DNA from: a virus
Length of the DNA: 48,931 bases
Strand: one strand, 5' to 3'
Virus record (IMG/VR): IMGVR_UViG_3300024518_004222
Coordinates: 1 to 48,931 of that record
Each line of letters opens with the position of its first letter. Position 1 is the first letter of the stretch. The position numbers were made by a program, and so were the translations under genes. Below the pieces are notes generated by a model. It did not search any database, had not been told where the DNA came from, and was given only the letters and a program-made list of their open reading frames with translations. This document shows, in pieces, positions 1-48,931 of the stretch.

Positions 1-318
1 CGGCGAGCCAAATTCTTTGGCTACCCCACTCCCGGTAAGTGGCAACGTGTTCACCTGCACAAGTGCATCACCGTCATTGGTTATGATTTCGACATAGGCG
101 TCAAAGTCAACGGCAAGCAACATGTAATCGAAGTCAGCAAGATCGGTTGATATGTCGAACATCGTGGTTGTGCCGGCCGCAGCGATTGTCGCTACTTTTT
201 GATATGGAAGATCGCTGGCAATTGTGGTCGACACAGGCTTAAACGGAGATCCGAACCGATATGGAACGTTATTAATGATCGCCGTCATGTACGTGTATGT
301 GAAAATTTTCGAAGACAT
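1..318 (-). CDS. Virion protein, 3'-truncated by window edge
   Basis: An ATG at 318 (start MSSKIFTYTYM) opens a frame that runs without a stop to base 1, giving at least 106 residues. It is the last visible gene of the minus-strand structural operon, 3 bp after the stop of the preceding gene. The composition (many T, A, V, D; alternating hydrophobic residues such as FDYMLLAVDFDAYVEIIT) suggests a beta-rich virion or tail-completion protein. I recognise no specific family; the structural role is inferred from its neighbours. Confidence 0.7.
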   Translation of the reverse strand, partial: MSSKIFTYTYMTAIINNVPYRFGSPFKPVSTTIASDLPYQKVATIAAAGTTTMFDISTDLADFDYMLLAVDFDAYVEIITNDGDALVQVNTLPLTGSGVAKEFGSP

Positions 319-321
319 TAC

Positions 322-732
322 TTACTCCGCAAGCCTGACATTGCTTGGGTGACAGTTTCGAATCTGTCCAGTATCGTCGTCAAGCAAAACGAGTACCTTA
401 TCCCTTTTGATTCCCTGGTATTTCCCAATTACTTCTTTGCCGAATCTCCACTTCACCATGACGTCAGTTCCGAGAGGAAGCTTTCCTTCCCTCTCTTTAA
501 CTACGTCCATGAAGTTTTGTTGCGGGGCATCCGCATCCGCGCCGCACTCAACCGCAATCTGAATCAAGGCGTGTTCGCCGATGTTATACGACACCTTATC
601 GTATAACCGGCGCCACCTGAGGTACGTTTCCTTGATTTCGATGCTGAGTTCCGGCCCGGGAGTAATACCGAGCAGGTTCCGAAGTACTGCATCATGTCGT
701 TCTGGAATCACATATTCCGCTGCCTGTGTCAT
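322..732 (-). CDS. Putative virion-associated protein with C-terminal SH3-like segment
   Basis: 136 aa, starting after a clear GGAGA ribosome site in a leader that recurs in front of the gene at 11005-11244. The N-terminal half is helical and charged. The C-terminal third (about residues 87-135) contains GTDVMVKWRFGKEVIGKY and a LVLLDDDTG turn, resembling a small SH3/Tudor-type barrel. It sits between two structural genes and is probably a minor head or head-tail protein. No family is recognised. Confidence 0.75.
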   Translation of the reverse strand: MTQAAEYVIPERHDAVLRNLLGITPGPELSIEIKETYLRWRRLYDKVSYNIGEHALIQIAVECGADADAPQQNFMDVVKEREGKLPLGTDVMVKWRFGKEVIGKYQGIKRDKVLVLLDDDTGQIRNCHPSNVRLAE

Positions 733-747
733 GTCGTGTCTCCTTTT

Positions 748-1086
748 TTAGACGTCAACTGTTTCCTGTTCATAGATAACAATTCCAGCGACGACAACGG
801 CGCCGCTCAAAAGAATCTGGAGACCTAGGTCATCCGTAGAGGCGGCCCAAGGCTGTCCAGTGAAAGGCATGCTAATGTGCAGGTTGCTTGCTGTAAACTG
901 GAGGATTTCAGAAAGGTTCGTCCCAGCCGTATCCTCAATTGTTATGTTGACCGCGCTGGCAGCCGTAAGATAGAGTCCAAGCAAATTGACTCGGTAGCCG
1001 GTCTTTGCTGCTTTCACGGCCTTTGCAGTTCCAGCACCGTGGGTGAAACCGGCATAAACGATTCCACGCCTTGTTACTTCAGCCAT
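748..1086 (-). CDS. Small virion structural protein
   Basis: 112 aa with a good GGAGGAT ribosome site before ATG. Ala/Thr/Val-rich with short beta-like stretches (YRVNLLGLYL, VNITIEDTAG, GLQILLSGAVVVAGIVIYE) and no cysteine. Composition and position among capsid-cluster genes fit a decoration, head-tail joining or tail protein. No family recognised. It follows a stem-loop at 1112-1143 downstream of the 360-aa structural gene. Confidence 0.75.
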   Translation of the reverse strand: MAEVTRRGIVYAGFTHGAGTAKAVKAAKTGYRVNLLGLYLTAASAVNITIEDTAGTNLSEILQFTASNLHISMPFTGQPWAASTDDLGLQILLSGAVVVAGIVIYEQETVDV

Positions 1087-1111
1087 GAGTATCCTCCTTC
1101 AGTAAAGGCCC

Positions 1112-1143
1112 GCCACCCCAGGTGTACAAATTCCTGGGGTGGC
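1112..1143 (-). terminator. Stem-loop between structural genes, weak terminator
   Basis: Perfect 11-bp inverted repeat (GCCACCCCAGG / CCTGGGGTGGC) with a 10-nt loop, in the 68-bp gap between two minus-strand genes. No T-tract follows on the minus strand, so it may be an attenuator or RNA-stabilising hairpin rather than a full intrinsic terminator. Confidence 0.5.
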
Positions 1144-1154
1144 AGGCATCAAGG

Positions 1155-2237
1155 TTACGCCTTCAGTTGAACGAGCTTCATGTACTCGACATAAAGCGCC
1201 GATGCAGAACCGCCGGCAACACCATCCTTCACGTGGAAGAACGGCGTAAGCCCAACGTCGTTAGGAATGTTGCCAGCATCGGCGATCGTGACTGTATCGG
1301 CCTGGGCAGTCCCATTGACATAGAACGTCAGAGTCGTGACGCCGTCGAAGTACATCCCAAGCTTGATGGCCGTTCCAGCGGCGACAGTACCAGTGTTTCC
1401 ACCGATTTCAGTCTCGGTGGTATTCTGGTTCGTCGCGGTATCAAGCTGAGTTTCGGTTGCAAGTAGCGTTCGGAAGTAGAAACCATCCGTGAGATTCTCG
1501 GCGCCAGTGGCGTCAACAGTCACGTCATCAGCGTTGGCAGAACCAAGGCCAAGCATGAAGTATTTATCCGTCACGGACGACATGATGACCTTTGTCTCGA
1601 ACCACATCTTCAGGCCCGAGTTCTCGGTAATCTTGACCGGGCACCCTGCGCCACCATAGCCTGACAACTTGATGGTAACATAGTCGTACTGCGCCGTACC
1701 AGCGGTACTAAGCGTGAGATAGCCACCAACTCCAGGCGTACTTGCTGTAACGGCGTCACCGGTAGCAACCGTGCCATTAGTGTTCGTGCCAACGTTCCAG
1801 CCTCTGTCGGTAGCCTCACCCACGTCAGAGAACTGGTGTTCGATGATCACTGCTTTACTGATCCAGTCGGGGTCTGCCTTGATCGGGCAATCTGCCCAGA
1901 AGCCGGATGTCGGACCGGAGGTTAGCCTCGTACCATCCCAGACGACCTTGACATCGTTGCCATCACCAAAGGTGACCGAGTCATTGTCACCGAGAAGCAT
2001 ATCCACATCTTCAAGCTGAAGCCGGGTGTTGCCGACATCAAACAGGACATACTGGGTCGTTGCTCCGCCGAACCACTTAACGTCCATATCGCGCGTGCCG
2101 TTGCCGATATTGATCGACCCGGTGTCGTCGGCAGCCGGCTGAATTAACAGCACATCGCCGGAAACCAAGGGAAATCTTCCGCCATCAGTCAGTGCGAAAG
2201 CTAATCGTCTGAGAACATTGTAATTTTGGCCGCTCAT
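1155..2237 (-). CDS. Virion structural protein with lectin-like C-terminal domain
   Basis: 360 aa. Residues 1-115 contain beta-repeat elements (NIGNGTRDMDVKWFGG, VTFGDGNDVKVVWDGT) like those seen in phage appendage or head-decoration proteins. Residues about 125-360 resemble a concanavalin-like jelly roll: KMWFETKVIMSS, KLGMYFDGVTTLTFYVNG and a terminal LYVEYMKLVQ strand. The same late pattern occurs in the 290-aa protein at 2623-3495, so the two are probably distant paralogues. Its ATG overlaps the stop of a 33-codon upstream ORF (ATGA). Likely a fibre, spike or capsid decoration protein; exact role unknown. Confidence 0.8.
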   Translation of the reverse strand: MSGQNYNVLRRLAFALTDGGRFPLVSGDVLLIQPAADDTGSINIGNGTRDMDVKWFGGATTQYVLFDVGNTRLQLEDVDMLLGDNDSVTFGDGNDVKVVWDGTRLTSGPTSGFWADCPIKADPDWISKAVIIEHQFSDVGEATDRGWNVGTNTNGTVATGDAVTASTPGVGGYLTLSTAGTAQYDYVTIKLSGYGGAGCPVKITENSGLKMWFETKVIMSSVTDKYFMLGLGSANADDVTVDATGAENLTDGFYFRTLLATETQLDTATNQNTTETEIGGNTGTVAAGTAIKLGMYFDGVTTLTFYVNGTAQADTVTIADAGNIPNDVGLTPFFHVKDGVAGGSASALYVEYMKLVQLKA

Positions 2238-2335
2238 TGCGGAGTCCTTCCCTGGGTGGTACTATCACCCACTTTCTGGCCGAGGCCAGCAAGGTAAAAA
2301 TCTGAGGTTGTGTCCCATCCGTTGATGTCAACCAT
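2234..2335 (-). CDS. Possible 33-aa coupled small protein
   Basis: A short ORF (MVDINGWDTTSDFYLAGLG...) fills the gap between the 69-aa gene and the 360-aa gene. Its TGA overlaps the next ATG as ATGA, typical of translational coupling, and it starts 12 bp after the previous stop. The ribosome site is weak (GTGAGAC). It may be a real micro-gene or just a ribosome-delivery leader. Confidence 0.45.
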   Translation of the reverse strand: MVDINGWDTTSDFYLAGLGQKVGDSTTQGRTPQ

Positions 2336-2347
2336 TGTTGTGTCTCA

Positions 2348-2557
2348 CTATGTGTTCGCCGTGAACGTACAAGACGCCAGTGTACCGGTGTTCGTGTAGC
2401 CTTGTGCGCCTGTCATATCAACGAGTTGACATCCAGGGGCATATCCAGCAACAGAACTCGGAACCGAATCAACTGCCGCGAAAACAATGCCCCGTCCAGG
2501 GACCTCGATAATCGCGCCGTCTGCTTGCGGTTCAGCGTCGTAGGGTGTTTTCGGCAT
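2348..2557 (-). CDS. Small capsid-cluster protein, 69 aa
   Basis: The start at 2557 (MPKTPYDAEPQADG) is chosen over longer in-frame readings because GGAGGGAAT lies just upstream and because the longer version would read through the terminator at 2573-2611. It contains PGRGIVFAAV and SVAGYAPGCQLVDMTGAQG, a pattern I associate with small phage proteins encoded near the major capsid gene. A decoration or minor head role is possible. It opens a new segment after a strong terminator. Confidence 0.75.
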   Translation of the reverse strand: MPKTPYDAEPQADGAIIEVPGRGIVFAAVDSVPSSVAGYAPGCQLVDMTGAQGYTNTGTLASCTFTANT

Positions 2558-2572
2558 TGGATTCCCTCCGTG

Positions 2573-2611
2573 GAAAAAAAGAGCCACTGGGCCCCTAGTA
2601 GGGGCCCAGTG
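2573..2611 (-). terminator. Strong intrinsic terminator (minus strand)
   Basis: Perfect 11-bp stem CACTGGGCCCC / GGGGCCCAGTG with a 5-nt loop. On the minus strand it is followed, after GCTC, by seven T residues. It lies 12 bp after the stop of the 290-aa structural gene and before the 69-aa gene. Confidence 0.92.
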
Positions 2612-2622
2612 AGTCAAATAGG

Positions 2623-3495
2623 TTATCCAGCCTGGTCGAAGTACTGGCCGAATGCCAACCAGTCGACACTTAGCGTACCGGCGGTTGCAGCGCCGAGCTT
2701 CGTGCCAATGATCGGGCACATTTCAACATCCTCGGGGAACGTCGCGGTCTGAACCAGCGTCGAGGTGACGTAGGTAGTCTTCTCGGCGCCAGCGACGAAA
2801 ACCTTGATCCGTTTCGCGGCAATCGCGGAAGGATCATAGATGAACCCAACCTTATACCACGTGTCCGCAACCAAGGTTTGCAGGTCGGTAATCAGGTTCT
2901 GGACAGTCTGGCCAGTAGCCTTGTACGAGAACGTTAAGAGAGCGTTCGTGCCGGCTGTTCCGCTGTTGACATGGACTGTGTTAAAGCCAATCCAATCAGC
3001 ATCTTGCATGACACCAGTGTCATCGACTTTCGTGTCAGCGGCAGCACCTCCGGGATTCATGATCCCAAGGAATAGCGACTGAACGTCGTCTACGACAGTG
3101 GAGGTCTTGAAGCGTGCCTCGAATGCAAACTTGTAGCCTTCTCCGGCAGTCGTGTCCATGGCGAGCATGTAGGCACCGTTGTTGTTGCCTTTTTGCATCC
3201 AAACCTCGTCGTTATCGGTCGACCCATCCTGGGTGAGAACAAGCGTTCCGCATTCGCCTTCACTAAGGTCAGCTTCGGCGCCCTGATTGACCGTGGGGCC
3301 GTCATCGGCGAAGCATGCCCAGCCACGTTCGTAGGTGGTCCCGTTCGTCGCAAATCGCGGCGAGTCAAGGTAGTCGTCGAACTGAAAAGCACAACGGCCG
3401 GCATCGGCGTCAGTGCGCCATTTCGAAAGGTCGCCCCAAAGGGCGGGACTTGGACCGCGAATCGTTTGACCCGCATATCTGACTGTATTTGTCAT
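2623..3495 (-). CDS. Virion structural protein with lectin-like fold
   Basis: 290 aa, ATG preceded by AAGGAGAG. The body resembles a concanavalin/laminin-G-like sandwich: YKFAFEARFKTSTV, QSLFLGIMNPGG, TWYKVGFIYDPS, RIKVFVAGAE and SVDWLAFGQYF near the C terminus. It shares this pattern with the 360-aa protein two genes downstream. It sits directly after the major capsid gene but is isolated by a terminator on each side, so it has its own expression context and a long structured leader (3496-3672). A capsid decoration or host-attachment role is plausible. Confidence 0.82.
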   Translation of the reverse strand: MTNTVRYAGQTIRGPSPALWGDLSKWRTDADAGRCAFQFDDYLDSPRFATNGTTYERGWACFADDGPTVNQGAEADLSEGECGTLVLTQDGSTDNDEVWMQKGNNNGAYMLAMDTTAGEGYKFAFEARFKTSTVVDDVQSLFLGIMNPGGAAADTKVDDTGVMQDADWIGFNTVHVNSGTAGTNALLTFSYKATGQTVQNLITDLQTLVADTWYKVGFIYDPSAIAAKRIKVFVAGAEKTTYVTSTLVQTATFPEDVEMCPIIGTKLGAATAGTLSVDWLAFGQYFDQAG

Positions 3496-3672
3496 GTCAT
3501 CTCTCCTTGTGAGAGTAGCAGCCCTTCAGTCCCCCGACTGAACTCAGCTTCGCGTCTACGTCGACGCAGGGTTCCTCGCTGGGCTTAGTAGTGCGCTGAT
3601 GCCCCCATCAGCTTTGATTCGCGAGTTGCCTCGCAGGGTCGCTCGCACTTGCCTCCCTTGGAGAGGTAAGCG
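3496..3672 (-). promoter_or_regulatory. Structured 5' leader: array of short stem-loops
   Basis: The 177-bp gap between the capsid terminator and the 290-aa gene holds consecutive perfect hairpins: TTCAGTC/GACTGAA (3525-3542) and GCTGATG/CATCAGC (3595-3612), both with a 4-nt CCCC loop (GGGG in the minus-strand RNA); GCGAG/CTCGC (3621-3634, 4-nt loop); GCGTC/GACGC (3552-3567). CTCTC/GAGAG (3501-3515) would bury the ribosome site of the downstream gene. This looks like a folded mRNA leader or small RNA. I see no convincing promoter in it. Confidence 0.6.
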
Positions 3673-3711
3673 AAAAAAAAGTTCAGTGCGCCGCCTGCCG
3701 GCGCACTGAAC
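3673..3711 (-). terminator. Strong intrinsic terminator after major capsid gene
   Basis: 13-bp perfect stem GTTCAGTGCGCCG / CGGCGCACTGAAC with a 5-nt loop, followed on the minus strand by eight T residues. It begins 8 bp after the stop of the major capsid gene, as expected for very highly transcribed capsid mRNA. Confidence 0.93.
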
Positions 3712-3718
3712 GTCAGGG

Positions 3719-4747
3719 TTACACGTACAACACCGCGTTCCGCCTTCGATCAAAATTCAAATAGTTGTACGAGAGCCAAAGCGTCGAGAAGAACACGTTG
3801 TCCTGGTTCGGCGCCACGCGGGCTTCCGTCTCTCGCAGGTAGTCTCCCTTGAGACAGGCCGGCAAGAAGGTGTTATGGTCGATCATGTAAAACGGATTGG
3901 TCGTATCCGCATCGAGTTCCGGAACCCAGATGATTGGGTGACGCCGGAAGGTCATCACGCCGTCCATGGACGCCAGGTCACGGCCCAACGATTCGTTCTG
4001 GCCTTCGCCGATGTCCTCAAGGTTGGACAACGTCGCTTCGTTGACGTAGATCCGATATCGCTCACCACCAGAACCACGGAAGTCCTGGATGCTGATCGGG
4101 CTGCGGAAACGACAGCTACGATGCGCGGTACGAGCCTTTTTGACCAAGTCGCCCTTGGTCGCGTTGACGTATTGCGCACTGTAGTTTTTGAAAGTCGGCG
4201 AGTCGTCAAGATTCACGCCACCAACATCGGTGTGTGAACCAGGATACGCACCCGTAAAGCCAGTCGTCGCATTTTTGACAATCCAATAAGGCACACCCAT
4301 CGGGAGAACCTTGTCGCCAACTGCTGGTGCGGACCAACCGTACGTCTCGAGTTCCTCAACCATGTCGATCATGGCGGAAGCTCGGCGAGCCTTCACGGTC
4401 GAAACGATACGCGAGGTGCCAGCGTTCATCAGGATGTCGGTCTGATAGACCAAGGCCCAATGGGTGCGGCAGTGTCGCCAATCCAAGGTCAACTGGTCAA
4501 GGACGTCCTCGATGTTGACTTGTAAGGACTCCAAAAGACCAACGTGGCTTGCGGCCGACGCGACCTTATTTAGTAATGTACGAGAGATCCCTATGCCGGA
4601 CTCGAAGGCAACCTTGTCCTTCTTGAACCACTTCGAGAACACTTCGTAGTGCTGCAGGCTTTGGGCGATGTTCTGAAACTTGTTGCGACCAAGATCGCGC
4701 TGTACGCCAATCACCATGTCGCCAATGTCAGTTGCTGTTAAAGACAT
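3719..4747 (-). CDS. Major capsid protein (HK97-fold family)
   Basis: 342 aa with strong GGAG ribosome site. Length and sequence style match phage major capsid proteins: N-terminal helix (VQRDLGRNKFQNIAQ), a central block with SPTFKNYSAQYVNATKGDL and KKARTAHRSCRFRSP, then RIYVNEATLSNLE and a C-terminal MIDHNTFLPACL region followed by a conserved-looking NQDNVFFSTLWLSYN. It directly follows the scaffold-like gene by 19 bp and is followed by a strong terminator, the usual scaffold-capsid arrangement. It forms the shell of the head. The assignment rests on length, context and style rather than a single diagnostic motif. Confidence 0.87.
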   Translation of the reverse strand: MSLTATDIGDMVIGVQRDLGRNKFQNIAQSLQHYEVFSKWFKKDKVAFESGIGISRTLLNKVASAASHVGLLESLQVNIEDVLDQLTLDWRHCRTHWALVYQTDILMNAGTSRIVSTVKARRASAMIDMVEELETYGWSAPAVGDKVLPMGVPYWIVKNATTGFTGAYPGSHTDVGGVNLDDSPTFKNYSAQYVNATKGDLVKKARTAHRSCRFRSPISIQDFRGSGGERYRIYVNEATLSNLEDIGEGQNESLGRDLASMDGVMTFRRHPIIWVPELDADTTNPFYMIDHNTFLPACLKGDYLRETEARVAPNQDNVFFSTLWLSYNYLNFDRRRNAVLYV

Positions 4748-4766
4748 AAGTCAACTCCTTTTTGAG

Positions 4767-6044
4767 CTAGATCTCGATCACTTCGTTCTCACGAAGGCCG
4801 TCGCTCCCTAGACCTCGCTCTTGCAAAAATTTGTTTACGTTCGCTTGGGCTTGTACATCCTTCGAGAGGGGTTTCCCTTCTCTCGCCGTTGGTCTAGCCA
4901 AATGCTGAGCAAGTCGCTTTGTAACCTTTGAAGTAGTGTCCTCGCGAACTGCGGTTTCGTGTATCTCAGAAAACTCTGCTCTTATTGCTCGGTCAAACAG
5001 TTTGTCGGAATCTAAGGGTTCCATTCCCTGTAGCTTCCGACCGGAAGCGATTGCGTTCATTGCGGTATTCAGCCGCACGCGAGCGTTAAATTGCGGAGTT
5101 CCCTTTAACGTATGTCGAGTACCCGTCCCGAAAGTAATGCTGTACCCTTCAGGAAGGGAGTTTACTCTTGTGTCGAAGTCATCGAACCTTTGCTCAGCTT
5201 CTTTCGCGGAGGCTTGTGCCTCTCGCTGCTTCATAGCAACGCCGATATTCGACAATGCAGCCTCAAGCTGTTGAGTCCTAGCTGCAGTCGCCTGGTTTTG
5301 CTGCTGGTAATGGTCATTCATTCGATTGAGAAGATCAATCGAATCTTGTCCCCATACTTCGGGGTCCAGGTTCAACTCGAACTCTTTCTGAGGCTGCGCG
5401 GGCGGTGCAGGGCCAGCCGGAGGCTGGGGAGTCGTAAACTGCGGTTGCCCCTGTTGCGGCGCCATGGGAGGTACCTGCTGTTGGAACTGCTGTTGCGCGG
5501 CCGGCGCATTCGAGCGCTGTTGGCCAGGCACCTGGTTCGCGACCAGCATGGACTGCTTATCCTGCCATGCAACGGCTGCTAACAAAGCAGCCTCACTCGG
5601 AAATGACTTCTCGGCTTCTTCGGCGGTAATTCCCGCCATCGACAGAGAGTCTTCCGTAAACTTTGGTGGTTCCTCTGTTACCACCTCATCATCGCCTTGC
5701 GGCGGTGTTTCTTTCTGGGCCTGCGGTTCAGGAGGCCCCTGTGGTTTCTCGACCGGATCGCCCTGAGACTCGCCCTTTGCCGGCAACGAGTCATTTATGG
5801 CATCTCTTTCTCCTGCGAGTTTCTTATTTTCTATCTGCTTTTCAAGCAGTGCTTCCTGGCGGGCGGTGGTGTCATCTTCGGGGCTGGCCGGCTCGTCTCC
5901 GGGGTCAGCAAAGCCATCGTTGCCGTCCAAAGCGTTCAAGACCGAGTCATGCTCATTAGCCGGGAAAGCTTCGCCAGTTAATGTCTGGTCGAATAACGCC
6001 GCTTCTTGCGATTGAAATTCCTTATTTCCAGAGTCTTTCGTCAT
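4767..6044 (-). CDS. Capsid scaffolding protein
   Basis: 425 aa, acidic, low-complexity and without cysteine. Residues 30-130 are rich in D, E and P; residues about 170-235 are Q/P-rich (QQQFQQQVPPMAPQQ); about 250-300 are predicted helical or coiled coil. The C terminus is charged and helical. This composition and the position between the portal/terminase block and the capsid gene are typical of scaffolds, which are expelled or degraded during head maturation. No protease triad is evident, so a fused maturation protease is not supported. Expressed behind a strongly structured leader. Confidence 0.8.
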   Translation of the reverse strand: MTKDSGNKEFQSQEAALFDQTLTGEAFPANEHDSVLNALDGNDGFADPGDEPASPEDDTTARQEALLEKQIENKKLAGERDAINDSLPAKGESQGDPVEKPQGPPEPQAQKETPPQGDDEVVTEEPPKFTEDSLSMAGITAEEAEKSFPSEAALLAAVAWQDKQSMLVANQVPGQQRSNAPAAQQQFQQQVPPMAPQQGQPQFTTPQPPAGPAPPAQPQKEFELNLDPEVWGQDSIDLLNRMNDHYQQQNQATAARTQQLEAALSNIGVAMKQREAQASAKEAEQRFDDFDTRVNSLPEGYSITFGTGTRHTLKGTPQFNARVRLNTAMNAIASGRKLQGMEPLDSDKLFDRAIRAEFSEIHETAVREDTTSKVTKRLAQHLARPTAREGKPLSKDVQAQANVNKFLQERGLGSDGLRENEVIEI

Positions 6045-6212
6045 GTTTTCGCTCCCTTGTAAGCTCGGCGAACCAGAACGGAGACTTCGGATCTCTTCGA
6101 TTCTGGTTCGCCTCGGGCAGCGGCTCCGCTTTATCCGCTAAGCTACCCGTATGGTTGTGGTGCCCGAACTGCCAGGTTTCATTGTCCTATGAAAAGTGTA
6201 AACCAACAAATC
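6045..6212 (-). promoter_or_regulatory. Structured intergenic leader of the scaffold gene
   Basis: 168 bp between two minus-strand genes. On the minus strand it contains an 8-bp stem CGGGTAGC/GCTGCCCG and then a 12-bp perfect stem GGCGAACCAGAA / TTCTGGTTCGCC whose loop holds a second small stem (GAGA/TCTC). The last stem ends about 20 nt before the scaffold start codon. No T-tract follows, so this is more likely a leader fold or processing site than a terminator. A D-arm-like stretch (TAGCTTAGCGGATAAAGC) is present, but no complete tRNA can be drawn. Confidence 0.5.
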
Positions 6213-6677
6213 CTAGAAGTTGCAATCTTCTATTCGCTTCATTAGATCTGCTTTCGCCTCCCGCCTTGCCATGACCTTACGCTTGCCCGTAAGGTCTGAC
6301 CTGCCCTCGGAGTCCTTTACGTCAAATCCATCACGGCCGGTATTCAATCCGGTGGCGCGAGCCACCTTTTTGTGGTCATTTGGGCTCGTAATGATACAGG
6401 CACCAGTTTTGGGATCGAAATCGTTCATAACCCCATGTGCCCTAAGGGCTGCCGTAGCTTCTGGGATCTGCCCAGGAGACACTCCAAGGGCATCAGAGTG
6501 ATATCCAGTGGCATAGACGTTACCCGTCTTAGATCGCCCCCTAGAGGGCTTCCCGATGACTTGCCGGGTTGTCGTTTTAGGTCCTCGGCCGCCAAGTAAC
6601 ATTGCCTTCGCTGCTGCCATTTTAGCGTCGTGTTGTTTCTCCTTCTCGGAGCGAGCGTCTCTTTCTACCATTACCAT
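6213..6677 (-). CDS. Conserved-looking phage protein of unknown function
   Basis: 154 aa. Start ATG at 6677 follows GGAGAAGACTT and overlaps the terminase stop by 7 bp. Basic N terminus (SEKEKQHDAKMAAAKAM), then a GHSD/GVSPGQIPEA segment and a C-terminal block with FDPKTGACIITSPNDHKK. Basic, small and placed between TerL and scaffold. It could be a head-assembly or DNA-binding accessory, but the sequence does not say which. Confidence 0.75.
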   Translation of the reverse strand: MVMVERDARSEKEKQHDAKMAAAKAMLLGGRGPKTTTRQVIGKPSRGRSKTGNVYATGYHSDALGVSPGQIPEATAALRAHGVMNDFDPKTGACIITSPNDHKKVARATGLNTGRDGFDVKDSEGRSDLTGKRKVMARREAKADLMKRIEDCNF

Positions 6678-8659
6678 AAGTCTTCTCCGTTTTCTTTTTC
6701 TTCGAGTGATAGTCTAAGCCCCAGGATTGACGTTGGTGGAACTCGATCGTGCCGTACCTCCAAGGGCTTCATAAATTCTCGACGACCTTCTCTTAGTTCA
6801 TAAAGTACCCAATTGGCCAGTGCGTCCGCAATAACCCTGTCCCCGTGGGCTTCACCCGCCCCGGCGGGATCCTTTGTTGAGATTGATGAAGTGTGGCAAA
6901 TGAGGCCATTGATACCAACCTGGTATTGTTTGCATTCTTTGAGCGCAGTCGCACTTGGGTTAATAAACAATCCTTCGCCTAGCGCGTATGAGTACGCGCC
7001 AAGTAGCTCCCTCTTCGATCGCTTGTTTGACGTCCAACCAATCTTCTTACTCTTCTTTTTCGAAATCTGATCCGTGCTGCCTCGGTAGTACACGCTACGG
7101 AAACTCGTCTCGAGTATGCGATTTCGGAACTGAACGCCCGGCCCCATGTCTTCATGGATAAGAAGAGCAGGGCCATTCGGGCCGACGAACCACATTGATA
7201 ACGCAATAGCATAATCAGCCAAATCCTCGGGCGGAATATTTGGCGAAGCTAACTCGGCTACCTTCCTGCCGCTATAGCGAGAAACAACTGTCAGGACTGA
7301 ATTGCTACACTTCTCCCCGCCCTGGCCAGTTGAGATATCAGCGCCGATTACGTAGTCGTGGTTTCTTGGAGGAAATTTCCCGCCAACTAACTCGGTCCAA
7401 AGCTGGAGACAACCGCTCGGATTCTGCAAAAACCTGGAACTATATGTAGCTGCGCTGTATTGCAGATCGCCGATGAAAGTGGGCCTCTGTGCCGTCTCTT
7501 GAAGAAGCCTCTCAATCATGACTGCTGGAAAGAACCGCGATATGCTTCCGCCATAATCACGATCAAGCTCTTGGGCGATAGACTGCGGAGTTGCACCGGG
7601 ACGCAAGCATTGCTTGACATACCAAGGAGACCAAACCTTATACGGATCATCAACTGGAAAGCCCCTATCCGAGAGCTTCCTAATTCCATCTTGGATGAAT
7701 TTGATCGCCCAGTCGGTATCAACTTCGCCATATTTTTCAATGTCGACCAACTCTATGACTGAGTCGCGAGCTTCTTCCAGCGCCCCCTCGTTGATAAGCT
7801 TTTCCGTATGCCGCATTGCCTTTTTGCGGGTAATTCGGAAGAGTCCACGATTTCGAGTTTGATTGTCTTTCCAATCAAGAATGAGCTTGATAAGGTCGCC
7901 ATCCTTATTCATGACGTCGTAATAGGCGCCCTCGGCACCCTTCGGTGTGCTGATAATGAACCGTGATTCAGTTACGTGCTGAGTCGAGTCCATTGCATCA
8001 TAGTCATCACCACGGGGAAACTTAGCCAGTTCATCGAAGATGATAAAGCTTTTGCGCCCACCCGACATCACGTCGCCGGTTGCTGAGTACCCAGTTATCA
8101 CTGAGTTGTTTTGATTGTTTTTTAGTGTATGCCGCGTGTAGTTTCTAACGTAGTCGACACCATTAATGCCAACCATCCAAACTGGAAGCTTAGTTAGCTC
8201 CCAGTCGAGCTTCGTCATCAGGGAGTCCATATCCTCCGTGTTGTCAACGGCATCTTGTGTACGCGAGATAAGCCCTACAGTGGTCATCGGAAAGTAGATC
8301 CACCGGTGCATCGAAACCATCATTGCAATCCAGGAAGCGCCCTCACCACGAGACTTTTCCGTGGCGATATCTTCGAACCCGATGTGTTCGTCGACACTCA
8401 TGATTATGGGATCTTGATGTTCCCATGAAATAAATGGAATGATCTGCGGAAGTGGCATTCCATTCGCGCCCATTCTCGGGCGTGGTTCGTGGAGCCAAAC
8501 GAAGCCGTTGATCCAGAACATCATATCGACTTCGCACATTTTCATAAGCTGGCCGCGAAAGGCCTTGTCCGTCTGCGCTCGCACGCGAGTCTCAAGCCGC
8601 CACTTCAAGTTCTCCTTAAAGCCCTTGGGGATGTACTCATAGAATGGATAGGACTTCAT
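6671..8659 (-). CDS. terL: Terminase large subunit
   Basis: 662 aa DNA-packaging motor with ATPase and nuclease domains. ATPase: deviant P-loop KSRGEGASW (about 102-110), Walker B plus catalytic Glu in SFIIFDELAKF (204-214), coupling motif ISTPKG (236-241). Nuclease (RNase H-like): Asp in VIGADIS (441), acidic pair in IHEDMGPG (503-504), Asp in HGDRVIADA (607, 612). The first P-loop lacks the classical GKT/S and belongs to the RDMGxSW-like variant found in some terminases. The start overlaps the portal stop as ATGA, giving translational coupling. It docks on the portal and cuts and packages concatemeric DNA. Confidence 0.95.
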   Translation of the reverse strand: MKSYPFYEYIPKGFKENLKWRLETRVRAQTDKAFRGQLMKMCEVDMMFWINGFVWLHEPRPRMGANGMPLPQIIPFISWEHQDPIIMSVDEHIGFEDIATEKSRGEGASWIAMMVSMHRWIYFPMTTVGLISRTQDAVDNTEDMDSLMTKLDWELTKLPVWMVGINGVDYVRNYTRHTLKNNQNNSVITGYSATGDVMSGGRKSFIIFDELAKFPRGDDYDAMDSTQHVTESRFIISTPKGAEGAYYDVMNKDGDLIKLILDWKDNQTRNRGLFRITRKKAMRHTEKLINEGALEEARDSVIELVDIEKYGEVDTDWAIKFIQDGIRKLSDRGFPVDDPYKVWSPWYVKQCLRPGATPQSIAQELDRDYGGSISRFFPAVMIERLLQETAQRPTFIGDLQYSAATYSSRFLQNPSGCLQLWTELVGGKFPPRNHDYVIGADISTGQGGEKCSNSVLTVVSRYSGRKVAELASPNIPPEDLADYAIALSMWFVGPNGPALLIHEDMGPGVQFRNRILETSFRSVYYRGSTDQISKKKSKKIGWTSNKRSKRELLGAYSYALGEGLFINPSATALKECKQYQVGINGLICHTSSISTKDPAGAGEAHGDRVIADALANWVLYELREGRREFMKPLEVRHDRVPPTSILGLRLSLEEKENGEDLW

Positions 8660-10449
8660 ACGCCCCTACTAGACATCGCAGCGGACTGTGCTTGGTTAAC
8701 CTCGGGTTTCCCGCCTGACAGCAATTGCTTCATCATAGTGGCATCGCGAGCCTGTTTAGTGCCGCCCGTACCTACGCTCTGACGAGTATAGTTACGGGTG
8801 GTGTTCGCCGGCTTCTGAAGGTTCCCTTCGCTTCCCCTTTGCATGCCAGGTAGCGCAAGCGGGAACCCACTCTTCTTAAAGATGTCAAGCAACTCTGGCA
8901 GGTCGGCGTACTTGGCTGCCATCTGTACGAGCGCTTCCACATCCACGTCGATGCCTTGCATCTGCAGTTGCTGGGCGAATGGCATGACAACTTGCTGTAT
9001 AATCTGGAATGTCGTATTCAGCCGCTGCGAAGGTGACTGTGGAGTCATTGAATACGGTTCCACTCGCAAGTCGTATGTGTCAATTCGCTTCTGCCTATCC
9101 TCTGGCTTCCACTTAGAGGAGATCTTTTTGTCATATCCAGGGACTGAGATCTCGATCGGTATCGTGGACACCGGATCATGATAGATCCACCACGCGACGT
9201 CTTGTGTGACTTCCTCCGCGAAACGAAGGACGGTGTCGGCCATGTCGCCGATTAGTTCGGACGACGAACCTTTAATTATTCTCTCCTGGCCGAGGGTCTC
9301 GGCTTGCTGGGATAGGCCTCCTATTGCGTCAAGGTTCCCCGCCATGTACGAGAAGATGTTGCGTAATTCCATGGTGAAAGCCATGTTCCCCGCATCGATG
9401 CCACCGGTCGATATTTCCTTAACTGAACTCGGGTCATCAGACTGAACGACCTGCCCATCCTCAACGTCCATGATTCGTTCGCCTCGCTTATTCGCGGCAG
9501 CAATTCCGGAAGCAAAGGTGAATGTCTTTTGGCGTTCGGCCTGGCGACCAAGTTTGACGAAGAGTCTGTTCAGAAGATCATGGGTATCGATCCACATCTG
9601 CGCCGGTGGAGACGGCATAACATTCCCCGGGACGGTTCCGAACATCAGCCAGCGATAGGGGCCGCTATCTGGTCCGGTCCATTCCTGGATTCTCAGTGCC
9701 GGCCCATCTCCTTCGACAGGTAGCGTAATGACCAGGCCGTCTGCCGGAAGGTAGAGGTCCCAAAGCTCGACGTGGCTCCGATACTCCTCCGCCATAAGGC
9801 CGTCGCCTTGCGACAGATGATGCGACCTCGGCTCGCCAAAGAGATCTTCGTACTGGCCGTCCGGCATGGCAATCTTCTGGACGGCTTTCTTGTCGAAGTG
9901 TTCATTCTCCATCAAGTATTCGTAGGGGACGCGATAGCGATTGCCGCACCAGTCCCATTCTCCTGGCTTGCGCGCTGTCATGTCGTGCAGCCAGTCATCA
10001 AATAGGACCGGGTCCACGTAAGGAACCCCGGTCTTGTATCCGTAGCTTTGTGAATCTCTGGCCCCAGAGAGACCAATCTTAACGATTCCCGCCATGAACA
10101 TTGCAGATTTTACCACGGTTCGGAAAGTGGTACCAAGATCGATCTGCCTGAGAACCTTGTTCGTTGCGGATTCGAGCTTCCTTGCCTGGGCCTTCATCGA
10201 CTGGTCGAAAGTGAGCGCGAGTACTCGCGGCTCTTTCGCGGCTAACTGTCGAGAATAAATATCAACCGACAGCCTCAGCATGTTAATCGGTACGCGCTCT
10301 GGCGTGCCGTTTTCTCCGTAATGATGGCCGACGTACTGCTCGAGAGTATCCTTGTACTTTCGACGAAACGGGGTGAGCCGTTTCTTTGACCATTGCATGC
10401 TGTCCCGCAAATTAGCTAATTGCTGCGGGTCATTCGGATTATATGCCAT
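8656..10449 (-). CDS. Portal protein
   Basis: 597 aa, directly upstream of and overlapping terL. The sequence has the features of phage portals: an N-terminal helical arm (NLRDSMQWSKKRLTPF), a segment on membrane-of-the-vertex residues RVPINMLRLSVDIYSR, a central beta-rich wing (VELWDLYLPADGLVITL), a long stem-helix region followed by SISVPGYDKK-like beta elements and a Q-rich helical crown (QIIQQVVMPFAQQLQMQG). It would form the dodecameric ring through which DNA is packaged. Recognised mainly from length, order (regulator, portal, TerL) and composition. Confidence 0.85.
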   Translation of the reverse strand: MAYNPNDPQQLANLRDSMQWSKKRLTPFRRKYKDTLEQYVGHHYGENGTPERVPINMLRLSVDIYSRQLAAKEPRVLALTFDQSMKAQARKLESATNKVLRQIDLGTTFRTVVKSAMFMAGIVKIGLSGARDSQSYGYKTGVPYVDPVLFDDWLHDMTARKPGEWDWCGNRYRVPYEYLMENEHFDKKAVQKIAMPDGQYEDLFGEPRSHHLSQGDGLMAEEYRSHVELWDLYLPADGLVITLPVEGDGPALRIQEWTGPDSGPYRWLMFGTVPGNVMPSPPAQMWIDTHDLLNRLFVKLGRQAERQKTFTFASGIAAANKRGERIMDVEDGQVVQSDDPSSVKEISTGGIDAGNMAFTMELRNIFSYMAGNLDAIGGLSQQAETLGQERIIKGSSSELIGDMADTVLRFAEEVTQDVAWWIYHDPVSTIPIEISVPGYDKKISSKWKPEDRQKRIDTYDLRVEPYSMTPQSPSQRLNTTFQIIQQVVMPFAQQLQMQGIDVDVEALVQMAAKYADLPELLDIFKKSGFPLALPGMQRGSEGNLQKPANTTRNYTRQSVGTGGTKQARDATMMKQLLSGGKPEVNQAQSAAMSSRGV

Positions 10450-10460
10450 CCTTGGCCTCC

Positions 10461-11015
10461 CTAGCAGTATCTGTGCCTCCTGAGCACTCTTCTTGTCATG
10501 TAACCGAAGTCCGAAAGAACTAAGCCGATTTCGGCTGGCTTCGGTTCAAAAATCGGATCTTCCGGATGGGTTGCGGATTCCCCACAGAAGACTCTGCGTC
10601 TCATCACTTCCACTTTTTCTTTGCTTCCGGCTTCGGCATCAGTCGCTATAGCAGGTACTGCTGGCTGCTGCTCAGGTTCCTGAAGCGGAATGACCCTCCT
10701 GATAACAGTCGAAACGCGGCATCTGACACACGGAACTTCAGTAATGCGTTGTCCGCAGTCCGGGCACCTAATCGACCTCGCTAGGTGACCAGTCCCGCAG
10801 AAGTCAATTCCGCCCTCTTTGGCCTGCTTTATTTTCGGATCTTTCGAGTTGAGTATACCGCGAACTATCGTGACCTGCCTAAAGGTCGGGCTCTTTCTCA
10901 CCGGATTGAAAACGGTATTAGCAATCTCTTTCCGGTTTCGCCAGCCCATTTGATAGAGCCCGAGTACCGATCGCACCCTAGCCGGTAGTTCCCTTGTGGG
11001 CGTCCTACCAATCAT
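10461..11015 (-). CDS. HTH plus zinc-ribbon protein; small terminase candidate
   Basis: 184 aa. Start chosen at ATG 11015 (MIGRTPTRELPARV), overlapping the previous gene by 11 bp; longer in-frame readings would run antisensically through that gene's body. Residues 5-60 look like a DNA-binding helix-turn-helix (RSVLGLYQMGWRNRKEIA, then VTIVRGILN). A zinc ribbon CPDCGQ...CVRC follows near residues 83-96. The C-terminal part is acidic and then basic. Lying just before portal and TerL it could be a small terminase subunit or a late regulator; the zinc ribbon is unusual for the former. Confidence 0.65.
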   Translation of the reverse strand: MIGRTPTRELPARVRSVLGLYQMGWRNRKEIANTVFNPVRKSPTFRQVTIVRGILNSKDPKIKQAKEGGIDFCGTGHLARSIRCPDCGQRITEVPCVRCRVSTVIRRVIPLQEPEQQPAVPAIATDAEAGSKEKVEVMRRRVFCGESATHPEDPIFEPKPAEIGLVLSDFGYMTRRVLRRHRYC

Positions 11016-11244
11016 GGCCCATCCCGCCTGGGTCGTAGACGTCTTCGGCTCGTGGGTATTCGCCTTCGTCGCATTCGCACGGATACACTTCCCACCCTGG
11101 GTGAGCTTGGGCGTCTTCGGGATCTGTCGTCCCAGCGGACGGCCGATCGCTTTCTGGCGTATTAACTCCGCCGGAATGAGACTGTGCGCCTCGTGCGCTA
11201 CGGCCGGCGCTCCGTGTTCGGCGTTCTGCTTCACGTCCTGTCAT
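11005..11244 (-). CDS. Small acidic/cysteine-containing protein, unknown
   Basis: 79 aa, starting at ATG 11244 behind GGAGACACGAC. The 16-bp sequence around this start is the same as at the start of the 136-aa gene ending at 322. N-terminal half is Arg/Ser/Gly-rich, C-terminal half acidic with CECDEGEYP. It overlaps the HTH gene by 11 bp and follows a strong terminator. No family recognised. Confidence 0.55.
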   Translation of the reverse strand: MTGREAERRTRSAGRSARGAQSHSGGVNTPESDRPSAGTTDPEDAQAHPGWEVYPCECDEGEYPRAEDVYDPGGMGHDW

Positions 11245-11262
11245 GTCGTGTCTCCATTCGAC

Positions 11263-11308
11263 TAAAAAAGAGGGCCTCAACGGCGATAACTTCATCGCCG
11301 GTGAGGCC
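11263..11308 (-). terminator. Intrinsic terminator (minus strand)
   Basis: Stem GGCCTCA..GGCGAT / ATCGCC..TGAGGCC interrupted by a 2-nt internal loop, hairpin loop GAAGTT, followed by CTC and six T residues on the minus strand. It starts 8 bp after the 49-aa gene and separates it from the packaging genes. Confidence 0.88.
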
Positions 11309-11315
11309 TGTGGTG

Positions 11316-11465
11316 TCATTCACCCTTGCTTCGTGTGCCGCTCGCCGGCGCCTCAGCGTGGGCCTGTGGCACCATGCTCGTGCCTTCGCACGACGTTCCG
11401 CCCTGGGACTTTGCTTCACTTTTGCAAAGATCCTTGGCCACTTCAAGCGCTTTGGGATTCTTCAT
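11316..11465 (-). CDS. Small protein of 49 aa
   Basis: Starts at ATG 11465 (MKNPKALEVAKDLCKSE) after an excellent AGGAGGGA site. Helical N terminus and a Ser/Gly/Thr-rich C terminus with two cysteines. It ends directly before a strong terminator, which supports it as an expressed gene. Function unknown. Confidence 0.6.
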   Translation of the reverse strand: MKNPKALEVAKDLCKSEAKSQGGTSCEGTSMVPQAHAEAPASGTRSKGE

Positions 11466-11551
11466 AGGGCTATCCCTCCTTGGAATCGAAACGAGTAAAG
11501 AAACTACCAGTAGCATAGTCCATTATTGCTTATGCTGGCAGTTTCGACAAA

Positions 11552-11968
11552 TCACCCGAGGATTATCGGAGAATCTGACTTCTCCTCGGGTGCATCTTTG
11601 GTGTCAGAACACTCTTCATCTAAAGGGTTTCCGTCTTCGTCCATCTTGACAATCTTCATCCCGGGGACGTTCATGCCAGCGGTGACGCAATAGACGGCCG
11701 CTGCTTTCCTCGCCAAGTCGGAGGCAATCGCCAATTCGTTAGCGGGAAATGGCTCGTCCTCATCCTGGCTCAAGATGATCGAAGCGGCCATCGGAGCGTA
11801 AACTAGGCCCCCGATATTCAACACCAACTGCTGAGCCAGTTCTTTTTCCTGAGACTTTGCCTCTCTCGGATCTTGCATTACTGCCGCCTGGCCGGCCATT
11901 CCTTGAAGTTCACGCAAGGTGTTAGCCCTCTTCTGTAATGCCGCTCGTTTGCTCAAAGAGCGATTCAT
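11552..11968 (-). CDS. Hypothetical phage protein
   Basis: 138 aa with GAGGAAATA upstream, overlapping the preceding nuclease-like gene by 47 bp. A basic helical N terminus (MNRSLSKRAALQKRANTLRELQG) is followed by LVLNIGGLVYAPMAASIILSQ, a hydrophobic segment (not a clear membrane helix), then ANELAIASDLARKAAAVYC and an acidic tail. Unknown function; may associate with virion assembly or DNA. Confidence 0.65.
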   Translation of the reverse strand: MNRSLSKRAALQKRANTLRELQGMAGQAAVMQDPREAKSQEKELAQQLVLNIGGLVYAPMAASIILSQDEDEPFPANELAIASDLARKAAAVYCVTAGMNVPGMKIVKMDEDGNPLDEECSDTKDAPEEKSDSPIILG

Positions 11969-12323
11969 GTGTTTTATTTCCTCTCTCGAAAATCTGATTA
12001 CATGTCTGCCAGATTGCTAACTCACGGTCAGCCTCACTACCGAGACATGCTGAAGTGAAAACGAGTACGGTCCATCCATACTCAATTGCTAGTCGTAACT
12101 TGGCAGCGTCGCGCTTGAGTGCCGCGATTCTACTATGGCCGAATCCTATCCCGTTGACTTCAACTCCAACCTTCACGGCCGGCCAACAAAAATCAAAACG
12201 ATATTGTTCGTCTCCATCCAGCGTGAAGACCCATTCTTGAATCGGCATTCCCTGTGGTCCGAAGCATTGATATTTTTCCCAGGCCGCAAGGAAGAGCTTT
12301 TCTTTTGTGGATGTTTTCCTCAA
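11922..12323 (-). CDS. DUF559/VSR-like endonuclease
   Basis: 133 aa of the PD-(D/E)XK nuclease type. Residues about 40-60 give the core RFDFCWPAVKVGVEVNG (Asp in DF, Glu in VEVNG), followed by GHSR and a conserved RDAAKLRLAIEYGWTVLVFT helix-strand, as in DUF559 and very-short-patch-repair-like proteins. Start is TTG at 12323, embedded in the TTGA overlap with the upstream stop and preceded by GAGGAAATG. In phages such nucleases may process DNA or act as solitary homing-like enzymes; the substrate cannot be read from the sequence. Confidence 0.75.
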   Translation of the reverse strand: MRKTSTKEKLFLAAWEKYQCFGPQGMPIQEWVFTLDGDEQYRFDFCWPAVKVGVEVNGIGFGHSRIAALKRDAAKLRLAIEYGWTVLVFTSACLGSEADRELAIWQTCNQIFERGNKTHESLFEQTSGITEEG

Positions 12324-12763
12324 GACATTTCCTCGATTTTTTCATAGTTGGCCGCATGCAGTGGTTGCGTACTCGGAACCTCCTTTCCGTGCTTCGCATA
12401 CAGCGACTTCACCGTGTCGATAAGCTCAATGAAAAGCTCGGAGCATTTACTCCCCACTTTCGCGCGGTCGTCAATGAGGTTTCCGGTTTGTTGCGCATCC
12501 ATAATAATAAACAGGCAAGCGCAAGCGTGACCAAGATGATGAACACCAGAGTCGCCGGCGCACTCCTCCCTGTCATTCCAATCCTCAATGTGTCGTCGGC
12601 ACGCGTCGATATAGACGGAGGCGGCAACCTTCTCCTCCCTCCAGTTCCAGCGGCCGTACTTCAGGAGCCCGTCAAGGAGCGCCAAGGCGGTGTGCGCTTG
12701 CGGGGCCGCAGGCAAGAGACTGAGGGGAACTTTGGTCACCCCAATTCGATCCTTTGGGTTCAT
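12320..12763 (-). CDS. dATP/dGTP diphosphohydrolase N-terminal-type protein (DUF5664)
   Basis: 147 aa. ATG at 12763 is preferred because GGGAG sits 6 nt upstream; the longer TTG start has no site. The sequence reads NPKDRIGVTKVPLSLLP, then a helix ending in LLKYGRWNWR and a C-terminal helix bundle with HLGHACACLFIIMDA. This NPKD...KYG..NWR signature is that of the phage family named dATP/dGTP diphosphohydrolase N-terminal (DUF5664), an all-alpha MazG-like group acting on deoxynucleotide pools. I saw no PurZ-type partner, so a 2-aminoadenine genome is not supported here. Confidence 0.8.
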   Translation of the reverse strand: MNPKDRIGVTKVPLSLLPAAPQAHTALALLDGLLKYGRWNWREEKVAASVYIDACRRHIEDWNDREECAGDSGVHHLGHACACLFIIMDAQQTGNLIDDRAKVGSKCSELFIELIDTVKSLYAKHGKEVPSTQPLHAANYEKIEEMS

Positions 12764-12777
12764 CAACAACTCCCGAT

Positions 12778-13290
12778 TCAAGGTTCCATTGGGTCCCTGG
12801 TATAATGAAAAATCGCATCGCTAAAGTCTGCATGAGACATGTAAAATAGTATGTTCGCCTCCGTGTACTCAGTGGTCGCTGTCCACATTGAGTAAATGGA
12901 CTCGCTGTACTTTTCAGTAGCGAGATCCCACTCCTCGTTATTCCAAGCAGCTTCGGCGGCATCGCGATACTGTTTAGCCTCTGCCTTGGCTGCATCGCCA
13001 TCATTAAGATGCATGAAACCAAGACCGTAGGCAGTCATGCCAGCGTAGAAATGATAATCACCGGACATGTGTTGTTCTGGAGTCGCGGTAGCAAACGCGA
13101 CGGTCGCGTTATCCCTTTCCCACCCAGCAATTTGCTGAGCTGTATGTGCTTCACCCTCGTCCATGTATAGCGCATTCCACATAGAATCAGATGCCGCCCG
13201 CTGAGTGTAATCCGGCTCCTCTTCGTAACCCTGCGCCAATGCCGTCTGCACAACCGAAGCTATCGCCAAAAAAGTAACAAGAAATCTCAT
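12778..13290 (-). CDS. Secreted protein with signal peptide
   Basis: 170 aa, good AGGGGGCGA site. N terminus MRFLVTFLAIASVVQTALAQ is a textbook Sec signal peptide with cleavage after ALA. The mature part is acidic, helical and rich in aromatic and Ala residues (SESIYSMWTATTEYTEAN). It resembles, in signal peptide, length and helical pattern, the 187-aa protein at 21200-21763, suggesting distant paralogues. It would be exported to the periplasm or envelope. No enzymatic motif is visible; superinfection exclusion or host-envelope interaction is only a guess. Confidence 0.72.
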   Translation of the reverse strand: MRFLVTFLAIASVVQTALAQGYEEEPDYTQRAASDSMWNALYMDEGEAHTAQQIAGWERDNATVAFATATPEQHMSGDYHFYAGMTAYGLGFMHLNDGDAAKAEAKQYRDAAEAAWNNEEWDLATEKYSESIYSMWTATTEYTEANILFYMSHADFSDAIFHYTRDPMEP

Positions 13291-13314
13291 GTTCGCCCCC
13301 TTTTCGGAAAATGG

Positions 13315-14601
13315 TTAACAACTTCCGGGTCCGTGTAAGGTCCTGAAGTCCAAGTAGTTCTCACTAAACATGGCCTCGACTTTATCATAGATAAAGCCGT
13401 GTTCGCTGTCAATACTATCAAACTCGAGATCGAGTTTCCAGCCTACCGTGTGTTTCTCTCCAGTGAAGTACACGGTCTGGGATGGCGGGTCCGAAGCGCC
13501 TAGGTTGTTGATTGCCCAGGGATTCACGCCGCACATTGCCCCATTCATGAGCAGCATCCCGTAAAGTAAACACGGGGTATGGAAGTGACCAATCTCTATG
13601 AGGTCGAGCCCTTTCGCCCCAGACCTGACAGTTGTTCTGTACGCCCTCAGTGCGTCTCGTGCGAGGCTGAATAGAGGGATTCCGGCAATCCCTCCGCCAC
13701 CAGTTAGCGTGTCTCCATGCATCAGACGAATGCGATGCCCCAGTCGGTCGATCGTGGAGATTTGCCCGTCAGGCACGTTGACGTGGATTCGATTCTGGAG
13801 CCCTTTTGCTTGGACCAGCGCACGAAGTTGCAAGTTGATCAGCGTGTCATAATTGACTTCTAACGATCGGCTCGCCTCGGTTCGCCTAGTTGTTCGACCG
13901 TGGTTGCCAGACTTCCCGGTGTAGACGATCTTCTCGAAATGTTCCGATAATCTGACGATCCATTGGAACAAAACTGCCGTTACGTTCGCAACTGACGGCA
14001 TGATCTGGAACTCGTTCGTGACCTCATCTTCCACTCGCAGGACCCCCTGGACCATATCGCCGAGACTGTCGATATGAAGGACTTTCAATCCGTACTTCAC
14101 TCGATCTGTTAGGGCAATATTGACGATTTCCCTGCCGTAGTGTGCCATCCGCTGGCAGAAGATTTCGAAGTTGTACTCCGAGTAGCCATCGGTCAGGGAG
14201 CTTCGCCATCGTGATCCCGCATGCATGTCACTGAGAATCGCCACCATTTCCTGCGGCGCTTTTACCGGGTTGAAGTTCATCTTCGGTGACTTCGGCACAA
14301 TAACGTTGCCGGCTGCAGCCGCGAATTCCTCTGACAAGAGATTCCAATTGCCGAGTCGTTTATTTTGCGTCTCAATGAGCCTCGCCTGCTTTACCACCTG
14401 GGCGGAGAGCGCTGCAATAGTTGGGTTCTTAGTTCGCTTGATTTCGTCCTTCGTCTTCAGTTTTCCATCCTTTCGAAGACGTGTCAACTTACCACTGACC
14501 TTGTCTTCGGTGATGCCCATCGCCTCGGCGACCTGGCCTAGCGTGCATCCGGAATCATGGAGTTTGATTAACCTGGCTGTAATCTTCTTCGTCCAGTTCA
14601 T
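13315..14601 (-). CDS. Calcineurin-like phosphoesterase with GcrA-like N-terminal HTH
   Basis: 428 aa. Residues 1-45 (WTKKITARLIKLHDSGCT, QVAEAMG, VSGKLTRLR) resemble the GcrA-type DNA-binding helix-turn-helix. Residues 115-345 carry all metallophosphoesterase signatures: ILSDMHAG (Asp125, His127), GDMVQG (Asp182), GNHG (233-234), LMHGDT (His295) and IGHFHTP (His339, His341), so a two-metal nuclease or phosphatase site is intact. Its ATG overlaps the SPFH gene stop (ATGA). Such enzymes in phages may be DNA or nucleotide phosphodiesterases; the substrate is unknown. Confidence 0.88.
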   Translation of the reverse strand: MNWTKKITARLIKLHDSGCTLGQVAEAMGITEDKVSGKLTRLRKDGKLKTKDEIKRTKNPTIAALSAQVVKQARLIETQNKRLGNWNLLSEEFAAAAGNVIVPKSPKMNFNPVKAPQEMVAILSDMHAGSRWRSSLTDGYSEYNFEIFCQRMAHYGREIVNIALTDRVKYGLKVLHIDSLGDMVQGVLRVEDEVTNEFQIMPSVANVTAVLFQWIVRLSEHFEKIVYTGKSGNHGRTTRRTEASRSLEVNYDTLINLQLRALVQAKGLQNRIHVNVPDGQISTIDRLGHRIRLMHGDTLTGGGGIAGIPLFSLARDALRAYRTTVRSGAKGLDLIEIGHFHTPCLLYGMLLMNGAMCGVNPWAINNLGASDPPSQTVYFTGEKHTVGWKLDLEFDSIDSEHGFIYDKVEAMFSENYLDFRTLHGPGSC

Positions 14602-15182
14602 GCTTCCTCCTCATAGTCGCCATCGCTATACGCCGCATCAGTGCGAACGATAGCGAGTGTTGTACAGGTTGACAAATTTGTGATCTGCGCACGATCCACG
14701 TACACGCCGTAGCGTTTTAGTTCAGCACGAACACGAGCCGTTATCTTCGTATTGATCGCCTTCCTTTCGCTCTTATAGAGGTCCTCAAATTCGTGGCCGG
14801 TTATGAATTCGCAGAAAACAGCAAGTGTCTCGTCAACGATGGCGCGATCAACGTCGTCAGTCTCTACCATTGCTTGGCGAATTGCAGCTTCGTCCTCGCG
14901 ATCTATGTGATATCTTACCACGCCACCGGCGATAACGCGAGTGCGATCAGAGGTCGTCAGGGTCTGGGACGGTATTCGTTTCGTCTGGACGTTTGCCGCG
15001 CGATGATAAATCTCAGTCCAGAAAGGCCAAAACCACGTGATCCCATACTTGAGCACTTGTACTTGCTTGCCCCGCTTGATAGAAACAGCAACATTCATTA
15101 CCTCGTGGTGAAAGTACTGAGGGATCGTGGAGCCGAGTAGGCCAACGAATTGCCCGAGCCAGCCGAACGCAGTGGACCACAT
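14598..15182 (-). CDS. SPFH/band-7 membrane-associated protein
   Basis: 194 aa. ATG at 15182 has AAGGAG 6 nt upstream; a GTG two codons earlier is too close to the site. The N terminus is hydrophobic (WLGQFVGLLGSTIPQYF). The body shows the band-7/prohibitin pattern: RGKQVQVLKYGITWFWPF, RIPSQTLTTSDRTRVIAGGVVRYHI (strand pair), then a helix ending in a VDRAQITNL motif typical of SPFH domains. SPFH proteins form membrane rings and scaffold proteases or channels. Coupled by overlap to the phosphoesterase gene. Confidence 0.82.
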   Translation of the reverse strand: MWSTAFGWLGQFVGLLGSTIPQYFHHEVMNVAVSIKRGKQVQVLKYGITWFWPFWTEIYHRAANVQTKRIPSQTLTTSDRTRVIAGGVVRYHIDREDEAAIRQAMVETDDVDRAIVDETLAVFCEFITGHEFEDLYKSERKAINTKITARVRAELKRYGVYVDRAQITNLSTCTTLAIVRTDAAYSDGDYEEEA

Positions 15183-15191
15183 GTTCACTCC

Positions 15192-15830
15192 TTAGTCGAG
15201 AGACTGTAGTACTCGCTTCAGGTCTTCGACGCCATCGTCACAAATAACGTCCTTTTCCTCCTCGGAGACCTCGGCCTGCGAACCTTTCGATAAGACTCTA
15301 GCTGCCAAACCTTGGAACTTGTCCAAGCTTTGCCTAGCATACTCTAATAAACCAACGGCGCCAAGACTTGGTGCTTTCGCGTGCATCTCGTCTTCACGCA
15401 TATACTCATTCTGACCCGTCTTTTTCACTCTAATGTATCGTGGCCAGTTCTCGAACGCCCACTTCATCGCGTCCGCGTACGACACACTTTCGTCAAATTC
15501 TCGCTCTCTCTTCTCCAGTTGCAATTGTTCTGTCTCCATGAGTTGTTCTCTCCTGTTCACATTTTGGATGCTCTCCAATTCAGCACAGATCTTTTGTTCT
15601 TCCTCTACCCCATTATACCCGAAGTACTCGCTCTTAGCCGCAGGCCAAAACGAGTTCCTGTAAGAGGTTGCAACGCCTGAAGATACGAGTAGCCGGCGCA
15701 GAGTAATGAAATCCGCTGCGCGCCCTTCGAGAAAGATCCGCCGACATACCCACTGCCTCTTAACCTTCGGGTTGGCTCCACTCCTACGTATGCGATACAC
15801 ATCCCCGTAGAAGGTTGTTTCTTTTAGCAT
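15192..15830 (-). CDS. Hypothetical protein, 212 aa
   Basis: Start taken at ATG 15830 (MLKETTFYGDVYRIRR) behind AAAGGGAAA; the frame continues upstream but would overlap the divergent plus-strand gene. Basic N-terminal half with RQWVCRRIFLEGRAADFITL; a Glu/Gln-rich helical stretch (QLQLEKREREFDESV) in the middle; helical acidic C terminus. Promoter-proximal in the minus-strand unit, so it may be expressed first. No family recognised. Confidence 0.68.
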   Translation of the reverse strand: MLKETTFYGDVYRIRRSGANPKVKRQWVCRRIFLEGRAADFITLRRLLVSSGVATSYRNSFWPAAKSEYFGYNGVEEEQKICAELESIQNVNRREQLMETEQLQLEKREREFDESVSYADAMKWAFENWPRYIRVKKTGQNEYMREDEMHAKAPSLGAVGLLEYARQSLDKFQGLAARVLSKGSQAEVSEEEKDVICDDGVEDLKRVLQSLD

Positions 15831-15948
15831 TTTCCCTTTTTCCCGCTTGCATTCGCTAAAAAGTAATGCTACCATGGGATTTGGCAGCGAACTTCCCGTA
15901 ATTCTAGTTTCGCTCAGAAACACAATACCGTCAAGCTCGAGGTGAAGA
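15831..15948. promoter_or_regulatory. Divergent intergenic region
   Basis: 118 bp between the minus-strand late block and the plus-strand block; promoters for both directions would be expected here. I see only a weak plus-strand candidate (TTGGCA with a TAATTC-like box nearby) and no clear operator palindrome. Confidence 0.4.
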
Positions 15949-16149
15949 ATGAAAGTAACGATCACGGCTAAGGCTGGCCCACAGGCTCTCCGCAGTGGAG
16001 CGAAGGAAAGCGGACTCGGTGGCGACGCGCTAAAGGCTTTCACGAAGGATTCAAAGACAATTAACCTCGTCTACAATGTAGACGGCGACGGTGAATCCAA
16101 GCTGTGCGAGGCGGACGGCAAGCCCTTGCTCGACGTCAACTTGAGGTAG
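15949..16149 (+). CDS. Small hypothetical protein, 66 aa
   Basis: ATG follows GAGGTGAAGA. Basic N-terminal part with TITAKAGPQALRSG and a C-terminal YNVDGDGESKLCEADG stretch. First gene of the plus-strand block; the next gene begins 2 bp after its stop with the ribosome site inside its last codons, so they form one operon. Function unknown. Confidence 0.65.
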   Translation: MKVTITAKAGPQALRSGAKESGLGGDALKAFTKDSKTINLVYNVDGDGESKLCEADGKPLLDVNLR

Positions 16150-16151
16150 GC

Positions 16152-16340
16152 ATGCTGATCAAAAGTAGACATCTCGCTTTCGGAAAAAAGGTAGACGCCT
16201 ACATCGAGGCTCGCGACGAACTCTGGGAAATCGTCTTCTTCGACGATGCCGAGAAATATACGATGCAACGATATGCAACCTACGACCTCGCCAGGCGAGT
16301 CCTCTACGAACTAGCAGGAGAAGAGCTTCCGCCATGCTGA
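16152..16340 (+). CDS. Small hypothetical protein, 62 aa
   Basis: ATG at 16152 (MLIKSRHLAFGKKVDAY) with TTGAGGTAGG upstream. Alpha/beta pattern: DELWEIVFFDDAEKYTM then a helix ATYDLARRVLYELAGEEL. It overlaps the following HAD gene by 7 bp. No family recognised. Confidence 0.65.
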   Translation: MLIKSRHLAFGKKVDAYIEARDELWEIVFFDDAEKYTMQRYATYDLARRVLYELAGEELPPC

Positions 16341-16897
16341 AAATCTTTTTCGATCTTGACGACGTTCTCGTGGACTTCGCCGGCGGCGCGCTAGCCACGC
16401 ACGGACAGCCGGCCTGGTACGATGAAAACCCCGATTGTCGCGGAGGCGAATTCTGGGACTTACCAGAATGTCTTGGCATGACCAAGGAGGAATTCTGGGA
16501 GCCCCTAGAGACTCACGACTGGTGGTCAAACCTCAAGGCACTGGGTGACGGCATGGCAATGTTTCAGCATGCTTTCATGTCCGACGACACCAGTTGCAGT
16601 ATTTTGACCACTCCCTGGCCATGTTGTGGCTGCTACTCTGGCAAGTTCGAATGGTTCATGCGATGGATACACCCTTCGCTGCCTGTCCAGAATTTCATTC
16701 CAGTTCACGACAAGCACGTTTACGCCCAACGAGCCATCCTCGTGGACGATAACGAAACGAATTGCAGGAATTGGAGAGAGTTCGGTGGGTATGCCTTCCT
16801 AGTCGGCCGAAAGCGGAATCGCCGACACTTCATGGAAGACCACAACCTAAGCCTTTTCAAAGAATTCATGGGAGAGATTCGTGAGTTTCAAACCTAG
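16334..16897 (+). CDS. HAD-family phosphatase, 5'(3')-deoxyribonucleotidase-like
   Basis: 187 aa. Motif I FFDLDDVLVDF (nucleophile Asp7, acid/base Asp9), motif II region SILTTPWP (Thr about 92), motif IV ILVDDNETN (Asp138, Asp139). The DxDxV version of motif I followed by a large alpha cap (KEEFWEPLETHDWW) is that of phage and bacterial deoxynucleotidases, which dephosphorylate dNMPs. Fits the other nucleotide-pool proteins in this genome. Translationally coupled by overlap on both sides. Confidence 0.85.
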   Translation: MLKIFFDLDDVLVDFAGGALATHGQPAWYDENPDCRGGEFWDLPECLGMTKEEFWEPLETHDWWSNLKALGDGMAMFQHAFMSDDTSCSILTTPWPCCGCYSGKFEWFMRWIHPSLPVQNFIPVHDKHVYAQRAILVDDNETNCRNWREFGGYAFLVGRKRNRRHFMEDHNLSLFKEFMGEIREFQT

Positions 16898-17030
16898 CGC
16901 TGCCGGCAAGGGGGACCAACCTCGGCCGGCGTCAGTCGATCCGAAGACGTTACAGAAAAACTGGGACGCCATCGCCTGGGGTTCGCCACCCGTAAAGAAA
17001 AAGAAAGCGAGTAACGAGAAGAAATGTTGA
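16881..17030 (+). CDS. Small basic protein, 49 aa (GTG start)
   Basis: GTG at 16881 follows GGAGAG inside the end of the HAD gene. The product (VSFKPSAAGKGDQPRP...) is Lys/Pro-rich with a central NWDAIAWGS and a C-terminal lysine cluster. It overlaps the next gene by 7 bp. Overlaps on both sides and a good ribosome site support it, but it is short and unrecognised. Confidence 0.6.
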   Translation: MSFKPSAAGKGDQPRPASVDPKTLQKNWDAIAWGSPPVKKKKASNEKKC

Positions 17031-17470
17031 AATTCAAAATGCAACCGAAAAAACATGGAATCAAAATTAGCAATTTGTCAATCGGCGCAACCGCCATCAT
17101 TGTTGAAAGTCGTCAGTATGCGATCGACAATGTCGTATATCGTGCAGCGGAAGATTGGTTCGTGAACCTAACACGACCTTGGGACGTAGTACAACACAAA
17201 GGTATAGTAGTCGTGCCAACTGCCTTTGATACCGTCATCACGAGAATGCCGACAGCCCTCTGGACAGGCTCAGACGAATTCGTCACCAGCGAAGAAATGG
17301 CTTGCGGACACTTCGGCGTCATTTGTGATGAAGGAAAATGGCACGGTGGGTTCATTCTGAAGGCGACGTCAATAGTAGTACACCTGTCCAATAGCGGATC
17401 AAGGATCGCGCGGTGGACCCCCATTGAAAAAGTAATGCCGATCGACATGATGTTCATTGAAAGAGTTTAA
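17024..17470 (+). CDS. Hypothetical protein, 148 aa
   Basis: ATG overlaps the previous stop. Predominantly beta-like: IKISNLSIGATAIIVES, YAIDNVVYRAAEDWFVNL, HKGIVVVPTAFDTVI, GHFGVICDEGKWHGGF, with no transmembrane helix. Could be a small beta-barrel adaptor. No family recognised. Confidence 0.65.
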   Translation: MLKFKMQPKKHGIKISNLSIGATAIIVESRQYAIDNVVYRAAEDWFVNLTRPWDVVQHKGIVVVPTAFDTVITRMPTALWTGSDEFVTSEEMACGHFGVICDEGKWHGGFILKATSIVVHLSNSGSRIARWTPIEKVMPIDMMFIERV

Positions 17471-17501
17471 CCTTTTTCTCCTCTTAAAAGGCGGTGATGT
17501 C

Positions 17502-18032
17502 TTGACGCTATTCTTTTCTACCCTTGCTTGTCTCACTGCTATCATTACCTTTGCTTTGGCGACCTGGGTACTAAGCTTTAGGTCAACGCTGAAAGTCAAT
17601 AAACGTGTCATTAAATACCTGTGTAGAGAGAAGAAGAACCTTCTCGATATGCAGCGCAATCTCTTAATTGAGATTTCCGGCCAGAGAGAATCGCTCGGCG
17701 ACCTGGCGTTCGCCTATCTTAATCAGGAAGAGGAGCTGAAGAAGATTAGAAAATTATCCACGACACTCCTCATGAGATATAACCAAGTCTTACAAGATAA
17801 GTCGAACATCATCATACATATAACCAAGGAGATCATGCTCCAAAGGAGAGCTCTCGGAAAACTCTCGGGCGAGTGGCTCCATCGGGAAGAAGAGAATTCG
17901 CAAGTCATGCATAATCTGAAGAAAGAAAATTCCTCGCTTCTTCAACAATTAGCGGGAGCTTGCGAACACTCTAATGCAATTTCAACTAGTGCTGCCAGGC
18001 TCGCGGATAAAGTCAAGAAGGCGACTACATGA
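17502..18032 (+). CDS. Membrane-anchored coiled-coil protein
   Basis: About 176 aa from TTG 17502 (AAGGCGGTGATG upstream); another TTG at 17457 would overlap the previous gene. Residues about 3-25 form one membrane helix (LTAIITFALATWVLSF), followed by a long charged helical/coiled-coil region (KKNLLDMQRNLLIEIS, LKKIRKLSTTLLMRYN, LHREEENSQVMHNLKK). Topology recalls inner-membrane spanins or signal-anchored phage proteins, but no endolysin neighbour is seen. Ends in an ATGA overlap with the next gene. Confidence 0.65.
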   Translation: MTLFFSTLACLTAIITFALATWVLSFRSTLKVNKRVIKYLCREKKNLLDMQRNLLIEISGQRESLGDLAFAYLNQEEELKKIRKLSTTLLMRYNQVLQDKSNIIIHITKEIMLQRRALGKLSGEWLHREEENSQVMHNLKKENSSLLQQLAGACEHSNAISTSAARLADKVKKATT

Positions 18033-18235
18033 AATCTCGTTTCTGTGCCATCGTTCGAAAATTCTCGGGAAGCACAATGATTCTCCAGAATCGTATCCCG
18101 CTCGACCGCGCGGGGTGGCGAGTTGTTCTCTCAAGGGCTAGGGCTCCAGATGGGTCTCGCTTATGGGCCGGCTGGAGCGTCGGCCAGATTGAAAAGGAGA
18201 GCGAAAGTGACGTGCAGCCCAATCAAAAATCCTGA
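18029..18235 (+). CDS. Small basic protein, 68 aa
   Basis: Starts in an ATGA overlap with the upstream stop. Basic, with RIPLDRAGWRVVLSRAR and a SRLWAGWSVGQIEKE segment. The next gene's GTG start lies within its end. Coupling supports translation; function unknown. Confidence 0.55.
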   Translation: MKSRFCAIVRKFSGSTMILQNRIPLDRAGWRVVLSRARAPDGSRLWAGWSVGQIEKESESDVQPNQKS

Positions 18236-18632
18236 CGACGAAGGGACTATCTTCGATAGTTTCTTTTCGCAAGGACTGACCGAATGGCAGACTGACCGAA
18301 TAGAACAGATAGACCCCGAACTCGCGGATGCCTTTCGAAAGGACCGAGGTAATGACGACAGATCCTGGCTCAAGCAATCCAAAAATCCCCTTCGGGGAAA
18401 TGGATTGGAGGGCGGAGTCGAGCAGGGACCTCCCGCTCTCCACCCCCTGCTCGCCATCTACCCCTCCAAAGAGGACGTGGAAGTGTTCGAACGGGCACAG
18501 TTGGACCGGCTGGAAAGACACGCTGCGAGTCAGCGGCCACGAAAATCTTTCCGGAATTTTTTGTCTTCGTTGTTTACTAGATATTCTAGGGACAGTGGAA
18601 GAAGTTCCAAGATTACCCCAAGCGGCTCTTGA
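18207..18632 (+). CDS. Hypothetical protein, 141 aa (GTG start)
   Basis: GTG at 18207 is 6 nt after AAGGAGAG. The N-terminal 50 residues (NPDDEGTIFDSFFSQG, LTEWQTDRIEQIDPEL) look like a normal protein; the C-terminal 90 residues overlap completely with another frame that encodes a zinc-binding protein (18352-18642) and look less natural. Either two overlapping genes exist or the two frames belong together through a frameshift. Confidence 0.5.
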   Translation: MTCSPIKNPDDEGTIFDSFFSQGLTEWQTDRIEQIDPELADAFRKDRGNDDRSWLKQSKNPLRGNGLEGGVEQGPPALHPLLAIYPSKEDVEVFERAQLDRLERHAASQRPRKSFRNFLSSLFTRYSRDSGRSSKITPSGS

Positions 18633-18642
18633 CAACGAGTAG
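18352..18642 (+). CDS. Zinc-ribbon-like protein overlapping the previous gene
   Basis: 96 aa from ATG 18352 (MTTDPGSSNPKIPFG); the frame also has an ATG at 18328. Residues about 45-78 read TWKCSNGHSWTG...GIFCLRCLLD, a CxxxH...CxxC metal-binding pattern common in small phage proteins. It lies in the +1 frame of the 141-aa reading. Ribosome site GAGG is only 2 nt from ATG 18352, so initiation may be by coupling or the true product may arise by frameshifting. Confidence 0.58.
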   Translation: MTTDPGSSNPKIPFGEMDWRAESSRDLPLSTPCSPSTPPKRTWKCSNGHSWTGWKDTLRVSGHENLSGIFCLRCLLDILGTVEEVPRLPQAALDNE

Positions 18643-18704
18643 TACTTCGCTTACCTTTAGATTTGGCAATCAGTTATTTCAGTAACCCGAAGGAGAAAAG
18701 AACG

Positions 18705-19661
18705 ATGAAATTGATCCTGTCACTGGCGATTGTCGCCGCGATGCTTGCAACCGCGAACGGTATTGAACCAGATGAAGTCCCCGGCCACCTGCAAAAGATT
18801 GCAGTTACCGTCAAGACCGACCGAACATCCGGTAGCGGCACAATCCTCGCGCGCGAAATTGAAGGAAAAACCTACGCGTTCATACTTACGGCACACCACG
18901 TCATCGACGACCTCCGTCGAGTTACAACACGAATCGAAGTCGGCAAAGAATATAAGGAAGTCAGATACGACAAGTGCAAGGTCACGCAGGAGCGAGTCAT
19001 CGACGGCGCCACTGTCGGGGAACAGACATTGTACTGCCGCGTTATCGCGACTTCTCCAAAGTACGACATCGCCGCTCTTCTGGTCCTCTGGCCAGACAAG
19101 TTCACGGAAGAGGAGACGCTCGAGTTCCTCGACGCCCTTCCGCCAGTTGGGAAGGAAGTTTTTCACTGTGGATCGCCAAGCGGCCAGCAACTCGGGCATA
19201 ACAGCCTGACAGAAGGAATTATCGCAGCGCAAGGGCGAATGTTCGACGAACTGCCCTACACGCAGACAACCGTCTCGGCGCTGCCCGGTTCAAGTGGAGG
19301 AATGGTAGTTGATCGCGAAACCGGTGAATACGTCGGCATGCTCACCCTGGGCATTACGAACACTGATTCATTCAACTACATCGTACCGAGTAGGCGGATT
19401 GTGAAGTGGGCAAAGGCGATCGGCTTCGAGTACCTTGTTAATTCGGAAGCCAAGGCACTCGACTTCGATGAGATTTCCGACCTGCCGATTGAGTCTGTCG
19501 TCAAACGCGCCACCAGTAAGTCTGACGTGAATGGCTACGAGACCGGCGGGTACATCAGTCGTGCTGAACGCGAAGCAATGCTCGCCGAGCAAGGCTTCAA
19601 TCTCTGGATCAAGCACGAGGACGCGCCGACTCTGGCCGTACCTGATCCGTCCATTCGGTAA
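18705..19661 (+). CDS. Secreted trypsin-like serine protease
   Basis: 318 aa; ATG 18705 follows AAGGAGAAAAGAACG. Residues 1-18 (MKLILSLAIVAAMLATANG) are a Sec signal peptide. The chymotrypsin-fold triad is complete: His65 in ILTAHHVID, Asp121 in KYDIAALL, Ser197 in ALPGSSGGMVV. Substrate-pocket region YVGMLTLGIT follows. There is no PDZ domain, and a 90-residue acidic C-terminal tail is present. It would cut proteins outside the cytoplasm. A secreted S1 protease is unusual in a phage; it may act on the envelope, on a competing phage receptor or in virion processing. A terminator follows. Confidence 0.92.
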   Translation: MKLILSLAIVAAMLATANGIEPDEVPGHLQKIAVTVKTDRTSGSGTILAREIEGKTYAFILTAHHVIDDLRRVTTRIEVGKEYKEVRYDKCKVTQERVIDGATVGEQTLYCRVIATSPKYDIAALLVLWPDKFTEEETLEFLDALPPVGKEVFHCGSPSGQQLGHNSLTEGIIAAQGRMFDELPYTQTTVSALPGSSGGMVVDRETGEYVGMLTLGITNTDSFNYIVPSRRIVKWAKAIGFEYLVNSEAKALDFDEISDLPIESVVKRATSKSDVNGYETGGYISRAEREAMLAEQGFNLWIKHEDAPTLAVPDPSIR

Positions 19662-19706
19662 TTAGCTCTCTTTCGATCCTTGTACTCAAGGACCGGAAGA
19701 GCAAAG

Positions 19707-19755
19707 CTTCCCCTGGCCGGCGTCAAATACCAGCAGGCCAGGGGGAGTCTTTTTT
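19707..19755 (+). terminator. Intrinsic terminator after serine protease gene
   Basis: 12-bp stem CTTCCCCTGGCC / GGCCAGGGGGAG (one T-G pair) with a 17-nt loop, followed by TC and a run of six T. It lies about 45 bp after the protease stop and just before the ribosome site of the next gene. Confidence 0.88.
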
Positions 19756-19772
19756 CTGGAAGGAGAACACAC

Positions 19773-20330
19773 ATGCAACGCGTCCTTACCGTTTACCTCG
19801 CCGGACCGATAACTGGCTGCTCGTACCAGGGCTGCACGGACTGGCGAGAGTACGTTACTAAAGAACTCGAGGACGAATTCGTCTGCCTTTCTCCAATGCG
19901 ATCAAAAGAGTTCCTCGAGAATAAAGGTGACATCGCCGATTCGTACAACGACCTGGAGGACAATAGTGAGCCCCACCGTGTCCTCACGAGCGACAAAGGG
20001 ATCAACAGACGAGATTCCTGGGACTGCCGTTCCACTGACGTAATCCTCATGAATCTGGCTGACTTGCCAGAGAATAAGGAAATCGAGCAAGCTATGCGGT
20101 TTCTTACAATTGTTTGGGACTTATGGGCTGTGGATGATCTTAAAAAGTGGCTCTATCGTGTCTCGATTGGCACCATGCTCGAACTCGGCATGGCCCGAGC
20201 GCTTCGAAAGCCGGTAATCTGCGTCATGCCCGAAGGAAATATCCATGAGCATCCAATGGTCAACGACATGATCGACTTCCGATGCTCCAACCTTCCGAAC
20301 GCCTTGGCCACGTTGAGGTCACTACGGTGA
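19773..20330 (+). CDS. Nucleoside 2-deoxyribosyltransferase-like protein
   Basis: 185 aa; ATG follows GGAAGGAGAACACAC. Family pattern: N-terminal VYLAGPITG strand-loop, DWREYVTKEL helix, LSPMR, CRSTDVILMNLAD in the middle and SIGTMLELGMARALRKPVI near the C terminus, with the catalytic Glu expected in TMLELG (Glu137). Such enzymes exchange or release the base of deoxynucleosides or nucleoside monophosphates. With DUF5664 and two HAD proteins it forms a nucleotide-pool kit, or might provide precursor for base modification. Confidence 0.85.
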   Translation: MQRVLTVYLAGPITGCSYQGCTDWREYVTKELEDEFVCLSPMRSKEFLENKGDIADSYNDLEDNSEPHRVLTSDKGINRRDSWDCRSTDVILMNLADLPENKEIEQAMRFLTIVWDLWAVDDLKKWLYRVSIGTMLELGMARALRKPVICVMPEGNIHEHPMVNDMIDFRCSNLPNALATLRSLR

Positions 20331-20340
20331 GTCACCTATT

Positions 20341-20529
20341 ATGCAATGCTCCTTACTTTGCCCATCACCGTGTGAAGGCAAGTCTCCGAAAGAGGCTGCC
20401 AAAGTCTGCACTCGTATGTTCAGGACTGAAACCGCGAAAAGACAAGAAGAATGCTCCTTGAGAGAAAGCGAACGACCGCAAGGGGTTGAGGGTGTAGTGA
20501 ATGTCGAAACACGACTACGTTCTGACTGA
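20341..20529 (+). CDS. Possible small cysteine-rich protein, 62 aa
   Basis: MQCSLLCPSPCEGKSPKEAAK; five cysteines, then a basic helical region. The ribosome site is weak and 29 bp overlap the next, better supported gene. The codon pattern is acceptable but support is modest. Confidence 0.42.
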   Translation: MQCSLLCPSPCEGKSPKEAAKVCTRMFRTETAKRQEECSLRESERPQGVEGVVNVETRLRSD

Positions 20530-20890
20530 AGAACAACGAGTGAAAGTTCAGTGGTTAATGGGCCTCTCCAAGACACCAGGTCAAGAGTGGACAGCGAACC
20601 TTGCCACCCACTTGGTTGATCTTTATACCAACGAAGACCATTACCGCCGCGCCTACGAGGTTGAGCAAGAAGTCAGTGAGCGCGCCGCAATCATGCTGGA
20701 GGAATATGCCGGCGAGATTCAGTGGCTTAGGGCGGACATCGACCAGGTCGTCAAACAAATGCCAGACGAGGGTTCAGTAGCGATGTGGAAGGAAGCCATT
20801 AGACTGTTGACCACGCCACGCAGCAAAAGGGAACAGTCGCCCGACGATGCCGTCCCAAGAAAGGAAGGGGAAAATGACACGAATCACTAA
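20501..20890 (+). CDS. Hypothetical helical protein, 129 aa
   Basis: Starts at ATG 20501 behind an AAGGGG/GAGGG stretch. Almost wholly alpha-helical: LTEEQRVKVQWLMGLSK, AYEVEQEVSERAAIMLEEY, IQWLRADIDQVVKQM. The ATG of the next gene lies 17 bp before its stop. Unknown function. Confidence 0.68.
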   Translation: MSKHDYVLTEEQRVKVQWLMGLSKTPGQEWTANLATHLVDLYTNEDHYRRAYEVEQEVSERAAIMLEEYAGEIQWLRADIDQVVKQMPDEGSVAMWKEAIRLLTTPRSKREQSPDDAVPRKEGENDTNH

Positions 20891-21182
20891 TAGCTTTGTC
20901 GGACCTGTTAGGGTCTATGATTACAGGGAATTGGAAGACGCCCTGAATGATACAAAGAATGTGCGAAAGCGCTCCTTACGCTCATCGCTATTGATCTGGC
21001 TCACGGTTCTCGTCCTCACATGCTCACTCGCTGGCAACGCGTTTTTAATCTCAGAGTACCAAAAGGTGGTCAAGGAGAATGAAGAACTACTTGGGGTGAT
21101 CGAGTTTGTCGCTGAATCCCTCTTGGATAGCGGCCCGGCGTTCGGGATACCGAAACTTAAGAAAATGCCACTAGAAACCTAG
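20874..21182 (+). CDS. Small single-span membrane protein
   Basis: 102 aa; AAGGAAGGGGAAA precedes ATG 20874. A membrane helix at about residues 37-60 (LLIWLTVLVLTCSLAGNAFLI) is preceded by a basic stretch (RKRSLRSS), giving an N-in topology, and followed by a short periplasmic coiled coil (QKVVKENEELLGVIEFVAE). Precedes the secreted 187-aa gene by 17 bp, so the two may act together in the envelope. Confidence 0.7.
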   Translation: MTRITNSFVGPVRVYDYRELEDALNDTKNVRKRSLRSSLLIWLTVLVLTCSLAGNAFLISEYQKVVKENEELLGVIEFVAESLLDSGPAFGIPKLKKMPLET

Positions 21183-21199
21183 CCCTTGAAGGAGACTGC

Positions 21200-21763
21200 A
21201 TGAGATTTCTACTGCTCTCTATTTTACTCTTGATCGCGCCGGCCGTATCCGCCCAGCCTCAGAGCGTCTTTGATGCACAAGTTGCATGTATGGAGGCTTA
21301 CGAAGCGATTGAAGACGCTTCGTTCGAGTACGAGGCATATAAGGCGAGTACGCTCCATGCATATACAATTGCCATGTCGTACCGCAACAGCATCGTGAAT
21401 CACCCCAACTACCAAGGACAGCCACTTGACCCGGGAGACACCCACATAACAATTGGTAACTTTTACTTCACTGAGTCGCTTGATGCTTTTGCGGAATCAG
21501 TGCCATACGCAACGAGCGGGATCAACAATCAAATCGCCGGCAGTGACGCTATGATACTGGAAGACTGGATTACCGCCGAGTATCACTTCTGGGAGGGCGC
21601 CGACGATTTCGTGGTTGCGACCGGGTACATTGAAATGGCGAAAGATCTGATGCAGCAAGCCTACGACGAATTTGTGTGCGCCGCAGTTTGGTTCTCCAGC
21701 GTGCTTGATGTATTAAATGGAGGCGGTGGAGGCGGTGGAGGCGGAACGGGAGATCCTCCGTAA
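21200..21763 (+). CDS. Secreted protein with Gly-rich tail
   Basis: 187 aa; strong AAGGAGACTGC site. MRFLLLSILLLIAPAVSAQ is a Sec signal peptide. The mature helical domain (ILEDWITAEYHFWEGADDF, AKDLMQQAYDEFVCAAVWF) resembles the 170-aa secreted protein at 12778-13290. The C terminus is a run of nine glycines coded by a GGAGGCGGT-type minisatellite, then TGDPP. Probably periplasmic; two cysteines in the mature part. Function unknown. Confidence 0.72.
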   Translation: MRFLLLSILLLIAPAVSAQPQSVFDAQVACMEAYEAIEDASFEYEAYKASTLHAYTIAMSYRNSIVNHPNYQGQPLDPGDTHITIGNFYFTESLDAFAESVPYATSGINNQIAGSDAMILEDWITAEYHFWEGADDFVVATGYIEMAKDLMQQAYDEFVCAAVWFSSVLDVLNGGGGGGGGGTGDPP

Positions 21764-21931
21764 GTTTTAACATCAGCCCCAGGAAGTGAGAATCTGAATG
21801 ACAGTGAACAAAAAAAGCAATAAAGTGGAAGCACGAGTCTAAGCCTTGTGAGACTTGACCCATGAGCCAGGCGAAGAACCTCCCGGAAGGTCGCTGGCAA
21901 GCATTTTGGGACGGCAAAACTAATCAAGGTT

Positions 21932-22001
21932 GGACCGGTACGCCAAGTAGAGCGGCCTGTAGAAAATCAGGTGAATCCGGGTTCGAGACCCGGACGGTCC
22001 A
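21932..22001 (+). tRNA. Atypical tRNA-like gene
   Basis: Seen: acceptor stem GGACCGG / ACGGTCC with one mismatch at pair 7, discriminator A, perfect T-arm CCGGG-TTCGAGA-CCCGG, and a short D-arm (CGC/GCG, 8-nt loop lacking the usual GG). The anticodon arm is GCCTG/CAGGT with an 8-nt loop TAGAAAAT, so no standard anticodon can be placed. No CCA is encoded. It may be a degenerate tRNA, a tRNA mimic or a frameshift-type tRNA. A weak 49-codon ORF also crosses the site but lacks a ribosome site. Confidence 0.5.
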
Positions 22002-22036
22002 TTGTTTTTGAAAACCCTTCGCAGGAGAAGTCTCTA

Positions 22037-22246
22037 ATGCTTAGCGATAAAGAATCGAGATGCCTGGAACTCAAATCGAGATACCTGAAACTTAAAAAAC
22101 AGACGCTAAAGAAAGAGATTTCCAACGCGCGACGAAGACAAGCCAAGGCTACGGCAGAGGTAACAGTTGCCCAGAGAAGGCTCGATCTATTTGAGGCTGA
22201 GGCTATTCTCCACGCCGTCACAGACGCCCCACCTGGAAGCCTGTAA
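22037..22246 (+). CDS. Small coiled-coil protein, 69 aa
   Basis: ATG 22037 follows CAGGAGAAG. Highly charged helix throughout (KSRYLKLKKQTLKKEISN, RRRQAKATAEVTVAQRRL). Unknown function. It follows the tRNA-like gene by 35 bp. Confidence 0.6.
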   Translation: MLSDKESRCLELKSRYLKLKKQTLKKEISNARRRQAKATAEVTVAQRRLDLFEAEAILHAVTDAPPGSL

Positions 22247-22257
22247 AAGGAGAAAGC

Positions 22258-22521
22258 GTGTACGAGTACAAAGTGTTACAGAAGAAAATCGTCGACGACA
22301 GAAGCTTCAGCAAGCTCATTAAGGAACACTTAGACAATGACTGGATCATCACTGAGCTAAGATTCTATAATCGTTCTTTTGCAGAAGGTTGCAGTTCGGC
22401 GTTTGGCTTCGCCATACTCCGCAAATCTAAACCCACCAACGTGAAAGAAAGCTTTGAATTAGCATGGATAAAGCAACAAGAAAGTCTATCGAGAAAGTTT
22501 GTAACGAGTTCGATAAACTAA
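22258..22521 (+). CDS. Small hypothetical protein, 87 aa (GTG start)
   Basis: GTG 22258 lies 6 nt after AAAGGAGA. Pattern YEYKVLQKKIV...LDNDWIITELRFY resembles the DUF4177-like fold (VQKKI ... ALNKLGEEGWELV), a small alpha/beta protein; this is a tentative reading. The last 58 bp overlap the next gene. Confidence 0.6.
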   Translation: MYEYKVLQKKIVDDRSFSKLIKEHLDNDWIITELRFYNRSFAEGCSSAFGFAILRKSKPTNVKESFELAWIKQQESLSRKFVTSSIN

Positions 22522-22823
22522 CTAAACAGATTAACATTTGTCGATCAGCTATCGAGAAGCTTAAAAAATACAATAGTAACACGTCAGAAACCAAGCCGGT
22601 GTGGTACGTAGAATTTTCGGGACGATCATACAAAGCCGATTGCGGTGATTGCATGACGTCAGTCACTGGCGCCGATTGTATGCGTCGTGGTTGCAAGACG
22701 TCAATCACTACCCTCGACTCTTTAAATATATTTAGCGACTACGCGCTTGCGAACGCGTTGTTAGGTTTAATTCAGCCGAGACTGAACTTCTTTATTGAAC
22801 AGCGGAGGAAGCTTACGTTATGA
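22464..22823 (+). CDS. Hypothetical protein, 119 aa
   Basis: MDKATRKSIEKVCNEF; N-terminal coiled coil, then a cysteine-containing centre (YKADCGDCMTSV, GADCMRRGCKTS) that might bind a metal, and a helical C terminus. Overlaps the previous gene by 58 bp and the following HAD gene by ATGA. Unknown function. Confidence 0.62.
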   Translation: MDKATRKSIEKVCNEFDKLTKQINICRSAIEKLKKYNSNTSETKPVWYVEFSGRSYKADCGDCMTSVTGADCMRRGCKTSITTLDSLNIFSDYALANALLGLIQPRLNFFIEQRRKLTL

Positions 22824-23104
22824 AAGTCGCAATCGACTACGATGACACGTACACGCTTGATCCGGAGTGTTGGGCCGCGATCATTGATCTTCTAGTTGAT
22901 CGCGGCCATCGGGTGATTTGTGTCACCTCTCGATTTGACCCCTTTGAATATCCTGAAGGCGAAGAAGAAATTATCGATCCCGTTCCGTGCCCGATCTTTT
23001 ACACTAACCGACGCGCGAAAGAAGAGTTCATGTTGTCCGAGCATGAGTACAGCGTAGACGTGTGGATCGATGACAATCCAGAGCGGGTCATTAAGCCGTT
23101 TTGA
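22820..23104 (+). CDS. Minimal HAD-superfamily phosphatase
   Basis: 94 aa. Motif I AIDYDDTYTLD (Asp6, Asp8), motif II ICVTSRFD (Thr/Ser), and motif IV WIDDNPERVI at the C terminus. No cap domain, so it is like the small phage-encoded HAD enzymes that act on accessible phosphate groups. ATGA overlap with the upstream gene. A second HAD enzyme lies at 16334-16897. Confidence 0.8.
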   Translation: MKVAIDYDDTYTLDPECWAAIIDLLVDRGHRVICVTSRFDPFEYPEGEEEIIDPVPCPIFYTNRRAKEEFMLSEHEYSVDVWIDDNPERVIKPF

Positions 23105-23163
23105 AGAGAGCTACCATAAGGCGTCTAACACCTAACAATTCGCCTAGAAATGCAGGATAACCC

Positions 23164-23244
23164 ATGGAAATGACTCTCGTCTACCTTACCGTGGCATGCC
23201 TGCTCGTGACACTGTTCTTCTTCTGGAAGGACAGCATAGAATGA
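23164..23244 (+). CDS. Tiny membrane protein, 26 aa
   Basis: MEMTLVYLTVACLLVTLFFF is a single membrane helix, ending WKDSIE. Its stop overlaps the next ATG (ATGA). Coupling and the membrane pattern support expression; the upstream ribosome site (AGGATAACCC) is moderate. Confidence 0.55.
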   Translation: MEMTLVYLTVACLLVTLFFFWKDSIE

Positions 23245-23351
23245 AGCACCTCTGTTTATTCATTCTCGCCGGGTTCTTCTGGATGGAGGGACACTTCTCG
23301 ATCGCGATTGGGCTCGTCATCTTGGGTCTTTTCCTGGCAAAAAAAGATTGA
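23241..23351 (+). CDS. Tiny membrane protein, 36 aa
   Basis: MKHLCLFILAGFFWMEGHF then IAIGLVILGLFLAKKD: two hydrophobic segments separated by EGHFS. Starts in ATGA overlap with the 26-aa gene and ends 5 bp before the next ATG. A holin-like micro-protein pair is possible, but no lysis gene adjoins. Confidence 0.55.
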   Translation: MKHLCLFILAGFFWMEGHFSIAIGLVILGLFLAKKD

Positions 23352-23356
23352 GTGCT

Positions 23357-23653
23357 ATGTATCGCAGACCACAAGACCGACGTGGCGCCGCTGAGCACCG
23401 ATTAAAGCGATCAGGTCAAGATCCCCTTCTCAGTTGGCGGTGCTTAAATCGTCGGTGTAAATGCTTTTGGTGCTGGAGACATAACCAGAGCCAAAAAGAA
23501 CGTTATCGGAATTGGGCGGACGAAAGTATCGAAGAATATTTGGACAGCGAATATCTGGATGATTACTACCGGTATGAGGACATGGACCGGTTCCAATGCG
23601 ACTATTACGGCGATTGGGGGCCCTCAGACACCCCGTGCCCTCGAGGTCGTTAG
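23357..23653 (+). CDS. Small protein with Cys-cluster and acidic Tyr/Asp-rich tail
   Basis: 98 aa. Basic N terminus, CLNRRCKCFWCWRHNQ cluster that could bind zinc, then an acidic aromatic stretch (DSEYLDDYYRYEDMDRF). Last gene before a 700-bp gene-free region; a stem GCCCTCGAGG / CCTCTGAGGGC covers its stop codon (23637-23668) and may terminate transcription. Confidence 0.58.
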   Translation: MYRRPQDRRGAAEHRLKRSGQDPLLSWRCLNRRCKCFWCWRHNQSQKERYRNWADESIEEYLDSEYLDDYYRYEDMDRFQCDYYGDWGPSDTPCPRGR

Positions 23654-24350
23654 GCGGCCTCTGAGGGCCTCTCAGGCGGTATCGACCACTTTCACTCCTT
23701 TGTCGCCCCTTTGCCATTCAGAGCAAAGCATCGTAAGTTCTTTCGTAGTCTTAACTTACGACGTTCGGCACGAAAAAAGTTATGCGCGCGCCGAGGCTCC
23801 CCAATAGGTACTAGGGCGCATGGCACCCGGGGGTTCTGGCAACAATCTGCGCTCGAACGCGCGCATTCTAAGCGGAAACTCGCGCGATCTACCACTTCTA
23901 ATCGCTTTCGCGCGCGATCTACTACCTTTGTAGAGGTCGGTCTAGTAAGCATCCAACGATGGAATCTCGCCGGCCCCACCTCTCTTCAACTGGCTCAAGC
24001 GCTCGCTATCATGCCATATTCGTGCCAGGTGCCACACATAGCCTGGCGGGGTAGGTTTGCGCGTATAGATAGATAATCTATATCAGAAAACGATCGTTTT
24101 ATGAGACAGTTGAGTCTCGCATAAGTAGGCTTTCAGTGTCACTGAAGACGATCGATACGACCTGCTTTTCTATCGACTTCCTTGCTCGATCGGCCGCGCG
24201 CCGGCTGCGATAGTCAATGTATCGAGCGACCACCTAACAAAAAGTATTTCACTTATTCTGTATTTCTGTACGGATTTTCTATTGACTTGCGAAGGTGACA
24301 GTAGAGAATGCGAATACAAGACCAGTACTCTCACAAAAAGGAAAAGCGCC
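23654..24350. promoter_or_regulatory. Gene-free control region, possible origin or early promoter area
   Basis: About 700 bp without a convincing gene. It holds a 9-bp inverted repeat TCGTAAGTT/AACTTACGA (23731-23761), a 12-bp direct repeat CGCGCGATCTAC (23881 and 23911), the palindrome cluster at 24070-24146, and two similar elements TTTTCTATCGACTTCC and TTTTCTATTGACTTGC, the latter (near 24275-24290) carrying a -35-like TTGACT about 70 bp before the next gene. Possible roles are promoter, operator or replication origin; none is proven. Confidence 0.55.
24070..24146. promoter_or_regulatory. Cluster of palindromes (operator-like)
   Basis: Within 77 bp: TAGATAATCTA (24070-24080), AAAACGATCGTTTT (24087-24100), GAGAC-6-GTCTC (24103-24118) and TTCAGTG-T-CACTGAA (24132-24146). 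Such consecutive short palindromes typify repressor operators or initiator sites. Confidence 0.55.
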
Positions 24351-24743
24351 ATGAAGATCGAAGTGGATTACCAAGTGATCTGCGGCAACATCGGGACCGT
24401 TTATAGCGGGAACGACTGGAACGAAGCCAAGCGAACCTACAGCGAATACAAGCGACAAAGCCAAGACGACTACGGTCGGGCTAGTGGCGAGCCTGTCACC
24501 CTGATGGAGGACGATGAACCGAAGTGGGAACATATCGGCACCGCGGACACCTCCGTGACGCGCTTTCGCGACCTCGCTTTAAACCAGTCTTTCGAATTTG
24601 ATCGTTCCAACTTCTCACATAGTGGCATGGAACACGGTCCATGGATTAAGACTAGCGCACGATGCTACGAAAAACCAGGCATGAAGTGCCAGGTTGGTTC
24701 GATCAACGTCCATGTTCTCACGCGCGAAGACTACGAACGTTAA
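24351..24743 (+). CDS. Conserved phage-type hypothetical protein, 130 aa
   Basis: ATG 24351 follows AAAAAGGAAAAG. N-terminal MKIEVDYQVICGNIGTVYSG; the second half reads TSVTRFRDLALNQSFEFD ... GPWIKTSARCYE ... VGSINVHVL, a pattern I have seen in small phage and plasmid proteins of unknown function. First gene of the accessory train downstream of the control region. Confidence 0.7.
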   Translation: MKIEVDYQVICGNIGTVYSGNDWNEAKRTYSEYKRQSQDDYGRASGEPVTLMEDDEPKWEHIGTADTSVTRFRDLALNQSFEFDRSNFSHSGMEHGPWIKTSARCYEKPGMKCQVGSINVHVLTREDYER

Positions 24744-24771
24744 CCCTTCCTCTTACCATTGGAGAATTGAC

Positions 24772-25023
24772 ATGCTTGAATGCAAACCCTGCAACCTGAC
24801 GTTCAGAGTCGGTCGCACGTGCCGCCAATGTGGGCGAAAACTCATCAATGAACTGGAGTACTCAAAACCAAAGCTGCGAGAGGATGTTGACATACCGTCA
24901 TATGATCCGTACGGGCCACTCGTTCGATGCAGTCGATCAACACGAGTAGAACCACAGCGCCCACTTGGCCACCCCATCCGCCTGAACCGCAATGGTAAGC
25001 GGTTACGTATCAAGTCGAACTAG
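24772..25023 (+). CDS. Small zinc-ribbon protein, 83 aa
   Basis: ATG 24772 follows TTGGAGAATTGAC. N terminus ECKPCNLTFRVGRTCRQCG gives two CxxC pairs, a zinc ribbon. The rest is basic and proline-containing. Possibly nucleic-acid binding. Followed directly by the first full copy of the intercistronic hairpin cassette. Confidence 0.65.
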   Translation: MLECKPCNLTFRVGRTCRQCGRKLINELEYSKPKLREDVDIPSYDPYGPLVRCSRSTRVEPQRPLGHPIRLNRNGKRLRIKSN

Positions 25024-25100
25024 GAAAGGGGGCAAGGAAGTCCTTCCGCGCTCTACGGAGTTCGGAAGGACTTCCCTTTCCTCTCACATCGGAGTACAAG
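25024..25100 (+). repeat. Intercistronic hairpin-leader cassette, copy 1
   Basis: 13-bp perfect stem GGAAGTCCTTCCG / CGGAAGGACTTCC (25036-25075), then CTTTCCTCTCACATCGGAG and the next start codon. The 3' part (TTTCCTCTCACATTGGAG family) recurs before the genes at 25514, 25980, 26448 and 27000, and in diverged form at 24772 and 29669. Confidence 0.8.
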
Positions 25101-25481
25101 ATGAAGGAAAACAATAATCGCATCGCTGACAAGGTAAAGATATATTGGTATTCACAAGACCCTGAAAACACGGGACGAACATGGTCGATTTTCTACAGCG
25201 ATGAACATGAAGAAAGTGGTAACATGGACGACAGCGATCTTTCGTACGTCGCTAGCCCAGCAGAACTTCGCCAATCTTTAGTCAATTTGCTGTACAGCGA
25301 AGGCATCGAAATAGGACGCGGCCTAATTACGCTTGATCGCGCGTTGTGCGTCGCTAAACTAGCAGAACTTCGCCAATCTTTAGTCAATTTGCTGTACAGC
25401 GAAGGCATCGAAATAGGACGCGGCCTAATTACGCTTGACCTCGCGGACGGCAGATATGTAAAGTGGACTCGTGACACCTAA
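25101..25481 (+). CDS. Hypothetical protein with recent internal tandem duplication
   Basis: 126 aa. The segment AELRQSLVNLLYSEG...LITLD occurs twice, 34 residues apart, because a 78-bp stretch is repeated exactly. Without the duplication the protein would be 92 aa (N-terminal KVKIYWYSQDPENTGRTW, C-terminal DGRYVKWTRDT). Unknown function; probably an alpha/beta accessory protein. The duplication is in frame. Confidence 0.7.
   Translation: MKENNNRIADKVKIYWYSQDPENTGRTWSIFYSDEHEESGNMDDSDLSYVASPAELRQSLVNLLYSEGIEIGRGLITLDRALCVAKLAELRQSLVNLLYSEGIEIGRGLITLDLADGRYVKWTRDT
25259..25438 (+). repeat. 78-bp perfect in-frame direct repeat
   Basis: Bases 25259-25336 and 25361-25438 are identical, offset by 102 bp (34 codons). 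Absence of any mismatch, even at silent positions, indicates a very recent event or an assembly artefact. Confidence 0.92.
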
Positions 25482-25513
25482 CTCTCCCTTTCCTCTCACA
25501 TTGGAGTATGATC

Positions 25514-25900
25514 ATGAAGACAGAAAGAATTATCAAGCTGATCAAAAACTACCAAGAGCAATGTAGTAACCTCTTCAACAGCGCGATCCGTTTTCAACGG
25601 ACGCATGACGACCTTTGTGAATTTTATATGACTAATGTCCTAAGGGAGGATACTTTCAAGCGACTACCGCGCTGGGCACAATGTGAAGTACGTGGATATT
25701 GGGAAGCTCTCTATCAGCAAATCTGGCAACATGTCGAGTTTTCCTACGTCGTACCCGATGGTTCACGACAGTTGATCACAAGTGATGCTTACCGCGCAGT
25801 ATCGCCGCAGGAGATTCACGACCAACATTCGACTACCGGCTGTCACATCTGGCGCGACGCGCCCCACAAGCTATTCACTGAGCCAATAAAATGTGGTTAA
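25514..25900 (+). CDS. Hypothetical protein, 128 aa
   Basis: Start at the second ATG (25514), 7 nt after TTGGAG; the first ATG at 25508 is too close. Helical N-terminal half (ERIIKLIKNYQEQCSNLF), then AQCEVRGYWEALYQQIWQH and a C-terminal part with HIWRDAPHKLF. Preceded by the short TTTCCTCTCACATTGGAG leader without hairpin. Unknown function. Confidence 0.65.
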   Translation: MKTERIIKLIKNYQEQCSNLFNSAIRFQRTHDDLCEFYMTNVLREDTFKRLPRWAQCEVRGYWEALYQQIWQHVEFSYVVPDGSRQLITSDAYRAVSPQEIHDQHSTTGCHIWRDAPHKLFTEPIKCG

Positions 25901-25905
25901 CTAAT

Positions 25906-25979
25906 CAGGGCATGGATGCCCCTCTAGGCTTTGCGAAGCTTAGAGGGACTTCCCTTTCCTCTCACATTGGAGCATGATC
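25906..25979 (+). repeat. Intercistronic hairpin-leader cassette, copy 2
   Basis: Palindrome GGGCATGGATGCCC, stem CCCTCTA.GCTT-TGCG-AAGC.TAGAGGG (25920-25947), then ACTTCCCTTTCCTCTCAC and ATTGGAG before the start codon. Nearly identical to the copy at 26373-26447. Confidence 0.82.
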
Positions 25980-26366
25980 ATGGAAATCGACGTAACCCGC
26001 TATAGTGACAATCGCGAAGACATGATACAATTCAGCGCATCGCAACATGAACTAGGTCCAGACGCTGGGACGATTACATGGAACAATTCCGTAGCGGAAG
26101 CAAAGCTTCGCCCGCTTTTGACGACCTGCCACGAGATACGCGAAGCAAAAGGGTGGCTCGCCGAGTTCGGCGCGTGGACCAAAGACGAGATTCAAAATTG
26201 GACTTGGGACGAAACCAACGCGTTGATCCTACAGTTTATTGCGGGCGACTTGCGCGAAATCGAACACTACGAAAGCTTGGAAGCGTACCAAGCCGACGAA
26301 AACAACAGCGGTAGGCTATACCACAACGAGGTACTCGGCGAATGGTGGTTTTGCATTGGTTGCTAG
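25980..26366 (+). CDS. Phage/plasmid accessory protein of conserved unknown family
   Basis: 128 aa from the second ATG (25980), spaced correctly from TTGGAG. The C-terminal half WDETNALILQFIAGDLREIE followed by YQADENNSGRLYHN...WWFCIG is a pattern shared by small accessory proteins of phages and conjugative plasmids, often near antirestriction genes. An ArdA-like acidic DNA-mimic role was considered but is not established; the protein is moderately acidic. Confidence 0.68.
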   Translation: MEIDVTRYSDNREDMIQFSASQHELGPDAGTITWNNSVAEAKLRPLLTTCHEIREAKGWLAEFGAWTKDEIQNWTWDETNALILQFIAGDLREIEHYESLEAYQADENNSGRLYHNEVLGEWWFCIGC

Positions 26367-26372
26367 GAAGTA

Positions 26373-26447
26373 GGGGCATGGATGTCCCTCTAGGCTTTGC
26401 GAAGCTTAGAGGGACTTCCCTTTCCTCTCACATTGGAGAACTAAGTT
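26373..26447 (+). repeat. Intercistronic hairpin-leader cassette, copy 3
   Basis: Contains GGGGCATGGATGTCCC, the same CCCTCTA...TGCG...TAGAGGG hairpin (26386-26413) and the same TTTCCTCTCACATTGGAG leader as copy 2, differing at only a few positions. Confidence 0.85.
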
Positions 26448-26918
26448 ATGGCAACCGAACACTGGGCAGATGAGATTGGCAAACCTGTTTTTAGTTCAAT
26501 CGCTGAAATGTTGGCTGCAGTCAATGTAGATTTTGATCGGCTTTCGGAACTTCGCGACGATTATGAAAGCAACCAACTAGATTTCAGTGAAGACGACGCG
26601 AAAGAACTAGCCAATCTAAAAGAAGCTGCCGGAGAGTGCGAAGATAAGGAGCAGGCTCAACAGCGAATCGAGGAAGATCCGCTCAGTATTGAACTCGGCG
26701 GCTGGTGGATACCTAGTTCAAGTCCCAGGGCAACAGAATATCGTATTTTACTCACCTCTGGCGGGCCAGCCGTACGCATCGTTGGTGAGTTAGGTTGGTT
26801 TCATGAACCCACTACAGCGAAGCTGGAGGTCCAAGATTGGTTTAAGCCTTGGACGGAATATCGCTGCGAAGAATCTGTCTTACTCGAATACGTAGCTCAA
26901 CTTTATTTGGGGGAATAA
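26448..26918 (+). CDS. Conserved mobile-element protein of unknown function
   Basis: 156 aa. Order of motifs: SIAEMLAAVNVDFDRL; acidic helix DDAKELANLKEAAGECE; EDPLSIELGGWW; then EYRILLTSGGPAVRIVGEL and VQDWFKPWTEY, ending LLEYVAQLYLGE. I recognise this arrangement from a widespread family in phages and plasmids; no biochemical role is known to me. Acidic overall. Confidence 0.75.
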   Translation: MATEHWADEIGKPVFSSIAEMLAAVNVDFDRLSELRDDYESNQLDFSEDDAKELANLKEAAGECEDKEQAQQRIEEDPLSIELGGWWIPSSSPRATEYRILLTSGGPAVRIVGELGWFHEPTTAKLEVQDWFKPWTEYRCEESVLLEYVAQLYLGE

Positions 26919-26925
26919 GATAAGT

Positions 26926-26999
26926 CGGGACAAGGAAGTCCCTCTAAGCTCTGCGGAGCTTAGAGGGACTTCCCTATCCTCTCACTGGAGAAATGAGCT
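26926..26999 (+). repeat. Intercistronic hairpin-leader cassette, copy 4
   Basis: Strongest copy: 18-bp perfect stem GGAAGTCCCTCTAAGCTC / GAGCTTAGAGGGACTTCC with loop TGCG (26934-26973), then CTATCCTCTCACTGGAG before the next ATG. The compensated stem changes relative to copies 2 and 3 show that pairing is conserved. Confidence 0.88.
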
Positions 27000-27221
27000 A
27001 TGTACTGCACACTCACCCCGGCTTATGGTCGCGACTACCGCTCACGTTCAGCGGTCTTAACTGATTTCGATGATGGCAAAGACTTCATCCTAAACGACAT
27101 GTCGTCGCGCTGGGATGGCAAGTCGGCTAACCGCTCGCAACTAATTAAAGCGGGCTATAAACAGGTCAGCTTTCGTTATGGCAAGCTTCGGAAACAATTC
27201 CCACACATGATCGAAGGATGA
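27000..27221 (+). CDS. Small conserved accessory protein, 73 aa
   Basis: MYCTLTPAYGRDYRSRSAV, DFDDGKDFILNDMS, then SQLIKAGYKQVSFRYGKLRK. This TPAYGRDY...KDFIL...R.GKL pattern occurs in small phage and plasmid proteins of unknown function. Five bp before the next gene. Confidence 0.72.
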   Translation: MYCTLTPAYGRDYRSRSAVLTDFDDGKDFILNDMSSRWDGKSANRSQLIKAGYKQVSFRYGKLRKQFPHMIEG

Positions 27222-27225
27222 ACCA

Positions 27226-27957
27226 ATGTCAACCAATGGATTCATTGTGTACGACGGTCCAAGTCTAATCGGCGACAAGTCGCCCATCATTGCAATCGTG
27301 ACGGGGACTAACCGTAAGACAAAAAACAGAAAAACAGGCGACCTGCTACAATTGTGGATTATCCCGCGCAACGTATCGCCGGTAACCGCACTAGTGAATC
27401 GGCGAAACTCTGGAGTATGCGGTAATTGCCCATTGCAGGGCGACAGCTTTAAAGGTCGGACTTGCTATGTCAACGTTGGGCAAGCACCGAAGCAGGTTTG
27501 GAACACGTACCGAAGGGGGAGCTATCCCGCTTTATCTCCCGCGCAATCTAACCACTTATTGCGTGGTCGTAAGATCCGGCTTGGCGCGTACGGCGACCCG
27601 GCAGCAATCCCCATCCCAATTTTACGGCGGCTCGTGAGATACACGATCAGTCAAACTGGATACTCGCATAGCATGCTCGATATCCCGTGCAATCGTGCTG
27701 ACGCGCTAGCGGAGCTCGTCATGTATTCCGCCGATACGCCAGAGCAACATGAACAAGCCATTACTCGCGGTTGGCGCTCGTTTCTTGTGGTACCGCAAGG
27801 GCGAAAGTTCTTTCAACTCGATACGGTAGCCTGCCCCGCTATGAAGGGGCGCCAGTGTGCCGATTGCATGCTTTGCTGTGGGACCTCGCGCAAGGCGCGT
27901 AATATCTGGATTGAAGCGCACGGGAAACAAGGCAAAACATTCTCCTGGGAGGTTTAA
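27226..27957 (+). CDS. Conserved phage protein, cysteine-rich, 243 aa
   Basis: Reads GPSLIGDKSPIIAIVTG, RKTGDLLQLWII, then VCGNCPLQ...CYVNVGQAPKQVW, and a C-terminal CPAMKGRQCADCMLCCG cluster. This is the widespread phage family with two cysteine clusters that probably bind metal; its function is unknown to me. ATG lies 4 bp after the previous stop. Confidence 0.8.
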   Translation: MSTNGFIVYDGPSLIGDKSPIIAIVTGTNRKTKNRKTGDLLQLWIIPRNVSPVTALVNRRNSGVCGNCPLQGDSFKGRTCYVNVGQAPKQVWNTYRRGSYPALSPAQSNHLLRGRKIRLGAYGDPAAIPIPILRRLVRYTISQTGYSHSMLDIPCNRADALAELVMYSADTPEQHEQAITRGWRSFLVVPQGRKFFQLDTVACPAMKGRQCADCMLCCGTSRKARNIWIEAHGKQGKTFSWEV

Positions 27958-27960
27958 CTA

Positions 27961-28155
27961 ATGTACCATTTTCGGAACGCGTTACAACGACAAGCAGCAA
28001 TTAACAACGTTGAACAACTTGATACCGCCAGGCGCTGGTGGAAGTGGGACACAGCCGGACGCACTAATCCGGAGCCCTCGGCACCTAAAGGGACCTCGCC
28101 CATTAGGTGGAAGGCAATGTTAAGACGTTATCACAGAACCTTTCTAGAAGGATAG
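27961..28155 (+). CDS. Small basic protein, 64 aa
   Basis: Starts 3 bp after the previous stop, with the GGGAGGTTTAACTA ribosome site inside that gene's end. Basic and aromatic (ARRWWKWDTAGR, RWKAMLRRYHRTFL). Unknown function. Confidence 0.6.
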   Translation: MYHFRNALQRQAAINNVEQLDTARRWWKWDTAGRTNPEPSAPKGTSPIRWKAMLRRYHRTFLEG

Positions 28156-28159
28156 AGCA

Positions 28160-28351
28160 ATGGAATTACTTTACGTCAGTATTCTTTGCTTCTTTGTGAT
28201 CTTTCCCGTTTTAGTGGCTGCGGATCACTACTTTGAGTATCCACGTCAAACGCTCCAAGACATCGGCGAGACAATTGCCTTTCTGCTCTTTGTCGGCATG
28301 ATACTGTTTTGTATCATTCGTGTTACCTTAGTATTTTTTGGCATCTGTTAG
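28160..28351 (+). CDS. Small two-helix membrane protein
   Basis: 63 aa. Two membrane helices: ELLYVSILCFFVIFPVLVAA (about 2-22) and TIAFLLFVGMILFCIIRVTL (about 38-57), separated by a short polar loop. GAAGGATAGAGCA ribosome site, 4 bp after the previous stop. Holin-like topology, but no lysis enzyme is nearby, so no role is assigned. Confidence 0.62.
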   Translation: MELLYVSILCFFVIFPVLVAADHYFEYPRQTLQDIGETIAFLLFVGMILFCIIRVTLVFFGIC

Positions 28352-28363
28352 AAGGATAGGATA

Positions 28364-28477
28364 ATGAAAGAGATTCTCAAAACCGTGTATGCGATTACTG
28401 AAATGGGCGTAGTAGCCCTCCTTATCGTGGCTTCACTTGCTTACGCTGCCTACTCTATCATCGGACCGTCTTATTGA
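28364..28477 (+). CDS. Tiny single-span membrane protein, 37 aa
   Basis: MKEILKTVYAITEMGVVALL continues IVASLAYAAYSII; one membrane helix. Preceded by GAAGGATAGGATA, the same type of site as the previous gene. Its last codons form the 5' arm of the folded RNA element 28470-28596. Confidence 0.6.
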   Translation: MKEILKTVYAITEMGVVALLIVASLAYAAYSIIGPSY

Positions 28478-28596
28478 GATTGGAGACCTCAAGGCTCGAT
28501 ATGGCCTTCCAGATTGGCGCCTAACGAGCGCGGGAAGGCCCCATCGAGGTTTGATACTTGTCGTTTCAAGCCCGTTAGACGTTCAGTCTCAATAAG
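28470..28596 (+). ncRNA. Structured intergenic RNA element
   Basis: Closing stem CTTATTGAGA / TCTCAATAAG (10 bp, 28470-28479 with 28587-28596). Inside: long helix CTCGAT..GGCCTTCC / GGAAGGCC..ATCGAG with a 2x2 internal loop, capped by a GCGC/GCGC mini-stem; and a small CTTG/CAAG hairpin on the 3' side. The element ends about 10 nt before the next start codon, leaving the GGGGAAGAGC ribosome site just outside. A riboswitch-like leader, processing site or small RNA are all possible. Confidence 0.6.
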
Positions 28597-28606
28597 GGGA
28601 AGAGCT

Positions 28607-28780
28607 ATGAAAGAGCAATTCATTTTACTTTCCGGCAACGCTGTGGAGGGGTACTGTTATACCGGGCCATTCGTCAGCGCTAGAGAATGCGTACATTACG
28701 GAGACAGCTATTACAATGATGGCACCTGGATTTGTGCTGTTCTAAAACCGCCACTTGACGAAACCAAGACATCCGATTAG
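28607..28780 (+). CDS. Small hypothetical protein, 57 aa
   Basis: ATG 28607 (MKEQFILLSGNAVEGYCY) immediately downstream of the structured element, behind GGGGAAGAGCT. Beta-like N terminus, then ARECVHYGDSYYNDGTWIC. If the element is a switch, this is the gene it controls. Unknown function. Confidence 0.62.
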   Translation: MKEQFILLSGNAVEGYCYTGPFVSARECVHYGDSYYNDGTWICAVLKPPLDETKTSD

Positions 28781-28829
28781 TATTGTGGTGTCTACTGTTC
28801 TTTCTCTTACCCCCAAGGAGATGCTTGTT

Positions 28830-29585
28830 ATGAACCTCACCTTGCACGCCGGCGCTCATTTAGTGGACCTAGAGCAAGTCTGTAACGTCCCGACGCCTGA
28901 ACCAAACAGAAAATGGCAACCGGTTCCACATGGTCAGCTTGTGGAATCAGTCACTTCCGAATTGGTAACAACCGGATTTAAAGTCGTTAGCGAGTCTCAC
29001 TCCCTCATGTCTGATGGGGACCGCTACTTCGGCATGCTCGAAGTCGTCAATGGAGAGCAGCACCCCGACTATAATCTGGTGATCGGCCTACGGAACTCGC
29101 ACGACAAGTCATTCGCGGTTGGTCTGGCGGTTGGAAGTGGCGTGTTCGTGTGCGATAACCTCGCTTTCTCTGGTGAAGTCACAATTATGAGAAGGCACTC
29201 CCGATACGTCCAGAGGGATTTACGCGGCCTGATCCATCGTGCTGTTGGCAGTATCGGCGACTTGCGAAAGTCCCAAGATCATCGTATCGCATGCTACAAG
29301 CGCGCCGACATGTCTGACAACTCGTTCCACGATCTCCTTGTCCGCGCGGTTGACGTCGGGGCTATCCCGGTGACAAAGCTGAAAAACGTCCTGCACGAAT
29401 GGCGGACGCCAATTCATGACGAGTTCACCGAAGATGGTCAGACCGGGTGGCGCGGTTTCAACGCCTTCACCGAGATTCTTAAACAATTCCCGAACGTTAG
29501 CGAGTTGGCGCAACGGACCCAGAAGCTTCACGGCCTGTTCGATGCACGCTGTGGCGTCAGCGACAACTTGAAGCTTGCGACATAA
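28830..29585 (+). CDS. DUF932-family phage/plasmid protein
   Basis: 251 aa. ATG 28830 is chosen; an ATG 9 bp upstream abuts the AAGGAG site. Reads HAGAHLVDLEQVCNVPTPEP, WQPVPHGQLVESVTSEL, GFKVVSESHSLMSDGDRYFG, then LVIGLRNSHDKSFAVGLAVG. That is the DUF932 (TIGR03299-like) signature, a family common in phages and plasmids without established function. Followed by another hairpin-leader cassette. Confidence 0.85.
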   Translation: MNLTLHAGAHLVDLEQVCNVPTPEPNRKWQPVPHGQLVESVTSELVTTGFKVVSESHSLMSDGDRYFGMLEVVNGEQHPDYNLVIGLRNSHDKSFAVGLAVGSGVFVCDNLAFSGEVTIMRRHSRYVQRDLRGLIHRAVGSIGDLRKSQDHRIACYKRADMSDNSFHDLLVRAVDVGAIPVTKLKNVLHEWRTPIHDEFTEDGQTGWRGFNAFTEILKQFPNVSELAQRTQKLHGLFDARCGVSDNLKLAT

Positions 29586-29593
29586 GGCTCGCT

Positions 29594-29668
29594 AGGGCAT
29601 GGATGCCCCTCTCTGCTCCATGGAGCACTGAGGGGTGTCCATTTTCCTCTAACATAGAAAGGAAAGTT
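29594..29668 (+). repeat. Intercistronic hairpin-leader cassette, copy 5 (diverged)
   Basis: GGGCATGGATGCCC palindrome followed by CCCCTC...GCTCC-A-TGGAGC...GAGGGG (29621-29660) and ATTTTCCTCTAACATAGAAAGG. Same architecture as copies 2-4 with different stem sequence. Confidence 0.7.
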
Positions 29669-29884
29669 ATGGAAACTCTCGCAGGGACGCGAGTCGTGAA
29701 GAGCAGAGTCGAGCCGAACGAGCATGGCCACCCAGTGGCGATACCGTGTTGCGTTCGCGCTTATGTGCTTTTAGGCAACGGGCGAACTCAGCATTTCTAC
29801 TCGGGCCGTACCGAGAAAGAAGCTATCGCTAACGCGGTCCGGGACCTGCCCGGACTCCAGTACAATTGGAAGCGATACGACTGA
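29669..29884 (+). CDS. Small hypothetical protein, 71 aa
   Basis: ATG 29669 (METLAGTRVVKSRVEP) with AAAGGAAAG upstream. Alpha/beta pattern: CCVRAYVLLGNGRTQHFYSG then a helix EKEAIANAVRDLPG; looks like a dsRBD-like small fold, which is a guess. Followed at once by a terminator. Confidence 0.65.
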   Translation: METLAGTRVVKSRVEPNEHGHPVAIPCCVRAYVLLGNGRTQHFYSGRTEKEAIANAVRDLPGLQYNWKRYD

Positions 29885-29938
29885 GTATCCTGAATGCGGG
29901 CCTCGTAATGTACTTGGCCCGCCCTTTGGATACTTTTT
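29885..29938 (+). terminator. Intrinsic terminator
   Basis: Nested stems GTATCC / GGATAC and GCGGGCC / GGCCCGC, followed by TTTTT, starting one base after the stop codon of the 71-aa gene. Confidence 0.85.
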
Positions 29939-29960
29939 ACTTCCCCGGAAAGAGAGGACC

Positions 29961-30155
29961 ATGATGATGGTAGAACGAAATGGCTCAGTTTTCCACTGCA
30001 ACGAAGAGGAACTTGAACTTCTCAAACAGGTCGACCGAAGTAATAAGAGCTTGCAGGGCGCGGAGCATCCACTGGTCAGGGACGAACGGACGCACAACGA
30101 GGCATTGGACCGTGCTTTTTCTATCGTACTACCCCCTCCAAGAAGGAGGTCGTAA
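29961..30155 (+). CDS. Small acidic protein, 64 aa
   Basis: Three in-frame ATGs follow AAGAGAGGACC; the first is used. Helical (NEEELELLKQVDRSNKSL), ending in PPPRRRS that contains the ribosome site for the next gene. Unknown function. Confidence 0.55.
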   Translation: MMMVERNGSVFHCNEEELELLKQVDRSNKSLQGAEHPLVRDERTHNEALDRAFSIVLPPPRRRS

Positions 30156-30156
30156 T

Positions 30157-30453
30157 ATGATCACTGACGAACAAGCGAGAGAAATCGCCAAAAATCCAGA
30201 CGGGTGCGACCTTACCGAACTGGCCGATCTTGTTTATTACATCGACGCGGGCCCCTGGCGCGCAGCGCGGCGACTTTGGGGCGCCACTCCAGGATTCAAG
30301 CCCGTCATCACGGTCAGGATGATCGGAGTTTACTGCCGGTCCTGTATCAAAGACCGAAAAGCCCGACAGTCGGGAAACATCCTAAAAGCTTTTCGCCACG
30401 AGTACACGGCTGACACGATTTACAATAACCTGCCCAAATCAATTAGGTGGTGA
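30157..30453 (+). CDS. Hypothetical protein, 98 aa
   Basis: ATG 30157 follows AAGAAGGAGGTCG. Contains a CRSCIKDRKARQSG segment and helices DEQAREIAKNP and ILKAFRHEYTADTIY. Next start is 1 bp after its stop codon. No family recognised. Confidence 0.65.
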   Translation: MITDEQAREIAKNPDGCDLTELADLVYYIDAGPWRAARRLWGATPGFKPVITVRMIGVYCRSCIKDRKARQSGNILKAFRHEYTADTIYNNLPKSIRW

Positions 30454-30454
30454 A

Positions 30455-30640
30455 ATGACGAGTTCATTTGTCGTTCACGAGGCGTATTGCGGCTGTGTGG
30501 CGAAGGTCGACCCCAAGACGAGACACATTGCAAAGGTCTATCGCGCCTGTAAAGGTCTCGAAAAAGAAATCGAGAAGAACCGTAAGGGCGCCGTTGCTCG
30601 ACATCTCCGAAGAGAGCTTAAACGAATGAGGACAGTATGA
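30455..30640 (+). CDS. Small basic protein, 61 aa
   Basis: ATG behind TTAGGTGGTG. N terminus VVHEAYCGCVAKVDP, then a basic helix LEKEIEKNRKGAVARHLRR. Overlaps the following gene by ATGA. Unknown; a nucleic-acid-binding role is possible from charge only. Confidence 0.62.
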   Translation: MTSSFVVHEAYCGCVAKVDPKTRHIAKVYRACKGLEKEIEKNRKGAVARHLRRELKRMRTV

Positions 30641-30825
30641 GCAAGATCGTCAAGCGAAAAGACGGCTATTGGATCATTGGGCTCCCCAGCAATTGGCCCG
30701 ACCATGGTCCGTATGATCGGAAAGCAGACGCCCAAGATGACGAAAAGGGGTTGCTGCGAATGCACGCGAAGCATATCGCGTACTGGCAGAAGGTGGAAAA
30801 TGATCGCGCACCAGCGGAAAGCTAG
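30637..30825 (+). CDS. Small hypothetical protein, 62 aa
   Basis: ATGA-coupled to the previous gene. Beta start IVKRKDGYWIIGLPSNWPD, then helical DDEKGLLRMHAKHIAYWQK. Last gene of the plus-strand block; its stop codon lies in the loop-proximal part of a strong hairpin. Confidence 0.62.
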   Translation: MSKIVKRKDGYWIIGLPSNWPDHGPYDRKADAQDDEKGLLRMHAKHIAYWQKVENDRAPAES

Positions 30826-30834
30826 TGCGCGATC
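30802..30834 (+). terminator. Hairpin at end of plus-strand block
   Basis: Perfect 10-bp stem GATCGCGCAC / GTGCGCGATC around the last stop codon. No T-tract follows, so termination may be weak or Rho-assisted. Confidence 0.5.
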
Positions 30835-31227
30835 GGCTCAGTCCCATCACGGACATGAATCTTCAGTAGGTTGTATCACGCTCTCTTCTTTGAGATAGTC
30901 AGTATGTTTCAAGCAGAGTCAGGCGTCAACTTCCTTGGCCTCCACGGGCTATCTAACAACTTCCTCGACCTCCACGGGCCAGCCCCGAGACTTTCTCCAG
31001 ACGCCACCTATGATCTCACCTAATTCTCTTTCCATGCCTTATTCCACCTTTCATCTGCTGGCATGCACTCGGCAGAGTAACCACCACCTCTCTCCTCTCT
31101 CGCTCCTATAAATAGGAGCGAGGAGAGAGATGATGGGTAGGTCACTCTCGCCGGTGTGCCCCGACCTTAGACCAGCGATCTCGACCTTAGAGATCCCTAA
31201 GGTCCAAATGAGGTCGAAGGGTATCAG
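30835..31227. repeat. Convergent junction with duplicated gene-tail fragment
   Basis: About 390 bp with no convincing gene. Bases 30961-31008 repeat 31273-31320, the 3' coding part of the next minus-strand gene, with one mismatch; a shorter related piece lies at 30931-30950. A 10-bp inverted repeat TCGCTCCTAT/ATAGGAGCGA (31100-31121, 2-nt centre) sits mid-gap and could act as a bidirectional stop signal. Confidence 0.7.
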
Positions 31228-31851
31228 TCAGGTTGCCAAGATCCGCATGAGATCACCGTCCGCCTCGCGGTATTCCTCGACCTCCACGGGCCATCCCCGA
31301 GACTTTCTCCAGACGCCACCGGCTAGGTTGCCAATCCTCACTTCGGCCTTAGTGATCTTCTGAAGCTGGAGCGAAGGCCACGCAGGAAGCTGGTGACGCT
31401 CTCTAAGGCACTTTGGCTGCTCTCGAGAACTCCGAGCCACTTTCGTCCCGAGAGCTCGTGAGAGGCACGCTGAGAGCCCCACGGAGGAAACGACGACGTC
31501 AGCAGCCGACAGAATTGGCGACCATGTTTTCTCGATGATCCCAGGATTCTCCGCTACCAGGTCGACCAAGCCGTAGAAATATTTGAGCTTAGCGCCTACC
31601 ACCTCACGACTTAGCTCCGAATTAGGACCCAGCCAGACGTTGGTCGCCTTGTGATAGAGCCACATCGATTCTAACCAAGTGAACCAAGGTCGGATGATCG
31701 CAATCACCGTGTGATCAGTATGAGACAGCGGTAAACCGTGCCGGTCACTCCCCTGCGTACTGAAGCCGGCTTTGTGTAAGGTCTTTTTTGCAGCGTAATA
31801 CCCCGAAAGCGGAGGCGCGATTACACAGTGTGTGTCTTCGACGAAAAACAT
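31228..31851 (-). CDS. Hypothetical protein, faintly sulfotransferase-like
   Basis: 207 aa. VIAIIRPWFTWLESMWLYH after an N-terminal PPLSGYYAAKKTLHKAG recalls the PSB loop helix and 3'-PB (IxRxPxxRxxS) region of sulfotransferase-like phage proteins, but the catalytic loop is not clear. C-terminal half is basic (RALGTKVARSSREQPK). Overlaps the preceding gene by 31 bp; AAGGAG is 11 nt upstream. Its tail is partly duplicated in the adjacent intergenic region. Function open. Confidence 0.6.
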   Translation of the reverse strand: MFFVEDTHCVIAPPLSGYYAAKKTLHKAGFSTQGSDRHGLPLSHTDHTVIAIIRPWFTWLESMWLYHKATNVWLGPNSELSREVVGAKLKYFYGLVDLVAENPGIIEKTWSPILSAADVVVSSVGLSACLSRALGTKVARSSREQPKCLRERHQLPAWPSLQLQKITKAEVRIGNLAGGVWRKSRGWPVEVEEYREADGDLMRILAT

Positions 31852-32048
31852 GGTTGATAAGTCTCCTTAATTTCTCGAAGGATAGCCGGCCGAGTATCCA
31901 TGATTGGCTGATCCAGCGGAATGTGTTGAGAGGCATAAGGCCTTAGTGATTTGCAAATGACGAGTGAGTGCGAGTCAAACTGAGTTTTAATCCTACCACG
32001 AGCCTGTTTTATGCTCCCATGTCGTCTTGTGATTGTCCTCTTTCCCAT
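31821..32048 (-). CDS. Small hypothetical protein, 75 aa
   Basis: ATG 32048 is 8 nt after AAGGAG, a strong site. Very basic N terminus (MGKRTITRRHGSIKQARGRIK), then ILREIKETYQPCF. Coupled by a 31-bp overlap to the next gene. Unknown; charge suggests nucleic-acid binding. Confidence 0.58.
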   Translation of the reverse strand: MGKRTITRRHGSIKQARGRIKTQFDSHSLVICKSLRPYASQHIPLDQPIMDTRPAILREIKETYQPCFSSKTHTV

Positions 32049-32103
32049 GCGTATGCTCCTTACTGTAACGCTCGTTATACAAGGTACTTACGTTTCAAAG
32101 ATC

Positions 32104-32514
32104 TTAACCGTATTTCATGGTTTTTATCGCGGTCCGAGCCTCTTGCAACTCAGCTTTCAGTCTAGTATTCTCCGCCTGCATGGTATGCCGGCTTCCGTAC
32201 TTGACCCAGTCTCGCCAGTAGCTATCAACAAATTGGCTCTTGCGCTCCAGTTCCTTCGCCATATTGTCGATTTTCTCATTGGCTTCAGCTATCTCGGCCC
32301 ATGCGGCGTCGAGTTGAGCAGCCAAGATCTTTCCCGCGCCCCGGCCGGCTTCCAGGTCCTGCCTAGTGATCGTCAGCTTGGATTTCGCAATCTCCAACTG
32401 GTGCATTAGGATTCGCTCGCGGGTCCGGGCGCCTTCTCGTTTTTGGTACAGAGCCTCAAGGTCTGCGCGAGTGAAAGAGACAGAAATCCCCTCTTCGGGT
32501 GGTGTGTTACACAT
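32104..32514 (-). CDS. Coiled-coil protein, 136 aa
   Basis: Nearly all helical with heptad-like charge: LEALYQKREGARTRERIL, AAQLDAAWAEIAEANEKI, NTRLKAELQEARTAIKTM. Ribosome site GGAAGGAC lies 11 nt from ATG. It is one of three similar-sized coiled-coil proteins in this block (see 33514 and 33996). Function unknown. Confidence 0.68.
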   Translation of the reverse strand: MCNTPPEEGISVSFTRADLEALYQKREGARTRERILMHQLEIAKSKLTITRQDLEAGRGAGKILAAQLDAAWAEIAEANEKIDNMAKELERKSQFVDSYWRDWVKYGSRHTMQAENTRLKAELQEARTAIKTMKYG

Positions 32515-32916
32515 ATGTCGTAAGTCCTTCCATGCAAGTGGGTTACGTCGACAAGATTCGTAAGTCGTTATGTGGTAAGAAGTTAGGTGAACCGATCTGG
32601 TGAATCTGCCCTGAGCAGAAACAAGCCCCTATGATCTACATACCTAAGATATCTAGGCCATAAGCATTTATATCTCTCTCTCTTATACTTATCACTATTA
32701 TTATTATTCTAAAAAGGACCCTTTAATACTTTTGACGTAGGAGTTTAAGTTACATCACTAAATTAGAATTAAAATACATTTAGTGTTCTTTCCGCAGAAT
32801 GGGGGTTAGCCACAAGTGGTAGTCATTACGGGGTAAATTTCGACCACCCCATCCAATTAGAGGGGGAACCCCCCCGTATTTTCGCACAATAAGTGATCGA
32901 AAGGCAAATGATTGTT
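32515..32916. promoter_or_regulatory. AT-rich intergenic region with inverted repeats
   Basis: About 400 bp without a gene, clearly more AT-rich than its surroundings at 32640-32790: TCTC and ATT iterations (near 32672-32710), inverted repeat CACTAAAT / ATTTAGTG (32756-32785) and a nested 54-nt stem ATGGGG...CCCCAT (32799-32852). GGGGGAACCCCC follows at about 32862. Could hold a replication origin, promoters for the coiled-coil gene or the 3' terminator of the HNH gene. Confidence 0.5.
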
Positions 32917-33465
32917 TCAAGAAATGTCTTTCCATGTTTTTCGGCTCCTGACATTTATGATTGAGGCCGGCGAGACGCCATAATCGTTACAGCAATCGAT
33001 TGGCTTACGGGTGTCTAATCGGATCGCCCGGACCTGGTCAGGGGTGAGTTTCCCATTCCCATTCGGGATCTTGCGAAGGCACAAGTGCTCTGGCCGGACG
33101 CACGACACACTCTTGCAGTGATTAGCATGACAAACGTACTTCCCGCCCGGATCGCCGTAGAACGCATTCCAGACGAATTTGTGAGCGTACCACACCTTCC
33201 CCTCGTACACGAATTTGCCGTAGCCGTTTAAGTCTCGGGATCCACTCCAGAGGATACAACCATTTTCATCCGCTTCAGCAAGCTTATTGCGGAACGAAGG
33301 AGGCAGGCAACCCACTGGATGAATTGGATAATAGCGATGACATCGCCCGCAATACCTTACGCCATCAACGATATATACCCCATCATCAAGAGGATCATGC
33401 AAGTACCCGGTAGTGCAAGCGTCGCGGACGACCGGACAGGTGTAACCGTGGGGGACTCGCTTCAT
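32917..33465 (-). CDS. HNH homing endonuclease
   Basis: 182 aa; start at ATG 33465, with AAAGGAGAGCGAAC upstream. An N-terminal zinc-binding part (CPVVRDACTTGY, YCGRCHRYYP) precedes the HNH core: WYAHKFVWNAFYGD, VCHANHCKSVSCVRPEHLCL. A C-terminal helix-turn-helix-like DNA-binding repeat (LTPDQVRAIRLD, DCCNDYGVSPASIINVRS) ends KTWKDIS, as in phage free-standing homing enzymes. A related gene lies at 36650-37273. Confidence 0.88.
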   Translation of the reverse strand: MKRVPHGYTCPVVRDACTTGYLHDPLDDGVYIVDGVRYCGRCHRYYPIHPVGCLPPSFRNKLAEADENGCILWSGSRDLNGYGKFVYEGKVWYAHKFVWNAFYGDPGGKYVCHANHCKSVSCVRPEHLCLRKIPNGNGKLTPDQVRAIRLDTRKPIDCCNDYGVSPASIINVRSRKTWKDIS

Positions 33466-33513
33466 GTTCGCTCTCCTTTCACGTCTCACCATATGTGCCG
33501 CTGGTGATAGGGT

Positions 33514-33954
33514 TTACGAGCAAGCTTCGAGCCTTAGTTCCGCCCTTTTAATCACATCGCGCAGCCGCAAATACTCTTCGGTATGGATTACAATGGCTTC
33601 TTGGGCAAGATCCAGGTCCTTTCGCAGGAGTTTGTTCACTTTTTGTAAGCCGTTAAGCCGGCTGGAGTACTCTTCTTCTTTGCCGGCGATGATGTCCATC
33701 GCTTTTTGGTCGGCGGCCAGAGCGTCATATCTAGCGGCCTTTAGATCCTTGCGCAAGGAAGCGTTCTCTTGGTGCAGTTTTACGGCGGCAGTGAGAAGTC
33801 TCATGAGAACTGACTCTTTGATCCGAGTCGTGTATTCTTCCTTTTCGACGGCGACTTCCTGGATCAGATCAGAGACTACCTTTAGCGATTCCTGGTGCGT
33901 ATTTTTGGCACCGTTGACCAGAAACGCGATGTCGGCTTCGGAAATATGTGTCAT
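33514..33954 (-). CDS. Coiled-coil protein, 146 aa
   Basis: AAGGAGAAACATCTT precedes ATG. Helical, with VLMRLLTAAVK in the middle encoded by a 36-bp sequence found exactly at the start of the gene 37582-37929. Leader and first codons share about 30 bp with the gene 33996-34346. Function unknown. Confidence 0.66.
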   Translation of the reverse strand: MTHISEADIAFLVNGAKNTHQESLKVVSDLIQEVAVEKEEYTTRIKESVLMRLLTAAVKLHQENASLRKDLKAARYDALAADQKAMDIIAGKEEEYSSRLNGLQKVNKLLRKDLDLAQEAIVIHTEEYLRLRDVIKRAELRLEACS

Positions 33955-33995
33955 AAGATGTTTCTCCTTACCTGGTTAGTGTGTAATACCTCTCA

Positions 33996-34346
33996 TTAAC
34001 AAACTTCGACGTCGAAACCTGCGTCCTTGATCGCCCTGTAAAGTGCCTCGCACTCTTTGATGAGAATCTCCTTGGCCGCCTGGGTGTTTTTCAGGCTTGT
34101 CTTAAGTCGTTCTTTCTCCAGCCCTATTCGAGAGCACTCCGCGCGGATTTGAGTGACATCCTCAACGAGACACTGGTCCAGCGGGGGATCTTGTCCTTGG
34201 CGAAAGACCCGTGTGGCTTCCTCTAACCATACCATTCGGGCGATTTCGTTATCGAGATTGTCGGTATCCTCCGTCGCTGTGTGGCGTTTTTGCTTGGCGA
34301 GAGCAATCAGGTCCGAGATGTTAGCTTGCAGCTTTTCTAATGTCAT
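33996..34346 (-). CDS. Coiled-coil protein, 116 aa
   Basis: AAGGAGAAACACCTT precedes ATG, in a leader almost identical to that of the 146-aa gene. Helical: LEKLQANISDLIALAKQK, IGLEKERLKTSLKNTQAA, ending DAGFDVEVC. Unknown function; located just downstream of the prim-pol gene. Confidence 0.66.
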   Translation of the reverse strand: MTLEKLQANISDLIALAKQKRHTATEDTDNLDNEIARMVWLEEATRVFRQGQDPPLDQCLVEDVTQIRAECSRIGLEKERLKTSLKNTQAAKEILIKECEALYRAIKDAGFDVEVC

Positions 34347-34403
34347 AAGGTGTTTCTCCTTACCTAGTTAGTGTAAAAAAGTTGTCCAACACTCGCTTTC
34401 AAG

Positions 34404-36650
34404 TCAATGAAGTTTAATGGGCCCTCGGCGGACACGGAGTGACGGTCGACCGGCCTTCCCCCCCTTGGCTGGCAGGGTAATCATTTCGATGTGATCGAAT
34501 TCCATGAGTTGTTCAATGACGGCATTTTTGTCGTGCGTCTTCATTCCCTTAAGGGGCTTGAACGCTAAAGCTCTCTTAACGAGTGTCCCATCGGCAGGTA
34601 AAGCCCGGTAAACGTCACGCATGGGGCCGATAAGCGGATTGGTGTTCATCCGGTCGAGGTTGCGAATCTGTACGCGATTCGACCGCTTGACGATCGAATA
34701 AGCCCAAAGTTCATCCCTCAGTGAGATTTTGAGGTCTGAGTCCGAGTCTTGATTGAAATCGTGACCGGCGCAGGCTCGGATTATGGCCAGCTTGGTCACT
34801 TTCTCGCCGGTCCGCTTCCAGATCGCCTTTCGCCAGTCGTTTTCATTCTCTGATTTGCTATCGATCGCGGCGCAAAGCTGTTCGTGAAAAGCTGATGCGT
34901 CGGCGTCCATTGGGACACGAATCCAGTTCGGGCCGGCTAGCGAAACGAGATTGTCGTTACTGCGCCCATAATCGCGCCACAGCCGAAAGTGTTCAATCAC
35001 TTCAGGGGGTATTTCGATGTCGTTATTGGGGATCTTCCGCTTGTTGTCGGCAGCTTCCTCGAATAATAGGCACCGACCCATGAACCCATCATCGATCACC
35101 CCTCGGTCGAGGGACCGAAAGAAGGCCTCGGGGGTACTCGTCCCGTAGAACGACATACACGGGTACGGCACGGGGTCGGCCCCGCGCCCATCCTTCACAA
35201 TCGTGGGCTTCCAGGCGACCTTATCAGACTCCGTGTAGAGAATCATGAGTGTGGACAGGATAGACCGCCCAATGGGTGTCTGAGCCCATCTGGTGAGGCT
35301 TGAGCCCATTTCGTCGATGTATGCCATTCGGACCGGTTCGGCTTGCAAGAGCTTGAACAAACCCACGTGAGAACCCACATCAACACCGGCAAGCATGTCC
35401 GCATTTACTAAGTCGAATAGCTCCATTCCCACGGTCCGGGGCTTATCCTTACCGGCGCCCGTCTTCCCCAGGCCGATCGAATAGAGGTTAGTCCGAGTGC
35501 CGTACTCCGGATTAAATGCCCGGTGGCCGTAAAAGGTCCCGAACAAGGGGAGCATCGAAGCGATGATCAGTTCTGGATTTGTGATGGGGCTACGCCACTT
35601 AACCACGTCGAATAGCTGGCGCATAATGGGCGGCATGTCAGTGTACACCCGTTCATTCATCGGAGCCCATAGCTCGACCTCTTCACCCTCTTCCTCTTCG
35701 TAGAAAGCGGTCACTTCGACTGGGTCTTCGACGCCGGGAGGCGCATGAGGAGGCGCATCATCGGGCGCATGAGGAGCATTGGCCACTCCCTTAGTAAGTG
35801 GCTCGGGGTCCACGGGCAATTGTCCGGTATTGAGCATGTTCCAGCAAATCTCGCCCAGGATGTGGTCATTGGCGAGCATCGCCTGGACGTCATCGATTTC
35901 GAACCGCTCGCTCGACTTGGCGATTCGATCGATTTCCTTCTGATCCATCGGGGGTTGACAGCGAGCCAAATTGACTTCCCAGAGCGCTGCGAAGACGGCA
36001 TTCGTGTCGAGCCCCAGGTTTCGGAGGTAGCCAGCCAGGGTGATTAGGGTGTTATCCCGGGTCCCCTCGAGGATCGGCCCCTGAGGAGGCTCGCCGCGAT
36101 CGACGCGTTCGGCCGGCTCATGAATCTTGGGTACTTTTTGTGAGTTCCCTTGAGCCATTTCGATCAACCAGTCCGGCGCCAGGGGCAGACGGGTGCGGCA
36201 TGGAGGCGATTCATCCCAGGAGTAAGGCTTCCCTCCCACTTTGGACGGCGAGGCCAGGATGTAGCCCCCGGTCGACCGCACATCTACGTTGGGTGCGATC
36301 TTGCCGGCGCTGTTTTTGACTTCGATCCCATCAGGGAGCAGGTAGAGGAAGTGTCGCCCCCCGCGCGGGGTGTCCTGAATGGGGGCCTTCATCAGCTCCT
36401 CCAGTTGCCCCGGCTCGAGGGACTCTAGCCAGTCCTCTCCGCCCGGGTCGATGTCGACGATGAGCAGGCCGGCTGCATGGAGGCCGATATTGTACATCGG
36501 CTGCATCGTCCACCAACTGTGTATCTGCTCGACATCCGCTGTGGCGTCCTTGCAGCCGTGAGGAGTGACCGGCGTCTTCTCGCCGGGCGCGCAAGGAAAA
36601 ATTTCAAATTCATGTTCTGCCCATGATTCAGCTGCCTTAAGATTCGACAT
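34404..36650 (-). CDS. Bifunctional primase-polymerase / AAA+ helicase-like replication protein
   Basis: 748 aa. Residues 1-165: archaeo-eukaryotic primase (prim-pol) domain with the catalytic acidic motif LLIVDIDPGG (Asp66, Asp68), GGRHFLYLLP (97-106) and NVDVRSTGGYILASPS (121-136). Residues 190-260 form a helical linker like PriCT. Residues about 330-700: ATPase with Walker A GLGKTGAGKDKP (393-404) and Walker B AYIDEMG (443-449), like the DUF3987/helicase half of other phage replication proteins. It primes and probably unwinds DNA at the phage origin. Its ATG overlaps the upstream stop by 1 nt. Confidence 0.9.
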   Translation of the reverse strand: MSNLKAAESWAEHEFEIFPCAPGEKTPVTPHGCKDATADVEQIHSWWTMQPMYNIGLHAAGLLIVDIDPGGEDWLESLEPGQLEELMKAPIQDTPRGGRHFLYLLPDGIEVKNSAGKIAPNVDVRSTGGYILASPSKVGGKPYSWDESPPCRTRLPLAPDWLIEMAQGNSQKVPKIHEPAERVDRGEPPQGPILEGTRDNTLITLAGYLRNLGLDTNAVFAALWEVNLARCQPPMDQKEIDRIAKSSERFEIDDVQAMLANDHILGEICWNMLNTGQLPVDPEPLTKGVANAPHAPDDAPPHAPPGVEDPVEVTAFYEEEEGEEVELWAPMNERVYTDMPPIMRQLFDVVKWRSPITNPELIIASMLPLFGTFYGHRAFNPEYGTRTNLYSIGLGKTGAGKDKPRTVGMELFDLVNADMLAGVDVGSHVGLFKLLQAEPVRMAYIDEMGSSLTRWAQTPIGRSILSTLMILYTESDKVAWKPTIVKDGRGADPVPYPCMSFYGTSTPEAFFRSLDRGVIDDGFMGRCLLFEEAADNKRKIPNNDIEIPPEVIEHFRLWRDYGRSNDNLVSLAGPNWIRVPMDADASAFHEQLCAAIDSKSENENDWRKAIWKRTGEKVTKLAIIRACAGHDFNQDSDSDLKISLRDELWAYSIVKRSNRVQIRNLDRMNTNPLIGPMRDVYRALPADGTLVKRALAFKPLKGMKTHDKNAVIEQLMEFDHIEMITLPAKGGKAGRPSLRVRRGPIKLH

Positions 36651-37273
36651 TAAAATTCCTTGTACGTCTTTCTATTGAGGATGTTTCTTATTGTGCTTCT
36701 TCCAACTCTAAAAGCCTGAGCAATCGCCCTTTGCGATCTTAGGTCCGCGCGAATTGCCAAGACTTGCTCTCTAGTTAAAATACGCTTCTTCTTATTTGAA
36801 GCTTTTCTGTTTTCAGAGGAGTTGCGCACTATCGAGATGTCGATATCTTTCCAAGATCTACCACACTTTATGCTGTTAATCGCCTGTAAACTGACTCCAT
36901 ACGCTTTCGCAATAGTAAGATACGGTTTTGGATCGTTTGCAATCTGCCTCGCTTTTTCAAGTGTTAGTTTTGATACACCGCGCCCTTTCTGAATCATGTC
37001 GTGAACGTTTTCTCGTTGTGTCCCAAGAAAGATATGATCTGGATTAACGCAATGTGGGTGATCACAATGATGACAACAGAAAAGTTTATTCTGAATTTCA
37101 CCGACAAGGATCGTATAGATTACGCGATGAGCCAGTTTATCTGGACCATTCCAGTAAGCTCTTCCGTATCCAGTATTGAAAGTGCATGCCATCCATCTCC
37201 AACATCCGTTTTCACATGAGATGTCGATTTTCTCTTGAAATCGTTTTGGCAGGGCGCTAAATGGCTTCGACAC
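36650..37273 (-). CDS. HNH homing endonuclease (GTG start)
   Basis: 207 aa; GTG 37273 behind GGAAGGAAT. HNH_3-type core: LAHRVIYTILVGE, CCHHCDHPHCVNPDHIFLG, TQRENVHDM. Two C-terminal helix-turn-helix repeats follow (ARQIANDPKPYLTIAKAYGV...CGRSWKDI and REQVLAIRADLRSQRAIAQA...NRKTYKEF). It ends overlapping the prim-pol start, a favourite insertion site for free-standing homing genes. Confidence 0.9.
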   Translation of the reverse strand: MSKPFSALPKRFQEKIDISCENGCWRWMACTFNTGYGRAYWNGPDKLAHRVIYTILVGEIQNKLFCCHHCDHPHCVNPDHIFLGTQRENVHDMIQKGRGVSKLTLEKARQIANDPKPYLTIAKAYGVSLQAINSIKCGRSWKDIDISIVRNSSENRKASNKKKRILTREQVLAIRADLRSQRAIAQAFRVGRSTIRNILNRKTYKEF

Positions 37274-37323
37274 ATGATTCCTTCCAAGCTTTTCTGTTCG
37301 TGTCTGCTAGTATCACAATCATG

Positions 37324-37515
37324 TCAAAAGTCCTCCTCTGTTGGTGATGTTCCAGACACTCTCGCCACGGATTCGAGCGATTTCCATGCTCCGATGATCT
37401 CTGCTGGCGTGTAGCCCATTTCCTCGGATGTGAAGTGATCTGATACGTGATTCCATCGACCTTCAGTGGCAAATTCAAGCATTTGCAAAATCAGCGTTGC
37501 CTGTGATACGTTCAT
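37324..37515 (-). CDS. Small hypothetical protein, 63 aa
   Basis: ATG 37515 (MNVSQATLILQMLEFA) after GGGAGG is preferred to an ATG 18 codons earlier. Helical: TSEEMGYTPAEIIGAWKSLES. Unknown function. Confidence 0.62.
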   Translation of the reverse strand: MNVSQATLILQMLEFATEGRWNHVSDHFTSEEMGYTPAEIIGAWKSLESVARVSGTSPTEEDF

Positions 37516-37581
37516 TTTTTTCCTCCCTTTTAAAGGTAAGCGAATTCGAGCGATTTCTTTTAGCGTCATGCGGCACTTGTA

Positions 37582-37929
37582 CTACATATAGTCTCTTGGT
37601 CCGTATGGCGGGCCGTTAATTCCGGACTCGGCGGTGTCTAGTGGAGGGATATCGTCCAAGTCCAAGTTGACACCTTCCAATTCGTCTAGAAGCTTTCGCA
37701 GAAAATGACTGACCGCTTCGAGGTTTAGCGGTGGTTCATGGTCCGATACGATGAATTCTTTTGCTATGTGAAAGCTTTGCTTCGTCCAGTCGTAGTTTGC
37801 CGCCTGAGTGATATCGGACATGATCTGCAGCATTTCAGATTGCTGTTGGCTGCTTGCATTCATGAACCAAGAGGCAACGTCTTTCGTGGTTATCGCAACA
37901 TCCTTTACGGCGGCAGTGAGAAGTCTCAT
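37582..37929 (-). CDS. Hypothetical helical protein, 115 aa
   Basis: Start taken at ATG 37929 (MRLLTAAVKDVAITTKD) with AAAGGG upstream, which avoids overlapping the zinc-ribbon gene. The first codons lie in a 36-bp sequence identical to part of the gene at 33514-33954. The rest (ASSQQQSEMLQIMSDITQ, VSHFLRKLLDELEG) is helical and acidic. The gene may have acquired its 5' end by duplication. Confidence 0.58.
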   Translation of the reverse strand: MRLLTAAVKDVAITTKDVASWFMNASSQQQSEMLQIMSDITQAANYDWTKQSFHIAKEFIVSDHEPPLNLEAVSHFLRKLLDELEGVNLDLDDIPPLDTAESGINGPPYGPRDYM

Positions 37930-37951
37930 GAGAACTGACCCTTTCTTTTTT

Positions 37952-38134
37952 TTAACACCATTTGTTTTTCCCCTTGCAAGAGCAGAGGATCTTGCAATGA
38001 CCACATCCGCTACAACGACAAGCCGGGCAGATCGTGTACTTCGTCTTCGCGCCGCACTGAGCGCACTTCCCCCTTGCTTGCTTCGCGCTTGCTCGCTTTG
38101 GTTTCGCGTAGTCGGGGTCTTCAGTGTGTGGCAT
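37952..38134 (-). CDS. Small zinc-ribbon protein, 60 aa
   Basis: Basic N terminus, then CAQCGAKTKYTICPACRCSG, followed by CGHCKILCSC: a double CxxC ribbon with extra cysteines. Likely DNA- or protein-binding. AAGGGCTCTT precedes ATG. Confidence 0.68.
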   Translation of the reverse strand: MPHTEDPDYAKPKRASAKQARGKCAQCGAKTKYTICPACRCSGCGHCKILCSCKGKNKWC

Positions 38135-38174
38135 AAGAGCCCTTCGCTCCAGGAACTTTACCAGGCGGGTGACG

Positions 38175-38357
38175 TCAACCCTGGGCTACTTCCTCCAGGA
38201 ACTTTCTGGCACTCAGAAGTACTTCGTGAACAAAGCAGCACTCACACTGATAGCCGATAGAATAGTCGCAGCCGCATGGACCTACCAGCGTTTCAGGGTC
38301 CATGCGGTCTGCCGCTAAGGCTAGGTTTTCGATCAACTCTTCTTTGCAGGTGCTCAT
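38175..38357 (-). CDS. Small cysteine-containing protein, 60 aa
   Basis: Helical STCKEELIENLALAADRM, then CGCDYSIGYQCECCFVH, then a helix EVLLSARKFLEEV. ATGA overlap with the upstream micro-gene; GGAAGAG site. Possibly binds metal. Unknown function. Confidence 0.62.
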   Translation of the reverse strand: MSTCKEELIENLALAADRMDPETLVGPCGCDYSIGYQCECCFVHEVLLSARKFLEEVAQG

Positions 38358-38479
38358 TTTTGTAGCTCTTCCAGCGTTGGTATGTCGTGCCCAAAAATGC
38401 CTTCCAAAGCCTTACGTAGTTTGAATAAGGCGTCAACGGTAGCGTTCTTCGGCCTCCAGATTTCTTCTTTCACGCTCAT
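38354..38479 (-). CDS. Micro-gene, 41 aa (downstream tandem copy)
   Basis: MSVKEEIWRPKNATVDALFK followed by LRKALEGIFGHDIPTLEELQ. A paralogue of the next gene upstream, from which it arose by tandem duplication; ATGA overlaps at both ends. The middle of the protein has diverged (WRPKNA versus LEAMENIHV) and one IPTLEE unit is lost. Confidence 0.65.
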   Translation of the reverse strand: MSVKEEIWRPKNATVDALFKLRKALEGIFGHDIPTLEELQK

Positions 38480-38649
38480 TCCTCGTCCATCCACAGGTAC
38501 TCTTTCTCTTCCAGCGTTGGTATGTTCTCTTCCAGCGTTGGTATGTCGTGCCCAAGAATGCCTTCCAAAGCCTTACGTAGTTTGAATAAGGCGTCAACGG
38601 TGACGTGGATGTTTTCCATTGCTTCCAGGATTTCTTCTTTCACGCTCAT
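38476..38649 (-). CDS. Micro-gene, 57 aa (upstream tandem copy)
   Basis: MSVKEEILEAMENIHVTVDA, LFKLRKALEGILGHDIPTLEE, then a second IPTLEE unit (NIPTLEEKEYLWMDEE). Starts in an ATGA overlap with the methylase remnant and stops in an ATGA overlap with its shorter copy. Function unknown; highly helical. Confidence 0.66.
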   Translation of the reverse strand: MSVKEEILEAMENIHVTVDALFKLRKALEGILGHDIPTLEENIPTLEEKEYLWMDEE

Positions 38650-39513
38650 TCCTCTTTCCTGCTTTCCGGATCAAAGTTCATCCAAAGAAACTCTTTCTTC
38701 CTCTCCTTCGTTTTGCTCGAGGATGCCTTATTGTCGATCTCCTTCCAATCCTCGAACCAACTGTATTTGTCAGAGTACGCTTCGTACAGTTTCGACCAGT
38801 AGCCCGACAAAATGAACTTACCCTTAATGCCGGCGAGAAGCTTGAGAAGCTCTTCGTGGTCGCCCTCGGTCATCTCGTGCTTGTACTTGCCGGCCGACCG
38901 CGTCGATGGCACGTAAGGCGGATCGCAGTAGAAGAACGTGTTCTCGCTATCCTGCTGCTTGATTATCTCCAGAGCGGGGAGATTCTCGATGACGACGCGC
39001 TGAAGCCTCTCATGGAATTCCGGCAGGCTGGCAATTGCGGAGAGCCAAGAAGAAACCTGCTCATTCATTCCGCCTCGCGTGCGATTGCGAGAGATCGTAG
39101 CGAAGTCCGTACCGAGACCCTGACGCGATTGTCTGAACTTCACCAAGAAGTGGAGCGCCTTCCAGACTGGGTCGACGCTACATACTCCACTGAGCGACTT
39201 AAGCCACCCTGCTCTTGAGAAGGGAGTCACGCTGGCGTAGCGAGCCAGGCGGCGAAAGCCTGTATCGTCTTTAAGAACGCTCCAGAAGTTCATGAGGTCG
39301 CCATCGATATCGTTGATGACTTCTGAATGGTCGAAGACGAGTTCGGGCGGCTTCGCGAAGAGGACCGATCCTCCGCCGAAGTATGGCTCGCAATAATGAA
39401 TGTGCGGAGAGAAGTGTTCGATGATCCACGCGGAGAGGTAATGTTTTCCACCATCAGTGCCATTTCAAGGGTTTTGACACCCTTGAAATGGCTTTTTCCC
39501 TTTCATTGAACAT
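38646..39513 (-). pseudogene. D12-class DNA adenine methyltransferase, frameshifted
   Basis: ATG 39513 (AAAAGGAGG site) reads into SRVSKPLKWH and then hits TGA at 39454-39456. In another frame the protein resumes at GGKHYLSAWIIEH, then HYCEPYFGGGSVLFAKP, DHSEVINDIDGDLMNFW, and later FFYCDPPYVPST (the DPPY catalytic motif). Together they make KPLKWH-GGK...EPYFGGG...DPPY, the complete Dam/D12 motif order of about 280 residues. Omitting four bases (CTGA/TGAT) at 39453-39457 would restore the frame. So it is a full-length but broken N6-adenine methylase; sequencing error is possible. The C-terminal part alone starts at ATG 39293. Confidence 0.78.
39459..39497 (+). terminator. Perfect 14-bp inverted repeat followed by T5
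   Basis: GCCATTTCAAGGGT / ACCCTTGAAATGGC, 6-nt loop, then TTTTT on the plus strand. It overlaps the KPLKW codons of the broken methylase, directly beside the frameshift. It could terminate plus-strand transcripts or be a by-product of a quasi-palindrome mutation. Confidence 0.55.
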
Positions 39514-39587
39514 GTTTCCATGTCCTCCTTTTAAGAATAGTGTGGACAAGTTTCGTCGAAGTTGCTTGCCGTATCAGGCCTCCATGG

Positions 39588-41354
39588 TTAAAAGGGAATT
39601 TCGTCATCAAGTACATTAAGGTAATCGTTCACGCTTTCTTCAGGCTCTCGTACGAGACAGCCACGATTTGGGTCGGCGCCCCACTGTTGAACTTCAGGGA
39701 GCGGACCAATCTCGTAATCCTCTATGCGATCCCACTTCGGGTTCTTAGGATCTTTGCCCACACAGATGGCCTTAGTCTTCGCGAGTACTTTCTTACTAAT
39801 GATGAGGTAGAGCGCATCCTGGACGTTAGCTGGGAAAGGCGCGTTCGTCCGCCGTTTCCACCAGGCTTTTGCTTTTTCACGTGCGAAGCCCTCGTGTTCG
39901 AAACAGACCCACTCTCGAACCGGCCAATCGCGGATGCCCTCACTCCAGTGATATTCCACGCGGAGAGTGACCGGGTCGCCTTCTTCCCAATTTTTCTTTT
40001 TGTGTTCACAGTACTCGGTTTCGAATATGTCCTTCCACTCCGCTGGCGGTACCCCGGCGGCGGCGGCCGATTGCAGGATTGGGTTAGCTGCATCCGGGTC
40101 GACTGGCATCATCGACGGGGGAAATTCAAACCCACACGGACACATCTTTGTCTGGATGGCAACCTGCTCACCACACGAGGGACACGTTTTAAGGCGTGCT
40201 TGTCGCTTTTCCTCCTTGGTTTCTGCTGTTGCTTTCCAAGCGGCAATTGCTGCTACACCATAATCTGGAGCATCTATTGCTCCATGTCGCTCAATATTAC
40301 CGCCATAGTCGATAACTGTGCAGAATTCCTTCCCCTCACATAATCTAGTTCCTCTTGCCACTGCCTGATAGAAGAATCCCGGGCTTGTGGTGCTTCGAAG
40401 AACCGCAATTAGGTCAATTCTGGGAATGTCAGTTCCGATCGACAGGACATTTACGTTGACGACACATGGTAATTGTCCTGATCGAAATCTACTGATAATT
40501 GAGTCTCGTTCAAGTGGAATCGTTTCACCACAGATAAACTCGGACTTCAAACCCATGGAGTTCAGCCTCTCACAGATATGCGTTCCATGTCGAACTCCGG
40601 ACGTAAAGACTAGGGTAGCCTTTCTATTCGCTGCTGTTGCAACAATCTGCTTGCAAGCCGGCAAAGATATGTTATCGACGTCAAACAAATCCTCGATCTC
40701 GTTTTGTGCGAAGTCCCCTCGTACAATCTTCACTTCCGACGTATCAACGCTGATAACTCCGCCAGTATTTCTAAGCGGAGTGAGATAGCCTTCTGAAATC
40801 AGATGGGAAATTGGCACGCTATAGGAAATGTAGTTCAGGATATTTTCGGGTTCACAAATCATTCCAGTCGCAGTGCGAAAAGGAGTAGCCGTTGTTCCTA
40901 TGATTCGTAAGTTGGGATTCAGAGTCGACATGTCTGAAATAAATTTGCGATACATCCCCTGATCGCGGTCTGAGATAGTATGTGCTTCATCTACTATTAA
41001 AATATGTCTCCTACCAAATTCGCCGGCGCGCTTGTAGATGGACTGGATTCCGCCAATGATCACGTCATTGTCCGTACATCTAGTATTCATCCCGGCCGAG
41101 TAGACGCCAACGCTGCCATCGCTGTAAATCTTTTCGAGTGCATTTTTCGTTTGCGACAGTAGTTCACGAACGTGAGACACGACAATAACTCGGCCTTGCC
41201 AGTTCTCGACAGCTTCCCTGCATAGCGTCGCGATAACGAAAGTCTTACCGCCCCCGCCAGGGATGACGATACACGGATTTTCGCCGGGCCTATCTCGCAT
41301 GCATTGCCAAGTTGCGTCGATTGCAGCACGCTGGTAATCGCGCAGGTTGATCAT
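39588..41354 (-). CDS. SF2 DEAD/DEAH-box helicase with zinc ribbon
   Basis: 588 aa. Motif I PGGGGKT (32-38), motif II VDEAH (121-125), motif III TTATP (154-158), motif V/VI region SIGTDIP (305-311) and QAVARGTR (330-337). After the RecA domains comes a zinc ribbon CPSC...CPCG (391-408), then a C-terminal region with EYCEHKKKNWEEGDPVTLRV and KAWWKRRTNAPFP, typical of phage DEAD helicases of the replication module. It would unwind or translocate on DNA in replication or recombination. It follows the SSB-like/annealing pair by a terminator. Confidence 0.93.
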   Translation of the reverse strand: MINLRDYQRAAIDATWQCMRDRPGENPCIVIPGGGGKTFVIATLCREAVENWQGRVIVVSHVRELLSQTKNALEKIYSDGSVGVYSAGMNTRCTDNDVIIGGIQSIYKRAGEFGRRHILIVDEAHTISDRDQGMYRKFISDMSTLNPNLRIIGTTATPFRTATGMICEPENILNYISYSVPISHLISEGYLTPLRNTGGVISVDTSEVKIVRGDFAQNEIEDLFDVDNISLPACKQIVATAANRKATLVFTSGVRHGTHICERLNSMGLKSEFICGETIPLERDSIISRFRSGQLPCVVNVNVLSIGTDIPRIDLIAVLRSTTSPGFFYQAVARGTRLCEGKEFCTVIDYGGNIERHGAIDAPDYGVAAIAAWKATAETKEEKRQARLKTCPSCGEQVAIQTKMCPCGFEFPPSMMPVDPDAANPILQSAAAAGVPPAEWKDIFETEYCEHKKKNWEEGDPVTLRVEYHWSEGIRDWPVREWVCFEHEGFAREKAKAWWKRRTNAPFPANVQDALYLIISKKVLAKTKAICVGKDPKNPKWDRIEDYEIGPLPEVQQWGADPNRGCLVREPEESVNDYLNVLDDEIPF

Positions 41355-41422
41355 TTTACCTCTCGATACATTAAATGTCGCTCAATTTTACTGAAGAGTT
41401 CCATGAAGAATCCTCAAGAGAA

Positions 41423-41458
41423 GAAAAAAAAACAGGGAGACTCTTTCGAGCCTCCCTG
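41423..41458 (-). terminator. Intrinsic terminator after DUF669 gene
   Basis: CAGGGAG...CTCCCTG stem with inner CTC-GAAA-GAG, followed by nine T residues on the minus strand, 20 bp after the stop codon. It separates the recombination pair from the helicase gene. Confidence 0.9.
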
Positions 41459-41478
41459 CCCCCCCATCATCTCTTGCA

Positions 41479-42126
41479 CTAGAACGGAGACGTACTGTTT
41501 TTCGGCGGCGCCTGAGTGTACTGCTGTGGTTGCGGCACTTGTTGAGGTTGCGGCTGTGACGGCGGCGCCTGAGTGTACTGCTGTGGTTGCGACATCAGCG
41601 GCGGCCGCGGCTGGATGTACTGCTGTGGTTGCGTCGTCGTCTCCTGGGGGTACTGAGGCTGCTGCGCCTGATCTCTACCCTCCTGGACAGTCTGCGGCTG
41701 CTGATACCCTCCAACTCCGGCGGATGAAGCCTTGTAGTCCTTGCATTCGTTGGTTGGCTCGCCAGTGTCCGATCGGTTTTTCACGGAAACACGTACTAAA
41801 AGCGGCTTGTTGTGTAACTCTTCCGACATCTTCGGCGACGGAACACCTACCGCTCGGCAAATCGAGGACAGAGTTCCTCGTGCGATTTTCACCGCATCGG
41901 CGCTTGGGTTATGTAAGTTGAGCCGATCGAAGATCTTGCGGTTCATGAATTCACCGTTGACGACCGTGAATTCCAGCGAGAGCATCGTGCCCGTACCGGC
42001 TTTCGTTTTCCTGTTCTCGCTCGCCGAAATGATACAAGGATACCATCCTGCCGGGAGCGGGACTCGAGATTCATTGGGCTCGACCGTTCGTGAGTCGAAT
42101 GGCCCATAAATTGACATGTCTGGCAT
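41479..42126 (-). CDS. DUF669-type ssDNA-binding/recombination accessory protein
   Basis: 215 aa from ATG 42126 (MPDMSIYGPFDSRTVE) behind AAAGGGATC. N-terminal 120 residues match the DUF669 style: PAGWYPCIISASENRKTKAG, MLSLEFTVVNGEFMNRKIFD, LNLHNPSADAVKIARGTLSS. The last 90 residues are a Q/P-rich low-complexity tail built of PQQYTQAPP repeats and ending STSPF, similar in character to SSB tails. It lies 52 bp after the Sak4-like ATPase gene, the usual pairing of annealase ATPase with an SSB-like partner. Confidence 0.85.
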   Translation of the reverse strand: MPDMSIYGPFDSRTVEPNESRVPLPAGWYPCIISASENRKTKAGTGTMLSLEFTVVNGEFMNRKIFDRLNLHNPSADAVKIARGTLSSICRAVGVPSPKMSEELHNKPLLVRVSVKNRSDTGEPTNECKDYKASSAGVGGYQQPQTVQEGRDQAQQPQYPQETTTQPQQYIQPRPPLMSQPQQYTQAPPSQPQPQQVPQPQQYTQAPPKNSTSPF

Positions 42127-42178
42127 AAGATCCCTTTCTGACTGTGTAGAAAAACTGTAGGTGAAGTAGCCGCCAAGA

Positions 42179-42964
42179 CTACCCCTGTTTGGATGAGCCA
42201 TCCTTGACAATGCCGGCGATGTTTCCAACAGTCCCGTAGGCAGCGTCGATATGCTGCTGGTACTCCGCCCAGGACATTCCGATCTGATCTGGCATTGGAA
42301 TTCGTCGTTTGCCGAGATGTGTCGGCATTTCACAAGTGTACACGATGCGAGTGTTGGTGTCTATAGCGCGAGAACGCTCTTGGTTAAAGCCCTCCTTCTT
42401 TGTTATTACGGCGACATCGGTCGTACCGAATAGAACTTCGTCGCACCACTCTTGAACCACTGGGCAAATCGTCTTATGGAGCGCCGGCTCGTACCGGTCA
42501 TATCCATCGGTCTTTGGGTCCTGAAATCGAACGATTCTTGAGTGCGACAGAAGGATGATGTTCATCCCTCGTTTCTCTTTCAGCGCGTCAAGCCAGGTGA
42601 AGAAATTTCGCCAAATAGGGATGCAGAATCCGAAGCCCTTGTTGTAGCCGATCTTCTCAATCGCGGGAACACTTTCCATGTCACAGATCGTCGCTTGCAC
42701 CAATTTCTCGTACCAGTCTATGGTGTCGACGACGACAGTTTTGAAATCGTGAGGCTCATTGTACAGCCATCCTAGCGAGTCACTGACAGCTTGCGAGCTT
42801 GTCAGTAGCTCGGTCCTATCGGCGCCCACGTCGTCCAAACCCTCTTCGCATTGTAAGAAAATTGGCGCGGGCGCGCCGGCAGCCCAGGTAGTCTTTCCAA
42901 TTCCGTGTTTGCCGTAGAAAAGTGTCCGCCTTGGTCGCGCACGTTTCCCGGAAATGATCTTCAA
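42179..42964 (-). CDS. Sak4-like RecA-fold ATPase (AAA_24 family)
   Basis: 261 aa. Walker A GKHGIGKTT (18-26), FLQCEEGLDD after strand 2, Walker B FKTVVVDTID (74-83), and a third acidic/His region IILLSHSRIVRF. This compact RecA-like core without a RecA N- or C-domain is the phage Sak4/AAA_24 recombinase group, which promotes single-strand annealing with help from an SSB. The neighbouring DUF669 gene is a fitting partner. Confidence 0.88.
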   Translation of the reverse strand: MKIISGKRARPRRTLFYGKHGIGKTTWAAGAPAPIFLQCEEGLDDVGADRTELLTSSQAVSDSLGWLYNEPHDFKTVVVDTIDWYEKLVQATICDMESVPAIEKIGYNKGFGFCIPIWRNFFTWLDALKEKRGMNIILLSHSRIVRFQDPKTDGYDRYEPALHKTICPVVQEWCDEVLFGTTDVAVITKKEGFNQERSRAIDTNTRIVYTCEMPTHLGKRRIPMPDQIGMSWAEYQQHIDAAYGTVGNIAGIVKDGSSKQG

Positions 42965-43124
42965 GTTTTTCTCCTTCGCTTTGTAGCCCTCGACATCCGA
43001 AGGATATCAGGGTCAGGAACGTTGCAAGTTCTGGGTTACGTCGCATTGAAAATTCCAGTATAAGAAACATCCACGGTAAATGCAAGAGGCTTGAATGAAA
43101 AAAACTGCAGCGTTCAGCGTGTGG

Positions 43125-43153
43125 TTGACTTTAAGAAGTACGCGCTGTACAGT
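43125..43153 (+). promoter_or_regulatory. Candidate sigma70 promoter of the integrase gene
   Basis: -35 TTGACT (43125-43130), 17-nt spacer, -10 TACAGT (43148-43153). Transcription would start near 43160, giving a leader of roughly 37 nt to the integrase ATG. Confidence 0.6.
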
Positions 43154-43196
43154 AAGGGTTGTTAAACCACGCGGACTTGCAGAATGGGGAATCAAA

Positions 43197-44240
43197 ATGG
43201 CAAAAGTCACCGTTCGTACGAGGAAGGGACGTGGCCTCGAAATGGTGTGGAAGGACCCTGGGTCCAATAAGACGCGCACCCGGAAGTGTAAAACCAACGT
43301 AACCAGGGAAGCGGAACGTGAAGCCGCAATACTTGAGACGAAGATTAACGAAGGCAAGGAAGGATATCCGATTTCCTGGTCCGCTTTTGTCAATCGCGCA
43401 CGGAAAGAGATGTATCCACTCAAGTCTGAGTTCTACACGTGTACGCTCGACCGGGCTATCACTAAGTGGAATTGTTACGCTGAGAATCCCGGAAGGAATG
43501 TCAACGAGATCCACGACTACGACATTTCCAGGTTTCGCCAATACTTGACGAGTCAAGTGAGCCAAGAAAGCGTCAAAATGTACCTCAGACACCTGAAAGC
43601 GCTCTTCGGCTGGGGTCTGAAATCCGGAACCATACATCACGCACCGAATATCAAGATCGGCGAGTCGAAGAGGTCCGACGCGGTCCGAAAGTATACTGTC
43701 CACGAGAGCGCTTTCGTCGAAATCACGCACGCGTGCCGTAAGTGTCGGCCAAACGACTTCGAGACATGGTTCCGCTTTATAGAAGGGATATGGCTTTGCG
43801 GCCTGCGTATCGGTGAGGCTCTGACCCTGTCGTGGGATGAAGGACCGCTCCAAATCGACCTCACTTCTCTTGAGTATCCCGTCTTTCGTATTCTCAGTGA
43901 GGGCCAGAAGTCTCGCCGAGACGAATTTGTCCCTATGACCCCAGACTTCCACCGGTGGGTGATTGATTGTTGTGGCCAAGACGGTCAAACCGGGATTGTC
44001 CTTGGTGTTGATGTCTGTAGGAATCGCGCTTCCAATATCGTTTCCGAGATCCTCACGGCCGCAACGGGGAGGCGGTGTACTGCTCATGACCTGAGGCGAT
44101 CGTTCGGGTCTCGATGGGCAATGAAAGTCAAGCCACCAATCCTGATGAAAATGATGCGGCATAGCAACATTCAAACCACACTAAACTACTACGTAATTCT
44201 CGAGGCTGTTGATATCGCGAAAGCTATCTGGGATTCATAA
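43197..44240 (+). CDS. int: Tyrosine-family integrase
   Basis: 347 aa; ATG 43197 (MAKVTVRTRKGRG) after GGGGA; upstream in-frame ATGs lie before the promoter. N-terminal arm-binding part rich in K/R, core-binding SAM-like domain (about 60-155), catalytic domain about 165-347 with Arg204 (CGLRIGEALT), Lys238 (EGQKSRRDEF), His297/Arg300 (TAHDLRRSF), His322 (RHSNIQTT) and Tyr331 or 332. All catalytic residues are present. It integrates and excises the phage genome at att sites; no attP core is recognisable beside it. It is the only plus-strand gene in this part. Confidence 0.94.
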   Translation: MAKVTVRTRKGRGLEMVWKDPGSNKTRTRKCKTNVTREAEREAAILETKINEGKEGYPISWSAFVNRARKEMYPLKSEFYTCTLDRAITKWNCYAENPGRNVNEIHDYDISRFRQYLTSQVSQESVKMYLRHLKALFGWGLKSGTIHHAPNIKIGESKRSDAVRKYTVHESAFVEITHACRKCRPNDFETWFRFIEGIWLCGLRIGEALTLSWDEGPLQIDLTSLEYPVFRILSEGQKSRRDEFVPMTPDFHRWVIDCCGQDGQTGIVLGVDVCRNRASNIVSEILTAATGRRCTAHDLRRSFGSRWAMKVKPPILMKMMRHSNIQTTLNYYVILEAVDIAKAIWDS

Positions 44241-44474
44241 AGAGTCAAGGCGACCCTCGATCCTGATGAGGGTCGCCTTGATCTCGTTCAAGATGTCCTT
44301 CAGGTCCCCCTGGTCGGCAGTGTACTCGGCTCTCTCAATCGCCCCGGCATGTGGTTGAGATGCGTGCATCGCATACCCTGCGCCGGCAATGGAACAGATG
44401 AGCGCGGTAAGGATGCCCAGTATCCCAATAAAGGACGACCAAGAGACCGGTACTTGCTGGAAGGGGGAGGGCAT
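44235..44474 (-). CDS. Small membrane protein, holin-like topology
   Basis: 79 aa; AAGAAGGATAAG before ATG. One membrane helix at about 13-36 (SFIGILGILTALICSIAGAGY), then a helical charged tail (LKDILNEIKATLIRIEGRL). Overlaps the integrase 3' end by 6 bp on the opposite strand and follows the 104-aa gene by 1 bp. A holin or spanin-like role is possible but unproved. Confidence 0.7.
   Translation of the reverse strand: MPSPFQQVPVSWSSFIGILGILTALICSIAGAGYAMHASQPHAGAIERAEYTADQGDLKDILNEIKATLIRIEGRLDSL
44246..44282. terminator. Hairpin at convergent ends of integrase and membrane gene
   Basis: 14-bp perfect stem TCAAGGCGACCCTC / GAGGGTCGCCTTGA with a 9-nt loop, 5 bp after the integrase stop and inside the 3' coding end of the opposing gene. 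No long T-tract; probably a bidirectional RNA 3'-end structure. Confidence 0.6.
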
Positions 44475-44475
44475 C

Positions 44476-44790
44476 TTATCCTTCTTCCTCAGGTTCTTCG
44501 GTTGCGCCGAACAGGGCCAACATCTGCATAATGAACGCGATTAACTCCATGAGTTGGGGCATGAAATCCTTGAACCATTCTAGGAAATCACGGGTGTCGC
44601 CCTTGACGCTGTCGTCAGCCAATGGGCTCTTACCGTAGTTGTACTCAGCCTCGGCGGCCAACGACACATACTCGAGCAGGTCGCCGTCTTCCAAGGCCTG
44701 AACAATCAGGTCGGCACGTTCCAAATCCCTGCTGCGTCGAGCCTTACGTAGTTCGCGCTTTAGGGCCATCTTGATAAGCAGTCTTTTCAT
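44476..44790 (-). CDS. Hypothetical protein, 104 aa
   Basis: Basic N terminus (MKRLLIKMALKRELRKARRS), acidic middle, and a hydrophobic C-terminal stretch LMELIAFIMQMLALFG before an acidic end. It may be membrane-associated. AAAGGAAACTGCA upstream. Unknown function; operon partner of the 79-aa membrane protein. Confidence 0.68.
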   Translation of the reverse strand: MKRLLIKMALKRELRKARRSRDLERADLIVQALEDGDLLEYVSLAAEAEYNYGKSPLADDSVKGDTRDFLEWFKDFMPQLMELIAFIMQMLALFGATEEPEEEG

Positions 44791-44827
44791 TGCAGTTTCC
44801 TTTCAAAGTGAAGTGAAGTAAAGTGAT

Positions 44828-45787
44828 TCAAAGCCAATACGACGGACTGTATTCCAGGCCGCCAATACCCACGAGTGCGTGGCTATCGTTCTGGTCGAGT
44901 GTCTTCTGTAGATCGTACGCATTGATCCAAACCGAACCGGCTGGCTGATCTTCTAGAACTTGGTCAGCCCAGTTACCCCAGGAATTTTGGTAGAGAAAGG
45001 TCGGCTCGCCACTTATCCATCGTAGGCCCCAAAGCAAAACGTTATGTCCACCGTCCCTCCGAACGCGAGACACGCCGTTTTTGTCGATCTTCCCCGAAGG
45101 AATCAGATTGGAAGCGATCGAGATCGGGGCTCCGCCCGTCACTGCCGTGATCGCCTCCTCGACGGTGGTAATTCGAGGTGTTTGAAGAATCGGCCGCTGT
45201 TCAGCCATCTCTTCAAAGCTCGCCGGGACTCCGTCCCTACTGCCCGCCCACCTTACCGCCAGTCGCTCATCCTCGAGCCTAGCGTTGTCGTCCATGCCGA
45301 GTTCCAGAAGCGTAGTGACTCCCCACTTCGTTACAAATTCAGCAGCCCAGTATCCGTTCGAGCCGTCCCAGAATCCGGGAAGGCCGGCGACCTCAACTCG
45401 CGAACCCGCATAGATAGTTGCTACGGAAGCTCGCCCGGGGAACTCCGTGCCGAACAGAAGGTACGACAGGGACATGACTGTGTCGCAGCCAAGCTTCCAA
45501 GTCTGACCTATACAGGTCCCACGTGACTGATTCTGAGGCACCCAGGTCTTCGGCCTGGTCGGGCCCTCGTTTTCTTTCATCGCCGTCCAGAGGAGTCGCC
45601 AGAGGAACGTGTCAACTTGCCTACCTCTCTTCCGGCGGTAAGACTGCGACAGCGTTGGCTTACTAGCGATCTGTTTACGCGAGGGCGGAACCCACCCTGT
45701 GCGTTGGTGGTACCAGCGGGACATCTCATGCCCCTCGCCGACCGTGCGCCGCTTTCGATCTCGTAACCTAGTTCTCCATCGCGCCAT
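44828..45787 (-). CDS. Papain-like cysteine peptidase (C1 family)
   Basis: 319 aa, GGAGGAGACC upstream. Catalytic pattern: oxyanion Gln and Cys in VPQNQSRGTCIGQTW (Cys92), His248 in RRDGGHNVLLWG, Asn268 in LYQNSWGNW. An Arg-rich N-terminal segment of about 80 residues has no signal peptide, so it may be cytoplasmic, virion-borne or an activation pro-region. C1 peptidases are rare in phages; possible roles are prohead maturation or attack on a host protein. Confidence 0.87.
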   Translation of the reverse strand: MARWRTRLRDRKRRTVGEGHEMSRWYHQRTGWVPPSRKQIASKPTLSQSYRRKRGRQVDTFLWRLLWTAMKENEGPTRPKTWVPQNQSRGTCIGQTWKLGCDTVMSLSYLLFGTEFPGRASVATIYAGSRVEVAGLPGFWDGSNGYWAAEFVTKWGVTTLLELGMDDNARLEDERLAVRWAGSRDGVPASFEEMAEQRPILQTPRITTVEEAITAVTGGAPISIASNLIPSGKIDKNGVSRVRRDGGHNVLLWGLRWISGEPTFLYQNSWGNWADQVLEDQPAGSVWINAYDLQKTLDQNDSHALVGIGGLEYSPSYWL

Positions 45788-46544
45788 TGGTCTCCTCCTT
45801 TATAATGTCAAATCCATCTCCAATCGCGATCCAGAGGTTTCCGAAGTCCTCCATGGTTTCAGCACGGCCGGCGACCATCATCTTGCCGATTTCTTGCCGG
45901 AGGAGACTCATCGCCGGACGGTACTGCAAAAATTTGTTGATCCCGATTTGGTACATGTAGTCTGAGTTGCACGCGGCAGCGAGTTCATTGGAATCCTCGT
46001 AAACGCCTTCGCGCGCCAGTTGACCGTGTCGCCGGTATGTCTCCGCGAGGATCTTGCACGTCTCTACCTTCTCAGCGTCTTTTATTGGTCGGACCAGGTC
46101 GGCTACCAGCGCCGGGACGTCGTCAAAGCCTTCAGCCGGTGGCCCAGGTGGGTCGTCAGGGGGCCCAGGAGGATCAGGCGGGTTGGGCGGGTCTGGCCCG
46201 CCTTCGACCGACCAATCAGCGAAAAGGTCGACCCAGACGAGTTCCGCAGGATCCTGCGTGAAGATTGCAATCGTGCAGATTGATTCATATCGTCCTGGCG
46301 GACACCAGATAGACACTCCATGCTCTTCGTAGTGTATCCGAATGTCCGGGTCCTCGCGACCGTCATCGGATCGCACGACCCACCGAGCGCGATACGTGAC
46401 GTCTTCGAGTCCCGCCAGGGTTTGGACGATTTTGCTATCGCGCGGATACGTGTCTTCAGCGATGATCCCGATTGTTGGGATCTCGTCTTGTGCGAGACTC
46501 ACACTGGCCACCGCCAGTAGAATCAGTGTGTACAGAGATTTCAT
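45768..46544 (-). CDS. Secreted protein with proline-rich linker
   Basis: 258 aa. Signal peptide MKSLYTLILLAVASVSLAQ. Residues about 20-115 are beta-rich and immunoglobulin-like in pattern (TYRARWVVRSDDG, CTIAIFTQDPAELVWVD). A linker of DPPNPPDPPGPPDDPPGPP follows, then a helical C-terminal domain (ALVADLVRPIKDAEKVETC). Overlaps the peptidase start by 20 bp. The linker DNA has a second copy 627 bp away. Probably displayed in the periplasm; unknown function. Confidence 0.75.
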   Translation of the reverse strand: MKSLYTLILLAVASVSLAQDEIPTIGIIAEDTYPRDSKIVQTLAGLEDVTYRARWVVRSDDGREDPDIRIHYEEHGVSIWCPPGRYESICTIAIFTQDPAELVWVDLFADWSVEGGPDPPNPPDPPGPPDDPPGPPAEGFDDVPALVADLVRPIKDAEKVETCKILAETYRRHGQLAREGVYEDSNELAAACNSDYMYQIGINKFLQYRPAMSLLRQEIGKMMVAGRAETMEDFGNLWIAIGDGFDIIKEETNGAMEN

Positions 46545-46841
46545 GTTTTTCCTTTCGGCCGACCGGCCTACTTCTTTTTAGGTGGTCAACAATCCTTCTT
46601 GGGTTTTCGTCGGCGCCATGGCCACGCGTAAGCGGCAGTTGCTAAGCTCGCCGATGCTCCCAGAAAAAGGTACGTGAAAAAGTGTCTTCGTTTCATGACT
46701 TTCTCCTTCTGATCGAAAAAACAGGAGGTCCTCCTTGACCCCCCGCCCCACCTGGTCGCCAGCCGGTGGCCCAGGTGGGTCGTCAGGGGGCCCAGGAGGA
46801 TCAGGCGGGTTGGGCGGGTCTGGCCCGCCTTCGACCGACCA
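46133..46841 (-). repeat. 82-bp exact direct repeat (46133-46214 and 46760-46841)
   Basis: The DNA coding the proline-rich linker is repeated, base for base, upstream of the 36-aa gene in a stretch with no start codon. The second copy keeps the same reading pattern (EGGPDPPNPP) but is preceded by a stop, so it is a non-coding fragment left by duplication. Confidence 0.92.
46586..46696 (-). CDS. Small Tat-signal-like protein, 36 aa
   Basis: MKRRHFFTYLFLGASASLAT then AAYAWPWRRRKPKKDC. AGAAGGAGAAAGTC precedes ATG 46696. The RRHFF motif plus hydrophobic stretch and AYA site look like a twin-arginine or Sec signal with almost no mature protein; a basic tail with a final Cys remains. The 185 bp upstream (46697-46881) hold only the repeat fragment and a weak AGGAG/CTCCT-T6 hairpin. 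Confidence 0.58.
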   Translation of the reverse strand: MKRRHFFTYLFLGASASLATAAYAWPWRRRKPKKDC

Positions 46842-46881
46842 GTTACCAATATACTAACACAATAAGCAGTGGTACGCAAGT

Positions 46882-48931
46882 TCAGTCCTTGCCAAGTCGT
46901 TTCTTCAGAATCTCCTCCTTTGCTTTGAGGTCTTTTTTCTTTTCTTCCTTATCCGCCGTATCTCTCCCAATCGCCTTAGAGTACTCAATCCCAATGTCGA
47001 GGTTCGGAAGCTTCTTCTCGATGTAAGTGAGATATCTTGTCTGATACTCCTCGTTCGTCTCGGTGAAAACCCCTTTCTTTGTCTTCCGCCTTGGGGGATT
47101 CAAGTTCATTGCCTCGGCAAGAGCCGTAAGGTACTTGTAGAAGACAGGCTTCAGAATGGGCGGCAAGTCCTTCATTGGCATTAACGCCGCATTTTGCCGA
47201 TCGCGCAAGGCTATTGAGACGCTTTCGAGCGTCCTCATGGCAGCCTTCTCGGCTAGTGTCGCATTCGCAATTTCACTGACATCCTTGGAGTTCTTAATGA
47301 CTGCGCGAGCGTCACGAATTGTGTTCTTCGCCGGCTTGAAGTGAAGCTCGTTCCATTGATGAAGAAGCTTCCTCCGAGCCTCTTCCTTAATGTTGTTCGA
47401 TGACATCGTTTTCATATTTATAGTGAAATCGGAAAAGAGTTCACTCGCAGCTTCCGGAAGTGTGTAGTTGAATGCCTTAACCTCCCTTTCCTCGATTGTT
47501 TTTTGGAGGTATCTAGCGGAAGTCCTCATATCGGAAACCGTACGCTCGCGGTAAAGCCTCGAGACTCCCGGTAGTTCGGAAACCTTGAAATCCCTTACGT
47601 TATTTTCGATGTCGTACATCCACGTTCCGAATTGTCCAAACACACCAAACTGATCTGCATACCAGTCGTTCATCTTGGCTTGTTTCTGTTCAGGTGACAT
47701 GTAGTTTTCGTAAACGTTCTGACTGAAGACGTTATTGTATGGCGATCTCCCGCTAGAGTGGTACCATATAGCATTTGCAATCTTAAGTGGTGGCGTGAGT
47801 CCCGGAACCAGTTCATTTCCAATGTCTCTAGACACTTCACTTCTGACGTCAGAAATATCTGCGTATTCGTTTTCGACTCCGGTCTTCTCTTCAATGGCTT
47901 TTGCGGCGTAGTGGAACATAGAGATAAGAAATCTCTGGAAGTCACCGCGAGGTAAAGAGAGTCCCTTCAGAGCTAGATTACCGTCCGCGTCCTTGCCATA
48001 CCCCGTTGGGATCATTAGGTAGGATCGCTGCAAGTAGTCGGAGAAGTTTTTCATTCTCTCCTTCTCTTCGTCGTCGTCATCACCAGTCCAGAAGTCTATA
48101 AGACGCTTGTGCGCTTCTTTTGCCATGAGATATGGTAAGAGTGTTCCGGTCATAAAGCTAAACCACCATCTCATGGCTTTACCTTTGCCTCTTGCGCCGA
48201 TAGCGTAAGCGGCGTCATGCTGCTTGCCAACCCAGTTAACCCTGGAGTACATGAATAGTGCATTCGTAATGTGCGTCAGCTGCCCTTCCTGCCTGTAGTC
48301 GGGCGTTCCAATAGCCTTGCGTACGATGTAAGCTTTCCTATGTTTCTCGACTCCGGCCTTTCGGAGAATCCTTTCACCGCTGATCTTGCTGGCCGTATCT
48401 ATTGCGCCGGTAATAATAGCAAATGGCTTTAGCCCCTTTTCCTTTATGTTCATTGCCTTGCCCCAGGGCGTTCTCCCCACGGATGGCGTAAGCCCAAACT
48501 GTTCCATAAGTTTATGGTACTTGTCGCTTTCTTCGGTGAGTTCAGCGTCGACTTTGGCGTAGCTAATCGACAGGGCTTTTTCGTCTCGCATCCTGTCTAT
48601 ATTAGCCTGATTAAGGCCAGAAGCTTCCAAATAGGAAGCTGTGAATTTTTTAGCGTAGGCGAATGCAACGTCCTTCATACTTAGGTCGGACATGTTCTGT
48701 TTCAGTGCATCTTTCCACGTTTTTGTGTCAATCCCCGCCTCATCCAAGATTGCGGACGGAAGTGCTCCCGCAAAACCTAAGACAACCTTCGGAAGCGCGG
48801 TAAGAGGGAGAAGCTGTTTCCAGGTAAGCTCGGCAGCTAGGTTATTGGCTGCGCGAGTAAGATCACGAAACGGATTTGCCACATTGAAACCAAGTGATAG
48901 CGTCACAAATAGCGGGTGCCAAAGGCCGTAA
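46882..48931 (-). CDS. LPD38-type polyvalent virion protein, C-terminal part (5' cut by window)
   Basis: The frame is open to the window end (upstream codons read YGLWHPLFV before GTG 48906), so the GTG is not the start; at least 682 residues are visible. The section YGLWHPLFVTLSLGFNVANP followed by FRDL, RINWVGKQ-like SRVNWVGKQHDAAYAIGA, and WWFSFMTGTLLPYLMA resembles the large-polyvalent-protein domain 38 found at the C terminus of giant phage proteins injected with DNA. The C terminus is lysine-rich coiled coil. Likely a virion/ejection protein several thousand residues long. Confidence 0.75.
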   Translation of the reverse strand, partial: YGLWHPLFVTLSLGFNVANPFRDLTRAANNLAAELTWKQLLPLTALPKVVLGFAGALPSAILDEAGIDTKTWKDALKQNMSDLSMKDVAFAYAKKFTASYLEASGLNQANIDRMRDEKALSISYAKVDAELTEESDKYHKLMEQFGLTPSVGRTPWGKAMNIKEKGLKPFAIITGAIDTASKISGERILRKAGVEKHRKAYIVRKAIGTPDYRQEGQLTHITNALFMYSRVNWVGKQHDAAYAIGARGKGKAMRWWFSFMTGTLLPYLMAKEAHKRLIDFWTGDDDDEEKERMKNFSDYLQRSYLMIPTGYGKDADGNLALKGLSLPRGDFQRFLISMFHYAAKAIEEKTGVENEYADISDVRSEVSRDIGNELVPGLTPPLKIANAIWYHSSGRSPYNNVFSQNVYENYMSPEQKQAKMNDWYADQFGVFGQFGTWMYDIENNVRDFKVSELPGVSRLYRERTVSDMRTSARYLQKTIEEREVKAFNYTLPEAASELFSDFTINMKTMSSNNIKEEARRKLLHQWNELHFKPAKNTIRDARAVIKNSKDVSEIANATLAEKAAMRTLESVSIALRDRQNAALMPMKDLPPILKPVFYKYLTALAEAMNLNPPRRKTKKGVFTETNEEYQTRYLTYIEKKLPNLDIGIEYSKAIGRDTADKEEKKKDLKAKEEILKKRLGKD

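Follow-up and report, generated by a model that had tools for sequence, protein, structure and literature searches.

Hairpin-and-leader modules between accessory genes of an uncultivated temperate phage probably mark gene boundaries as folded RNA

Why are the small accessory genes of a phage repeatedly separated by a hairpin of one family and a similar ribosome-binding leader? The question is raised by an uncultivated temperate phage from the IMG/VR virus record IMGVR_UViG_3300024518_004222 (positions 1 to 48,931; the whole stretch of 48,931 nucleotides that was analysed is called the window). The window encodes an integrase at 43095 and, in a leftward block, the large terminase and an exonuclease. 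The small genes form a rightward block at approximately 16.3 to 30.9 kb.

A sister contig in IMG/VR, IMGVR_UViG_3300024520_000123, is 99.9% identical. It is the only source of TerL relatives among viral contigs, and none were found in genomes. Relatives of the integrase were found in Planctomycetota genomes (approximately 32% identity) and none among known phages, and therefore a planctomycete may be proposed as the host, as a weak guess.

Results

The block contains a single family of 65-nt repeats, whose five copies align without gaps (starting at 25030, 25908, 26374, 26928 and 29595). Each is formed by a hairpin of 16-18 pairs and a pyrimidine-rich leader with the Shine-Dalgarno (SD) box. 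All copies are on the coding strand, in the same orientation, and each occupies the gap that separates a stop codon from the following start: the module begins a few bases past the stop codon, and its SD box ends approximately 6-10 bases ahead of the start. The features of the block are as follows.

24743..24764, plus strand: leader-only copy CTTCCTCTTACCATTGGAG, before gene 24772
24772..25023, plus strand: small gene, 83 aa; family search without a match
25030..25094, plus strand: module copy 1, upstream of gene 25101; hairpin at 25036-25075 with a TACG loop; SD box GGAG in the leader; folding z-score -4.7
25101..25481, plus strand: small gene, 126 aa, in which 102 bp are duplicated in tandem and in frame
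25485..25506, plus strand: leader-only copy, exact leader, before gene 25514
25514..25900, plus strand: small gene, 128 aa, hypothetical
25908..25972, plus strand: module copy 2, upstream of gene 25980; hairpin at 25914-25953 with a TGCG loop; leader; z-score -1.9
25980..26366, plus strand: small gene, 128 aa; phrog_24784 at 1e-17, a family without assigned function
26374..26438, plus strand: module copy 3, upstream of gene 26448; hairpin at 26380-26419 with a TGCG loop; leader; z-score -3.7
26448..26918, plus strand: gene, 156 aa, hypothetical; homologues 42-44% identical in the unrelated phage contigs L007 and L008
26928..26990, plus strand: module copy 4, upstream of gene 27000; perfect 18-bp hairpin at 26934-26973 with a TGCG loop; shortened leader; z-score -5.9
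27000..27221, plus strand: small gene, 73 aa, hypothetical
28800..28820, plus strand: possible degenerate leader CTTTCTCTTACCCCCAAGGAG, before gene 28830; weak
29595..29660, plus strand: module copy 5, upstream of gene 29669; hairpin at 29601-29640 with a CATG loop; diverged leader; z-score -5.1
29669..29884, plus strand: small gene, 71 aa, hypothetical

The sequence-only reading of this DNA had placed a hairpin and a leader ahead of genes 25101, 25980, 26448, 27000 and 29669, and the leader alone ahead of 24772 and 25514. Its positions and description hold with small corrections: both elements are present in all five places, as members of one repeat family, and the two leader-only copies are confirmed. 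The perfect stem of up to 18 bp is real and belongs to copy 4. The TGCG loop, said to be frequent, is found in three of the five copies, but not in copies 1 and 5. The module hairpins are the dominant structures of the block, and some folds add a 3-bp extension at the base of the stem, beyond a small internal loop. Rfam gave no match above the gathering score; the sub-threshold matches were to microRNA-like stems only.

Seven places share the leader TCCTCTNAC followed by an SD box, the copy of gene 29669 being much diverged. The leader TTTCCTCTCACATTGGAG has four occurrences at zero or one mismatch, where 0.01 would be expected. It is exact only at 25489, 25955 and 26421 and has one mismatch at 25077. 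Bases have been lost at 26975 (TATCCTCTCACTGGAG), and the copy at 29643, before gene 29669, has strongly diverged (TTTCCTCTAACATAGAAAGGAAAG). The calculated accessibility of the SD box is inconsistent among the copies (0.39-0.80). Sequestration of the SD box by the leader was considered and rejected: it is plausible in single folds, but the z-scores are near 0 and the copies disagree.

The stems had been said to differ by compensating changes, with pairing under selection, and this is supported. In the ungapped alignment core (18 stem pairs, five copies), nine pairs are invariant, two have changed on one side, and seven on both sides. Thus two-sided changes make up seven of the nine variable pairs, and 89% of cells are paired; none of 500 shuffles of the partners matched the observed values. 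If the partner is slid by one to three columns, just 0-1 two-sided pairs are left. Copy 1 differs from copy 4 by eight substitutions and keeps 17 pairs, compared to approximately 12 under random substitution; copy 5 has ten substitutions and keeps 16 pairs, compared to approximately 11 (P about 0.002 in both cases, starting from the perfect copy 4 with the observed numbers of substitutions). The covariation evidence for selected pairing is good but not overwhelming, as it comes from a single genome of one phage lineage, with five copies of which two are nearly identical.

On the coding strand the loops read UGCG in three copies and UACG in one, copy 5 having no UNCG loop, and the loop change between copies 1 and 4 falls solely at the N of UNCG. 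Hairpins with UNCG loops and at least eight uninterrupted pairs were observed three times, with 0.25 expected per strand, and occur nowhere else in the window. The non-Watson-Crick pairs include five G-U pairs on the coding strand and one on the other strand, although these numbers are small. The two-sided changes, the loops and the G-U bias agree with an RNA hairpin in the message. Since base pairing survives changes of letters, the module probably acts as folded RNA.

The history of the copies seems to involve recombination within the genome. Copies 2 and 3 are 98% identical, differing by one base, which in copy 3 restores a pair; yet their neighbouring genes are unrelated, and therefore modules have been exchanged between gene neighbourhoods. 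The left arm of copy 2 has three differences from copy 5 and six from copy 4, whereas its right arm has one difference from copy 4 and seven from copy 5. The same is seen in both copies by halves: the 5' half is closer to copy 5 (3-4 differences, compared to 5-6 for copy 4) and the 3' half to copy 4 (one difference, compared to seven for copy 5). The U x U and C x A mismatches in the chimeric arms of copy 2 are located where the copy-5-like and copy-4-like parent arms differ. Copies 2 and 3 are best read as a copy-5-like left arm joined to a copy-4-like right arm by inter-module recombination, with a later change at a mismatch.

The module is known from two contigs only, the window phage and its sister, and no copies were found elsewhere in the window. 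Among known phages there are no relatives of the module block at the DNA level, near or distant. The leader search of viral contigs retrieved the sister only. The search of 84,980 species genomes gave eight single matches, two of them directly before ATG (L037, L038). These were rejected as true modules and attributed to chance, because they have no hairpin and there is one copy per genome in the two that were checked. Relatives of the MCP (49-71% identity) have structural genes in common with the window phage and nothing else, except for one with a DUF932 homologue; they contain no leader copies, and just three hairpins in total score as intergenic. Absence of copies from relatives, which the sequence-only reading took as counting against it, is observed for all relatives except the near-identical sister, and the array is thus lineage-specific.

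Do the genes travel with the modules? The proposal that each gene carries its own control unit is not supported. The homologues of the gene 26448 product in L007 (44% identity) and L008 (42%) have no window-phage module. The 27226 family is widespread, with 147 known phage records; the homologues of its product elsewhere also have no module, and repeat searches of contigs with this family showed no equivalent array. In L007 the homologue of 26448 is preceded by another repeated unit, unrelated to the window module and belonging to L007 itself. It consists of the palindrome GTTCCCGGGAAC and an SD leader and is present in 19 copies (18 exact and one with one mismatch) in a 37.5-kb contig, nearly always just ahead of a start codon. 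Thus the module belongs to the phage lineage rather than to the genes. The palindrome GGGGTAGATTACCCC of G006 was considered as another such array and rejected, as by eye its printed flanks have no SD box with a start.

Discussion

We hold with moderate confidence that the module is an intercistronic RNA element, in which a UNCG-capped barrier or processing hairpin, forming mRNA ends, is combined with a standardised ribosome-binding leader. It would mark gene boundaries on a shared message, probably as folded RNA. This reading is preferred because the loops, the wobble bias and the two-sided changes favour a stable RNA, and because there is a precedent for stabilisation of mRNA by UNCG hairpins of phages. 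Indeed, a passage of PMC8948821 (citing Tuerk 1988) describes CUUCGG hairpins as common in phage intergenic regions, one of them stabilising the gene 32 mRNA of T4.

The block is likely to be transcribed as a polycistronic accessory operon. The nearest plausible sigma-70-like promoter is at 24282-24309, ahead of gene 24351, and a scan confined to sigma-70-type sites found none inside any of the five modules. Just past the upstream stop codon, the coding-strand transcript is predicted to fold into a very stable hairpin. The latter most likely acts post-transcriptionally, as a block to an exonuclease or as a target of a double-strand nuclease such as RNase III. The upstream message would gain a protected 3' end and the downstream message a protected 5' end, and the leader with the SD box of the next gene would provide each gene with an equivalent, insulated ribosome-binding site. 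The copies may have spread and been shuffled by recombination between modules. The stems would be short for a full RNase III site (approximately 20 bp or more) unless the 3-bp basal extension forms.

The main rival is that the hairpins are leaky intrinsic terminators (attenuators) directly before the ribosome-binding site, with less transcript for each successive gene and CUUUCCUCUC as a weakened U-tract. We consider this possible, although rather unlikely. The stem is followed by CTTTCCTCTC or a similar tail with 4-6 T per nine bases, interrupted by C, and it is possible that such a tail is pyrimidine-rich enough for leaky termination. The tail scores are approximately 2.9-3.2 in copies 1, 2, 3 and 5, where the 95th percentile of the window is 3.2; a terminator consensus scan flags copies 2 and 3. 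The same order of a hairpin and an SD box occurs in the structural operon of the phage, with T8 at 3681 and T6 at 11272, and also at 1108 with CTTTACTGA. However, the structural-operon hairpins have no sequence relation to the modules, and the module tails score far below the T8 hairpin at 3681. A T run is absent from all five copies, and the lowest tail score (2.3) belongs to copy 4, whose stem is the strongest. Terminator-like matches in the region number 16, with 17.1 expected by chance. The module hairpins are intermediate between terminators and plain stems; the earlier statement that they have no T-tract and are not classical terminators holds as to the T run and is reasonable, though tentative, as to the terminators, the tails being C/T-rich and intermediate.

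It is improbable that the inverted repeats act at the DNA level, as sites for a repressor or activator with possibly a hidden promoter, as was proposed for the ESAS of Cluster K mycobacteriophages. The position and the array do resemble SAS/ESAS, and the invariant palindromes of L007 look like operators. However, the arms in the window change together so as to stay paired, and no fixed half-site is kept; in DNA, UNCG loops and G-U polarity would be meaningless; and the sigma-70-type scan found no promoter in the modules. Even less probable are recombination joints or selfish repeats, kept for gene shuffling or as a small mobile element. The near-identical, chimeric copies 2 and 3 beside unrelated genes fit this explanation, and in Cluster O phages intergenic repeats have been inferred to recombine (PMC4351075). 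Template switching at quasi-palindromes is another possible source of two-sided changes, but not of the loops and the wobble bias. The single orientation and the exact stop-to-SD position in all copies argue against it, as does the absence of copies outside the block or in relatives; neither target-site duplications nor an encoded recombinase were noted. Recombination accounts for the spread of the modules, but not for the retained SD box and loop. Finally, we regard as a long shot a switch in which the conserved UCCUCU of the leader has two alternative partners, the SD box and the GGG flank at the foot of the hairpin. Formation or cleavage of the hairpin, or the binding of a protein of the phage, would then switch the translation of every module-bearing gene at once. 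If true, this would be a phage-wide RNA regulon of repeated start-associated switches.

Comparison with known systems

The closest parallels to the intercistronic RNA element proposed here are SAS/ESAS of Cluster K mycobacteriophages and the CUUCGG hairpins of phages. Both SAS/ESAS and the window modules have a short conserved sequence with a ribosome-binding site a few bases before starts of accessory, non-structural genes. In both there is a mixture of leaders alone and leaders with a repeat, in one strand orientation: approximately half of SAS are immediately preceded by an inverted repeat of about 17 bp, and here an 18-position repeat precedes five of the seven clear leaders, with a fixed 4-nt spacer, whereas the ESAS spacer is variable. 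However, the SAS sequence is unrelated to the window-phage leader; the 13-bp SAS GGGATAGGAGCCC has one match with two mismatches in the window, at 38130, with 0.86 expected, which is the chance level. The arms of ESAS have little support for RNA pairing according to their authors, whereas the arms of the window modules support it. SAS are scattered across half the genome and occur in many phages; the window module is confined to one block and one lineage. A later study places SigA-like promoters inside ESAS (PMC11373665), and no sigma-70-like site was found in the window modules. Since the sequence differs and a SigA-like promoter was not found, the window phage is not a member of the Cluster K SAS/ESAS group.

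Similar to the hairpins of T4 and other phages, as described in the cited passage of PMC8948821, including the one that stabilises the downstream message, the window hairpins are very stable, UNCG-capped, intergenic and on the coding strand. They differ in having UGCG or UACG loops, closed by C-G in copies 1 and 4 and by U-A in copies 2 and 3 (CATG in copy 5), and longer stems (16-18 pairs); in addition, hairpin and conserved leader are here joined into one unit that is repeated.

In the early region of T7, a polycistronic message is divided by intercistronic RNase III hairpins between the genes, closely followed by the next ribosome-binding site. The window has the same arrangement, but its stems are shorter and lack the known anatomy of T7 sites, and their cleavage is putative. 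Ten RNase III sites are known in T7 (PMC9135205).

The 17-bp palindromic repeats of Cluster O are also inverted repeats in short intergenic regions that recombine with each other, but their arms are invariant, they occur within genes too, and they have no tie to start codons (PMC4351075). They resemble the L007 array more than the window array. Phage morons have a promoter and a terminator of their own and are mobile as whole units. The window block also has small accessory genes separated by control elements, but no promoter was found in the modules, and there is no evidence that genes and modules move together.

The module thus works like a UNCG intercistronic hairpin fused to a start-associated leader, and is a local variation on elements that other phages are known to have. 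Cluster K mycobacteriophages already provide one example of repeated start-associated modules, for which no function is known. The window array seems to be an RNA-type version, with covariation favouring a folded hairpin, and the L007 array an operator-type version in an unrelated phage; this suggests that standard start modules for accessory genes arise independently in different phages. The old question about SAS can thereby be tested in a further system, and the window module, being short and self-contained, with a hairpin and an insulated ribosome site, is a natural comparison for engineered insulators.

Structured elements and repeats

A strongly structured element of about 150 nt (28465-28612) is situated immediately upstream of the gene near 28608. 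It is closed by the long stem CUUAUUGAGAUUGG/CCAGUCUCAAUAAG, and its folding was compared with that of shuffled sequence (MFE -57.4, z -4.1, 0/200 shuffles). No match to this element was found in Rfam. It is a candidate new cis-acting RNA. Promoter-like sites are about twice as frequent in 16000-31500 as expected by chance (23 versus 11.5, sd 3.0), and several of them lie around 28290-28461.

Several repeats were observed in the window. The small gene 25101 contains an in-frame tandem duplication of 102 bp (25244-25445, 94% identity). The exact leader copies at 25489, 25955 and 26421 are separated by two intervals of exactly 466 nt, as two unrelated genes each have 128 codons; this is probably a coincidence. 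A 48 nt direct repeat (30961-31008 and 31273-31320, 98% identity) lies close to the convergent junction. The right arm (38366-38582 and 44740) carries short repeats, CTCTTCCAGCGTTGGTATGT and AGCCTTACGTAGTT, three copies each.

The palindrome GTTCCCGGGAAC occurs 19 times (18 exact copies, one with a single mismatch) at 14975-35486 of IMGVR_UViG_3300048997_000349, the phage contig that encodes a homologue of the 26448 product and lacks the module. Nearly all copies lie immediately 5' of GGAG(AG) and a start codon. They form an independent, "operator-like" start-associated array.

The structural operon has junctions where a hairpin is followed by a Shine-Dalgarno site:

Hairpin-then-Shine-Dalgarno junctions
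1108-1147, minus strand
2585-2611, minus strand
3681-3711, minus strand, T8 tail
11272-11309, minus strand, T6 tail

The hairpins at 3681 and 11272 are immediately ahead of the next gene, and their tails look like those of true terminators.
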